A stretch of DNA of 64,000 nt, from the NCBI RefSeq assembly GCF_964204645.1, contig NC_134028.1, forward strand, positions 2,170,001 through 2,234,000. The letters are read 5' to 3'. Origin of the DNA: Tubulanus polymorphus (taxonomy: Eukaryota; Nemertea; Palaeonemertea; Tubulaniformes; Tubulanidae). Positions within the stretch are counted from its first letter, which is position 1. Every line of letters begins with the position of its first letter. Position numbers and translations under genes: made by a program. The notes beneath the pieces were generated by a model that made no database searches, was not told where the DNA came from, and saw nothing but the letters and a program-made list of their open reading frames with translations. Shown piece by piece: positions 1 through 64,000 of the stretch.

Positions 1-195
1 TAGACTATGAGAAATGCGTTCGCTTCTTGTTTAGTTCGTGATGAATAATGTGACATCAGAAAAGACCGATATCCAACAATTTCTTCCCATGTCATGAAAT
101 TAATTGTATCTGATTCATTACTAATAAAACATAATTACGCAAACAATGCAGAGTGTCTAAAATTCGTCCATGGTGCATTATATAGAGTTTACCCC
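1..195 (+). other. 3' UTR fragment of an upstream paralogue of the kringle/VWD gene family
   Basis: These bases align almost gaplessly with 19218-19409, the last non-coding exon downstream of gene B's stop codon. The window begins exactly at the TAG that corresponds to the acceptor of a 3' UTR intron in gene B. An AATAAA is present at 123-128, in the same place as the one at 19340-19345. The simplest reading is that a third member of the tandem array ends here and that its coding part lies outside the window. The short ORF at 94-276 is not supported as coding. Confidence 0.75.
123..128 (+). other. Poly(A) signal AATAAA of the upstream paralogue
   Basis: AATAAA sits in the context CTAATAAAACAT. 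The same context recurs after gene B (19340-19345) and after gene A (11569-11574), which supports a conserved cleavage and polyadenylation signal in the array. Confidence 0.6.
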
Positions 196-2366
196 CAATT
201 CATCGATAACGATTCATCCCTTCTCCGGAATTCGTGTTACTCGGAAGAATGTATTTATTTGTTCTGCAAGATCTGAGACACAATAAGAAAATTAGTAGTC
301 CTATATATGGAACCAGACCTAGAGGTAAACGCGGTACTAAGCTATAAGACAACTGCTTTTCATCACGGAACTGGTAGATGAACAGACTCCGATAAAGCAC
401 ATGGCTGTTTAATGCGGAATTGACAGCGAGCTAGTTGCAGAGACGATGGAATGCAAAATGATACGGATTCTACGCTGAGTTGCGGGTAAATTCTACACAA
501 AAACCGCAATAACAAAATTCTTAAACTTAACATAGTATCTGAATACGATAGCCGGAAAAGTTGGAGTCCCAGCAGTATTGTGGCTCAAGCCGACTTGCAA
601 TCATGTACAAATACGTGCTTCCCGATATATCAACGTTCTGTTATTGTGATTTGTTACTCGAGCCTCACCTCGACGTCTTTGGGTTAGGGGTAGAGCCTTC
701 GTACGTTCCTCCGTCCGTTCGGTCGTGCGTCTGTCACCTTTTTTTCCCACTAATTGCTATTAGTCCTACAGTTTTAATCAAATCAATTCCTAGTATGGTA
801 TGAATATTCTATGGACCGATACCTACAAAGAACACAGCCGATTTTGGATTATGACCACGAGGGGGAGCCCCTCTTCAAATCACACAGCGGAGCTATATTA
901 GCCGATATTAGCAATCGTAGCAATACTTTTCTAACATCGTTCCACAACAAAAATTAGACATTTTACAAGTCTTTTGCGGATGTCATACGTTTTTTTGCTA
1001 CAGTAGGCAGTACAGTATTGCGTTCCTGTATAGTCGGCATACAGACGGACAGCATACTGTTATACATACGATTAGCGATAGTTACTTCTAATTTCATTTG
1101 TTTCGAGAAAAATGAGAAATAGATCCGTTGATAAGAGTTGATGAATAGATTTAATATTTGAATATTTTTGAAATTGATATCAATAGTGGATATTCGTGTA
1201 TTGATTTATTGCTTCACTGAGGTGGTACTTGTCTTTTATCACTCGAAAATCTTCCGCTTGCCACACGTCACCAGCTCGAATCAATACGTTTATTGAATAC
1301 TATAGACATTTTCAACAAGCCCGATATTAAATTATATCCTCGTTTATAGCGGGATCGATAGATTTCACCGAAATGTTCGAGTATGTCCAACATGTATCGT
1401 ACGTTAAGTCGTGAAACGTGACGGTTACTGCTGAAAGTGAAAACTTTCAGAACTCATATACAACATTTCTTCTTATTCTTATTCAATTTTGATCTTAATC
1501 AAATTTATATATTTAATTCACTTTGTCTCATTCCAGTATTACGTGGTTTTTTTATTCAATTGATGAATCTTTTTGGGACATCGTTGAATGTGACTTTTCG
1601 TCATGAATTGAGGCAAACTATTAGTAAAAAATCACAAATCATGTAAATTATGTTATATAAATGTTTGACATAAGATAATAAAAAGTGCAATTCTTTATCT
1701 TATATCAACGGCATTCTGTTGATAGATTCGATGAAGTCCGGTCAATAAGATTTGCGTCGTACAATTACAGAAAACGATGCATTATTCTATGTATTACTAG
1801 AATGGAAATTAATCATGTTTCATATAATTCATCGAATATACTGATGTTACCGAAGTAGAAATGGTCGACAAGAGAGTGAAAACCTAAAGAATATCAGTAA
1901 CAAGTTACATTTCAACTTCTAACCACATTTTCTGGAATATGTGGCTGAAGGCCTATAAGTGTGAAAAATAAACTGGTTTCGGGAAATTCAAACTCCAAGA
2001 ACACGTGTCACAAAACATATGGAATACCAATTTATTTCATTTCGGAACTATTGTGATACCCCGAAGACTCTCCACAATTTGATATAACATGTGTATGATT
2101 AATCTGAATGGAATATATAGTAGCTTCGAAATTGGTAAAACTCATTATATTCTTTCACACGCGAGAATATTTTGAAAGTGACGGTAATTTTCATTATAAA
2201 AGAATTATCATATCTCCTAGTACTATTCATTCATTTTTGAAAATTTGCAGATTTCATGCTGGAAAGGTAGGGCGTGCAATATTCATTCCTGATTAAATGT
2301 ATCTTTTTCTTTATTTAGTCCTATCACTCAGCTATATATAGACTAGTGGTTTGTTTTTATTTACAG
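196..2366. other. Intergenic region / 5' flank of gene A, no coding gene seen
   Basis: This AT-rich stretch has no ORF with recognisable protein content. The base just before the gene A start codon is the end of a TTTATTTACAG, which looks like a splice acceptor, and gene B has a TTTACAG three bases before its ATG. A non-coding first exon may therefore lie in this stretch, but I cannot place it or a promoter with confidence. Confidence 0.4.
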
Positions 2367-5300
2367 ATGTCGAAATTCCTCTATTCCATCGTTTTTGCCT
2401 TTTGTTGCGTTCACCTGATTTCATCACAAAACCCAACAAGTAACGTATCTATCTACAGGGAGATGGGGAAGGAGAGTTAGGGTGGCAAGATAGAAAGACA
2501 TCTTATCAGATTTACATATATAGTAGTTTTCCTTCATGAAATAACAATGAAATTACTTTTATCAGCATGTAAGGACAGTCAAGAAGGCACAGAATACAAG
2601 GGCACACTGAGTACGACCTTCTCTGGGAGAACGTGTAACTTTTGGTCAAACCATCAGGACAGTTCCTATACATTCCCGGCGGGTGAAACTGCGACGAGTG
2701 CTAAAAACTACTGTCGTAATCCCGGAGCAGTTCGGGATACTAGGAATATAGATGGTCGTTACCTCTCACCTATGCGAGCAGGACCTTGGTGTTATACAAC
2801 TGATGCATATGTGTGGGATTACTGTGACGTGCCGGTATGCGGTGAACCTCCTCGAGATCCTGGTCAGTGAATTTGAATTTGATCACATACATACCCGGTA
2901 TTTTGGGGCAAACAATTGCACTAAATGGTACGATAATATATTTCGCAGGAGTTGACTGCTTTAAAGTTACGAAATCTACTATGAAGAAATACTATTATTC
3001 TTACAATGGTTCACGTAGTATCAGTAGACTTGACAATCAGTGTGTCTATGCCCCTAGAGTAGAAGGCTTTTTTCTTTCTGTCAGGTAAGGGAGCATCTCA
3101 ACATTTCAATAGTTGCGTCAATTAGAATAACTGTCTAATTGGTTTTAACCCCCCATTTGATTAGACACATGCCAAAGTTGGAACTATTGATTTTCTAATG
3201 AGAGACCTTAGACAAAGATAAGACATCTCACGAGGGTATTTCGATCACAATTTTTAATTGAAAAAATGAAATAGCAAAATTACAAGTGAAAAACCTATTA
3301 AACTCTAATAGACTTTATAAACAAAATAAAATGTATCGAAAATACCAACAGCAACTAAAAGAGAGACGGTTAAATCTACTGCTTGTAATATATATATTTG
3401 AAACTGCAATTCAATTCAATGTTATCTTTATTGCGACGCAATAAATCGATAGTTCGGCAGCAGTGATGAATCCGCGGGAGGCCTTAACCTCTCCCCCACC
3501 CTCTTCCGCGAGTTATTCTACTTGAAGTAACTATCGAAATTTTGAGATGCTCCCTAACTTTATCAATAGGTTGAATTCAATTTGATAATTTATTTCGGAT
3601 CCTGTATTGACAAATCTTATGTCTTTTAGGGATTTCATAGCAAAATATATCGAACGGAGTGACGCATGCTATGTTCATAAAGGCGCCACTAACAGACAGA
3701 TGGCATGCTACGTGTATCTCGGAGATAACGCAGATAAACCATTCAAACTTGAAGGATGCAAACCCCCTGTTAATTGTGGTGAGTTTGAATTCGTTCATCT
3801 TAGAAGAAATGTAGAAAAGTCGACTTACAACAAATATCTATATAATATATATGTTTAATCAAATATTTCAAGTTTGTCGCGTATTCAAAATGGTTGATCC
3901 AATCGTGGTGTGTGTTGTCATGGTTATAAGTAGAAAATTATCGTCTTCATTCTTAACATGCCTCGATGTTGGTTATTTTTCAGGCCTATACGTAGCACCA
4001 GCAACCCTTCCACCAGCACGTAAGATTCACTGATTTAACTATCAATATTCATGCAGATTTCACTATCACTATCAGCCAATATTTCACAAATTAAACTCGA
4101 TATTTCGACATTCAAATTGGGTTTAAACAGAGAAAAATACTTAGTTTAAGAGCTGCATTTCATTAACAGCATGCATTTCTGTTTCTTTCGTCAAAATTAG
4201 CCTGCCAACCCGCATGTTCCAGTCAACATGAATGCATCAATAACATTTGCCAGTGCAAGACAGGATTAGTAACCAGTGGAACGACGTGTTCATGTCCCTC
4301 GGTAAATCTTTACTGGGACACAACTACGTTAACTTGCCAGCGTAAGTGCGATTCAAAATTGCCATCTAAATCTCTTCCGAGAAAAATGATTAAGTTCAAC
4401 ATGATTTTTTATTGATGCAATGAACGTAAAAATGTTGAGAATATTTTGAATATAGCTGCGTGTCGAGGTCGTTGCAAACAAACGGAGATATGCGTTAATG
4501 GAGATACTTGTGAGTGTGTAACTGGATTCAATAGATCTCCAAGCGGAATCTGTGAACGTGAGTTCATACGAAGATACTTTTTCATATTCAACTGCATCGA
4601 AATGTGACCAAAACCTCTTAAATAACGCAATAAAATTCTTGTTGTTTTTCATTTTACAGCTCCTCCAAAAACATGTCAGAAAATATGTAAAGCGTATGGC
4701 GATCCACATTTCCTATCATTTGATGGTTTGAGTTTCAGTTTTCATGGCTCTTGCACATATATACTAGCAGAATACAATGAACCAGGATCGACCTGTCGGT
4801 TCAGAATCTCATTGAGAAGTGTTAGAGTTACACAGAGTGTTCCTGTTACCTTTTCAACCGTTCTCATGTTTGAATCGCTTACACCAGGACAAACATTTTC
4901 GACTCGATTTAACCGAGTCTCCAAAGAGCTTACGGTGAGCAATCTATCCGTTAAGATCATTATTATGAATGATCATAAGATAGTATTGAATTTATACTTG
5001 TTCGACAATAAGTTCTACTTGTAACCGTTTACCGTTATCTATTACTGTACATTTATATGTATGTTCTTGTTATTGGGTCCTTCGTATATATGCGATGATA
5101 TTAATACGCACAGATTTCCTTTCGTTCGATTTCAGATAAATAACGTTTTGTCCTCAAGTCCATATGTTGGATTACCCGGCGATTACCAGGTTGGTTACGA
5201 ATCGGGCGTGTTCTTTGTGAGAAGCGCTCAATGCAGTATTGATGTCACGTTTCAAACATATACAGTGACCATACAGCTCGGAAAAACAACTACCAATACC

Positions 5301-8300
5301 TACGCAGGTATATTTCCACAATTAGCAACGAGTGCTTTTTCATACTATAAAGTAATATATCAAGATAACTCAAAACCTACTTAGAAGAAATGCTGAGTCG
5401 TGAAATGTTAAAGATTCTCCATGAGTTGATTTTCCATAATGAAGTTGATTTTCTGAAAACAACAGGTAATCTGATTGGTCTATGCGGTAACTGTGACGGA
5501 GATAAAACTAACGACCTCGATAATTGTTCGCAAGGCACGAGGAGGATCGGTTCTATAGGAAGAACGACATTACGGGATTCCTGTTTAGCGAGCGATGCAG
5601 AATTAGCATATAGGCCCAGGTATTGTGAAATATACATATGCAAAAACGCAATTGTAAGGTGCACATGCATAATCATTTGCTGTAATGCTGCCTTCATGTT
5701 TACTTTAGTTGCGTCAAATCGCCACCTCCAGTTACCTGCGAAACAAGTGTCCTCGATGCATTCGGATCGGACGAACAAAAATGTGGTTTACTAATGTAAG
5801 TTTTTCAAATCAGACGTAATTTGTATATTCACTGCACATATTCTGAAATTGTTATACAATGATTTTATTGTAGGCCCACAACAACAGGCCCATTTGCCGA
5901 GTGCTTAGCTAGTGGCGTGGTGGACGTTGCGCCATTTTTCGAATCATGTAAAAAGGACGCGTGTTACACACAAGCAGATATAAACGAACAACAAGAAATA
6001 ATTTGCGCGAGTCTTAGCACATTTGAGGTGAAATGTAGAGAAGCTGGGTTTACAACTGATGTTTGGAGATCAGCAACTTTCTGTCGTTAGTATCCATCAT
6101 GAATGTACATGTATTATGATTAATGTAAAAATGCATGATGTTTTGTCCTTCAACTAACATGATATATAGATAATCTATTTCCCTACAACCAACTTAAATT
6201 CTTTTTCAATATTTGTTATTTCTGTTACAGCACCGCCTGTATGCCCACAAAATTCACATTACAACCACAGTGCTGTTACCCCTCGACCAACATGCACACA
6301 ACCGTTCCAATACCATGCAGCAAACGCCGTCAAACTACCATTGTGTATTTGCGACGATGGGTACATGCTTTCTGGACAAATATGCGTTCTCAAATCAAAA
6401 TGCGGTACAAATTCGTTTCGATTTTACATTTCATGGTTTATCGCTTTGTTTATAACTATTTGCAGCATTATTTACTATCACTCTTTGATCACCAGATGTA
6501 TGTGTTCAGTCTCAGTGTAAAAATGGTGGAATTTGTGAACCACAGGACAGTGGTTACAGATGTATCTGTCTAAAAGACTTTACAGGAGATTACTGTGAAA
6601 ACGGTAAGGTTATCAGTCAGATTCTATCGGTCGCAATAGTTTTACATATTGCACACTTATGTTTTTTCATTTCAACTTCATTCTCTAGTTCGAGACCAAA
6701 ACATTGTATCATTGAACTTATATCATCCAATATTTTCTTAATATTTTGATGGGCAGCCTTTTCAAGACATACTAGTGTATTTTCGAATTGATGACAAAAT
6801 AACAAAGAAAAGTCTAACCATGATACGTTTTTCACAGGTCCTGGTAATTTGTGTGATCCAAATCCATGCAATGGTGGGGTGTGCCAGATTGATCCATATG
6901 GTGAAGTAGTTTGCCTATGTCCAGAGTCCCTTACTGGAGATAGATGTACAATGCCAGTACCTGTTGGTAAGTATTGAAATACACGTTTAGAATAACTAAG
7001 AAAGAAAGTCATTATACCTGTTCCATTCTATTTCTAGATCCCTGTTCGTCAAACCCATGTGAAAATGGTCTGTGTCAAATTCTGATGGTAAATGGCGTTC
7101 CGAATAATTACACTTGCAGCTGTGATCCGGATTATACCGGTAACCACTGTCAATGTGGCCCTAATACACCGTACGACATCAGCACCAATGCGTGCAGTAA
7201 GCAACCTTTATATCATTCCAGCTTATCAGAGGTGCTTCAGTGCAAGATAATACGAAACAAAAATGTTAAGAAGAGAAGAATAAATAATCAAATTTGCGTA
7301 ACTTACACATTTTAGACTTATGTTTTCCAAACCCATGTGGTACCAATGGACAATGCGTTCAATCTGGAGCAGGTTACACTTGTAACTGTAATGCTGGTTT
7401 TACCGGTAATCGATGTCAATGCAGCCCCAGTGAAACTTACGTTGCGAACAATGACACATGTGTCAGTAAGTATACCGGTATCTAATCAAATTATAGAAAC
7501 TTCCCATCCAAACATATTTTCCTATGCACAAGGGATTGCGTGTCATTGCGAAACAGATTGCGGTTGATTTTCATTTGGAAGATTCATCATAAATGCCTGA
7601 CACCGTTTATTTTACCTTTTAGGTGATCCATATATTCTCATTATTTGATTGATGTAATCCAATTTCAGTTACTGGATGCCAACCCGCATGCTCGGATCGT
7701 CAAAGCTGCATCAATAACATTTGTCAGTGCAAAACAGGATTAGTAACCAGTGGAACGACGTGTTCATGTCCCTCGGTAAACCTTTACTGGGACACAACTA
7801 CGTTAACTTGCCAGCGTAAGTGCAACAAACTCATAATGTCCATCTGCTTGAAACTTTACCATATTCACCGCAAACAATATCTATTGGTTGAATATCAGAA
7901 TAATTTCATATTGCTTCAATTATATCTACACATATAAAGCTGCGTGTCAAGGTCGTTGCAAAGATAGGGAGATATGCGTCAATGGAGATACTTGTGAGTG
8001 TGTAACTGGATTCAATAGATCTCCAAGCGGAATCTGTGAACGTGAGTTCATTCGAAGATACCGATTCAAATTCAACTGCATCGAAATGTCACATAAACCT
8101 CTTAAATAACGCGATAAGATTCTTGTTGTTTTTCATTTAACAGCTCCTACAACAACATGTCAGAAAATATGTAAAGCGTATGGCGATCCACATTTCCTAT
8201 CATTCGATGGGTTGAGTTACAATTTTCATGGCCTTTGCACATATACACTAGCAGAATACAATGAACCAGCATCAACCTGTCGGTTCAGAATCTCATTGAG

Positions 8301-11256
8301 AAGTGTTAGATTGAGACCGAGTGTTCCTGTTACCTTTTCAACCGTTCTCATGTTTGAATCGCTTACACCAGGACAAACATTTTCGACACGATTTAACCGA
8401 GTCTCCAAAGAGCTTACGGTGAGCGTTAAAATCATAACTATTCACGAACACAAGATAGTATTAGATTTATACTGTTTCAACAATCATTTCTACTTGTAAC
8501 CGTTCACTGTTCTTGTTTAAAAAATGTATCTAAGTCCTTGGCATATCGATATTCACGTATGGGATGATATTAATACGAACAGGGTTTTTTTTCATTTGAT
8601 TTCAGATAAATAACGTTTTGTCCTCAAGTCCATATGTTGGATTACCCGGTGATTACCAGGTTGGTTACGAATTGGGAAGGTTTTTTGTGAGAAGCGATCA
8701 ATGCAGTATTGATGTCACATTTGAAGAATATACGGTGACCATAAAGCTCGGAAAAACAACTACCAATACCTACGCAGGTATAATTCCACAATTAGCTACA
8801 ATGGCCTTACAAACTATAAAGTAATATATCCAGATAACATTAAAAATGATTTAAAAGAAATGAGAAAAAAGTCTCCATGAGATGATGAAATCTATCATTT
8901 GAAAACATCAGGCAATCTGATTGGTCTATGCGGCAACTGTAACGGAGATAAAACCGATGATCTCGATAACTGCACGAATGGCACGAGTAGAATCGATGCT
9001 GTAGGAAGACCGACAGTACAGGAAACATTACATCACTGTTTAGTGAACGATACAGAATTATCATACAGACCCAGGTATAATGAAAGATAAGTATACTAAA
9101 ATTCAGTTGTCATTTGCATGTTGAATGTTTTTCTTTAATCCTACCTTAATATGTATTTCAGTTGCGACAAACCGCCACCTTCAGTTACTTGCGAAACAAG
9201 TGTCCTCGATGCATTCGGATCGGACGAACAAAAATGTGGTTTGCTGACGTAAGTTTTAAAAATCAGACGTAATTTGTATACTGCACACATCTTAAAATGG
9301 TTTTACAATAATCTTATTCTAGGTCCACACCAGGCCCATTCACCGAGTGCATAGCTAGTGGCGTGGTGGACGTTACGCCTTTTTTTGAATCATGTATAGC
9401 CGACGCGTGTTACACACAAGCAGATATAAACGAACAACAAGAAATAATTTGCGCGAGTCTAAGCACATTTGAGGTGAAATGTAGAGAAGCTGGGTTTACA
9501 ACTGATGTTTGGAGATCAGCAACTTTCTGTCGTTAGTATCCAACATAAATGTACATGTGTTATGATTAATTTAAAAATACATGCGTTAAGATTGTTCGTC
9601 CTTCTACAACTAACATGATAGATAGATAATCTTATTTCTCTAGGACCAACTTTTTCAATATTTGTTATTTCTGTTACAGCACCGCCTGTATGCCCACAAA
9701 ATTCACATTACAACCACAGTGCTGTTACCCCTCGACCAACATGCACACAACCGTTCCAATACCATGCAGCAAACGCCGTCAAATTACCATTGTGTATTTG
9801 CGACGATGGGTACATGCTTTCTGGACAAATATGTGTTCTCAAATCAAAATGCGGTATAAATTCGTTTCGATTTTACATTTCATGGTTTATCGATTTGTTA
9901 ATTACTATTTGCAGCATTATTTACTATCACTCTTTGATCACCAGATGTATGTGTTCAGTCTCAGTGTAAAAATGGTGGAATTTGTGAACCACAGGACAGT
10001 GGTTACAGATGTATCTGTCTAAAAGACTTTACAGGAGATTACTGTGAAAACGGTAAGGTTATCAGTCTGATTGTATCAGTCGCAATAGTTTTACATATTA
10101 CACACTTATGTTTTTTCATTTCAACTTCATTCTCTAGTTCGAGACCAAAACATTGTATCATTGAACTTATATCATCCAATATTTTCTTAATATTTTGATG
10201 GGCAGCCTTTTCAAGACATACTAGTGTATTTTCGAATTGATGACAAAATAACAAAGGAAAGTCTAACCATGATACATTTTTCACAGGTCCTGGTAATTTA
10301 TGTGATCCTAACCCATGCAATGGTGGGGTGTGCCAGATTGATCCATATGGTGAAGTAGTTTGCCTATGTCCAGAGTCCCTTACTGGAGATAGATGTACAA
10401 TGCCAGTACCTGTTGGTAAGTATTGAAATACACTTTTTGAATAACTAAGAAAGTCATTATACCTGTTCCATTCTATTTTCTAGATCCCTGTTCGTCAAAC
10501 CCATGTAAAAATGGTCTGTGTCAAATCCTGCTGGTAAATGGCGTTCCGAATAATTACACTTGCAGCTGCGATCCGGATTATACCGGTAATCAATGTCAAT
10601 GTGGCCCTAATGAAAATTACGACGCAAACACTCAAGCATGCAAATTAGGCGAGTCATATTCTGACAGACAAATACGCATATTGTAATACATAAGCGAAAT
10701 TAGAAATATTCTCCTGACCTCATTAATTTCTTACAGTTTGTAATGGCTGCACAGATCGTCAAGTGCTCGATGCTAGTGGAATCTGTCAATGTGTATCAGG
10801 AACAACATGGAACGGATCGCAGTGCGCGTGTGATTCCAATCGCCTCTGGGACACCGTAACGAAACAGTGCATTGGTAAAATATTCTTATCTTCTGACATT
10901 GTTCAGACTTTTATTTGCACAGATTCAAAGGTTAAATAATATGAAAAGAAATAGACTTTGTTAACATATATACTTAACTCATAATTTATTTGACATTTTA
11001 GGAATTGGGTCTTTGACAGGTAATTTCTTTCTTTTTCTAAATACAGTACTCAATTTCACTCACGTCAAGACCTATGACGGATCGTGTTGTATCTGATATC
11101 ATTCAGAAATCATCTAAATTATTTATATATTCATTGATTCTAGGAACGTGTGGAATGCATGGTAATAATCCATGCTCCCCGGGTGAATGCGTTCCCGATG
11201 GGGGGAAATATTACTGCGTTTGTCCCAATGGGCACACTGTTACTGGATGTCAGTAA
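2367..11256 (+). CDS. Secreted kringle - VWD/C8/TIL/EGF modular protein, two VWD units (gene A)
   Basis: Exons: 2367-2439, 2566-2862, 2949-3084, 3630-3778, 3984-4019, 4201-4341, 4456-4557, 4660-4934, 5136-5307, 5466-5619, 5709-5795, 5874-6085, 6231-6404, 6496-6603, 6838-6966, 7038-7196, 7316-7465, 7669-7815, 7940-8041, 8144-8418, 8606-8777, 8912-9074, 9162-9248, 9323-9531, 9680-9853, 9945-10052, 10287-10415, 10484-10648, 10737-10874, 11002-11019, 11144-11256. The total is 4554 nt (1517 aa). Order: signal peptide (1-20, ending LISSQ); kringle (26-117, with GPWCYTTD and YCDVPVC); divergent six-Cys kringle (125-218); Pro/Ala linker; two EGF-like (231-311); VWD (about 315-511, with YGDPHFLSFDG and GLCGNCDGD); C8 (to 611); TIL (612-669); four EGF (to 851); then a second EGF2-VWD-C8-TIL-EGF3 unit (852-1428) and Cys-rich tail modules. 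Most junctions are phase 1. Intron 28 has a GC donor. Likely extracellular; a structural, mucus or adhesive role is inferred only from the domains. Confidence 0.85.
4201..7465 (+). repeat. Gene A internal duplication, unit 1 (exons 6-17)
   Basis: This block (EGF-EGF-VWD-C8-TIL-EGF4) is repeated at 7669-10648. Exon sizes match one for one: 275, 172, 87, 174, 108 and 129 nt recur identically. The block starts and ends in phase 1, so it can be duplicated without a frameshift. The intron at 6604-6837 and its counterpart 10053-10286 have equal length (234 bp) and differ at only a few positions. Confidence 0.9.
7669..10648 (+). repeat. Gene A internal duplication, unit 2 (exons 18-28)
   Basis: This is the second copy of the 4201-7465 block. 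It has one fewer EGF exon. Its last exon (10484-10648) begins like exon 16 but ends with a YDAN...AC tail like the final EGF exon of gene B (18372-18527), which points to recombination between EGF exons. The C8 exon lacks one codon relative to unit 1 (209 versus 212 nt). Confidence 0.85.
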
Positions 11257-11568
11257 GACTCCAACTATCATCGATATGTCTACAAGGTGAGTCTGCTACT
11301 TTATGTGATTATAGATGACAAACACTTGCATGCAACTTGTTTTGTTTTAAAGATTAATTTCCGAAAGAAAACTTTATTGCATCGAAGTTAATTTAAACGT
11401 TGTGCGAAATATACGTGGTATATTGTTTTCATCCTAGTGCTAAGACTGGAGAAGCGTCCTCGTATGTTTTGTTGGTGATAATGATTTGCGACCGACTGAA
11501 GAGACTAAAATCAGGAATTGTGTCCGTGTTCGAAATGTGTTGATATTTACAATGTAATTGTTATGACT

Positions 11569-11574
11569 AATAAA
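11569..11574 (+). other. Poly(A) signal AATAAA of gene A
   Basis: AATAAA in the context CTAATAAAACAT, about 310 bases after the stop codon. The context is shared with 123-128 and 19340-19345. Confidence 0.5.
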
Positions 11575-13282
11575 ACATTAACCGCTCACCCATAATAAAG
11601 TAGTTTGTGTCGATTGTGGGAAAAATTAGAACATATTGTTAATCACAGCTTGTTAATTGGATTATGTTATTGCAGAATTATAAACACATGAACTCCAACT
11701 TCTCCAAACATCAGCTGCACGTTTGAAAGGACTCACAAATTCGATCATATCATTTCCAGTTTTTTGGACTTTCACAGGTTAACCGTTTCTGCAAGAATCC
11801 AGATTCTCAATAAAATACTGCATGTAATTAAGTATTTTACTATCTTTCTGAGTGAAACATGTATAACTTAATAGGCAAACCAGTGATAGAAGAAAAGTCT
11901 TAGATAAGGACTTGAATGTACGAATAGATAAAATAGAATTCATTTACAATAAACGACTACTCGAACATGCAATATCAATTGTATTCTACTTGAATGAATT
12001 CAATCATCACATCTCGTCAATTTTCCTTTCAACAAGTTACAATTGTATTAAACTTTCTCTCTTCGTCGAAGGTTCATTGAGTGTTCAATAAAAATGAAAC
12101 AAGAATCAATACGTACTCATGGAATACAACGGATTCTACTTGATACAATTTCGAGGTCGCGTACACACATTTCGAATATCAAGATAGTGTTATGAAATGA
12201 TGTATATTTGATTATGGGGGCAACATAATGATGTGTTTGTTTATTATATTATTACTATGTATTCATAATAAATATCTGTCTGACAGTTCACAGTTTCTAC
12301 ATCTGTCCTGGTATGTCTGATACCAAGGGTAAAAATATAGGGGTGAGTTTAGTTTAAAACAAGATTTGTTTTGAAAGTCATCGGTGACGAAGTTAGGCTC
12401 GACAGTCGGGCTCGGAGCTCCTTCAACTTCGAGAAATCTATGGGCCGAATAATGAGTCGGTGCTCGACGAATCGGATCAATAAATACAGATCGTCAATCA
12501 ATCATGGAGGCACTATTTACTATATTCTGGATATTTGGGTGAAGTTATCGGAACGACGGATCGGACGTATAAGAGAGCGAAGCCGACCTACCTGCTCTTC
12601 TCTTTCAATTGCTCTATTTCAATTACTTTCAATTGAGCATCATATCTAAAAAAATGAATTACGAAAGAAACGTAAAGGGGAGCTATGCACTAAATGTGCT
12701 TAAGGCTGAGTAATTAGTAGGCTACTCGATTAGCTATATATAGCGATATTAATACGAAGATTTATTATATGATATTACATCCTATCACCGACACTACTAT
12801 AACGTAAGGACATTCAAAACCAGCCCAGTAATCGTTTTGCATTCAACAAAACGGAGGATTGGATTAACCCCTTCATTAATTGTTAAAACAACAGCAAAAA
12901 CCTTCATTTACACAACTATCCAGCCAAAGAGGAGTGAGAATTCTACTTGAACGATTTGGCTCTTTGAAGGTAATTTCGCAATCGATGGCTCTTCATGCGT
13001 TTATAATAGAAGTAATAATATAGAATTGATAATATCATATTAATGGTGAAATTGAAATTTCAAAACTCTCCAGACATAATATTATTATTAATATGACAGG
13101 TGTTAAACTAAAACCACATTGAATATTATATATAAACAGGCTTTGAGAAGTGTAAAATCGTTTCATTTAACGTAAATGAATTTGAAAAGTAAGTTCAAAC
13201 AATCATCATTTCTCACGTTCGATTTAATCATTCGTATTGGAAATGATAACGGCGGTAGTATTAAATTTTCACTCTAACCTTC

Positions 13283-13416
13283 CTGGGCCAGTTGCTCAAA
13301 AGTTGGTTAAAGCTAACCAGCAGATAAATGCCGTAGTAAAAATGAACATAATTGTCACAATGTCAACTATACACTGGTTAACTTTGACTAACTTTTGAGC
13401 AACTGCAGGGGCCCTG
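13283..13416. mobile_element. MITE-like fold-back element with about 32-bp terminal inverted repeats
   Basis: The left arm contains CAGTTGCTCAAAAGTT followed by GGTTAAAGCTAACCAG. The right arm is its near-perfect reverse complement (CTGGTTAACTTTGACTAAC, then TTTTGAGCAACTG). GGGCC-rich words flank both ends. There is no coding capacity and the whole unit is about 135 bp, which fits a non-autonomous DNA transposon. I could not define target-site duplications. Confidence 0.65.
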
Positions 13417-13663
13417 GTGAAGAGACATGTATGACTCTGCCGTGCCAGTATAGAGCAGAAATCATAGAACGGTGGTTTTTTAGAAGGAAACCTTACTTTG
13501 TTGATGAACTGAATGCAAAAAATACAAGTAGATTTAAGTGCACTATATATGTATCTAGTAAACTCAGCTATACGGCTAACAAACTATCTTATTTTATAGA
13601 ATACTCACCAATAGAACTAATATTACTCATGAAACCGAAAGTTACACACTTTTCTTTACAGAA

Positions 13664-16600
13664 ATGATGTGGAAATTCCTTTGTTCTGTTGTTTTTGCCT
13701 TTTGCTGTGTTGAACTGATTTCATCACAAAACCCAACAAGTAACGTATCTATCTACAGGGAGATGGGGAACGGGAGTTAGGGTGGCAAGATAGAAAAGAA
13801 TCTTATCAAATTAAAACACATAGTAGTTTTCCGAAATGAGATAACAATTAAATTACTTTTGTCAGCATGTAAGAACACTCAAGAAGGCACAGAATACAAG
13901 GGTACACTGAGTACGACCTTCTCTGGGAGAACTTGTGACTCATGGTCAAACCGTCCCGGTTCTTACTCGTTCCCAGCGGGTGAAACTGCGACGAGTGCTC
14001 AAAACTACTGTCGTAATCCCGGAGCAGTTCAGGATACTAGGAATAAAGATGGTCGTTACCTCTCACCTATGCGAGCAGGACCTTGGTGTTATACAACTGA
14101 TGCATATGTGTGGGATTACTGTGACGTGCCGGTATGCGGTGAACCTCCTCGAGATCCTGGTCAGTGAATTTGAATTTGATCACATACATACCCGGTATTT
14201 TGGGGCAAACAATTGCACTAAATGGTATGATTATATATTTTGCAGGAGTTGACTGTTTTAAAGTTACGAGATCTATGAATAAGTACTATTTTTCTTACAA
14301 TGGTTCACGTAGTATGAGTAGACTTGACAATCGGTGTGTCTATGCCCCTAGAGTAGAAGGCCATTTTCTCAATGTCAGGTAACTTTATCAATAGGTTGAT
14401 TTAAATTTGATAATTTGTTTCTGATCCTGTACTGAAAAATCTAATGTCTTTTAGGAATTCCATAGCAAAATATATCAAAAGGAGTGACGTATGCTATGTT
14501 TATAATGGCGCCACTCACAGGCAATTGGGATGCTACGTGTATCTCGGAGATAACGCAAATAAACCATTCAGACTTGAAGGATGCAAATCCCCTGTTAATT
14601 GTGGTGAGTTTGAATTTAGAATAAACGTAGAAAAGATATATTGCGTATTCAAAATGGTTGATCCAATCGTTGTTGTGTTGTCATGGTTATAAGTAGAAAA
14701 TTAGCGTCTTCATTCTTTACATGCATCGATGTTGGTTATTTTTCAGCCCAATACGTAGCACCAGCAACCCCTCCACCAGCACGTAAGATTCACTGATTTA
14801 ACTATCAATATTCATATAGATTTCACTATCACTATCAGCCAATATTTCACATGCATTTATGTTTCTTTCGTCAAAATTAGCCTGCCAACCCGCATGTTCC
14901 AGTCAACATGAATGCATCAATAACATTTGCCAGTGCAAGACAGGATTAGTAACCAGTGGAACGACGTGTTCATGTCCCTCGGTAAATCTTTACTGGGACA
15001 CAACTACGTTAACTTGCCAGCGTAAGTGCAATTCAAAATTGCCATCTAAATCTCTTCCGAGAAAAATGATGATCTTCATCATGATTTTTTATTGATGCAA
15101 TGAGCGTAAAAATGTTGCGAATATTCTTAATATAGCTGCGTGTCAAGGTCGTTGCAAAGATAGGGAGATATGCGTGAATGGAAATACTTGTGAGTGTGTA
15201 ACTGGATTCAATAGATCTCCAAGCGGAATTTGTGAACGTGAGTTCATTCGAAGATACCGGTTCAAATTTAACTGCATCGAAATGTCACATAAACCTCTTA
15301 AATAAGAAATGTGACCAAAATCCTCTTAAATAATGCGATAAGATTCTTGATGTTTTTCATTTTACAGCTCCTCCTACAACATGTCAGAAAATATGTAGAG
15401 CGTATGGCGATCCACATTTCCTATCATTTGATGGGTTGAGTTACGATTTTCATGGCCTTTGCACGTATATACTAGCAGAATACAATGAACCAGCATCAAC
15501 CTGTCGGTTCAGAATCTCATTGAGAAGTGTTAGAGTTACACAGAGTGTTCCTGTTACCTTTTCAACCGTTCTCATGTTTGAATCGCTTACACCAGGACAA
15601 ACATTTTCGACTCGATTCAACCGAATTTCTAAACAATTAATGGTAAATCTCGTTTAATTGGATGGCTTAATGAAGATATCTACTAGAAATTAATTGATTT
15701 AGTTATTAATGAACTGTTGAATGTTATTACTGAGAGGAGGTAAATGTATAAAGACTATATTTGATTATGTACGAATGTATGTAGAGATATTGCTTTTTGC
15801 AAAATCGATAGCACATGTGATTTCGGATTCGACACATATTTTCACTCATTTTCAGATCAATAATAAATTGTCTTCAAGTCCATATGTTGGATTACCCGGT
15901 GATTACCAGGTTGGTTGTGAATTGGGAATGTTTTTTGTGAGAAGCGCTCAATGCAGTATTGATGTCACATTTAGAGATTTTACGGTGATCATACAGCTCG
16001 GAAAAGCAACTATAAATACCTACGCAGGTATTACATTTATTTCAAACGAATGTTCCTTACTCTTTATTCTAGACACTAGAAAATCTTTCCACAATTTTGA
16101 CTATATTTCATTTTGAATCTTTCCAAGTGAATGGAACTTTAATTCGTTCGATGAAACTGTCATTTAAAGTAACATGTCAGTTGGATAATGGAAAGTAATC
16201 AATCCGTACACAGGTAATCTGATTGGTCTATGCGGTAACTGTGATGGAGATAAAACTAACGACCTCGATAATTGTTCACAAGGCACGATGACGATCGGTT
16301 CTATAGGAAGAACGACATTAAGGAATTCCTGTTTAGCGAGCGATGCAGAATTATCATTAAGGCCAAGGTATTGTGAACGAGTGATTATCATGAAAATGAT
16401 GGCACATTAAAGCACTCCATATAAATCTATAGATAAGTAATCTTTATATTCCAACTATATTCCAATATTCCAACTCATACCTTAGTTGCGTCAACCCGAC
16501 ACCTCCAGTTACCTGCGAAAAAAGTATTCTTGATGCATTGGGATCGGACAAAGAAAAATGCGCTCTGTTAAAGTAAGTTTTAACCAAATATATTATGCAT

Positions 16601-19130
16601 GTTCTACATATTATCACTTGATAAATTGATTTGAAAATATTTTCATCATTTTAGGTCCTCACCGGGCCCATTCGCCCAGTGTTTGGCTAGTGGCGTGGTG
16701 GACGTTTCGCCTTTTTTTGAATCATGTAAAAAGGACGCGTGTTACACACGAGCAGATATAAACAAACAAAAAGAAATAATTTGCGCGAGTCTTAGCACAT
16801 TTGAGGTGAAATGTAGAGAAGCTGGGTTTACAACTGATGTTTGGAGATCAGCAACTTTCTGTCGTTAGTATCCAACATAAATGTACATGTATTATGATTT
16901 ATGTAAAAATACATGCGATAAGACAACAAACATGATAGATAGATAATCTATTTCTCTACAACCAACTTTAATTCTTTTTAAATATTTGTAATTTCTGTTG
17001 CAGCGACACCTGAATGCCCACAAAATTCACATTACAACCACAGTGCTGTTACCCCTCGACCAACATGCACACAACCGTTCCAATACCATGCAGCAAACGC
17101 CGTCAAATTACCATTGTGTATTTGCGACGATGGGTACATGCTTTCTGGACAAATATGTGTTCTCAAATCAAAATGCGGTATAAATTCGTTTCCATTTTAC
17201 ATTTCATGGTTTATCGATTTGTTAATTACTATTTGCAGCATTATTTACTATCACTCTTTGATCACCAGATGTATGTGTTCAGTCTCAGTGTAAAAATGGT
17301 GGAATTTGTGAACCACAGAACAGTGGTTACAGATGTATCTGTCAAAAGGACTTTACAGGAGATTACTGTGAAAACGGTTAAGTTATCAGTCAGATTGTAT
17401 TATTAGTGCAATTAGTTCACATAGGCGAAACGTGGTTTATAATTTTTATTTTAGATTTCCTTTCTAATGAAATATGGTAAAGATTTTGTGTTCTTTATGA
17501 GCTGTTTTCAATTTCTAAGAAAAGGGAAAATGGAACGATGATACGTTTTTTCACAGGTCCTGGTAATTTGTGTGATCCAAATCCATGCAATGGTGGGGTG
17601 TGCCAGATTGATCCATATGGTGAAGTAGTTTGCCAATGTCCAGAATCCCTTACTGGTGAACGATGTACAACTCCAGTACCTGTTGGTAAATAGTGAAATA
17701 CCACTTGCCCACTTTTAGAATAACTAAGAAAGTCATTATACAGGTTTTATTCTATTCTTTAGATCCCTGTTCGCCAAACCCATGTAAAAATGGTCTGTGC
17801 CAAATTCTGCTGGTAAATGGCGTTCCGAACACATACACTTGCAGCTGTGATCCGGATTATACTGGGGATCAATGTCAATGCGGCCCTAACACACCTTACG
17901 ACGCTAACTCTGGTGAATGTGTCAGTAAGTATACCAGTATCTGAATGATTATAATTGAAAACCTGTATTTTACTTAGTAACAAGTTAGCTGCGCTTATTA
18001 GCCATTGTTTATTACAGATTGCTGTTCTTCAATTTCTTTCAGAAGATCTAATTATAAAATGCCTGACACCGTTGGTTTGATATTTTAGGTAATCCATGCT
18101 CGGCAAACCCATGTGGTACCAATGGACAATGTGTTCAATCTGCAGCAGGTCACACTTGTAACTGTAATGCGGGTTTTACCGGTGATCAATGTCAATGTGG
18201 CCCTAACACACCTTACGACGCTAACTCTGGTACATGTGTCAGTAAGTATACCGATATCTGAACAAAATGATTGATAAGAAAAATCAATTAACACAAAAGC
18301 CACAACATCATGGCTGTTAATTTTACTAAGATTTATTATGAAATGTCTGAAATCATTTGTTTTTACTTTAGGTAATCCATGCTCGGCTAACCCATGTGGT
18401 TCCAATGGACAATGTGTTCAATCTGCAGCAGGTTACACTTGTAACTGTAATGCGGATTTTACCGGTGATCAATGTCAATGCGGCCCTAATACACCTTACG
18501 ACGCGAACACTCGCGCATGCAAATCAGGTGAATCATTTTCTGACTGACAAATATGCATATCATAAAACATTTGCAAAATTAGAAATATTCTCCTGACCTC
18601 ATTAAATTCTTACAGTTTGTAATAGCTGCACAGATCGTCAAGTGCTCGATGCTAGTGGAATCTGTCAATGTGTATCAGGAACAACATGGAACGGATCGCA
18701 GTGCGTCTGTGATTCCAATCGCCTCTGGGACCCCGTAACGAAAAAATGCTTTGGTAAAATTTTTACATACATTCGAAATGATTCTTGGCAACATTTTAAG
18801 CTCTACCAAAGCCGTGATGCCTTCTAATTAGCTATGCCTATCGGAACTTTAAATGATACTGTTAATCATTGGCTATTACTCATTAAGATATTTCTTCTTT
18901 TTAGCGCATGTTGCTAGTGCAGGTAATTCTTACGATTTACCATTTCAAAATTATGATTTGGTCGAAACAATCTAATAAATGCAAATTGTTTTCATTGTGA
19001 AATATCAATCCTTTCAGGATGGTGCAGGCTATTCGTTACGAATCCATGTAGCCCAGGATTATGCGTTCCCAATGGTCGAGGATATTACTGCATTTGTCCC
19101 AATGGGCACACAATTTCTGGATGCCGCTAG
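13664..19130 (+). CDS. Secreted kringle - VWD/C8/TIL/EGF modular protein, single VWD unit (gene B)
   Basis: Exons: 13664-13739, 13866-14159, 14246-14378, 14455-14603, 14747-14782, 14881-15021, 15136-15237, 15368-15642, 15856-16027, 16214-16367, 16486-16572, 16655-16863, 17004-17177, 17269-17376, 17557-17685, 17763-17924, 18089-18241, 18372-18527, 18616-18753, 18905-18922, 19018-19130. The total is 2979 nt (992 aa). Order: signal peptide (1-21); kringle (27-117); divergent kringle (to 217); PATPPPA linker; two EGF-like; VWD (about 314-510, YGDPHFLSFDG); C8 (to 609); TIL (to 667); five EGF (to 903, the last two nearly identical); a Cys-rich module; a 6-residue microexon; and a terminal EGF-like module ending in CR. 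It is a tandem paralogue of gene A about 11.3 kb downstream, on the same strand. ATG is doubled at the start (13664 and 13667); I chose the first. Confidence 0.85.
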
Positions 19131-19409
19131 AACCCGACCATCGAATGGTGAGGTTTACAGGTTTAATCATCTGTTTCGTAATATTTTGGATTTTTACTTA
19201 TGCGTCTCATTTCTTTCTAGACTGTGAGAAATGCGTTCGCTTCTTGTTTTGTTTGTGATGAATAATGTAGCACCAGAAAAGACTGATATCCAACAATTTC
19301 TTCTCATGTCATGAAATTAATTGTATTTGATTCATAACTAATAAAACATATTTACGCAAACAATGCAGTGTCTAAAATTCATCTATGGTGCATTTGATCC
19401 TAGAGTTTC
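19131..19409 (+). other. Gene B 3' UTR with a probable intron
   Basis: After the TAG stop at 19128-19130, a candidate donor (ATG|GTGAGG, intron starting at about 19148) and an acceptor (TTCTTTCTAG ending at 19220) bracket a short 3' UTR intron. The following exon matches window bases 4-195. AATAAA lies at 19340-19345. A stop codon more than 50 nt upstream of an exon junction could expose the transcript to nonsense-mediated decay; here the distance is only about 17 nt. Confidence 0.5.
19340..19345 (+). other. Poly(A) signal AATAAA of gene B
   Basis: AATAAA in the same CTAATAAAACAT context as in the other array members. Confidence 0.6.
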
Positions 19410-19768
19410 ATTCATGATTTGATCCCATGCGAGGAATAGGCACTTGAGGATTATAATAGACCTATAGAATTTGCTTCCATGCGGCCAATGAATCTACTAA
19501 AACCCCCCAAAATTGACTAAATAACATCTACTAAGTAGCAAAATCAATGATAACAAGAAAAAAAATTTGAAGGTATATTGAAAAAACAAAACACACATAG
19601 GCCTGAATTGCTTAATATTGTCGACAATTAAAAAGATGATATTGATTATGTAAGCCCTACACATGTAATAGACGTTATTATAGATTTGAATATATCAATA
19701 ATTGAATTGATCGGCAACCAGGGCCAACTTCGTTATCGGAGTAAGTGGCCCATAGTCGAACTAGTGAA

Positions 19769-19799
19769 ACCATGGACTCTTCGTTTTAGAGTCCATGGT
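19769..19799. repeat. Perfect 12-bp stem, 7-nt loop hairpin
   Basis: ACCATGGACTCT at 19769-19780 is the exact reverse complement of AGAGTCCATGGT at 19788-19799. No downstream T-run or gene context assigns a role. It is probably part of a repeat. Confidence 0.6.
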
Positions 19800-21529
19800 G
19801 AAACCGAACGTTAGTCAGTCGGAAATTCCGGAATAGTTCGGAAATTAAGCGCATTCGGTTATTAGTTCCGAGCACTAGTCGACTAGATACGAAAACCGAA
19901 TTTGGCCCGTCTAACCTTGATATATTGATGACGTAGCACACAGTCTCAAAAGTTATTATAAAAATGTATCAAAAACAAAATAACAGTTATACAACAGTTA
20001 TGAAGAGTGAGACTTAAATGATTATTTCAGTATCTATATACGGGGTGCACCAGTTTAGTAACTAAAACTAACAGATTTGTCATAATTTGTCTGAATTTGG
20101 CGTGCATATTTTTAACCGATCATCCGCTCCGCTAGCCATGAGGCTTGCATGAAGGTGAAAGCATTGATATTCTGACACTCAATACACTTTTTTCCTTACA
20201 CTTTCTAAACTTCCTTGCGCGAAGCGACGTCTAAGGCTGGCTTAATGTCGACGCCTAGACCAACGCAACCGGCCGGATAATCGCCGATCAGCGCCACATA
20301 ACTTCAGCGTTTTCAAACTTCCAAGCATTTTCAAACTTCAAAAGAAAAGATGCCATTGACCGCAATTCAAGAATGGCCAGTGACCTACCTGTAATACCTT
20401 TTGAAATCATTCCCCGAAGCTTTTGTTATTGGTGATGCAACCAATCACCGGCTACGAACTTTAAGGGGGTCAGTTAAAAACTGGTGGGCGCTCCTACAAG
20501 TTGTCATTACACTTGGAAATTCTACACGGCGAAGAAGTCTCTGTCGCTGGTTATTGGTCAGATAGGACACGTTTTAGAAAAAGAGAATTTTCATTAGATT
20601 GTAACAAACGCAGCTGAGCTGATAAATTATTTGTTATTAATACAACTGGATTTTGGCAACAGGACACGGAATTTAAAAATGACTTTAAGATTGACTCTTA
20701 AATAAAAGGATTACATTTTCAAATTGCTGCTTCATCCGCGTTACAAAGTTGCTGTAAGGTAGGTGGAACATTTATTTAACATTAGCGGTCGAAATTATGT
20801 TTTATAGGTTTAGATTTAGGAAGAAATAGTTGCACTTTAGGTTAGGGTTAGGTCAGGTTTAATTAACAGGTACCGGTACCCAGTGTTCCAGCTTCATGGA
20901 AGATACAACAGACTCGCCTACCGATGAAAAACAAGAGCGGTCCGAATTGAATAAGGTAGGACATATTTCAGCGTGGACTTATCAACTAGAGTTGATACGT
21001 CCATGATTTCAGTGAGAAGAAAAAGACCCCCGGGCCGCAGAAGATCGAACCCGAAGTTCAATGATGATGATAGAGTGGCTTGAAAAATTCAGGTGCGATT
21101 TGTATGACATGTTTAATTGTTCTTGTAGATAAATAGAATTGATAGAATTTATGGTAGTTCTAACTAGTTATTTGACCCCCCCAATTAAAACATAATTTCA
21201 ACCGTTAATTCTTAGGTATTTTGAATATATTTCACGATTATTCAACGCCCCCCACCCTCACCCCTCCCCTTAAAACGAAGCTTCCACGATTTTGTGGGTC
21301 AAGCGTGACTTCGATAGGATGAGGAATTGACGATTTGGACTTGACAACTTTTTTCTACATAATAGAAACTACATAAACGTTAACACATGTAGAGCTAGGG
21401 GGTTGGACTATTAACCCCCCAAAAACATACAGATAACAGTGATACAAATATAAAACAATGGAAAAATATACACTTATATAATATTACACATTAAAATGAT
21501 AGAATTAAATTTTTCACGCGCCATTTCAT

Positions 21530-21745
21530 TTTCTCGCGCCATTTTTTCGAAGTCTCATCTCGCGCCGTTTTATTTTGAAGTCTCATCTCGCGCCATTTCA
21601 TTTTGAAGTCTCATCTCGCGCCATTTCATTTTGAAGTTTCATCTCGCGCCATTTCATTTTGAAGTCTCATCTCGCGCCATTTTATTTGGAGGTAATCTCG
21701 CGCAGTTTTATTTGGAGGTAATCTCGCGCCATTTTATTTTTAAGT
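21530..21745. repeat. Tandem repeat with CGCGCC core, 28-bp then 26-bp period
   Basis: The word CTCGCGCC recurs with starts spaced 28 bp (21561, 21589, 21617, 21645, 21673) and then 26 bp (21699, 21725). The spacer TTTCATTTTGAAG changes to TTTATTTGGAGG where the period changes. Each unit carries CpG-dense CGCGCC in otherwise AT-rich DNA. Confidence 0.85.
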
Positions 21746-22669
21746 AATCTCTTTATTTTTATTTGTCTTTTTTGCGCATCCCAGATACATCACTTATTTT
21801 GTTGTTCTGTAAATAATCATATATCAACTCACTCAGTTTTGTATTGTAATATATGTATTGTACCATATATTGTATTATGTATTGTAATGTTTTGTATTAT
21901 GTATTTGTAATTACGTACTCTTCTCACTCGGTTCTCTCTAATTAGTGTCAGTCTGCCTATAAATACTGATTAGTAGCGAAAGCTTGTGCGTCAAATAAAC
22001 CTATATTGTATACTTATACTTGTCTCGTAATAATTATTCTAAACCCGGTTTATACCCAAGGCTCCTCTACGGAATAAGGGAACATCGTGTTTTAATTCCT
22101 GATTCGGACCCACTGTCGCAGCCTTCGTCAGTGGACACAGGACAACTCGGGCTGGATTCGAACCCTTGAAAGCAGCAGGCCCTGCTCTTGGACATTGAGG
22201 AAAACTTCTGAGACTAAGATTCGATTTTCAGCCTTCTTTGACGAAGAGAACTTCAGCGGGACAATACTCAGAATTCGAACTTGTGGAATGAACCTGTTGT
22301 GGAATTTTCTGCGAAAGCTTCATTTTTCTACTAGAAAGGAAATTAAATCAATTTTATATCGGTAACGATTACGACGAGTAGTATTGAAACAAACACAGTT
22401 AACCTACACGGCTGTCTGGAATCAGTTGTTTCGGGATGAAAAATTTGCAGATAATTCCGAAACATATTCATTCCATCACGAGGAGACTGAAATTGACTGG
22501 TGACCCACGTACGCTGGGCGAACTTTGGTTATCTGAGTTAGTCGCGACTATAGTTGAACTGTTGAACTGAATCGTCATTCATGAACATGTAGACCGGAAA
22601 TAAATCGGAGTTACGCATGCGCACAACAAAGCACCGACCTGGTGTGAAAAAAAACAATTCGCGACCAGT

Positions 22670-22800
22670 CTAACTCCATCTTCACCCGTCAAGGGATTCG
22701 AACCCACTACGCTAAAGCTGTTCGCCGAAGCGAGTTCGGGAGTGATACCTGACCCCTGGCAAGCGAGGATGGTCTAACTCCGATAACCGAAGTTGATTAG
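22670..22800 (-). mobile_element. tRNA-like SINE copy (with a box B-like motif)
   Basis: On the minus strand the element reads ATCCTCGCTTGCCAGGGGTC..., then GTGGGTTCGAATCCCTTGAC, then GGGTGAAGATGG. It shares these blocks in order with 25905-26045 on the plus strand. GGTTCGAATCC is a good RNA polymerase III box B. TCTAACTCC words flank it. A complete tRNA cloverleaf is not evident, so a SINE is more likely than a functional tRNA. Confidence 0.6.
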
Positions 22801-22943
22801 ACTGGTTGCCTGTGCCTCGAAGCATAGACCGGTCACCAGTCTGGCCTAAAGTTTACTTATGATCCACTAGATGGCGCTTTTGACTGACCAATTCAATTCA
22901 AATTCATAGGAAAACAATATATTTTGGGGGTGTAGGATCGGTG

Positions 22944-24829
22944 ATGTTTCAAGAGGAGCAGCTCAGAGAAAGTGCCTGTGATGGCGATATCGAACGTGTA
23001 CAGCGACTTATTCAACAAGGAGTCAGTGTGAACTCGAAACACAACATCAATGGTTGGTGAGTGGGCCCTCTCGCTCTCCTCAGTCTCAACGATCGATATA
23101 AACAAAAAGTCAAAAGTAAAAGTGTAAATCGTCTTCCTCTCTCACTCTCAGTCTCAGTCTCAGTTAGTCTGAATACCAGTCGTTGTTACTGTTCCCTACA
23201 ACCTTGAGACCTTTATCAGTCTGATTCGACTCGGTCTCTCTAAGTTTAACTAATAAGTCGATTCATTCAATTCAACATGTTCAAGGATAGGATTGAAAGG
23301 ATTGGAAAGGAGTTAATTTTTCATGTAGGTAGTATGTTTATAGGCCTACTAGTTCTCTAGAGACGAGAGCAGAGTAAATCTGTGGGGGTTGGGGTGAGGG
23401 TTATTGAGACTTGGGTCACATCATTTTTCTGTGATCACATTAAAAGCGCTGTGAACTGTAAAGCGTTCATTATGTTTTCCTGATCTCCTTAGCGTTTTAA
23501 CGTAACGCGGCCGGGTAGGGATAAGGGGTCAGGTTTCAGACGATGCAGACGTTATAGTATCACAGAATACTATAGTTAGTTACCTAATCGTTGGTGGTAA
23601 GCTTTTTATAATCCGATGAGCTTATACCATTCATGTGGTTTGTGAAAATATCCGATCGTGAAACTAAACCACAGACAGGTTACTGACTAAGAATTCTATT
23701 GACAGTTCTGTGTAGTCTAGCTTTTGTGTAGTGGATTTTGTGGCTCAGCTTCGCGGTGATTGCGTCAGTTGACAGTAGATTTTCATTAAATGTTCGAAGC
23801 TCGTTGGGGACACCCTCGAATTTCCGATATTTTTTCCGACCTTTTGAATGATGCCTTACCTACTGACCCTAGTTGTCAAGATATTTTCTTTTTTACATAG
23901 GACCCCGCTTCATTGGGCGTGTAAGCGTGGGCATCAATCGATTGTTTCATTGCTTCTTATGAATGGAGCTGAACGGAATGTAACCAATAATAAAGGAGAA
24001 TTACCAGTTGAATTGACTGATAAACTGCAAATTCGCGAAATACTTGGAGGTTAGTCTAGTAGGGCGTTAGAGACCTTTACTAACAAATGAACTGTCAAAT
24101 GATTGTATTCTTTATATATATGTATATATATATATATATATATTTCAGCATCTAGTGACACACAATACAAGTGCGAAGATTTACCGATAACACCGAACTA
24201 CATCAGTCATCCCAAATTTCCGTACATCAAATCTTCTTCAACTCCGGCCAACATGAACGGCTACGCTGCTCCTGCTGAGAAGGATGAGATGTTGAGAAGT
24301 AAAATGTCTTCAGTTGCAGTACCTTCACCTTCATTAATGCAGCCAAATTATTTACTTCACAAAGAGGGTATTTTAGATGAAAAAGGTAAATTATCTATCG
24401 CAGGTTTACGATGTAAGAGATCTTCGGTTTTTCTATTCTGTATTTATAAGCCATAAATCCAACATTGCGTTTCTATGAACTTTTACGTTCTTTATCTTAG
24501 AGTTAGTTCTGAAGGTACGAATTGCTTTAGCGGCCGAAACGGATTTCATCGAAATCGAGTTGGATCGTAACAAACTCACGTACGAAAATCTGCTGCTGAC
24601 GTGTTGTCGAGAGCTCGAGGTCGACAGACATCTCGCGTATAGAATCCGTAAAATGCCGAACACGATTTTGAGAAAGGACAAAGACGTGCGACGATTGCTG
24701 GATTTCCAGCAGATCGAACTGATTTTAACTAGTCAAGCGACTAGCGCGATATCGAGACATTACGGTGGTAGTCAAGGTGGTAAACAGATCATTTCTCCTG
24801 CCAAAGATTTCAAACCAATCGTTTATTGA
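22944..24829 (+). CDS. ANKRD40: Ankyrin repeat domain-containing protein 40
   Basis: Four coding exons: 22944-23056, 23901-24049, 24149-24403, 24501-24829. They total 846 nt (281 aa) and the frame closes. Residues 1-87 hold ankyrin repeats (QLRESACDGDIERVQRLIQQ; PLHWACKRGHQSIVSLLL). The middle holds the family motif PNYISHPKFPYI. The C-terminal domain (from about residue 173) begins ELVLKVRIA and contains FIEIELDRNKLTYE and RKMPNTILRKDKDVRRLLDF, which I recognise from vertebrate ANKRD40. The family's molecular function is poorly known. The third donor is the weaker GCAG|GTTTAC; the nearby T|GTAAGA would create an immediate stop. It is shorter than the human protein because the middle linker is short. 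Intron 2 ends in a TA microsatellite. Confidence 0.93.
24123..24142. repeat. TA microsatellite in ANKRD40 intron 2
   Basis: About ten TA dinucleotides end directly at the TTTCAG acceptor of exon 3 (24149), occupying the place of the polypyrimidine tract. Confidence 0.9.
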
Positions 24830-25904
24830 CACTTACAAATATTCCGTCATTGAGAACAAATTTTACTTCAGTTGTCGATGAATCAACATTAATTCTGGAA
24901 ATAGATATACATCATGGACATTTATTGCATCGAACACCCGCTGGGTCCGATTGGGTCCGATTACTGAGAATAAGTTGAGATTTGAAAGCTCATTTCAATC
25001 ATGGTATCAATACCACCAGTTTCGTCTTGAAATTAAAGCCGGACTTCGTTCTAGTCCTGAGAATCCTGGAAAGGTCAGGCCTCTGGAAATAAGTAATGAT
25101 TTTGGGAAATGATTTAAAATGTTAAGTGTCTAAAACTATTAAAAAGGTATGGAATTTTAGAAATGCGGTCGGGATTAATTTTTCTCATGGTTTTAGTACT
25201 GCGTTGTGAAAATTAATTCTGGTGGCTAAGATGGGAACATCTTATGCATTTCCTTATCTACGTAGTAGCTTATGGTACCCTATGGAAAATCAACGACTGC
25301 AATTGGTACAAACCCTTGTATGGGTAACTAGATCTTAACAATAGACAGTAGCATGTTTTACCCCATAAAATTATTAATTGTTTACATTGATGAAACATTT
25401 TTAGATCCTACGTTTTTTCAGATTTTCAATACCAGGTATATTCTGTAATCTTTTCCCCCGATTTCAAATGTCTTCCTTGATTTCACGTATTAATACTATT
25501 AATCATTCAAAACAATCTACTGCTTTCAGTAGGCCCTATCAATTAGGTATTTAATTTTGTTACATTAAATTTTGATAGTGCATTTTATCAATAGAAAATA
25601 AATTTTCCGTTAAATTAATAACTAGTGTATTATGTTGTTTATTGAATCGGTGGCAGTTTAAGCTTCTGGTGCTTGTCACGGGTCAATACTTGAGCCAGTC
25701 ACAAAGATGTCATATTGTATGTAGCAAGCAAATAATCCAGTAGAATATAAACTGAATATAACGTAATATCTCCCCAACAAAAATACAAATACCCTGATAC
25801 AAATTTACTCTTTGCGACTAATCTATTATAAAAGAAATTCCAGTCCGTTCAGTGCTGTCTTTAAGAGTGGTCATTTTCTATGAATCCGACCTGCAGATCA
25901 GTTA
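24830..25904 (+). other. ANKRD40 3' UTR and flank
   Basis: No further coding sequence. AATAAA at 25597-25602 is a plausible distal poly(A) signal. Confidence 0.45.
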
Positions 25905-26045
25905 TTGTTTGTCCGCTGCAGCCGTTTTAAGACATCCTCACTTGCCAGGGTATGGTATCGCTGCTGAACTCACTTCAGAACGGCTAAAGCTTAGTGAGTT
26001 CGAATCCCTTGATGGGTGAAGACGTTCTAAGACTCTGGCGAGCAA
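25905..26045 (+). mobile_element. tRNA-like SINE copy (with a box B-like motif)
   Basis: CATCCTCACTTGCCAGGGTA, GAACTCACTTC, GAACGGCTAAAGC and AGTTCGAATCCCTTGATGG occur in the same order as in 22670-22800 (reverse strand). The two copies are about 3 kb apart in opposite orientation on either side of ANKRD40. Confidence 0.6.
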
Positions 26046-28930
26046 GTTTATATTTTTAGGGGCAGCTCTAGACACTTTTACTGTGGCGAACACATGATGG
26101 ATAAATATTGTTGCATTTGCCAATTCCATCAACACTAGTGCTTTATTTAAAGAAATTATTCTCTCAATCAACACTTTCAAGCAACCTAAATAACTCTCAC
26201 AATATGTTTCATACGTTTTTTCAATTAGGTTAAAAAGATATAGGAATTCGTGTTAGTCCAGTGATGGTCCATGTTAACCGGCATTATCAGTGATGGTTTC
26301 ACAGATCCTGTTACAATGTCTAGCATGGGCACAATTCACACAAAAGTGCTAAAAACCACGCACCAACAGATATGACCATAAATGATAGGTTTTAATCCAT
26401 ATAAATCTTTTATTTGTACAAATTACATAGTTAATCAACAACTACTACAATTATTTTTGTATTTCTATTTACAACACATGCTTTATAATACACAATCCAA
26501 CTTGCATACCGGTACTCTCTTACATTTCTGTGTGGAACTACATGAGAAAAAACATTTTCAGTAATGAAGTTTAATCACTTAAATTACTGATCCCTGCAGA
26601 GTTGAATAACCGAATAACATGTAACATTTAAGGTCATCCATTTATTTTTAAGTACCAATCTACTTCCTGCGAATTGGACATCAGACACTCGTCACTATTC
26701 TTCCATGTTTTTGATCGAAAATGAACTAACAAATGCTCCTCAAAAAGTGATAACCCAGACTTTAAAGAATGCAAACTGATACTTGCATCTTGAATTTTCT
26801 AAAACTTCATGGGTAAAGTTTCCATAGATAACTCCTTAGCCACATATCTAATAGTTTTAGATGGATGACCTCTATATTTGAATGAACTACATAACAACAG
26901 TGACGAACTAAACTGGTAAAATATCAGTGTAAATGTAGTGCTGCCATCTCTTCCATACAAATGACTTAATCAAATGCGCAGAAAAATACTTCGAAGTTTA
27001 AGCAGTCGGTATGTATGTTTACTGTTAAGGACAAGGAACTGTATGTCTTGACTCTGATGAAATCTATTTTTAAAACATTCAAAATAACAATTCTATAATA
27101 GCAGACCGCGTATATATGGCTACAGTTTATGAAGCAGTATTGAAGTAACACTTAGTACCATTTTCATCCAGAGGTTATCAAGACCTAGAGCTCAGTTCCA
27201 TTAGTTAAGAAATTAGATTGCTGCAACCTCAATACTTAGGGTACAAATCCACAGCCTGCACTTCCTTTTTTGATTAGTTGATTAGTTATGGGCCCAAATC
27301 TCGGAGATAGTGTTTGTTAAGTCGTGGCAGGCCCTATGAACCGGAACCAGGTGAATTGAATTGTTGCAGTAAATTTTCCTATCATACCTTTCATATAGCT
27401 TACAAACCTGAGAACTAATAACAATGTAAATTGTATCAACAACACATTTACGATTATTGACAAGGTTTAGTGTTAATGGGGGAATTACTGCAAGTTTTAT
27501 TCTACCTAAAATATGTTAAGGTCACCATTTCGTTCATACATGTAAAACCAAAACTTCTGGACAGGTAGGATAGAATATGACATAGATATTAAACAGATTG
27601 ACAAAGATTAAAACATGATTTTCACAATACAATCAATATAGGCATACGTGCACATGTATTAAATCATGACTTGTCTAACAAAAAGAATTTGTCCAATTAT
27701 TACAATGACTTAGGAAGAACATATCTTTGAAATAATAAGGAGTGTTACTAATGCTATGTCTATTTTATGTACAGATGAGATTAAAAATTTAAATAAATAA
27801 AAAGATTACAATATAAAAACATGGGCACAAATGTATTAGTATATACAGCGTCTATCTTCAAACAACGATAGCTATTCAGTTTGGCGGCGTAGATACAAAT
27901 TCAAATAAAGTACTCCTCACAGTTGCAGGAGTCGAATTCCAGCTTCCGGTCTGAGATTACGTGGAACCTCGTATTAATCAATGGACACACAAGGCTCAGA
28001 CATAACAAACCGAAATGTGTAAATCAATAATTGATTTTACACAGCGATATACCGTACAAAATAGATATCTTGGTCCCCTGAAGTGTGATGCAACACGAGG
28101 TGCCATTGTAATCATCTATTTCAACCTACTGGTTGAGCAGTACTCAAATTTCTTAATAGATATAAGACAAACTAATGATTGAGGAAGTTTTTTTTACAAT
28201 TTTACATACATTAACTCTCTAAAAATAATTAACAATGCCCAAAACTTATTTCAAACCCGATTTAGTCAAAACGTTTTTGATATTTTCTCTATAATTTGCA
28301 TATCAAGGTATACAAGTTCATTTGATTTACACGTATCTAGCATAAATCTTTCATCAGTTTTGATTAAAATTTCTTCAATAGCTAACATTAACATATCATA
28401 TTGCATTATTAACTCATAACAATTATAGTTGAACTAGAAATTACACACGCACGTTCATTTAAATAACGACTAATGAATTTCTTTCTGAAAATCGACTCAT
28501 TTTCTAATTGTTCTAGATAAAAAGAATTTCATAACATCTATTAGAATCATTCAAGTCATTTTTATATAAAAAGGTATAGTTAAAATATGTGCTTGCAGAA
28601 GTCCTCAATTGAAAACCTTTTAAAACATGTGTACGATGAATCAGTTGACTCAAAGCACCATTCAATATCTTTTTCCATTACATAAGATTCCAATCCATCC
28701 ATCATAATTTTGTAAAGTGTGAATATCAGTAATGATGCCGTAGGACATGAGACAGACAGACAAATCTATTTCGGGAAGATCAGTAGTCAGATGAACTGAT
28801 TGTCAAAATGAATACATTATAGAATTATGCCTACCACACCAAACATACAGTAAATAATTTGTTGGTAAAAATAATGTCGAAACTGATTAGCAGGTTAGAC
28901 GAGAAGATACACAATATCCGTGTATGATGA
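26046..28930. other. Intergenic AT-rich DNA, no gene seen
   Basis: No ORF here has recognisable protein content. Part of it may be the 3' UTR of the minus-strand kinase gene, whose stop codon is at 29472-29474, but I could not single out a poly(A) signal. Confidence 0.4.
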
Positions 28931-28933
28931 TGA

Positions 28934-28997
28934 CCATCATCAGGCGTACTCAACTCAGTACGCCTGATGATGGCTAACAGTGGTTAGCCGAAACGTC
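28934..28997 (+). ncRNA. Hammerhead-ribozyme-like motif, Penelope-like-element type
   Basis: CTGATGA (28964-28970) is followed by a 7-bp stem GGCTAAC/GTTAGCC (28972-28978 with 28983-28989) and then GAAACGTC (28990-28997). These are the catalytic core, stem II and GAAA...GUC cleavage context of a hammerhead ribozyme. The very short, palindromic ACGT in place of a full stem III is known from Penelope-like-element hammerheads that act as dimers. One extra T lies between CTGATGA and stem II. The core's left part sits in a perfect 17-bp inverted repeat (28934-28950 / 28957-28973). Stem I pairing is weak, so activity is unproven. Confidence 0.55.
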
Positions 28998-29471
28998 GCT
29001 CCTCAAATACAATCATTCTGATATAGAATTTTTCAATTTTGGCTTTGTTATTGTGGGATTTCTCTCGTTATTGGCAGGTTTTCATGTGATCCGACTTTTG
29101 ACTGATATATTTACAAATCATCATACCAGTACCTGTTTCATATTGGAACTGAAACATACTAATGACGTTTAAACCATGACATTTATGCGACCCATAAAAT
29201 TAATACGGGCCATAACTTTGTTCCGAAATGTAACACCATAGTTTGAAAATGGTGGCCTACCACGATTCCGGAAGTTATCGTAATTATGTAAGATAAATAA
29301 GTATCTCTCTCGTTCTTTAAAAAAAAAACCAACCTATCCTATCGCGCTCGTCCATAAAGTTGCATTTCGCTCGATCATACATCCTGAATATCATATACGT
29401 AAATAAACGGTTAAAGTGCACCATTATAGATAAAAGTGTATCATTCTCACATCCTATACCAATCACAGGCA
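28998..29471. other. Intergenic / probable 3' UTR of the minus-strand kinase gene
   Basis: No coding content. The stretch lies directly downstream of the kinase stop codon on the minus strand. Confidence 0.4.
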
Positions 29472-32400
29472 TTAAGACGCCTCCGTCGCGTCAGATACAA
29501 CAGGTCCTAGAATTTCATTCACGAACGGCGAAATGTCAACATTCAAGCCTTCGTACTTTTTAATAAACGCGTGTTCGAGCAGTTTTTTGTAATTCGGTCG
29601 TTCGACATACGGTTTCTTCAAGCTATAAATATAAAACAAAATAAGAAAAACAAATACTTGATTATACTTCAAAATTACAGCAATAACTGCATTAATCTGA
29701 ATTGTAAGTAAAAGTACAGCGAAGTTCCAACCTAGAATATCTAAGAGATTACTTACCATTGAACGATAAAATCTTCAAATTCTGAAGAGAACTGATTTGG
29801 TGGAAGTGTCGGAGCTGGATCTTGGACAACTGCTCTCAATTGATCAAATGGCGTGGCCCACGAGTTGTATGGAAACTTGCCAGTTGCAAGTTCGATCTAA
29901 AATTTGAAAATTTGTAAATCTGATCAGAAACTTCACGGACCAGTCTGATATACCTGGTACTCCAAAACCCAGTCTGATATACTTCTAAAACCACTCTTAC
30001 AATTAACCGTTACAGATTCCAATGAAAAATGTCAAACCATAAAGAAGCTACAGGCACCTCATAATTCAGGCCAAAATGATATTTTTGGGCACAAAAAAGG
30101 TCACACGATGTCTGATTGCGTGGCCCAATTTTTCTGATGGGCCCTAGAGATGAATAAATAAAATGTTTCAATACATACCATAGTTATACCAAGACTCCAT
30201 ACATCGGTTCTTACATCATACCCTTTCTGGTCTTTTTCTGGATTAATTCTTTCAGGCTAAAAATGGAATGTCGATGTCAAATCAGTACACAGTCAATTAA
30301 GCAAAGCCTTCAGTTTATGGTTGTAGGTATTCGAGACTATTTATAGTCTGGATTATAGTTATTTCACCCACAATATAAATTCGACTAAGTTGTTTTTACT
30401 TTTGTTTTGACGTTTCGGGAGGATTACTTCCACCCATCTTCAGAGATTAATTTGAAAATAAATGTTAAAACTTGTTTTTAAGTCGTTGTCTAAAGCTTAA
30501 CTCAGATCGACTGCAACTCGATCATCAACGGGTTGCATGGTTTGTTGACTGCAGATTTGCTACTTAGAACGCTACGCCATGTGAGGCAATACTTGACACT
30601 GACTGGGTATGATGTCGAGATCGGTCATAGGAAATAGAACTAGCTGACTGATCGGATCCTAGTCGACCTGAGTTAGGCATCAGAATAAAACTCGTCTGGG
30701 ATAAGATTGATTTCCAGAAGAATGTAAAGCATAACCTACCGCCATGTAAGGTTTACAACCAGCATCCATTGTTTTAGCGACAGAATCCACTAAATGTCCG
30801 CTGATGCCAAAGTCACATATTTTAACCTGTCCGTTACGATTTATTAATATATTCGATGGTTTGATATCTCTGTGAATAACGTTCAACTCTTCTTTCAGAA
30901 AGTGCAAAGCATTCACGACCTAACACAGTAAATAAAACAGTTGTTTTGAGAGACACCTGAGACATTCTTGAAATGAAGTTAGAAATAATGTCACGATATC
31001 CTTTCCGAACAAAAATCGTTTATACTAATCATTGCTTACCGCGGCGGCAATAGTGCCTAAAATTTCTTCGGGAATTGAATTCTTCAATTTGAAAGCTTCT
31101 TTATAAAATTTGTCCAAAGATGTATCCATGAGCTCCATGCAAATCCACACATCACCCTACATAAAGATAACCAACATTAAAAGGATTTCCGGAAGACAAT
31201 GTCGACCGTTCTTATCGTTCTAGTGTGGGAAAATATATATATCGTTTGATAAATGAAAATAGATTATCCAGCTTACCTCCCGAAATAGAGCACCGTAAAA
31301 TCGAATGGTATAAGGACAAGAACTGCTTTGCATCGACACGTCAAGATCCATACGCAATCGTTTTTGTTCTTTTGTGTTTACAGTGACAGCAATTCGCTGA
31401 ATAACGAAAAGAATAAAATTCCAAATTTTCAAACACAAACAATTAATTTATGACAAATTAGACGAGTTTCATCGGTGAATCAGTGTTTTATCGAATTCGC
31501 TTAAAACCTTTCAATGCTGACTAATTAGGACTAATACCCAAAAGTGCTGGAGATAATTTGAAGAAAATTCCAGCCCACTGTGTTGAATAACGGGTGTCTA
31601 CATCACGGCCACTATGTGCTGCCATTTTTCAAAAGATAGAAACGAATTAAAATAACATCAATCCACCTCAAGTCCATACCTTGACAGCCATAATTAATCC
31701 AGTTGGTTGATGTTTCATCTTCTCAACGACTCCGTACGCCCCGCGACCGAGTTCAATGATCGTCTCTAAATCAGTGGCGTCTACGTCGTAATCTTGACCG
31801 TCAACTGTGAGCGTAGCATGATCCTGAAGGTTACGCGGTGGCCTGCAAGCAAATACACGCATCAATACAAAATAGAATCAATTGAACCCGTAATTGCTAG
31901 AATTGCAATTCAACTCATTTATCTATATCCACAAAGGCTTAGTGCAAAATACAAGGTCTGCTTGAGTAAAATCTTATATCGGAAAAACCATGACGTATGA
32001 TTTTCTCTACACTTATACATGCGAGCAACTATGAGCCACGCAGACCAGACTTTATAACACAGCAGCTCGACTTTAAAAACCCATAATACTAAACCAATAT
32101 TTTCAAGTATGTTACTGCGGAACATGGCCCAAAAAAAACACCCGGTACTCACACAGGACTAGGCGGGGTCTGGTTCATATCATTGAAGTCAAATTTCAAA
32201 TTTTGTTTCCTTCTCTTCCCTGAAATGAAAGAACTATGCATTTTAATCCAGGTAGAATATTAAAAGAATTGTCAAAATTTCTCAGTTGGTACCAGCCAGG
32301 TGTATGCACACAATAGTTCAACAAGCTATTCTAAATTGACAATATTGACAGGAAGATATTTGTTGTTGAGAGCAAATGCTCAATATGAAAGATCTGTTTG

Positions 32401-32794
32401 TTTCCATCACAAATAAAAATGCTTTATTTGATCAATTCAAACATCCTTCTGCTTGTAACATACGGAGATAGCATACATGTATGAATGTGACTTTATCATT
32501 GTAAGCCGTGGTTTTCCGGCAATAATTCGAGAACATGACACATCTATGACCTCTGCCTTACTTAAGACAAAGGCAATTCAAAGAAAAACCCTAAAACCTT
32601 AGTTTATCAAAAACGAAGAATAAGGCATAGGCCATTTATATTAGCCCAGAAATAAATATCAGTAATTCCTTACTTTTTATCTTTTTATCATTATCACTCG
32701 AAGATTTGTGCAGTAAAACTGGCGCCGAGGCCCCCTCCTTGTCGCAGACAGTTTCATTCTTTTTAATATCCTCATTAGAACTAATATCATCCAT
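29472..32794 (-). CDS. MAP2K6: Dual-specificity MAP kinase kinase, MKK3/MKK6 class
   Basis: Nine coding exons on the minus strand: 32674-32794, 32153-32219, 31680-31842, 31277-31396, 31040-31156, 30740-30919, 30179-30256, 29757-29896, 29472-29622. They total 1137 nt (378 aa) and the frame closes. An in-frame stop lies just upstream of this ATG. A basic-hydrophobic docking site [10 protein letters not shown] (41-50) precedes the kinase domain. The Gly loop GRGAYG is at 95-100, the ATP-binding Lys in AVK at 117, HRD at 212-214, DFG at 232-234, the activation sites Ser242 and Thr246 in SVAKT, and APE at 256-258. The family phosphorylates p38 MAPK on Thr and Tyr. PPRNL before the kinase domain and [13 protein letters not shown] favour MKK3/6 over MKK4. 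Two upstream ATG exons (33589-33658 and 34884-34932) end in the same phase and probably start other isoforms. Confidence 0.93.
30409..30443 (-). ncRNA. Degenerate hammerhead-like motif in a MAP2K intron
   Basis: On the minus strand, CTGAAGA is followed by TGGGTGG...CCTCCC (an imperfect stem II) and GAAACGTC. The order and spacing match the motif at 28964-28997, including the extra T after the first box. Position 7 of CUGANGA tolerates change in hammerheads. It lies in the intron between exons 6 and 7, in the sense orientation of the gene. Confidence 0.45.
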
Positions 32795-33153
32795 AATCGT
32801 AAACAATATCTATCCGCAATATCAGTAAAAAACCAGAAAATCTGGTGCATGAAACTAAACCCGACTGATAGCTATGAAATCAAAGCGAGCACTGAGTGCG
32901 CATGAATGTTGTCATCAGTCACTCGCATGTGCTTTGATAGAAATTGGGAATCCCAGGTTGAATTGACACTTCCATGTAGTATATATTTGCAGACACACCT
33001 GAACTGTGTCAAATAGGCCTACATATTCATATTCAGTTCGCGCAGACAATAGGAATTAGGAATTCACCTAAGAATAATTGATTTTCACATATGGTATTTG
33101 AGAATTATTTTCCTGTTGAATCCGCCTGCCCTATCATTCCCAATGAATAGATG

Positions 33154-33588
<435 letters not shown>

Positions 33589-33603
<15 letters not shown>

Positions 33604-33658
33604 CAATTTCAGTTGATGATGACAAATAGTTAATTCTCCCCTCGATATCCTCATCCAT
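33589..33658 (-). other. Candidate alternative first coding exon of the MAP2K gene (isoform starting MDEDIEG)
   Basis: An ATG at 33658 (minus strand), with an in-frame TAG four codons upstream, opens 23 codons ([10 protein letters not shown]...EFLP) plus one base. It then meets CTG|GTAACA, a usable donor. The exon ends in phase 1, exactly as needed to join exon 2 at 32219 and continue as [10 protein letters not shown]. The peptide is acidic and ordinary in composition. The 15 nt before the donor are duplicated in inverse orientation by the palindrome. This is inference from splice logic only. Confidence 0.5.
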
Positions 33659-34883
33659 TTCGATTGAAATCTATTATTCAAAACTTCAATTTAACAAAGC
33701 CTCAGTTTAAGTGCTGTATACATGCCAGCAATCTACTTACGTACCGGTACATGTCTACGTTTATATCAGGGTCCCGACAGATCAGTCATTCCTGGATTTT
33801 TATGGAGAAAATTTCAAATTTGGAGGAAGTATTTGTATAACTTTCATATCCTCCTAAATCAGTATTGTTTATCTCGATAAACTGCTAATTCATCGGTAAG
33901 CAAATATTTATCCTAAACACTACAATTTCTAATTCAGTAACTGCTTAATTTGGTAAGAAAAATTATCCTGGTCCCAACTGTTCAGGCATGGTCTACTGTA
34001 CAACTAAACTTAAAATTACCTATATCTCAAAATAGAAGGAGTTTCTGGCATTTTGCTCAAATTAATGCAGTTCTAAAAACGTTTTAAAAAGGCAAGGATT
34101 TTCGGTTTATACTGAATCGAAATTAATAAACAGGTGACGTATAAACAGAATAATCAATGATACATGGGAATTACAGAATTTATAAGCTGTCCTTAGATCT
34201 AAATAACGTAACATGTGCTATCGCAAAAATATCAAGCACTGATCTGTTGTTCCCCGGCAAATCCAATTTCCAGGAAAAAAATGAATTGATGAAAATGTAA
34301 ATCTATACACGACATGAAAAATCTGATCATCAATTAAAAACAGTTTACAACATTTTTTCTGAATGCTTTATATGTCAAAGAAATTAAACTGACCAAGACC
34401 AGGAATGTTTTTGACACCTGCGATTTTTCATACAGGCCCCTACTTAAACAATAGACAATAGATATAGACAACTAAACTGGTTTCAATTATTCTTGTACCT
34501 TAAAGCAAACCTTTAACATTATAATTCTTTGTCAAATAAAGTAATACATATATTTTTACAACAAATTTGTACATGGAATCAGATTTGTAGGCCTAACCAA
34601 TTTTAAAACCGATTTCTGCTTAAATCAGTCGAACTAGTTGACTACCACCCACTTAGACCTGATATCTGACTAAACAATTTACAATGACCTATGAAATATA
34701 TTTTTACGACGATCTATTTCTAACGCTTTATTTCAGACCCAGAAACAGGGATCGAGGAATGCAATATGATTTAAAATCAAAGTTCAAACATCAACTGAAC
34801 TTATCTATCCTATAGTCTAATAAAAGTATGTGACGCATTATCAACCAATCCCAGTCTGATACCAATACCTAAAATTGCCTTAC
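33659..34883. other. Non-coding, upstream part of the MAP2K locus
   Basis: AT-rich, no supported exon. If the upstream promoter is used, this is intron of the kinase gene. Confidence 0.4.
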
Positions 34884-34932
34884 CTGCCATGATGAGGCCT
34901 GGAAAGAGATACTCGGCGTTGTAATGTATATC
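34884..34932 (-). other. Candidate alternative first coding exon of the MAP2K gene (isoform starting MAG)
   Basis: On the minus strand TTTTCAG precedes a 49-nt exon that ends ATG GCA G|GTAAGG. The ATG (34890) and phase-1 donor allow direct joining to exon 2 at 32219, giving [12 protein letters not shown]. That N-terminus closely resembles vertebrate MKK6 in length and in placing the docking site at the extreme N-terminus. The resulting protein would be 340 aa, near the family's usual length. Confidence 0.6.
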
Positions 34933-35616
34933 CTGAAAATACAAAAATTGATATAGGCCTATATATTTTTATTCGGTTACCGGTACTATATTCACAGCTA
35001 GGCCTACTGATTGTGAATAACATATTCTATTAAATCAACTGGATCCAGTTCCACAGTTCTGAGTTATATTTAACCCTAGAGTTAAAACTTTGAAAATGAA
35101 CTGATGCTTACTCAAGAGTTAACTCTAACTCACAACTGTGGAAGTAGATTTTGGAGGGGTCAGTCTAGATATGCTTGCCCAATGGGCAAGTGGCTTATTC
35201 CTTAGATCGAACCCTGCTATTTCATTCCAAATGCATGGATGGATTGGATGTTGGTGTTTAGGCCTATTTATTGGATTTTCAATTATAGTGGGAAGGGATA
35301 GGCTCACTGACTGTTATTGTGAATGACAATAGTTCAGTTAAAGCAGGTAAGAGGATCTGATACTCGGGCTACCTTCAAGCTTCAACACCAACCGAGGAAA
35401 TTCACTTGGCCACTTTGAGCAGGTGAGGGAGAAGGGAGAAATAAGAGACGGGTGTACCTGTTGTGTAAAAGTACGTGGGGAGGAGTCGAGACAACACGAG
35501 AAGAGATGATAGAGAAAACCTTTATGTGGCATTATTTCTTATTTAGCTGTTTGGTTGCATACAATTAACACATTCAGAAGCACGAGATATTATAGTTAAA
35601 GACCACGAATTCTTAC

Positions 35617-35642
35617 CTCAAACCTTGTCTTGCAGGAATTTC
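35617..35642 (-). other. Candidate 26-nt 5' UTR microexon of the MAP2K gene
   Basis: The minus strand reads TTTTTCAG, then 26 nt, then GAG|GTAAGA. It lies upstream of the MAG exon, and both splice sites are strong. An upstream GC-rich leader exon could end at CCGTAG|GTAAAT (35965), beside GGCCCCGGCGCGCGC. No reading frame is required of it. Confidence 0.4.
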
Positions 35643-35965
35643 CTGAAAAACTGAGTCATAAAATCGTGTTAGTTGGAAATTGAGAGGATATCACTTGTGA
35701 GGAAAACCCACTCTGACGTCATCAGTCATGAGTCACACTCGCTTCCCACAGTAAATTCAATTTCAATTTCAACTTCAATTTATTCATCATAAATCAAGAC
35801 TACAAGATTGTGGATCTGAAGAAAAACAACAACAACAAACCAACGAAAACGAAAATGCACAATAAAACAATAAAGGAGAGAGAGAGAGGTAATACAACAT
35901 CTAATATAGGCCTATACATACAATATTCTTTAATTGATATTTACAAACATATCGATAAATTTACC

Positions 35966-36611
35966 TACGGAAACCGGCCTCGGGCCCCGGCGCGCGCTAG
36001 CAAAAAATGAGTCTTCATCGTTTAAGAATGGGGAAAATAGGATAGGTGACAAATTTTCACCTTTGTCTTACTGCAGCTGAAATATTGTGATGTGTTACCG
36101 TTAAACTTAACGCATGATTTGACCGAATAGTAGATATTTCTAAATATTAAAAAATTCTCCGTAGGCGTCCAAAATGTAACCCGACGAGCCACCTACCGGA
36201 GTGTGCTGCCATCTAGTGAATAAATGTGAAACCAAACCCAATACTTTTCTAACAATGTAATTTTCCTTCACCTTTGATGCGAGTACTCAGGGACTATTGA
36301 CTATCACAAAAGAATCTCGTTAAAAGTTTCGTAGAACTGTGAAAGTGTTTAAGCTCTGCAGCTGATACTAAAATCTGAATTGAATTGAATTTAGTACCTA
36401 ATCCAAACACGAGGGAGCGCCGTGGTCGGCTGATGAAAAATAAAGAAAGGCAGTCATTAAATGATGCTGAGATGCGCGAGGTAACATCGACGTCCAACAA
36501 TTCTTCAGAATTTCATCAATTGTGGATTACTCTCAAACGAGCAGATAGCGTCAGTGGATTTATGGGATAATCTCTTATGGATTAATATAACCTGTGTGCG
36601 AATCACCGTGT
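35966..36611. promoter_or_regulatory. Probable divergent promoter region between MAP2K and Tweety genes
   Basis: The two genes are head to head. The candidate kinase leader exon ends at 35965 and the Tweety ATG is at 36612. A GC- and CpG-rich patch at 35970-36000 stands out against AT-rich surroundings. A 61-codon ORF at 36385-36570 (+) precedes the Tweety start and may be an upstream ORF in its leader; it resembles no family I know. Confidence 0.4.
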
Positions 36612-39600
36612 ATGATAATGGCAAAATCAGGATATTTAGTGACCGAAGACAGCTGGAGTACAAACCAAGTGCAACAATATGAAGTTCAGTGGCTTGCGAA
36701 CTTCTTTCATTCGTTCCCTCACGTAAATTTATCTTTTACGTTAACGGACTCGACGTTTGACCCTCAGAATTCCAGCTATCAAGAGGTTTGTGTCCAACCC
36801 AGTTTTTAACGAAATAAATTATCAAAACTCGCTGGTCAATCATCCCGCGTATTTGGTTTTGTGTAATTATCACATAGACCTAATGCTCACAATGGTTCAC
36901 GATCTGTTATCATTACACAAATGGTTATTGTTCTATTGGAAACTCTAGGTCTGTCAATATTTGATGCTGATCAATCAATACTAGGGAATCTATTAATTTT
37001 GATCCTCTATAAATAAAGGCAAGCAACAAGAGTAAGAGCTTTCCCATTGTATGCCTATGATTAATGTTTCTCTTTTAATTGTGTATTTTTTGCAGAGTCT
37101 TCTATTTTTATCATGTCTACCACTAGTATGGATGGTGCTGACAATGATAGGATTTATTGCGTATTTTTGTTACCGATGCTGTCAACCGGATCCGACTCCG
37201 AAAAAACAAGTGCGAGGTAGATGTCTGAAATGGACGCTAGCGGTTTTGCTAATCGTCACTGGGTAAGTTGAGCTTTAGTTCTTTCCGTATTGATGAGAAT
37301 GCGCGATACAGTAGTTTCATCTATCTCCGAGAAAAATTTGGGTAAAAGTGCAGATCCGCACCTCTCGTGATTGATGCAATCTACTGAATGACAGTATCCA
37401 GGCTAAATCTTTCTAGTGAAGATATATTAAAATTAACCAATGGCAAAGTATGAATTGCTGATGACATTTTGAACCTGAAACGATGATATTTCATGTAATT
37501 GATTGAACCGTTTACGCGGAGAGGTGCAGATCTGCACTTTTACCAAAATTTGATTTGTCAGAGAAGGTGCTTTGTTACCCATTAAAATAAATGAATTCGC
37601 AATACTTCAATAAGTTAAGTGGACACACTACTGTTTGCCCCCACTCACCTGAGACATGGTTAATTATTTAGGGGTTTGGTAACAATGCAAAGTTATCAGC
37701 TTTGAAGCCTAATTACCACTAGCTGTATTTGGTGTTCAGCTACTGTGAAATGTCTTTGATTCTAATCTGTGGGTGTTTAAGCGTTAATCAACCAAGTTAC
37801 AGGCCTATTGTATTTGGTGACTGAAACTGTGAAAAACTTTCTCCCAGTCAAAACAACATGCCTTGCATGAATAGAACATTATCCTTTATGTTTTTAACTT
37901 TTTATAATAATTCGATAATTGCACACTTCTGTCATTTTTGTATCTGGGAAACAATTATAGAAGCTTTGTAGTTATTATCTGTCATATATTTGAATGGCCA
38001 TGATCTAGTTTGGAGGTAATTGTTTGTATTATTGTTTTTCGCAGCGCTGCGACTGGAGTTGGATTTCTGGGTAATGAAAAATTACATCAAGGTATTGAAA
38101 CATCGGCAGATGCTGCTGAATCGGGAAATTTAGTTTTCCAAGGAATTTTAAGTAATGTGAGTACCATTTAGAAATCGGTTAATGACAGAGATGGGGTTCG
38201 ATATCAAAACTTTATTCAATCATTTGAAACATACTAACAAGTAGCCCTATCTGTTATTCAACTGAACTATCATCTGATATCCAACTACATTTGATGTATG
38301 TGATTAAAATTGTGATAGAAAATCTATTTGGAAATCTATTAGTTTCTACTTTTGGGTAGTTAATAGACCTACGCAATATTTTTAGTTTCATTGATGTCCA
38401 TTTACGTGGATGCTTTAATTTAGATATGTCTTTATTTGTCTAATTGTGCTGTGGTTATTTTTACCACTCTAGTTGACTGGTTTCCTATTCTGTTCTGTTC
38501 GTAATGAAACATTTACGGATTAGTGTTTTGCCACAGACAGCGTTTTGCCGGCAGATGAATTAGATTTGCTCATAATTAGATTTACTCGGTGAATGATTTA
38601 TGTATCCATCTGGTCCCCCTAACTCTGTGTCAACTTTACAATAGTTTATGGCTTCATTCAAATTGTGTTAAGGGCTGGTCCATTGATAGAAAAAGAATTG
38701 GGCAATAAATGGCTCATATATTGAATTAGTGACAGTAGGTTATATCTTCCATTTAAGTAACTGTAGGCAGCGGTTTCACTATTTTCATTGCTCATTCCAG
38801 GGTAATTGATATAAAACCTATATGACAACTCTTTCATAGTTCATCACTTTTCTTCCACTTATAGCCATTGTTTTATGTATGTGGACCGCTAATCACAAAT
38901 TGATGATTTTTGTTGTGGATCAGGACGATTTCTACAGTTTGAATTGATCACTATCGCCTTACATTGCTTACTTTTACCAATCAGATGGAAACTGCTAACT
39001 TTTGCCTCAGCCTCACTAACTACTATGAATCCTATAAATTTGGTTTTCCATCCGAAAATGGTCTTTGAACAGGAGCTTAAAGACTGGGTTCAATTCATAG
39101 AAAGATCGATAGGTCTCATGGAGCCGCAGATGTCCTTACAAAATTACACAGTCTTTTGGTGTCTCCCTTGAGATCATTGTCTGGTGTGATTTATTTAGTA
39201 GGTTAATGACAGTCGTGTGGTGTCTTTTAACAACGTCTATAATGACAACCCCATAAAAAACCCAAATTAGACCTACCTGTCATCACAGAGATTATTCAGG
39301 TTATTGAAATTATAAACTTGTCGGAATTTTCGAAATATGGAATGTCATTTTTGCTTTATCTATATTTTATTGCATATGGAAGCAGATTGGTGTTAGGCCT
39401 GGTCTGTTGAAATGTTTAACCCTGCTGCTACACTGTCAATCATCTACACATTTGTTACCAGTAGACTCAGTATTTATTTGTCTTGTCGCATGGTTCCGAA
39501 TTATCGACGAATCGAGCGCACAGTCATCTGGAAAAGGGATCTGTTGCGCTGTTCCTCGCTGGAAGTTTTCTTCTTATCATACGCAGTGATTTATCCCGCT

Positions 39601-42600
39601 GATAAATCCTGTCAATTTGCCGTGTGATCGACGTTGCGTATATACGCGCTTGAATTCGATGAAATCTTCTATCCGCGCAAAGCGAGATAATTATCTACCT
39701 TAATGAGCCTCGTAATCTGGCTTCTATTTCAAATTTGCTTCCTCGATCTGGCCGTAAATTGGGCTCATTTTCAGTCTATCATCTCAGTCATTTGCTCCCA
39801 TCAAATCTACATCATTATAAACGCATATTGTGCGTTAATTTCCCCCCCCGAGTTTTTCTTGTAAACATTGGGAGGGGGGGTTTATTTAAACCAGCGTCCG
39901 GGTTGTAAAACTAACAGCAATAGTCAAGTTATATATTCATGAAATCAGTGATAATGTCCCCCACCCCCCGGGGTCAGACTATTATGTAGATTGAATTTCT
40001 ATGCGTGTAGTGTTTGCCATTCGGTCGTATTACCATCAAATTTCATTATTCTCCGTTCCCCGGTATCCGGAGAGCTCGCTCAACCGGTGGCACACCGGCC
40101 GTACACGCCGGCTTCGCGAATTTGGATTTTTTCGATATCATCAATTCTACCGATGCAGCATCGTGTACCTTTGGTGATTGAAATGCTGCATGTAACCATG
40201 GTGACTGCATCGTTGAACACGTTTCTTTCGATGATTGTAACGAAGGTATCGAGCTGCAGCTACCGTTCCATTCCGTGCTGCGAATGTAGATCATTTCAAT
40301 AAAAAACTTCCTTGATTGTTTTTTTTATACCCTCAACCCGCTAAGCGCCACGCTTAGACCGAGAAATTCTGTCGCCTGCCGCCAGGGTTTGAACCCATAT
40401 ACCCTGGATTGACGAAACCAGTGACCGGTGGACTCGGCCATTGCGCCTCTCTTGTTGTTTAGTAGATTCTAAAATCAGGTGTTATCTTCTAATACGAGAA
40501 ATATGAAGTTCACAGTGACTGGTAGGCCTATATGAAAATGTGGTGATATTTATGTTTAGATAATGAACTCATTTTTTCGCTGACAATTGATTATAGTTAG
40601 TAGGCCCTACCTCTAAACTTAAACGTGATACACTTCCATGAGTTGAAAGCTATAAACTGACATTAAAATGAAAGTTGAAGTTGTTATTTTTGATTAGTTT
40701 TTGTAATGAAAACCTACATGTATTTGTATTCGAGTGTCGCCTGATTCCATTTTGAATATTTATTTTCATTTGAAATGTGATGAAATCTAATGGTGATTTC
40801 CGTGTCTGGCGTTGTATGCTGATATAATAATGAAACTGATGATTGCTTCGATTCTCTCTTGATACCATTTCATAAATGGACGTTAAGTGTCTTGTTGAAT
40901 ATTTAATATACTCGAGTGATGATCGGCACATTAAACTCAAGTAGAGAACTGAGAACTGGAATCTGTTACTTCACGACACTTTCTGCTGGCTGAAGTGACT
41001 GCAGCCACTATTTTGGATGAAGTCCGCCCCTGTTCCGTCATCTAAGGATCTGCCATCTTGGATGATGTAACTTCCTATTTGCCATTTAAAAGATGATGTC
41101 ACTACCTGCTGGTTATCAGTATCTCAGTCATCTGTTATCCTATCTCTTGTTTTAGTCATCATTCTGTTATCCTCTATTTTAGGATTCGCGATGTTCTAGT
41201 CCAATGGATAATCAATTTTGAAATTTGTCTCATTCTCTTTTATTTATTCATAGAAATGTTGTCTCTAGTTGATAGAATGTATTTGTTTAATAATCTGTCA
41301 TCGACTGCAAAGGAATTATAGGCATTTTGAAAGGGTTGAATAAATAATTTTGGCATTGGTTGACATATCTCTCTGGAGAAAAACAAGATTTCTACCAATA
41401 CATGTAAACTGTTTACTTTGTTGGATGTCATGTCAACACTGAAACAGGAACTCTTGTACCCATTCCATAAAATCTTACTCTTTGATGCCCGGTTGAAGTA
41501 AGACACGATCAAAACAACAGTTTATGTTTGGGATATTTCTCCCTGGAGGCTTCTATCAAACACGACAAGCACAAATAGCATTCCAATCACTAGACCTCTG
41601 CACACTGTGTGAAGATTATGTTGCAAAAATAAATGCACCCGTTTAAATTCATCCAGAGCAAAACACTCGACCTGAATCTCGACCTGAATCTCAAGCCACA
41701 GGCTTCGATTCTCCGAGATCTGAGGTGTTTTGATATTTTGTTATGTGCAGCAAAACCTCGTTTTCGGAAAAGATGATTTAATTATCACTGCATCAATAGT
41801 GAAGGATGTAGTCGTTACCTCATCTGTGCCAGATTGAAAAATTGGAACTCAAACGTTATTTTAATCAACTAACTATTATCTATACGATGCATTATTACTT
41901 GCATCAAGTCTGGCTTTTATTTGCATGCGTGAATTAAATGATGATTAGAGTATGGATAGTGAAATGATCGTGGAATGCTTGACCGCTGATGATGAGAATA
42001 ACTATGAGATGAGTAAGTTGGTCGGTGATTAGATTTGAAAGTTTGATCTAGGATTTGCAACGCTGATCTGAGTTCGGATCTGACTCAGACATCGTTATAT
42101 TAACGATATATGTATGTATATACATACACTTGCGAAGGGCTTTTCGAGATGATAGTTCCCAGACAGTAGTTCTTGAAAAATACTTTTTAAGATTGAATGG
42201 AAAGATATTGCACCATATGACGTATATAGCCTAGCGTTAAGAGAGAGGATGTTTCTGGTAGAAAATATCTAATCAATTCAGTGTCAGAATGAACATCAAA
42301 ATGAATATGTTTGTAGATATTTATAAGGTTTAGTTTCTCTCAAATCAATGTTACGATAAATTGGATTGTTTAAGATTTCATACAGTGATCTAACTCCTTC
42401 TTAGCATATCACCTTTGTGTGCGCAGAGTTTCCGACCAAGGTCAGACTGTCAGTGCGGTCACCTTGGTTCCGAGATGGCAGCGGTCAATTAGAAATGTCT
42501 GAAAGTTTCAGACGGTTCCCGGATAGGTTGTCGTTCAGGTGATTCGCGACCATTAACAGAAGCAGCACTTTCTACTGCAGATTTTTATGAGGGTTTCATC

Positions 42601-45600
42601 GAGTGGTAGTAGTCTCTGACGAGGTGGCAGAGATCCCTGACCTGTACGCTGTCTAGTTTATCCTTGATGATTCTCGTTGTATTTCAGTATGTTCAGTTGT
42701 TTATAGATTTTAGATGGTTGACTGCGATTGATGAGTTTAGATTCAATCTATATTAATCGATATGAAGAGAACCGATGATATAATCAATCAGTGTCTCCCG
42801 ATTCATAAGTCTTCAGTCATCGTTTACAATCGAAGTCTTCATTGTCAATTATCGGCTGTAGAATATCTTCATTGTAGTCACAATCAGAGCTGAAAGACTA
42901 CACAGGAACCTATCACATAAAAACCTGTATGAGTAATAACATAATAGTGCCTGGATCAGCAGAATCTTAATCCCACAGAATCTGAAACGTTTAATAATCC
43001 AAATAATCTTGGATTTGTCAAATGATTACTCCAAGGAATAATGGGAAACTAGACTTCTATACTTATTTCAATAGACTTCTTTTTACTGTTTTTCTGGTAT
43101 TTTTGTACTCAATTCCAAATCGAAGAAAGTGTTCATATGATTATTCGCTCATTGCTCAGGTCCTCTCGTATAAAACTTGATGGATCCAGTGGATTTACCG
43201 AGAGTTCTAGTGGAGATGAATCATTTCTTTCTGTGTTTACATTTTCCAGATTTATCCGGGAGGTAGTATACCCCCATACAACCTCAGATGAGTGGATGAA
43301 TATTTATGATTCATACGGAGATAAACTCCCTGAGTGTTCTCTTTTTCACGGGCTACAGATACAAACTTAATTCCTCGGAGACTTATTAGATATCATTTGA
43401 AAATGAAGAGTTCTATGAGATTTCACGAAGATATTTTCCTTTAAGTGGCATTTGTTGCATCTTGGAGTTTCCGGGACACTGTTCCCACTTTTACACCACT
43501 TGGAGTCCTTTTTCAGGACAATGTTCCCAATATTTGACAACTTGTGAACAATTTTTGGGGACAATATTTCCTCAATGCTTGATGCATATTAAGAGTGTCC
43601 TGCATCATTTTCTCTTAGGATTAATGTTGTTTTGACACCCCGAGTATAAAGTTTATTAGTTTGATTTGTAACAGATTGTTACTAGTCCACGGACTCTCTC
43701 TCCACGCATTGATTTACGTCAGCAATTGCAAATCGCATGTGATTTACTAACATTTAGCACTCAATTCGCAGCTGATTAGAAAATCTCATTAACTTCTATA
43801 ACAAGGATTAATCAGTAACTTGATATACTTCTGAGAGATGTACCTTACTGTGGTGCACAGATCTCCTGCCCATGTTCATTTGCCTATCATTCATTCCTTC
43901 AGCAAATTCATTAGTGAGGCTAATTGCTGATTGGAGTTATTTTGGTTTCTATAACAGTTTATACACGGTCAAGGCTGCTATGATTTTGTGTATGAATCTA
44001 CCTATCCTTGCCATATCCGAATCTGTATCACCGTACAATGAGTTTGGACACGTCTCTCAAGCTGGAAAGACTTTTTACATCATTTCGCATTGTCCATTCT
44101 CAACCAACTTTTCGATTTCAGTTCAGAAGATAACCTATACAGTTATTGTATATACAGTCATCGATGAACAGCCAGTATTAGAATATAAAATAGTATAGAA
44201 TTGCTCTTCTTCTATCCGTAGAAGAGTAATGTCCATATTGGGAATAGATTGTTCGACGTGGTTAATTCACTACGGAGTCACTGACTCCCGTAATTGGATG
44301 AGTCTATTTCAGGAATGATGTTTTCAATTACATCAATCATTTTCACTGGTTCTGTATTCGCCAGATGCTACTTTTTTCAGTTTCTGTCTGTTATTGACTA
44401 AATCGACTACGATGAGTAGAGAAGTTGTTTACTAGATGAGACCTACGAGCAATCATCTCAACAAGACCACGTATTGCAATCCAGTCTTGATTGATGTTAA
44501 AAAACCCACTTTTAGGAGTCGTTTGACCAAGGACGAGAATGGCATCATCTTTTATCACAGAGAAGAATAGATTTTACGTCATGAAATGGAAAGTTTCTAT
44601 TTGCATTATCTAAAAAACTCATAGATCACAATTTTTCGCACGCGTTTGTTAAAACGTTTAACAGCCCTCATTTGAGCCCTCAGCAATCAGTGACATGCGA
44701 AAGGTGTAGCATTGTTATTCCGATCAATGGTTTTGATATCACCTTAAATCTGACGAAGCCATTACTGTCGTAACTTCCGGCTTTTATTCCGTCTGCTCCC
44801 TGATGGTCGGCCATTATCACGGACGCCGCGAACAACTTGATTAAATGACTGCCGCAAAAAAAAAACCCGGGGAGGAAATATCCATCGGGACTTTTAGTGG
44901 ATTGTGTTCGACGCCATCACGAACACAACTTAACAAAGCAAAATGTTGTTGGCGCTTCGTTCAGCCAAAATGAATGAACATTTCCCCGGAAAAAATCAGT
45001 ATACTCAGAAGATCAATTTCGATGTATAAATACTGAAATTGGTTTATATTCCCATCTTGTAGAAGACATCCAAGAGTTGCATTGATCTTATTGAATTTTC
45101 TTACAGTTTACTAGCACCGGCATATTATGCAATGAGCTGATCTATGATTCTTTGAATTACTAAAAATTGGAATGCCCTCTTAATATGTAGAGCAGATTTG
45201 GCAATTCAAGGACTGGTGGCCTTAGGACAAAAATGGGCTTTGTTGGCCCTTATGGCGGCCCATTTGGATTTATTTTGAAAGAATTTAAAAATCCAGACTT
45301 TGGGAGGCACATTCGAATTCTGAACAAAAGGCTACTAAAACTGTAGCTCAAATGGAGTTCCGCTTTCAAAAGATCCAGGCTGATTTCGGCTTATTTCAGG
45401 CCGAATGTACAAGTTTTCTACTCACTAAGTGCATATGATCTTTATGTTTTTGACTGTCACATGCCTGAAGGCCGGAAAAATATCACTGTGCCTTAATGGT
45501 TGTTAGAATTGTGATCACGATCAGATTGTGTGGCGATCAGATTGTGTGGCTGTGGCTGCACTGAGATCGTAGATAGACAGGTTCAGTGTAAGGTTGGCGT

Positions 45601-48600
45601 GTCCTTGGTAACAGACTATTAGTTAAACAACGTTGGGGAATAGCCTCTACTTGTGTTTTATCACTGTGATTTGAATACCAGCTGAGTTTTTCTCATCACC
45701 TTGGTTTATTGATTGTGGTTTTTTGTGTGAATGGAACGTGCAGTTTATTTTTCATACCCACCTAGCCTTAGGCCTTATAATATTAGTGCCATTAAACCAG
45801 AAAAACCACACAATTTAGCCCAGATCAGGTCCCGGGTCAAATTTAGCCCATGCCTAATCAGCGATAGAGTTCACATGTTAATGCTTCAACAAAGGGGCCA
45901 ACATTAACATTACGATCACAGGGAATTAAATGACCCATGTTAGAATTAGGCATGGGCCTTGTCCCGGTTTGGTCAGGCCAGATTTGGTCCATGTAATGTG
46001 GGCATTATGGGCATTTCGAACCAGTATGAACAGCTTATCTAGCATCTGGTAAAAACATTCGTGTGATCAATGCTATTGTCATGCTCCAGAAAATGAATGA
46101 GTTGTTGATAAGGGAATTTCTGACATTTTTCGTCACACCAAAACATGCTCAGGAACAGATTGAGGAGGTCACGAGACAATTTCAATATTTCACCTCATAC
46201 AAATAGGACGCACAGTCTGCATAAACTGAATGGGTTTTTTGCGTGCTTCTCCTGTTGTTTCAGTTCGACTGTTATTTCATTAGAACACGACGAGTCTGAA
46301 ATAGATGATATACGGTCATATGTCTGATACCGATAATCGATATCCTTGTATCAAAAACGAGTTGCAGAGACCATTAGCGGGCAATATGAAATATGATGAT
46401 ATTGGAAGTAAACATAATTGGTTGTTTGATATGTGCCGGCAAAAAACTGCAGACATTACTGAAATGATCTAGTTTTTGATTGTAGTAGTTAATGGTATGT
46501 TTTGCGATATGTTTTAAGTGTTTTACCAGTCATGATTTGTATGTGATGGTGAGGTTTATATACATACGTGTTGTATATACGATAAGCTACAGTAGCTATG
46601 AGTCACTAGATGTGTCCAGCATCCACTCGCGCGAGAATTCATTCCCCGGAAGGTCACCATGGATTCGAATGACTGATGAGTTGATGACTTCATTGTTGTG
46701 CCGGGCTGCGACTTTTGTACTTTTGTACTCAATGATCCGTTCAAGAGAAGAGTAAACCCGTGTGAAATTCAAGTTAAACTGGATACATCCGGTTTTCAGA
46801 CCGACACCATCTCCCTTCAAATGAGCTATCACATGATGCATAAACGAAAGCCTCCTGTTTCCTACCTATTTGCTTTTATTTATGTTCAACTCCATCTCTG
46901 AGTGCAGCTTTTTCATCCTCGCCCTTTCTTTCACCATTCTCATCTCTGAGTGCAGCTTTTTCATCCTCGCCCTTTCTTTCACCATTCTCATCTCTGAGTG
47001 CAGCTTTTTCATCCTCGCCCTTTCTTTCACCATTCTCATCTCTGAGTGCAGCTTTTTCATCCTCGCCCTTTCTTTCACCATTCTCATCACTGAGTGCAGC
47101 TTTTTCATCCTCGCCCTTTCACCATTCTCATCTCTGAGTGCAGCTTTTTCATCCTCGCCCTTTCTTTCACCATTCTCATCTCTGAGTGCAGCTTTTTCAT
47201 CCTCGCCCTTTCTTTCACCATTCTCATCTCTGAGTGCAGCTTTTTCATCCTCGCCCTTTCACCATTCTCATCTCTGAGTGCAGCTTTTTCATCCTCGCCC
47301 TTTCACCATTCTCATCTCTGAGTGCAGCTTTTTCATCCTCGCCCTTTCACCATTCTCATCTCTGAGTGCAGCTTTTTCATCCTCGCCCTTTCTTTCACCA
47401 TTCTCATCTCTGAGTGCAGCTTTTTCATCCTCGCCCTTTCTTTCACCATTCTCATCTCTGAGTGCAGCTTTTTCATCCTCGCCCTTTCACCATTCTCATC
47501 TCTGAGTGCAGCTTTTTCATCCTCGCCCTTTCACCATTCTCATCTCTGAGTGCAGCTTTTTCATCCTCGCCCTTTCACCATTCTCATCTCTGAGTGTAGC
47601 TTTTTCATCCTCGCCCTTTCACCATTCTCATCTCTGAGTGCAGCTTTTTCATCCTCGCCCTTTCTTTCACCATTCTCATCTCTGAGTGCAGCTTTTTCAT
47701 CCTCGCCCTTTCTTTCACCATTCTCATCTCTGAGTGCAGCTTTTTCATCCTCGCCCTTTCTTTCACCATTCTCATCTCTGAGTGCAGCTTCTTTGATAAT
47801 AGCAACCTTTGAAATTGTATGTACCCCGGCAATCATTCTGTGGCTCAATTTATATTACTTTCATGTTTGAAATTGTCTTCTTCCTTCGACTCATGTTGTC
47901 GATGATTTACCTGATTGTTTCTCACACCACAATGATATGGTCCATGAAAACATTTCATACTTTCATGTTACGAAGGGAAGTTTCCGTGTAAATGAAGGTC
48001 TAATCCTCAGAGCTCGTTTCGAAGCAGCTTAATATTCTAGATGTTGCTCCGGTGTATTTGGAAACTGATTGAAATAAACAGGTTTTTTTTCTAAACGAGT
48101 TAGCTGGTAACGAATGGGAATTGATCGAAGTCTTATCTCGGAAAAAAAGTTTGAAATTACGAGCTTAAAAAGCGTTGACTCGGATTAAACAATAGCAGAC
48201 GCACTTCGTGCGTACATCACCACGACTACGATTTATGAGACACTCGGCTCTGTAATAAACGGCACGTTGGTATTGCGTTGAATTAATGTGACGTGAGTGA
48301 GATTCGTAGTTGACTCGATTCTCATACTGATCACCTCCCCACGGTGGCTGTGACAGTGATTTATTGGGTGCAAAGGGTTAATTCAGGAGCGCGAAGTGTA
48401 CATGATGTGGATGACATAATTACCGTATAGCCAAAAAACAGTCGCAGAGCGGAGAGATAGGAGAGGTCGGGTGAACATCCTCTGGAGCGGAGAGATGGGA
48501 GAGGTCGGGTGTACATCCTCTGGAGTGGAGAGATGGGAGAGGTTGGGTGAACATCCTCTGGAGTGGAGAGATGGGAGAGGTTGGGTGAACATCCTCTGGA

Positions 48601-50182
48601 GTGGAGAGATATGAGAGGTCTGGTGTACATCCTCTGGAGTGGAGAGATGGGAGAGGTCTGGTGAACATCCTCTGGAGTGGAGATATATGAGAGGTCGGGT
48701 GTACATCCTCTGGAGTGGAGATATATGAGAGGTCGGGTGTACATCCTCTGGAGCGGAGAGATAGGAGAGGTCGGGTGTACATCCTCTTGAGTGGAGATAT
48801 ATGAGAGGTCGGGTGAACATCCTCTGGAGTGGAGATATATGAGAGGTCGGGTGTACATCCTCTGGAGCGGAGAGATAGGAGAGGTCGGGTGTACATCCTC
48901 TTGAGTGGAGATATATGAGAGGTCGGGTGTACATCCTCTGGAGTGGAGATATATGAGAGGTCGGGTGTACATCCTCTGGAGCGGAGAGATAGGAGAGGTC
49001 GGGTGTACATCCTCTGGAGCGGAGAGATGGGAGAGGTCTGGTGAACATCCTCTGGAGTGGAGAGATGGGAGAGGTCTGGTGTACATCCTCTTGAGTGGAG
49101 ATATATGAGAGGTCGGGTGTACATCCTCTGGAGTGGAGATATATGAGAGGTCGGGTGTACATCCTCTGGAGCGGAGAGATAGGAGAGGTCGGGTGTACAT
49201 CCTCTTGAGTGGAGATATATGAGAGGTCGGGTGTACATCCTCTGGAGTGGAGATATATGAGAGGTCGGGTGTACATCCTCTTGAGTGGAGATATATGAGA
49301 GGTCGGGTGTACATCCTCTGAAGTGGAGAGATATGAGAGGTCTGGTGTACATCCTCTGGAGCAGAGAGATATGAGAGGTCGGGTGAACATCCTCTGGAGT
49401 GGAGAGATATGAGAGGTCTGGTGTACATCCTCTGGAGTGGAGATATATGAGAGGTCGGGTGAACATCCTCTGGAGTGGAGAGATGGGAGAGGTCTGGTGT
49501 ACATCCTCTTGAGTGGAGATATATGAGAGGTCGGGTGTACCAAGTGCTGGTTGAAATGTGTCAAGCATGCATTTATTTTATGTCTGGTTGATGGTCAAAC
49601 AAATAGCTGCGGACAAAGAAGAGGAATATAAGCAGGGTAAAAAACCAGGGGTGAGACGTATTGACAAACTCGCCCAGTCTGTGCCCCACTTTACAGAATA
49701 ACATAAAACACATATGGCAATTTTTAACAGAATCATTTTAGCAGCATGAGAATTGTTACTAGTTGTGGGTTTGATCGTGACTGACAGCAACATGGATGCA
49801 GCATCGTATGTCGAATTCATCGGTGAATTCATCGGTGAATTCTCCGATGATTGGCTATGTAGATGTCGTAGTTGACCAGAATCTATGACGACAATAAAGC
49901 TGTCACAGTATCCGCACGGTATCCACACGGTATCCGCACGGTATCCACACTGTATCCACATGCCTACAGCGCAAAAACCATTGATTACATTCTAGGGATT
50001 CTATAATATTCGTATCACACGATTGTGAGTGTTTACGATCTGATTAGCCAAACAAGCTTCCAGCTTTCACCGCAGAATTTTTATCACGAATGGATATTAC
50101 TGCAGCACGCGTGGAAAAGTAGCGAATTCTTATGCACAGTCTTTGGTGCATACAGAGCTCATCTTTAAAAACAAAAGCCATT

Positions 50183-50217
<35 letters not shown>

Positions 50218-53200
50218 ACATATACTAGAATAGCTTTTTGTTTCCTTCTCGGAAAGTAATTGACACCTAATCAATTGTGGTTATTTTGAGTTGATCTTCA
50301 GGGTAGAGGTTTTAACAAACTGGGAAATTCGGTAGACAAAGAATCGGGGGGGGGGGGAGCCATTTATAGACATATAACCTCATTAGTAAGCAGAAACTAA
50401 CTCTGCATAAAATAATCAGATCATTATTGCTCTGATATTGAGTTTAATGTTATCAATTTGAGTAATTAGGTTTTCCACTTGGGTATTGAGTCAGCACGAC
50501 CACTATTTATTAGTATCTGATATCTGTATTATTCAAACCTTCAACCCGTCAGCGTCTGGGGACGGATGTCATAAAAAAACTAATCAAAATGACTTTTATT
50601 AGTGATTACTATAAGACTAAGACTTTCAAGTTCAAAGGCTGCTCGTTCATAAGTTGAAAGTCGTATGTATAAATCTAGAGTTATATTTTAAAAATCTTGT
50701 CACAATGCGTCCGATAAAAACTACCCTGGATGGAGGAACGGATTTCTGTCGATGAAATCCGGCTTTCTCCATCCCGGATGCAGATCCGATTTCTTTCACT
50801 CACGTATGGCTAGCCGTATAATTGATTCCGGAATTGGTCACAGATTGTCCGCTGTCCACTAAACAGATGGTCACTTGATCACTTCTCTTGTTGATAATAG
50901 TCAGTCATTATTGCTTTGACTATTGGTACTTGAGTTAGCGCACTAGCCGTATAGAATAGCAATCTGTGTTTGAGAGCTTGAAGATATAGTCTAGTTTATA
51001 CGTCCATGGTTACATGAAGATATTGATGTGAATGTCTATTTTGAAGTCGCCTTTCTAAATAAAGATCGCTTGATTGATGGTTTGTTAGTTCTTGTTTAAT
51101 GAAGAGTGGACAGAAAGCGAACTCTTGAGTTCAAGTTTAAAATCGTCAGATTTCCATGCTCATCATTTCGGAGTTTTTAAGCACTCGGATATCAAGATTT
51201 AACCCATCACATTTGTTTATCAAAAACGAAAAAGATGATAGAGGAAAAATGGCAGTGATTCAATAGTCTTTTATCTCAGTTATTAGGTAAACAAGTCTTC
51301 AGATACTGAATCAATTACCGGTACATATAGATTATATACCCGAGGCTACGCCGCGAAAAAGGTTATTGTCTGTCTTGCTAATAAATTGGTAACACCCAAA
51401 TTTGTCTCAGAATTGATGTAGGCCTAAATGGTAGAATTTGTAAAAGGTTTGTTTGTATTGATGGGAGTGGTATTTTAGCCTGAAACTCTATATCAATAGA
51501 AGGCTCTCGTCTCTAGATATTATTTTGTTTTACAGTAGAAAGCTTCTTCGTAAGTCTTGTATATAGGCTGACGATCAAGGGAAAATTAGAACAATTTCAA
51601 CTTTGCAACTTTGTTCAAACGCCCTTTTCCTATAGTTAGCATAATTTTTCTAGTGTAGTAGGAAAACTGGAAATTTTTTTTTGTTGACACGTCTTAAAAA
51701 TGATATTTACACTAGTGACGCTTTTTGACTAGCAATCTCTGCACGACTCATTAATTTATCTTAATGCGAAAACCAGACACGAGTCGTTGCGATAAAGTGG
51801 AGAATAAATACACCGGTTTTTGTCGACTCGACGAGATTTGATGGTTGAATGCATCAGTTTTTATATCGTAGGCCTTGAACGAATCAAAATACTGATTTTA
51901 GTCGTAGGCCTTTTGTATGAAAATGAGTATCAAATACTTTTTCGAAATATACAAGGCACCATCTCCGCAGTTGGTCTACTAATTGGCCCAAGTCTGTTCC
52001 ATATATCAACCAGAACTTACTAAATTCAAGTTTCATTCATTTCATTTTTTATCCCAACTTAAAAATTTCAGCAAAGATTCTAATTAATCATTTCGTCACA
52101 TAAATGTATCATCCACAATCATTTTACACACAGAATAGACATCGAATTCGATTGAATTGTATTGTAGATATATATATATATATATATATCATTGCTGTGT
52201 TTTATAGACGTCTGGGGAACGTTTGATATTGTATGTTTCTATGGAGATGTGATATCGTTGATATATAAGGGGGTTAAAACTTGCCTGTCAGATCTGAACG
52301 GCGTTAGTCGCCGTCGTCGTCGAAGCTCTCTTTTCCTAAGTCTTAGCGTTCACTTTTTATCTGACAGATCGTCTATGTATGTGTACATAGCTTTGTATTG
52401 TCATCGGAAAGTATGCGCAAACTCAAATACGCCTTCAAACACGGGCCTAATGCAACGATCATACACACTCGTGATGCCCGAGTTATTTGATTTACCAAAC
52501 AAAGGCAACGAGATTTTTCGATATGATAAAAAATAGTCGTGTTTCGGCTGTTTACATTTGAAATAAAGTTGTCGGAATATTTGTATTTTTTTTCAATACT
52601 GGTATAGGAATTGAAAAGTGATTGAAATTGTAATCTATAATCATATATTGAACTGTTAACCGAGAGCAAAATCCCTGAAGGATGGATCGAAAAAAGAGTA
52701 ATTCGTTAAAAATATCCGCTTTTTGAAAGAAAGTTATTCATGATGTATTGAATTTTTCAAAATGCGACTTGCCCGCGGGCGTTTGTTGTGGTTGCGTAAT
52801 TCGATTACCACCCATGCCACCTCTGTTATTTCACATTTTCCATCGATAAACTAACTGTCAGCGGTATTTCTGATTTTCTAGATCGAGCTCGGGTCTTATC
52901 TCGTAAAGCGTTATTCCTGCCTGTTTCTATCATCATATTCTCGTATTTTCACTGATAATTGTATTGCTAAACGAAGTGGAAGAGTAACATTATTTCCCAC
53001 TCTCAGCCGCACTTGTGTAAACTTTGCGAGGCCGTTGTTTTTTCTCACTCGATTCGACGGCTGATCAGCAGCAATACGCGGCTAAACGTATTATTGAGCC
53101 AAAAATATGACGGAGACCCTCTCCCAATGGCTGCATCACCAATTTCTCCCGCCTGTTGGCATGACGAACACTCGGATTTTCATTGTGAATATTAGTTCAT

Positions 53201-56200
53201 TACCGATGAACTTAGACCTGAGTTTTTAGGCTCCCGAATCCATTTATTATCACATGACCCTCGAAATATACTTTGAATTCATTTTTCTACTCAGATGTTG
53301 CTGATTATCAATAATAGGGATCTAATGAAGAAAAAGATTCATTCGGTTTTCATTGAAATGTAGAAGATGAAGCATAGATATGATTTTCAGATTGCTACAT
53401 CTTACAAACAGGATGATTTTGTGATGATTTTCCGCTATGGTTCCACGACTAGCTTCAATGAATTTTGTATTTATATTTTCAGGTTTACACGTTAGAAACG
53501 AAAATCAATTCGACGTTAGAAAAGAATCTGAAACCGATTGAAGACAGCGTCAACAAATCGTCGTCGTTATCGCTGGATCCACCGGCGAAGAACGCGCTGT
53601 TGAAAACGATCAAATCCGTTAAAGACCAAGCGAACAGCATCCTGAATTCAATAACTAATATCAATAAACACGCCAAGAAAGTCGATATTCAGAAATTCGT
53701 AGATTATACGCGACAGTACGAATTCTACAGGTTCGTTTTGTCTTATTATTGCCTGATTGGAATCGCATGATGCATTCTAAATAACAGATCAAATGTTTTG
53801 AGTGATGTTTTTAGAGTTTTGCTATATATGGCGATAAAATGCTGGCTGGGTTGATATTCAACATCACCCGAAGGTGTTTCGAATACTAAAGCTTTGCTTT
53901 AGGGTTTATAAACACTAGATCATTCATTCGCCTTCTAATTTCTGTCAGAAATTTGATCTCGATGTATAGTTCAGTTAGGCGTGTATTATTGAATTGTTTG
54001 GGTTACCAATGATGTTCATTGTATTCGGCATTGAGAAGAGGTGTTTTCCCTAGTTTTTAAAGCGATCTAAAGTGTTCAGCGTTTATCATGTGACAGTCAT
54101 ATTTGAGTAAGTATTTTCGAATAAATATTTGTGGGTGGGAAGAGTAGGATATGCTAATGCAATCGCGTAGGCATACTTACTAAAACAGGATATATGTAAA
54201 CAAGAAAACTGACTTGAAAGTTTATTGACGCCTTGAAAAAATAACACATGTACATTGCGTAATATTGTCGGCAAATTATGAAATATAAATTACATAATAT
54301 TAAGGATCGATGAAGTTATTTTGGTTTTGAATATATCGATAATTGAATTTACCGGCAACCAGTCTAGCTCTGATATCTGGACATCCTCTCAAAAATAATA
54401 ATTAGAATTTATCGAAAATTTCAAAATGTTGACTTTCTTGAAAAAGAACCTTTTAAGAGACGGGGTACCTAGTCAGATGAATCTGACAGCTTCAATATAC
54501 GAAAACCTAAGAAGCGTTGGTGCAGTACTAACCAGTAATTCAGATGCAGCTAAAAAATAAATAGACTGAGTATTTTAAACAATGATTCTGTTACAAATGC
54601 AATAAAACAAGACAGTATATAGATGAGGGGGGGAGGGGGGAACTTCGCTGAATGTTTTCTCGCATAATAAAACTTCAGGCCAGACATAAACATAACGTTA
54701 TCAGTAGATATGATTATTATAGCAGTCAGGCGGATCATCTCATCGCAATGCTTCAAATACTGAAATTTTCACAGACCAACCATACCATCGACCTAGAATG
54801 CTGGATATGTTATGATTCCTTGCTAAATTTTTTCTGCCATTTTGGCAAAACTATTCCCCTTCACAGAGTCATTATCCTGAAAATATTTTACTTATTTTTC
54901 GACGAATTTATTTCAGATGGGTGGCTTTGATCGGTCTGTTCTGTTTACTGGTTATAATATGTCTGCTTTACCTGTTGAGTGTTGGCAAGTCTTCAAAATG
55001 TCTCATCATTTCGTAAGTATATAGACAAAGTAGGGATTGACCTTGACCTAGATCTAGCCAATGATATCGAAATATGAAAAAAAAAGAAATCAGGGAAAAT
55101 GGCTAATCGGGCAAATTTTCTGATTTTTACGATGAAATTGGCCATATGTTTATTAACAATGTTTTTACCAGCGTTGATGGTAATTGATGGATCATGTCGT
55201 ATTCTCAGGCGGTTATCGGGACATTTTATCACCTGTCAAAATCTCTGAAATATGAGTCTTTAATCAGACGTCGAAAATGAGAAAATGATTGCAAACGAAG
55301 ATATTGGATATTAGATGAATGAGGAGAGTCTGTCTCGATGTATTCCATGAAATGTGTCATCCTTGCATAAATGAACAATAAGAGTTATTTTCAGGGTTAG
55401 ACTAGAAATATCCGTTATTTTCGTCGTTGATTTTGTTGCAGCATGGAGTGGGAGTTATGTAGCATTGAGTTGGAGTGAGAGTTATGTAGCATTGAGTGTG
55501 TTATGAAATTTGATGTAACAAAACTATAAACGACATCGAAATGTATCCTATTTCATTGTATTGTAGTATAGAGAAGGTGTGACTTCCTCCACTGCTTGTC
55601 ACACAGCTGTATATAAGATTTCCCTCAGTTATATGAGTAATACTTAAATCCCTTATCATGCTATATTTTCTCTATATATTCTAGATGTACATGTGTGGCC
55701 GTATTCTACTTGTTTCTGTCATGGATTGTGACTGGGGCATTCCTGGGCACTGCAATGGTAAGTACACTAGAACCCGAAGTTTTTGGTTTTGAGGCACATT
55801 TACTGAAGTATGGGCATATGCGTCTACAGTTAACTTCTGGCTTTTGATGTTAGACTCCAGAATATCTCTGAAACAAATATTAGCATCAGTGCTGAGATAA
55901 TCAATCGTAATTTAAGCAGTAACTACTGAAGGCACAAGTATAAAGTTAATAGATTGTCTGTTTCCACGATGCACCGACCACGACCACCACCACCGTGGTT
56001 TGATTAGCTGAGGTGTTATTTACTGATTTTGTTTATAGAACAGTATCCCGGTGATTTCTCAGAATTCATCCATTTCTCACTGTTCAGTATTGCTGAAAAT
56101 TACTGCTATTAACAGCAGTACAAATTACCCATACGAACCATTTCGAATAAACAGTGCCGTTGTAGGCATTAGATTCATAGGCGGCATTTCCTAACTGTAT

Positions 56201-59200
56201 TTTTGGAAACATGTTGCAAAATGTGTAATGGATTCTTCATATGCAACATTCCTATTTCCGAATGAATAAAGTGTGATGAACACGATGTGAAATCTCTATT
56301 TTATGATATTAAGCTACTTATGTTGAATAATAAATAGTCGTATATTTTTTCCAGGCGACAGGAGATTTTTGCGTAGATCCAGATGAGTATATTCGCAGTG
56401 AAAGTAATGCCGTTGATCAAGGTTAGTAATTGTATTTCGTGAGATATGCATCAGTCCCATCGAGGTAATCGAATGATCTGATTACCCCATTACGCAGTGT
56501 TAGCAGGCACTACTGTACGGCCAACTAGGCTTCGGAGCTTCGGAGCTGTCAAATTGAATGTGTGATGTATCGAGATGCCTTTTCTATGAGTGTTTCACTC
56601 GTATTATCCCAGGGGTGGTCAATATATAGACATTTATTTGACTGCCCTTTGTTGGTGAGTTAGGTAATCAACGCCCTGTTAATCTCATATCAGGGCCCAT
56701 TTTCTACAAAAATGATTAAGGCCTAAATCGATATAAGATGACCGGAATTAACGAAGAAATTAAACCTTTTTGTGAAACTGGACCCAGCATCTTAAATCCA
56801 GAAAACAACTGATTTGTCTTGCTCTACATGAAGCAAAAGTATTTTCTGATTGAAGTTATAAGTATCAATTGAACTGGTTATAAGGTCATAATATCCCCGA
56901 TTACTTCCTCAGTCTATACCGGGGTAGATCATTCAGTCAGTTTCATGTGAAATTTTATAACCAGACCATTAAACGTTAGTACATATTATCAGTAAACACG
57001 TTCTAATCGCGTTCTGTTTGTCTCTTGTCTGGGGGTTTCTAATTACGATGCCATTATTCATCAAACTACCGAGTTTGGATTATACCTACGTAGAGATCAT
57101 TAATTACACGTAGCTATAAGTGTCAGACTTCAGGGACTGCACAGTCAGCGTGTTTAGATGAATTTAATGACTTTGCCGTACACCTTTCAATGTTCCAGCC
57201 GTTGAGATATGCAAGTTCATCACCTCAATTACTGATATTTCATAGACCAAATATAAACATAATCTCTCATTTCGACATATTTGAAGGATGGTGTCTTAAG
57301 CTTTTTTCGCCCAGTCTTCGCTTGTCGGGGATACGTTTAAGTTAGAATTTTGTATGATTTTAGGTGTAATGGAGTACTATATGAATTGTGATGGTAAAGT
57401 AAACCCATTCAGTAATGTAAGTATATGTTCTTCTCATCCATCGCCCGCCCATAAGTACTTTAAGTACATGCACTTAACTTTTTATAAGTACGTCTACTTG
57501 GTTATAATCCATCCGTCATCTTTGATGCTCCGCACTAAAAGACCAAATAAGCACATTCGTGATCGTGTGATTATACTGTAATATGGATGACTGGTTTCAC
57601 GCTTCATCTTTTGATTTATCAGGAATTAAGAAAGTCGCAGGACTCCATGCGAGAAATCGTGAAGACATCCACAAAGTTATTCCAGGATATGAAATCGTTT
57701 TTCAAAAAGGCTGAGCGACAAAAGGTTTGTACAACAGCGAAAGCTAGTGTTAAGTACTGTACACAAATGGAGATTTCTGTTGTTGATCGTGGAATGCTTT
57801 AACCCTTTCCTAGATAAAGGCAAATTGTCGAAGTATCCGCACAAATATGGACGAATCGGTGGGAGTGCTCCAGCAACTTACTGCGGCAGTCGACTGTCAC
57901 GGTATACATAAAGCTTACGTCGATATGTTAAACGGTGTCTGTCATACAGGATTGTAAGTTATAATGAGCCATCCGTCTATATACCACGAGCAAGATGATC
58001 CAGAAATACTGACGGATTTATTTATTGAAATTTGAAATTTTGTAGGGCTGGATTAGGATTTTTGGTCGTCGCTGGAATTGGTTTAGGGATATTGCTGAGC
58101 GATATTATCATAATCGCATCGCGAGTGTGGAGATATTTCGGCATCAAGTAAGTAATTGACTGATATACAGGAAAAGATAACCGGCCATTTCCTGCTAGTT
58201 AGCGGGTTGAGACAATTCTATTTGATAGGGACATGGGTCGATGATGTTACACTAATTCACCTCAGTAAGATCACGCTATCCGTGATGAAACCATGAATTT
58301 AGAATCCCACAATTGTTGAAAGACTAAAATGTTTATTTGAAATACTAGAAATATTTTGTATGGTTCCTATCGCCCTCCTTCAGTCTGAAATTATATTTAC
58401 TGTGTATTTATTCGACATAACATTTTAGACTGAAGAAGGGTGATAGGAACCACCTGAAATATTTCAAGATTTTAAATAGATTTTTAAGTCTTTCTTCAAC
58501 TGTAGGATTTTACATTTTGTTTGTTTCATGATGTATACAGAAAGCTTATATATTTGAACACAATCAATGCGGTCACAATTTTGAACAACGTCGTCGAAGA
58601 AAGATGAAGCCTGAAACTGTGAACTGAACAGTTCACTGCATGTGTACTGAGAGCCTGAGAGAACGTCTGTTAAAGAACGATCGAAACACGAATTATCATG
58701 AAAACACTTGTTGATTTTTTTGTTGTTTGTTATTGTCGTTATTATTAACATTAGGGTATTGATATCTTCGACAACGACCACGAGGTCGCCGAACGGCTCA
58801 ATGCGCAGATTTGAATCCAGGTATTTTCAACGCTAACTACGGCTGCAGTTTAACCAATATATATATTATATACATGTGTATTCATATTCATTGTCGCTAT
58901 CATAACATTCATACTGTCACGATCTCAGATCTTCGACGCAATTCCAAATCCCAGATAACTACCCAGTACATACGCTCAGAATGCCAGCAAAATAGCATTT
59001 CTTTATTTACCAGTTTGAACTAAGTTCAAGTAATAGATTGTAATTTACCTAATTTTCTCAACATTTTTGTACATAACACTCATTTCAAATTGAAAACTGA
59101 TTTGCTAATGAAAGCCATGAAGATTTGAGATTGTGAATGAAAAGTTGGTGGTTGGTATTTTTTGTGGAAAAAAGTTTTCGGAAAAACGTGTGAAGTGTCG

Positions 59201-62166
59201 ATGAAAAGTCAAGGTCAGTCGCATGAGGGGATGGAATGAAGCATTGAAATTGGGCGGGTGGTTGAAAATTCGGCAATTTCATTCAGTCTCTTGTCAACTG
59301 CATGCCCCTCTGAATCTACTATGCAATATTGCTGTTTAATGCACTCCTATTTTCTGATTTTTCAATTGATGAATATCTCAAATGCATGATGGGACGAATT
59401 CAGACGCGTCCACGTTCAGGTGCCTAGCAAAATTCAATATATAAATCAAGTACATTACGCGATACGCTGTTCTTACCTCCGCATGATTAATACCTCGAGT
59501 ATAATAATAATTGTGTAATCTTACCGGTGATTGCTTGCTTGAATTGATGTTTATCACTTGCTAAGAAATGAAGTCATTTTGATAAATAGCCTATATAAAG
59601 CCGACCGGAAAAAAAGAAAAAAGTCTTCCCGAAAGAAAAGATTGCAAAAGGAGATTGGAAAATGTATATCTGGCAATTGCTCGGGTTGAATGTGGATGAA
59701 ATCTTTTGCATAACTTCATTAATCAACAGTGGCACCTGGTTAAAGTTTTCTTCATCGCTGACCCTCAGTGTTGACTGCTTTTGCTCCGAGGTTGAAAGGT
59801 TCACGCCACTTAAATGATTCATAGCTATCAAATGTTTATGTTTATATGATAAGATTTGCAGGCATGCAGTAGGAAGAGGCAATTATCTACCGCGTTAAAA
59901 AATATGAGAATGTTTTTCGGATCTCCCGGTCGGATGATATGTATACCAAGACAAATTTAGAAATTATTCTCTCAAAATGCTCAGTCCTGATATACAGTAT
60001 TCTAAATTTCACAGACCTGAATTAACTGTAGTTAACATTGGCATTATACAAAGTTTCACTTCACTCGGTAAAACAAAACATTATCAGCGTAAGCACTAGT
60101 TATTTTCAGACATCAGTAAACAATAGGACTAATAAACTGTTATACAGCAGCACTCACATGTGCAGCGCTGCCTGTGAATATCTTATACCCAGCGTTTCCA
60201 AGAACTTCAAAACATCTTCAAGAGATGTTAATGCATTATTGACAATTAAAAAAAAAACAGGTTGATGTAGAGTGAATATTGTTCTTCGGAATTAGATTTT
60301 CTTCTGGAAAGTAATAACATTTTAGGGATTTATCTCATAGATCTTCAAACTCTGTATCCATTTGAGTGATGTTAAAATCTCTTCAAATCTCCATTCGATC
60401 GTAATTTATCCTAAGTATAGAATGAAGGTTTTTTTCTTAGAATAACATGTAAATTAACCTAAGGTTTTCCCATAAAGATAGATTAGTGCTAAGCGTAGAA
60501 AGTACCCTACCCTTTCTAAAGGCATTTTCACCTACTACAACCAATGGTAATGGATTTTCCCCTCCCGAGCTCAGTTTGTGTGTAGTTATTTTGATATAAT
60601 TCTGACCGTTTTAATTTGTGTTACTATTGTGTAACATTTAGGGTTGATGAAGAGTTTACAGAGTGAGTAACAAGTGTATGAAATATTCTTTTGTTGTGTT
60701 TTTAATTGTTGTGTGAGATGCATGATACCATTTTTTTCGAAATATTTTTTTGATCTTACCCCGGAGTCTCGAGTCACCTACGAGCAATCGTGATTGCTTG
60801 TAACTTTGAGCAATCATGATTGCTCGTAGCTTTCAACCAACAAGCATAACTACAATACCATTTACCTCACCAGATGGCATGACTAACAGTCAGCCTCACA
60901 ATTAAACCTGTTCCCGTTGAGGCCTGAGACCGTGAAGGGGTATTTTCTTAAACAGTCTTGAATAATCATCTGTATGCATTTTTTTTCAGTGGTCGACTTA
61001 ATCATTTTCGTTTTTATGATTTTTTCGCATGTCAAACCGTAGAGAGAGAATTAACATTTTACTTTTCACTTTGATATAATTTGACCGCTATAATGCATGA
61101 TTATGATCTCAACTATTATTGAAAAATAGTATAATCATCCTGAAAATGGCACTAGGCAGCGTACGGTGAAGTTGCCAAATTGAACTACTTACGCAAACTC
61201 TCAATTTGTACCAATCGACGAACGTTGTGACACAGAGAAGATTCAACAACCATCAATTATTTATCATATAGAAATCCATCTTCCATCTCTTAAGTAGAAA
61301 ATTTAGCATGACCTTATCACGAAATCAGTTCAGCTTTGATTTTTACAACCAGTAGATTTATTAAGATTTTGGCAGAATTACACGTGTACTATATGTGTAC
61401 TATATTTTCAGACGAAACTATTATTTTCCTATTTTTGATTTATTGCCCCCATTTTCATCTTCCCTTTGCTTGCATGTTGAAACGAGAGATCCTGATTTCA
61501 ATTTTTTGTATAGTGTTTAAATCTAGAAATTCTTATTAGTTTATGCTTTTTCCAATCATTAGCAAATGTAGCATTATTTTCTTGCATTGCTTAGCCTGAA
61601 TCTATATATAGCCTTTCTAGCATTTTATGGTTTGAATAGATGAATTTGCGACGTATTTGATTTGATAGTGTTCATAGTGATAATAACACTCAAAAAAACT
61701 GTGCCTCCGATGGTAAAACATATTTAGTTTTGGTGAATGAATATATTCCATTTCTTTAAGATTACCCCTGTTTAATTTCATTGGTTAAATGAATTTTATC
61801 GTTTACAATTTAATACGAAAATCTCAAATAAATCATGAATTGGAAAATTATAAGAATGAGTTTTTATTTTATGAATTTTGTATATTATAGCTATAATTTT
61901 GTGTTCTAATTTCTCAATCGTGTGATGATTGTTTTGAAAGAATCGTCCCGCACGGGATTCTAATAGATCGTTATTTTTGCTCGTCTAATTTCAGGAAAGA
62001 GTACTGCACGATAGACGAAGACGATCCATTTATACCTCGCGCGTCGAACAGTCCTTCATATCACAGGTACGGATCGGTGAATGATGTCATGTCACCTCAC
62101 TATCCACACACTACTACTACTGCTACCACTACAATCTCTCCATCGGACAATCATTCCACGTCGTGA
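36612..62166 (+). CDS. TTYH: Tweety homologue (TTYH family membrane protein)
   Basis: Twelve coding exons: 36612-36785, 37096-37262, 38045-38156, 53483-53730, 54917-55012, 55685-55757, 56355-56421, 57364-57416, 57623-57724, 57814-57953, 58046-58147, 61995-62166. They total 1506 nt (501 aa) and the frame closes. Five membrane segments are visible, at about 60-86, 102-122, 235-258, 267-290 and 412-434, as in the family. Family signatures include WLANFFHSFPHVNLSF near the N-terminus, GVGFLGNE after segment 2, YEFYRWVALIGLF at segment 3, and DDPFIPRASNSP in the cytoplasmic tail. N-glycosylation sequons lie in the extracellular loops (for example NLS, NSS, NST). TTYH proteins have been described as large-conductance anion channels, though structures question a pore. 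MIMAK allows a start at 36612 or 36618. Confidence 0.92.
38157..46896 (+). other. First part of the 15.3-kb Tweety intron 3, no gene seen
   Basis: There are no exons between the phase-0 donor at 38156 and the acceptor at 53482. The stretch holds a tRNA-like SINE (40371-40450), a C-run/G-run pair (39843-39880) and otherwise AT-rich unique sequence. A CpG-richer patch at 40055-40290 contains Cys-bearing fragments but is interrupted by a TGA and has no start codon. Confidence 0.5.
40371..40450 (-). mobile_element. tRNA-derived SINE or tRNA pseudogene
   Basis: On the minus strand GCGCAATGGCCGAGTCC resembles a box A (TGGCCGAGT), and GGGTTCAAACCCTGGCGG about 45 nt later contains a box B with a paired T-arm (CCAGGG nearby). 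The spacing suits a long-variable-arm tRNA (Leu/Ser class), but I cannot complete an acceptor stem, and GTCTAAGCG flanks suggest a SINE body. Confidence 0.5.
46897..47791. repeat. Minisatellite of 44-bp and 48-bp units (19 full copies)
   Basis: Unit starts: 46897, 46945, 46993, 47041, 47089, 47133, 47181, 47229, 47273, 47317, 47361, 47409, 47457, 47501, 47545, 47589, 47633, 47681, 47729, then a partial at 47777. Long units (48 bp) have CCCTTTCTTTCACC; short units (44 bp) have CCCTTTCACC. The order is L4 S L2 S3 L2 S4 L3. The plus strand is strongly pyrimidine-rich. The many short ORFs over it on both strands are artefacts. Confidence 0.97.
48447..49541. repeat. Minisatellite of 38-bp units (about 29 copies) with a 114-bp higher-order repeat
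   Basis: Units start every 38 bp from 48481 to 49507 without any indel, with a partial copy before them. The consensus runs TCTGGAGTGGAGATATATGA then GAGGTCGGGTGTACATCC. Variants include GAGCGGAGAGATAGGA and TCTTGAGTGG. From 48785 to 48974 and 49089 to 49202 the variants cycle in threes (114 bp). The minus strand has no stop in any frame, giving three overlapping ORFs of 355-393 codons that I treat as artefacts. Confidence 0.97.
49905..49965. repeat. 12-bp tandem repeat
   Basis: The unit GTATCCGCACG / GTATCCACACG recurs about five times in 12-bp steps with single-base variants. Confidence 0.85.
50185..50214. repeat. TA microsatellite
   Basis: About 15 uninterrupted TA units inside Tweety intron 3. 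Confidence 0.95.
52168..52188. repeat. TA microsatellite
   Basis: About 10 uninterrupted TA units inside Tweety intron 3. Confidence 0.95.
54320..54372. repeat. Dispersed repeat fragment shared with 19690-19740
   Basis: GAATATATCGATAATTGAAT followed by a CGGCAACCAG block is repeated at 19690-19740 with few changes. CCGATAACCGAAGTT-type words near 22780 and 19730 suggest the same family. It lies in the intron between Tweety exons 4 and 5. Confidence 0.6.
58148..61994 (+). other. Last Tweety intron, no gene seen
   Basis: This 3.8-kb phase-2 intron separates segment 5 from the C-terminal tail exon. It holds the fold-back element at 58335-58478 and no supported ORF. Confidence 0.5.
58335..58478. 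mobile_element. Fold-back element with arms of about 55 bp
   Basis: 58349-58391 (GGTTCCTATCGCCCTCCTTC within it) is the reverse complement, with a few mismatches, of 58422-58464 (GAAGAAGGGTGATAGGAACC). The similarity continues outward through GAAATATTT-type sequence on both sides. The unpaired centre is about 30 bp. There is no coding capacity, so it may be a MITE or solo terminal repeat pair. Confidence 0.65.
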
Positions 62167-62202
62167 GTAGTTACTACCCACACTACTGTCCACAATTTAT
62201 CG

Positions 62203-62306
62203 CTCTAACTCATCCTCCCCCGGCAGGGATTCGAACCTGATGGCATCGAGATTGCCACGGTACGAAACCCTGCCATAATCGACCGTGTGCGCAGATACAT
62301 GCGCAG
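62203..62306 (-). mobile_element. tRNA-like SINE copy, left member of an inverted pair
   Basis: On the minus strand GTTCGAATCCCTGCC is a box B-like motif preceded by GATGCCATCAG and CGTACCGTGGC. The same blocks occur on the plus strand at 62446-62548. The match spans about 105 bp and includes the outer GTGCGCAG and CATGCGCAG words. I judge identity to be roughly 80 percent by eye. Confidence 0.65.
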
Positions 62307-62445
62307 TTCAGATGATGTGATTTTTAGCCAATCAGAAATCCCGTTTTATTTTAACCCGGGTTTTCCCATTTATAGTTCTTCCTTGAAATTTACCTCAACG
62401 ATTAAACAACGAGCAATCTGATTGGTGCCGCCAGTTTTCGTTCGG

Positions 62446-62548
62446 AAAGCTGCGCATGTACCTGCGCACCCGGTCTACTGTGGCAGGGGTTCGTGCCGTG
62501 GCTGAGTGTAGCGATGCCATCAAGTTTCGAGTCCCTGCAGAGGGAGGA
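62446..62548 (+). mobile_element. tRNA-like SINE copy, right member of an inverted pair
   Basis: GGCAGGGGTTCGTGCCGTGG, GCGATGCCATCAAG and TTTCGAGTCCCTGC match the reverse complement of 62203-62306. The box B here is degenerate (GTTTCGAGTCC). About 140 bp separates the arms. Confidence 0.65.
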
Positions 62549-64000
62549 TGGCTCTAACTCAACATAACTCATCCATCCAGACACCACACGTCATTAGTTT
62601 GTGCTCTGTGGATAGAGGTGGCCTTAAATCCTCGCTCTTACTGTAGCTGTGGTTGGAGATTGAGTGGTTTCTACTCTGTTCTTCAGATGACAGAGGGGTG
62701 TAAGAAATAAACCCACTTTCTTCAGACCAGAACTGGGAATCGATACGGTTTTTAACCACTTATTGGTTTGAAGCGGCGGTGTTGGCTAAGACCTTCATTC
62801 ACTCGAGCCTCAAACCTCCAACTACCTGACCTACGAATTCATTACTTGATATCAGGATGAGTTTTGTTGAAGAATGTTCTAAACTCGTCGCTCTTGTCTA
62901 TTTGAATCCTATTTTGAGTTGAGTGTAGAACATTCATGGAGTAATACCACCATGTCATCGGTGTGAGATAATCTTAAAACCAAACTGTAAAAGAATTATA
63001 GAAAATTGGCACAAATCTCGCAGCAATGAACTGGTGAACATAACCCATAATTCATTCTGATAATCTTTTTGCTGTGTTTTTATCGATTAATATATAAAAC
63101 CAAGGTTCTCATTCGATCTGATTTTTGTGCTTACTACGTTCAAAAGATTATCACGACTGAATTGTGGCCATCTTTTATTATGAATTTTTCATACAATCAA
63201 TTTCTACTTATAGATTTTTTGAGTATATCAATTAAATCTCTATCTGTTATTGGCATTCAAACTTTTTTTCTAAGTTGATATTGTAATATATAATTATTTC
63301 GTAGAATATTTTCTTTTTTCATTTTGTTACTTAGTTTTTTTTTTTTATTCTTTATATTTCTATGGAAGCAATTTTCTGGCAATAACATTTCATAAAAACT
63401 GATTGTAGACAAATGATAATAATTCGATGATATTAAGTTAGACAAAATTGTGGATACGAAAATGAAATTTGTCCTTCAGGAGAGAAATGTAAGTAAAGTT
63501 CATGCATTTCTAAACGCCCGCGAAATGTGGGAACTAGATTTGTAGAATTAACTGTTTGTGGTGGTAGTTGGCACTTGCATATTGAAGACGCTGCACTGTA
63601 AACGCACTGTTCAAGTTCATTCAACTAATCGATTGTCTACAAATCGCATGTTGAAATTACGATACACATTTTCTGTTCTGTCTTTAATTTTCTCAATTGT
63701 TTATAATAGTTTCTCGGTTAACCATTTATTTTATTCAGTTTCAGTTATTAGTTGATATATTATTGATTTGAACGCAATTATTATTAATCATAGTGATTAT
63801 TATTTATAATTCATATATGATGTATTTGAAGTAGGCGTGTGATGTATTTGTTCATGTGATGTCTGTCTCTCTCTGTTTGTTACCTGTTCCCTGTTTGTCT
63901 ACTCTTATCGTTCTCTTCTGTCTCATGATAGCATACATCACTAACCTTTAATCTGTATTGGGAAATATTGTCCTGAATTTCCCATAAAGTCATTAGAGGT

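Follow-up and report, generated by a model that had tools for sequence, protein, structure and literature searches.

Kringle-headed VWD-C8-TIL-EGF genes in a tandem array of the nemertean Tubulanus polymorphus: domain order, mosaicism and a possible role in mucus or adhesion

A tandem array of cysteine-rich genes

The window analysed here is a stretch of 64,000 nucleotides of Tubulanus polymorphus DNA (NC_134028.1, positions 2,170,001 to 2,234,000; C4 in the genome coordinates below). It contains two complete genes on the same strand, A and B, each modelled exon by exon (Table 1). Gene A (2367-11256, +) has 31 exons and encodes 1,517 amino acids in the order signal peptide, kringle, kringle-like domain X, Cys-rich exons, and VWD-C8-TIL-EGFn twice. 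Gene B (13664-19130, +; 21 exons, 992 amino acids) has the same order with a single VWD-C8-TIL-EGFn unit. In both models, the exon phases agree and there are zero internal stops; the introns are GT-AG, save one GC-AG in A.

A preliminary description of this DNA had placed a third gene, represented by its 3' end, head to tail with these two. The third gene is real, but only its 3' UTR lies in the window: it belongs to gene U2, whose coding end is upstream (its stop codon, at C4:2169912, precedes the window start at C4:2170001 by 88 nt). Gene U1 is likewise located upstream, and the array comprises at least four intact genes (U1, U2, A and B). Polyadenylation-type AATAAA signals at 123, 11569 (also 11594 and 11809) and 19340 of the window fit separate transcripts. 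All four array proteins contain 10.0-10.7% cysteine, and each has a hydrophobic N-terminus. Moreover, a motif scan found GDPH and CGNC in all five array VWD units, GDPH lying at the VWD start once per unit (two in A, one each in B, U1 and U2). An Rfam search of the window gave zero matches; in the genome, a let-7 match scores 51.1 bits against a gathering threshold of 53.5 (2.4 under) and contains the full 22-base mature sequence, which points to a bilaterian animal, whereas a COX1 search yielded zero matches.

Table 1. Features of the array within the window
Feature	Position	Strand	Evidence or remark
U2 3' UTR and flank	1..280 (right end approximate)	+	AATAAA at 123
A exon 1, signal peptide	2367..2439	+	hydrophobic N-terminus (hydropathy only, putative)
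A exon 2, kringle; a long loop insert precedes GPWC	2566..2862	+	Pfam PF00051, 51.4 bits
A exons 3-4, degenerate kringle-like six-cysteine domain X	2949..3778 (2949-3084, 3630-3778)	+	weak kringle profile match
A exons 5-7, Pro/Ala linker and two Cys-rich exons	3984..4557	+	gene model
A VWD unit 1, exons 8-10	4660..5619	+	Pfam PF00094, 66.2 bits; GDPH residue 325, CGNC 467
A C8 unit 1, exons 11-12	5709..6085	+	Pfam PF08742, 52.1 bits
A TIL unit 1, exon 13	6231..6404	+	20.4 bits, under 24.5 Pfam cut-off
A EGF exons 14-17	6496..7465	+	Pfam EGF, four stretches
A exons 18-19, Cys-rich head of unit 2	7669..8041	+	gene model
A unit 2 VWD-C8-TIL, exons 20-25	8144..9853	+	VWD 63.3, C8 52.4, TIL 20.3 (under cut-off); GDPH residue 948
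A exons 26-31, to the stop codon: EGF exons, then a Cys-rich and a C-terminal EGF-like exon	9945..11256	+	EGF, three stretches
B exon 1, signal peptide	13664..13739	+	76 nt identical to U1 and U2
B exon 2, kringle	13866..14159	+	Pfam 49.1 bits, exon alone
B exons 3-4, degenerate kringle-like domain X	14246..14603	+	weak profile match
B exons 5-7, linker and Cys-rich exons	14747..15237	+	gene model
B VWD, exons 8-10	15368..16367	+	Pfam 61.4 bits; GDPH residue 324
B C8, exons 11-12	16486..16863	+	Pfam 50.8 bits
B TIL, exon 13	17004..17177	+	19.6 bits, under 24.5 cut-off
B exons 14-21, to the stop codon: EGF exons, then a Cys-rich and a C-terminal EGF-like exon	17269..19130	+	EGF, six stretches

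A fifth gene, unlinked to the array, is found at C7:553971-561440 and has a signal peptide, a kringle, a kringle-like domain X and, later, VWD-C8-TIL-EGF; the tally is thus four array genes and one on C7. In the VWD-C8-TIL region, it is 35-37% identical to the array genes, and because the same order occurs at this distance, the architecture is probably old. Pro/Thr-rich stretches occur in the C7 gene only, the array proteins having none. Further along C7, kringle and VWD exons are again near each other, around 2581k and 2599k; they are taken as separate genes because a metallothionein-like cluster and an 802-codon frame of antistasin-like appearance (both labelled by eye) intervene. A further candidate is on C9, where VWD, TIL and a three-kringle exon lie on one strand within 11 kb (16321513-16332578, -). 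In the interval C4:25815001-25825000, a single kringle match, itself partial, was seen, and VWD was absent.

Domain content and the joining of kringle and VWD exons

Pfam searches support VWD and C8, both over their cut-offs, in the two units of A and in B, together with EGF over cut-off; in the C7 gene, too, VWD is followed by C8 above the cut-offs. TIL had been claimed as well, and its whole profile aligns in register in the three units, yet the scores (20.4, 20.3 and 19.6 bits in A unit 1, A unit 2 and B) fall short of the 24.5-bit cut-off, which the TIL of the C7 gene exceeds (32.1 bits). The kringles, reported in the plural, come down to one Pfam-grade kringle per array gene, encoded by exon 2 (A 51.4, B 49.1, U1 50.6 and U2 48.5 bits; cut-off 34.3), and a doubtful second domain without a Pfam match in A. 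In a genome profile search, the kringle of A (C4:2172580) scores 45.7 bits and that of B 42.2 bits; the Pfam scan of the whole B protein does not list a kringle.

The second domain, X, gives zero Pfam matches with either the A or the C7 copy, and its reading as an ordinary kringle was rejected at that level. It shows a weak collinear match to the kringle profile (P 0.0012). Against 14 kringles of the genome, four of which belong to A, B or the C7 gene, none of 150 Cys-fixed shuffles scored as well, whether X was entered as an alignment of five copies or as the C7 copy by itself; the name "kringle-like" is kept for this reason. Moreover, none of 2,000 Cys-fixed shuffles reached the score of the C7 domain X aligned to that of A. 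The hhalign probability of an X-kringle relationship is 20%, and 3%, over 17 columns, for the four array copies without the C7 copy; X is assignable to the kringle fold only weakly. The one PDB match of X, a fiber protein (E 0.8), was put down to chance.

When residues 1-667 of B were searched against the PDB, FCGBP ranked first among the best 60 of 88 matches (8rde, 4.7e-111, six stretches), followed, within the same 60, by plasminogen for the kringle and by MUC5AC and MUC2 for the VWD unit. The residues forming the lysine site of plasminogen kringles, which we take to be a DxD anionic centre and a cationic R/K71, provide a comparison for the array kringle: aligned to plasminogen kringles, the kringle of A lacks both DxD and R71, with the register uncertain owing to the loop insert. 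On this alignment, a classical C-terminal lysine ligand would be unlikely.

The array proteins are predicted, from hydropathy and Pfam scans, to be secreted, cysteine-rich and devoid of a catalytic domain. The scans of A and B contain zero protease domains, and the highest 19-residue Kyte-Doolittle value outside the signal peptide is 1.20-1.35, both in agreement with the initial impression that neither a protease nor a transmembrane segment is visible. The same scans contain no lectin, VWA or F5/8C domain. It is improbable that the proteins act in clotting of the body fluid or as a wound plug, like hemolectin or VWF, with kringles aiming them at fibrin-like or matrix ligands. According to passages of PMC9643190, VWD, TIL and C8 are common to VWF and fly hemolectin, and kringles are typical of clotting factors; however, A and B lack the protease, VWA and F5/8C domains, and long EGF runs, in our judgement, suit glue or matrix proteins better.

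The joining of kringle and VWD exons rests on exon-level evidence. Kringle genes and VWD genes that merely alternate might have been wrongly joined, or a second promoter might precede the VWD part; overlapping signal-peptide-like starts at window positions 3851 and 3890 in gene A, between its kringle and VWD exons and in frame into exon 5, as well as two such starts between the kringles of the C7 gene, would be compatible with this. However, the same order with consistent phases recurs in the four array genes and in the unlinked C7 gene, despite 35-37% scaffold identity, and a scan of the kringle-to-VWD interval found no signal-peptide-like start in B, U1 or U2, nor in the C7 gene between its last kringle and VWD exon. 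Erroneous joining is thus highly improbable.

Mosaic genes and a divergent second domain

Gene B is a mosaic, largely U-type with an A-type kringle cassette, because its introns 1-6 are A-like (0.82-0.97 identity to A, 0.47-0.58 to U1) and its introns 8-10 are U1-like (0.87-0.92 identity to U1, 0.48-0.52 to A). In gene A, exon 18 and both flanking introns are nearest to U1/U2. The array genes thus appear to have exchanged parts, front ends included. Between the A/B and U1/U2 types, the kringle, Cys-rich, VWD, C8, TIL and EGF exons remain 78-96% identical, the introns between these similar exons are near-random, and X, at 41-45% identity, is the fastest diverging part and is saturated. This combination of similar exons, near-random introns and an adjoining saturated domain makes the array well suited to the study of gene conversion among genes for secreted proteins.

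The substitution ratios do not support the idea that positive selection drove the heads apart: all pairs with a defined dN/dS have values below 1, and within types the ratio is 0.77-0.89 for X. No ratio is defined for the signal peptides of B-U1, B-U2 and U1-U2, which are identical, or for X in B-U2, where dS is saturated. This bears on the suggestion that the proteins form an FCGBP-like secreted defence scaffold for mucosal or hemolymph recognition, whose kringle head would bind microbes or foreign material and whose changing targets would drive head exchange and divergence. FCGBP is the nearest PDB relative of the scaffold (among the best 60 of 88 matches), X diverges faster than all other exons, and heads have been swapped between scaffolds. 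However, amino-acid change is not in excess of synonymous change, and four array genes plus one unlinked gene do not make a large receptor family; we regard recognition as unlikely. A single, rapidly diverging N-terminal domain might also be expected of a reproductive matrix protein (egg coat, zonadhesin-like sperm binder or egg-mass jelly) in which reproductive change drives head divergence, and zonadhesin also carries VWD-C8-TIL. This reading is very improbable, given that, of the solved structures, those of FCGBP and mucins are nearest to the scaffold (best 60 of 88 matches).

Possible function and comparison with known systems

An adhesive or mucus function is plausible. In particular, it is an even call whether the genes encode secreted, disulfide-rich scaffold proteins of mucus or adhesive, cleaved at GDPH and multimerising, with an exchangeable binding head of kringle and X. 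The conserved core would be the VWD-C8-TIL and EGF module of an extracellular scaffold. By analogy with FCGBP, mucins, ap1 and Sfp1, this scaffold may cleave itself at GDPH and become linked by disulfides, forming the multimers or fibres of a mucus or an adhesive. At the N-terminus, the kringle and X might then serve as a ligand-binding head, standing where ap1 has a C-type lectin, and recombination between neighbouring genes could place one head cassette on different scaffolds, X diverging freely while the scaffold exons stay similar. A more tentative and rather doubtful extension is that the array works as a swap shop, in which recombination moves heads and gene conversion homogenises scaffold exons, giving the animal several matrix proteins that share one body but differ in specificity. 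VWD-C8-TIL is common to clotting and other proteins too and therefore does not fix the function. Further points count against this reading: TIL lies under the Pfam cut-off in the three array units scanned, X is only weakly assignable to the kringle fold, gene A has a possible alternative start at 3851/3890, and a large repetitive region, as seen in some glue proteins, is absent from the array proteins.

The kringle-then-VWD-C8-TIL-EGF order had been singled out as unfamiliar. Both the domains and their order hold, and a search confined to the literature yielded no protein with a kringle head on VWD-C8-TIL-EGF. Human FCGBP carries 12-13 VWD assemblies, compared with one or two in the array proteins. 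FCGBP (PDB 8rde, 8r0t) is the top PDB match of the scaffold among the best 60 of 88, with GDPH visible in the alignment, but it lacks a kringle and an EGF run, both of which are present in the array proteins. The array kringle resembles those of plasminogen and HGF by Pfam and PDB sequence match; unlike them, it has roughly 10 or more residues inserted in the loop from NP to GPWC, and the protease is missing.

Adhesive secretions offer parallels as well. The sea star proteins Sfp1 and Sfp2 also contain vWD-C8-TIL, and Sfp1 undergoes self-cleavage, as stated in sections of PMC9382459 and PMC8621496; the word "kringle" is absent from the text of both papers. Excerpts from PMC7333891 describe limpet P-vulgata_2, an adhesive secretion protein with vWFD and eleven EGF domains, which adds Kazal and TSP1, whereas the limpet kringle occurs in P-vulgata_14, listed there without vWFD. 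Kringles are likewise used in the flatworm adhesive system by the anchor-cell protein Tmed-krg1; however, the passages of PMC9229212 on this protein describe six kringles and a predicted membrane-bound protein and list no VWD for it, while the array kringle sits on a predicted secreted scaffold.

By domain order, the array proteins resemble flatworm ap1, with a signal peptide, a binding domain, vWD-C8-TIL and many EGFs. The order given for Tmed-ap1 and Mlig-ap1 in parts of PMC9229212 and PMC8621496 is C-type lectin - (EGF) - vWD - C8 - TIL - EGFs, Tmed-ap1 adding vWC and Mlig-ap1 Lys/Arg-rich regions; the head is thus a C-type lectin in ap1 and a kringle in the array. Several animals use VWD-C8-TIL and EGF scaffolds in their mucus and underwater glues, and the target-binding part may vary by lineage. 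A kringle head at the position of the ap1 lectin would represent a second solution, and with it a way to test how heads are swapped.

Members and domain content of the array

The preliminary description's two complete genes, A and B, hold up: in the exon-by-exon models both reading frames are open throughout, exon phases are consistent, and introns are GT-AG, bar one GC-AG in A. Searching C4:2130001-2170000 and the window (C4:2170001-2234000) by tblastn with B brought up two further copies upstream, U1 and U2; no other was found in the 22.7 kb preceding U1 (from C4:2130001) or in the window past 19500. The third gene, thought to end in the window, is explained by U2, but its coding end lies outside, the stop codon being 88 nt upstream of the window start.

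Table. Coordinates of the array genes, the second locus and other features
Feature	Location	Strand	Description
Gene A	window 2367-11256	+	31 exons, 1,517 aa
Gene B	window 13664-19130	+	21 exons, 992 aa
Gene U1	C4:2152712-2159373		22 exons, 1,042 aa; tblastn with B
Gene U2	C4:2163445-2169912		23 exons, 1,100 aa; tblastn with B
C7 gene	C7:553971-561440		Unlinked to array; exon phases consistent
C-terminal exon of C7 gene (in L018)	C7:560953-561440		About 160 residues
Insertion in intron 3 of A	window ~3087-3557		MITE-like by eye, terminal inverted repeats GGGAGCATCTCAA...; intron 545 bp vs 76-81 bp in B, U1, U2
Candidate alternative start of A	window 3851-4019		Signal-peptide-like, in frame with exon 5; scan of B, U1, U2 gave none
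Minisatellite	window 46893-47790		48 bp; several frames open for about 97-146 codons
Minisatellite	window 48447-49540		38 bp; three frames on the minus strand stay open over 385-403 codons
Open frame	window 53462-53767		Weak Tweety match, 16.3 bits vs cut-off 31.8
VWD matches	C4:19.93-20.93 Mb		Ten, 87.5-92.3 bits, across 1 Mb
Kringle cluster	C4:19.66-19.68 Mb		Near these VWD matches
L021-L022	C9:16321513-16332578	-	VWD exons, TIL exon, three-kringle exon, another TIL exon, all same-strand in 11 kb; may be a further kringle + VWD gene with different domain order
L024	C7:2585355-2587760	-	Antistasin-like cysteine repeats (by eye); open frame 802 codons
L025	C7:2596369-2598679		Tandem Cys-rich metallothionein-like exons (by eye)

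The proteins had been described as joining kringles to VWD-C8-TIL-EGF units. Each array gene does encode a proper kringle above the Pfam cut-off of 34.3 bits, when its exon is scanned by itself or together with the signal peptide (A 51.4, B 49.1, U1 50.6, U2 48.5); that of B is absent from the output when the whole protein is scanned and present for the exon alone. The supposed second kringle, X, is kringle-like only and has no Pfam match in A. U1 and U2 were scanned for the kringle exon and A and B for the remaining domains: VWD, C8 and EGF exceed their cut-offs in all three units (two in A, one in B), and TIL falls under its own in each. All five VWD units of the array contain GDPH and CGNC, and FCGBP is the top PDB match, among the matches listed, for B residues 1-667. 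Genome-wide (267.8 Mb, 77 contigs), the kringle model gave at least 125 exon matches, among them the four of the array and two on C7; the genome also holds a let-7 match with the complete 22-base mature sequence, 2.4 bits under the Rfam gathering score, which points to a bilaterian animal.

X comprises 95 residues encoded by exons 3 and 4, with six cysteines in kringle-like order. A PDB sequence search with it gave no credible match, and a genome-wide search with X and its linker found the array only (eight pieces across four genes); a copy in the unlinked C7 gene was picked up by a later local search. Profiles were compared with 14 kringles of the same genome, of which A, B and C7 contribute four. 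With five copies of X, the alignment scored 22.7 (P 0.0012, probability 20%), and with the four array copies it matched 17 columns only (P 0.014, probability 3%). None of 150 Cys-fixed column shuffles did as well as observed for the five-copy alignment, nor did any of 150 for the C7 copy alone. X thus appears kringle-like, which is not proof of its being a kringle.

Whether kringle and VWD exons belong to one transcript was approached with a crude hydropathy filter for signal-peptide-like starts. The filter found none between these exons in B, U1 or U2; A has overlapping starts there (3851 and 3890) whose frame continues into exon 5. In the C7 gene, there were two between its kringles and none from the last kringle to the VWD exon.

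Mosaic structure of the array genes

Introns 1-15 sort the array genes into two types, A-type and U-type. Those of U1 and U2 are 0.88-0.99 identical, except introns 3, 4 and 5 (0.78, 0.52 and 0.86). In B, introns 1-6 (0.82-0.97 to A vs 0.47-0.58 to U1) and 13 (0.95 to A vs 0.51 to U) are A-type, whereas the 5' flank (0.71 to U vs 0.41 to A), exon 1 (76/76 nt), introns 8-10 (0.87-0.92 vs 0.48-0.52), intron 14 (0.91 vs 0.57) and the final exon together with 300 nt (0.89 vs 0.49) are U-type; intron 11 is slightly closer to U (0.72 vs 0.64 to A), and introns 7, 12 and 15 do not discriminate. Unit 2 of A starts as U-type (introns 5-6, 0.78-0.89 to U1/U2 vs 0.45-0.56 to unit 1). Most of what follows is A-type (introns 8-11 and 13-15), and intron 12 is nearer U (0.95 vs 0.88).

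Between types, X is saturated (dS at least 1.8 in three of the four pairs and undefined in the other; amino-acid identity 41-45%) and the kringle is intermediate (dS 0.27-0.44). When unit 1 of A is compared with U1/U2, dS is 0.08-0.26 for the Cys-rich, VWD, C8, TIL and EGF exons, and several introns beside these low-dS exons have near-random identity. dN/dS is below 1 wherever defined, with its maximum in X (0.89, A-B). Our reading of these sequences is that exon-limited gene conversion may have kept the VWD-C8-TIL and EGF scaffold alike, and that the head (kringle plus X) may have shifted as a block.

A second locus on C7

The C7 gene encodes, in order, a signal peptide, kringle, X, Pro/Thr-rich stretch, kringle, Pro/Thr-rich stretch, EGF, an unassigned Cys-rich domain, EGF, VWD, C8, TIL, an EGF-like exon, EGF and a C-terminal domain. 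Pfam confirms both kringles, VWD, C8, TIL and EGF on either side, and gives no match for X, the Cys-rich domain between the EGFs or the C-terminal domain. In VWD-C8-TIL the identity to unit 1 of A is 35% and that to U1 37%; the long loop insert is also present in the C7 kringles, and the alignment between the A and C7 copies of X scored higher than all 2,000 Cys-fixed shuffles. On these grounds, the combination of kringle and VWD scaffold looks older than the array and does not look like an accident of gene joining.

Comparison with known adhesive systems

The lysine-site residues of plasminogen kringles we take to be DxD and R71. In alignment with plasminogen kringles, the kringle of A appears to lack both, its longer loop leaving the register uncertain; its ligand is therefore likely other than plasminogen-type lysine. 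Judging by domain order only, we propose that the array proteins would be secreted and form multimers, serving as a scaffold of glue or mucus whose head can be exchanged.

A search of open-licence papers found no kringle joined to a VWD scaffold in one protein; the absence of precedent applies to this literature. The accessible parts of PMC9229212 and PMC7333891 place kringle and vWD on different proteins, those of PMC6626399 and PMC9643190 contain no such combination, and kringles are absent from the main text of PMC12549020. Hydrolysis between Asp and Pro has been described for many GDPH-bearing VWD domains (PMC10880436), and autocatalytic cleavage for sea star Sfp1 (PMC8621496); the authors of the latter argue that in nature surface adsorption is not due to vWD-C8-TIL itself. 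A separate kringle protein of a polyclad flatworm, predicted to be membrane-bound, has been proposed to bind lysine-rich glue, and worms became non-adhesive when it was knocked down (PMC9229212). The flatworm protein ap1, as presented there and in PMC8621496, carries a C-type lectin ahead of vWD-C8-TIL-EGFn, and in the array proteins the kringle occupies the position of that lectin.
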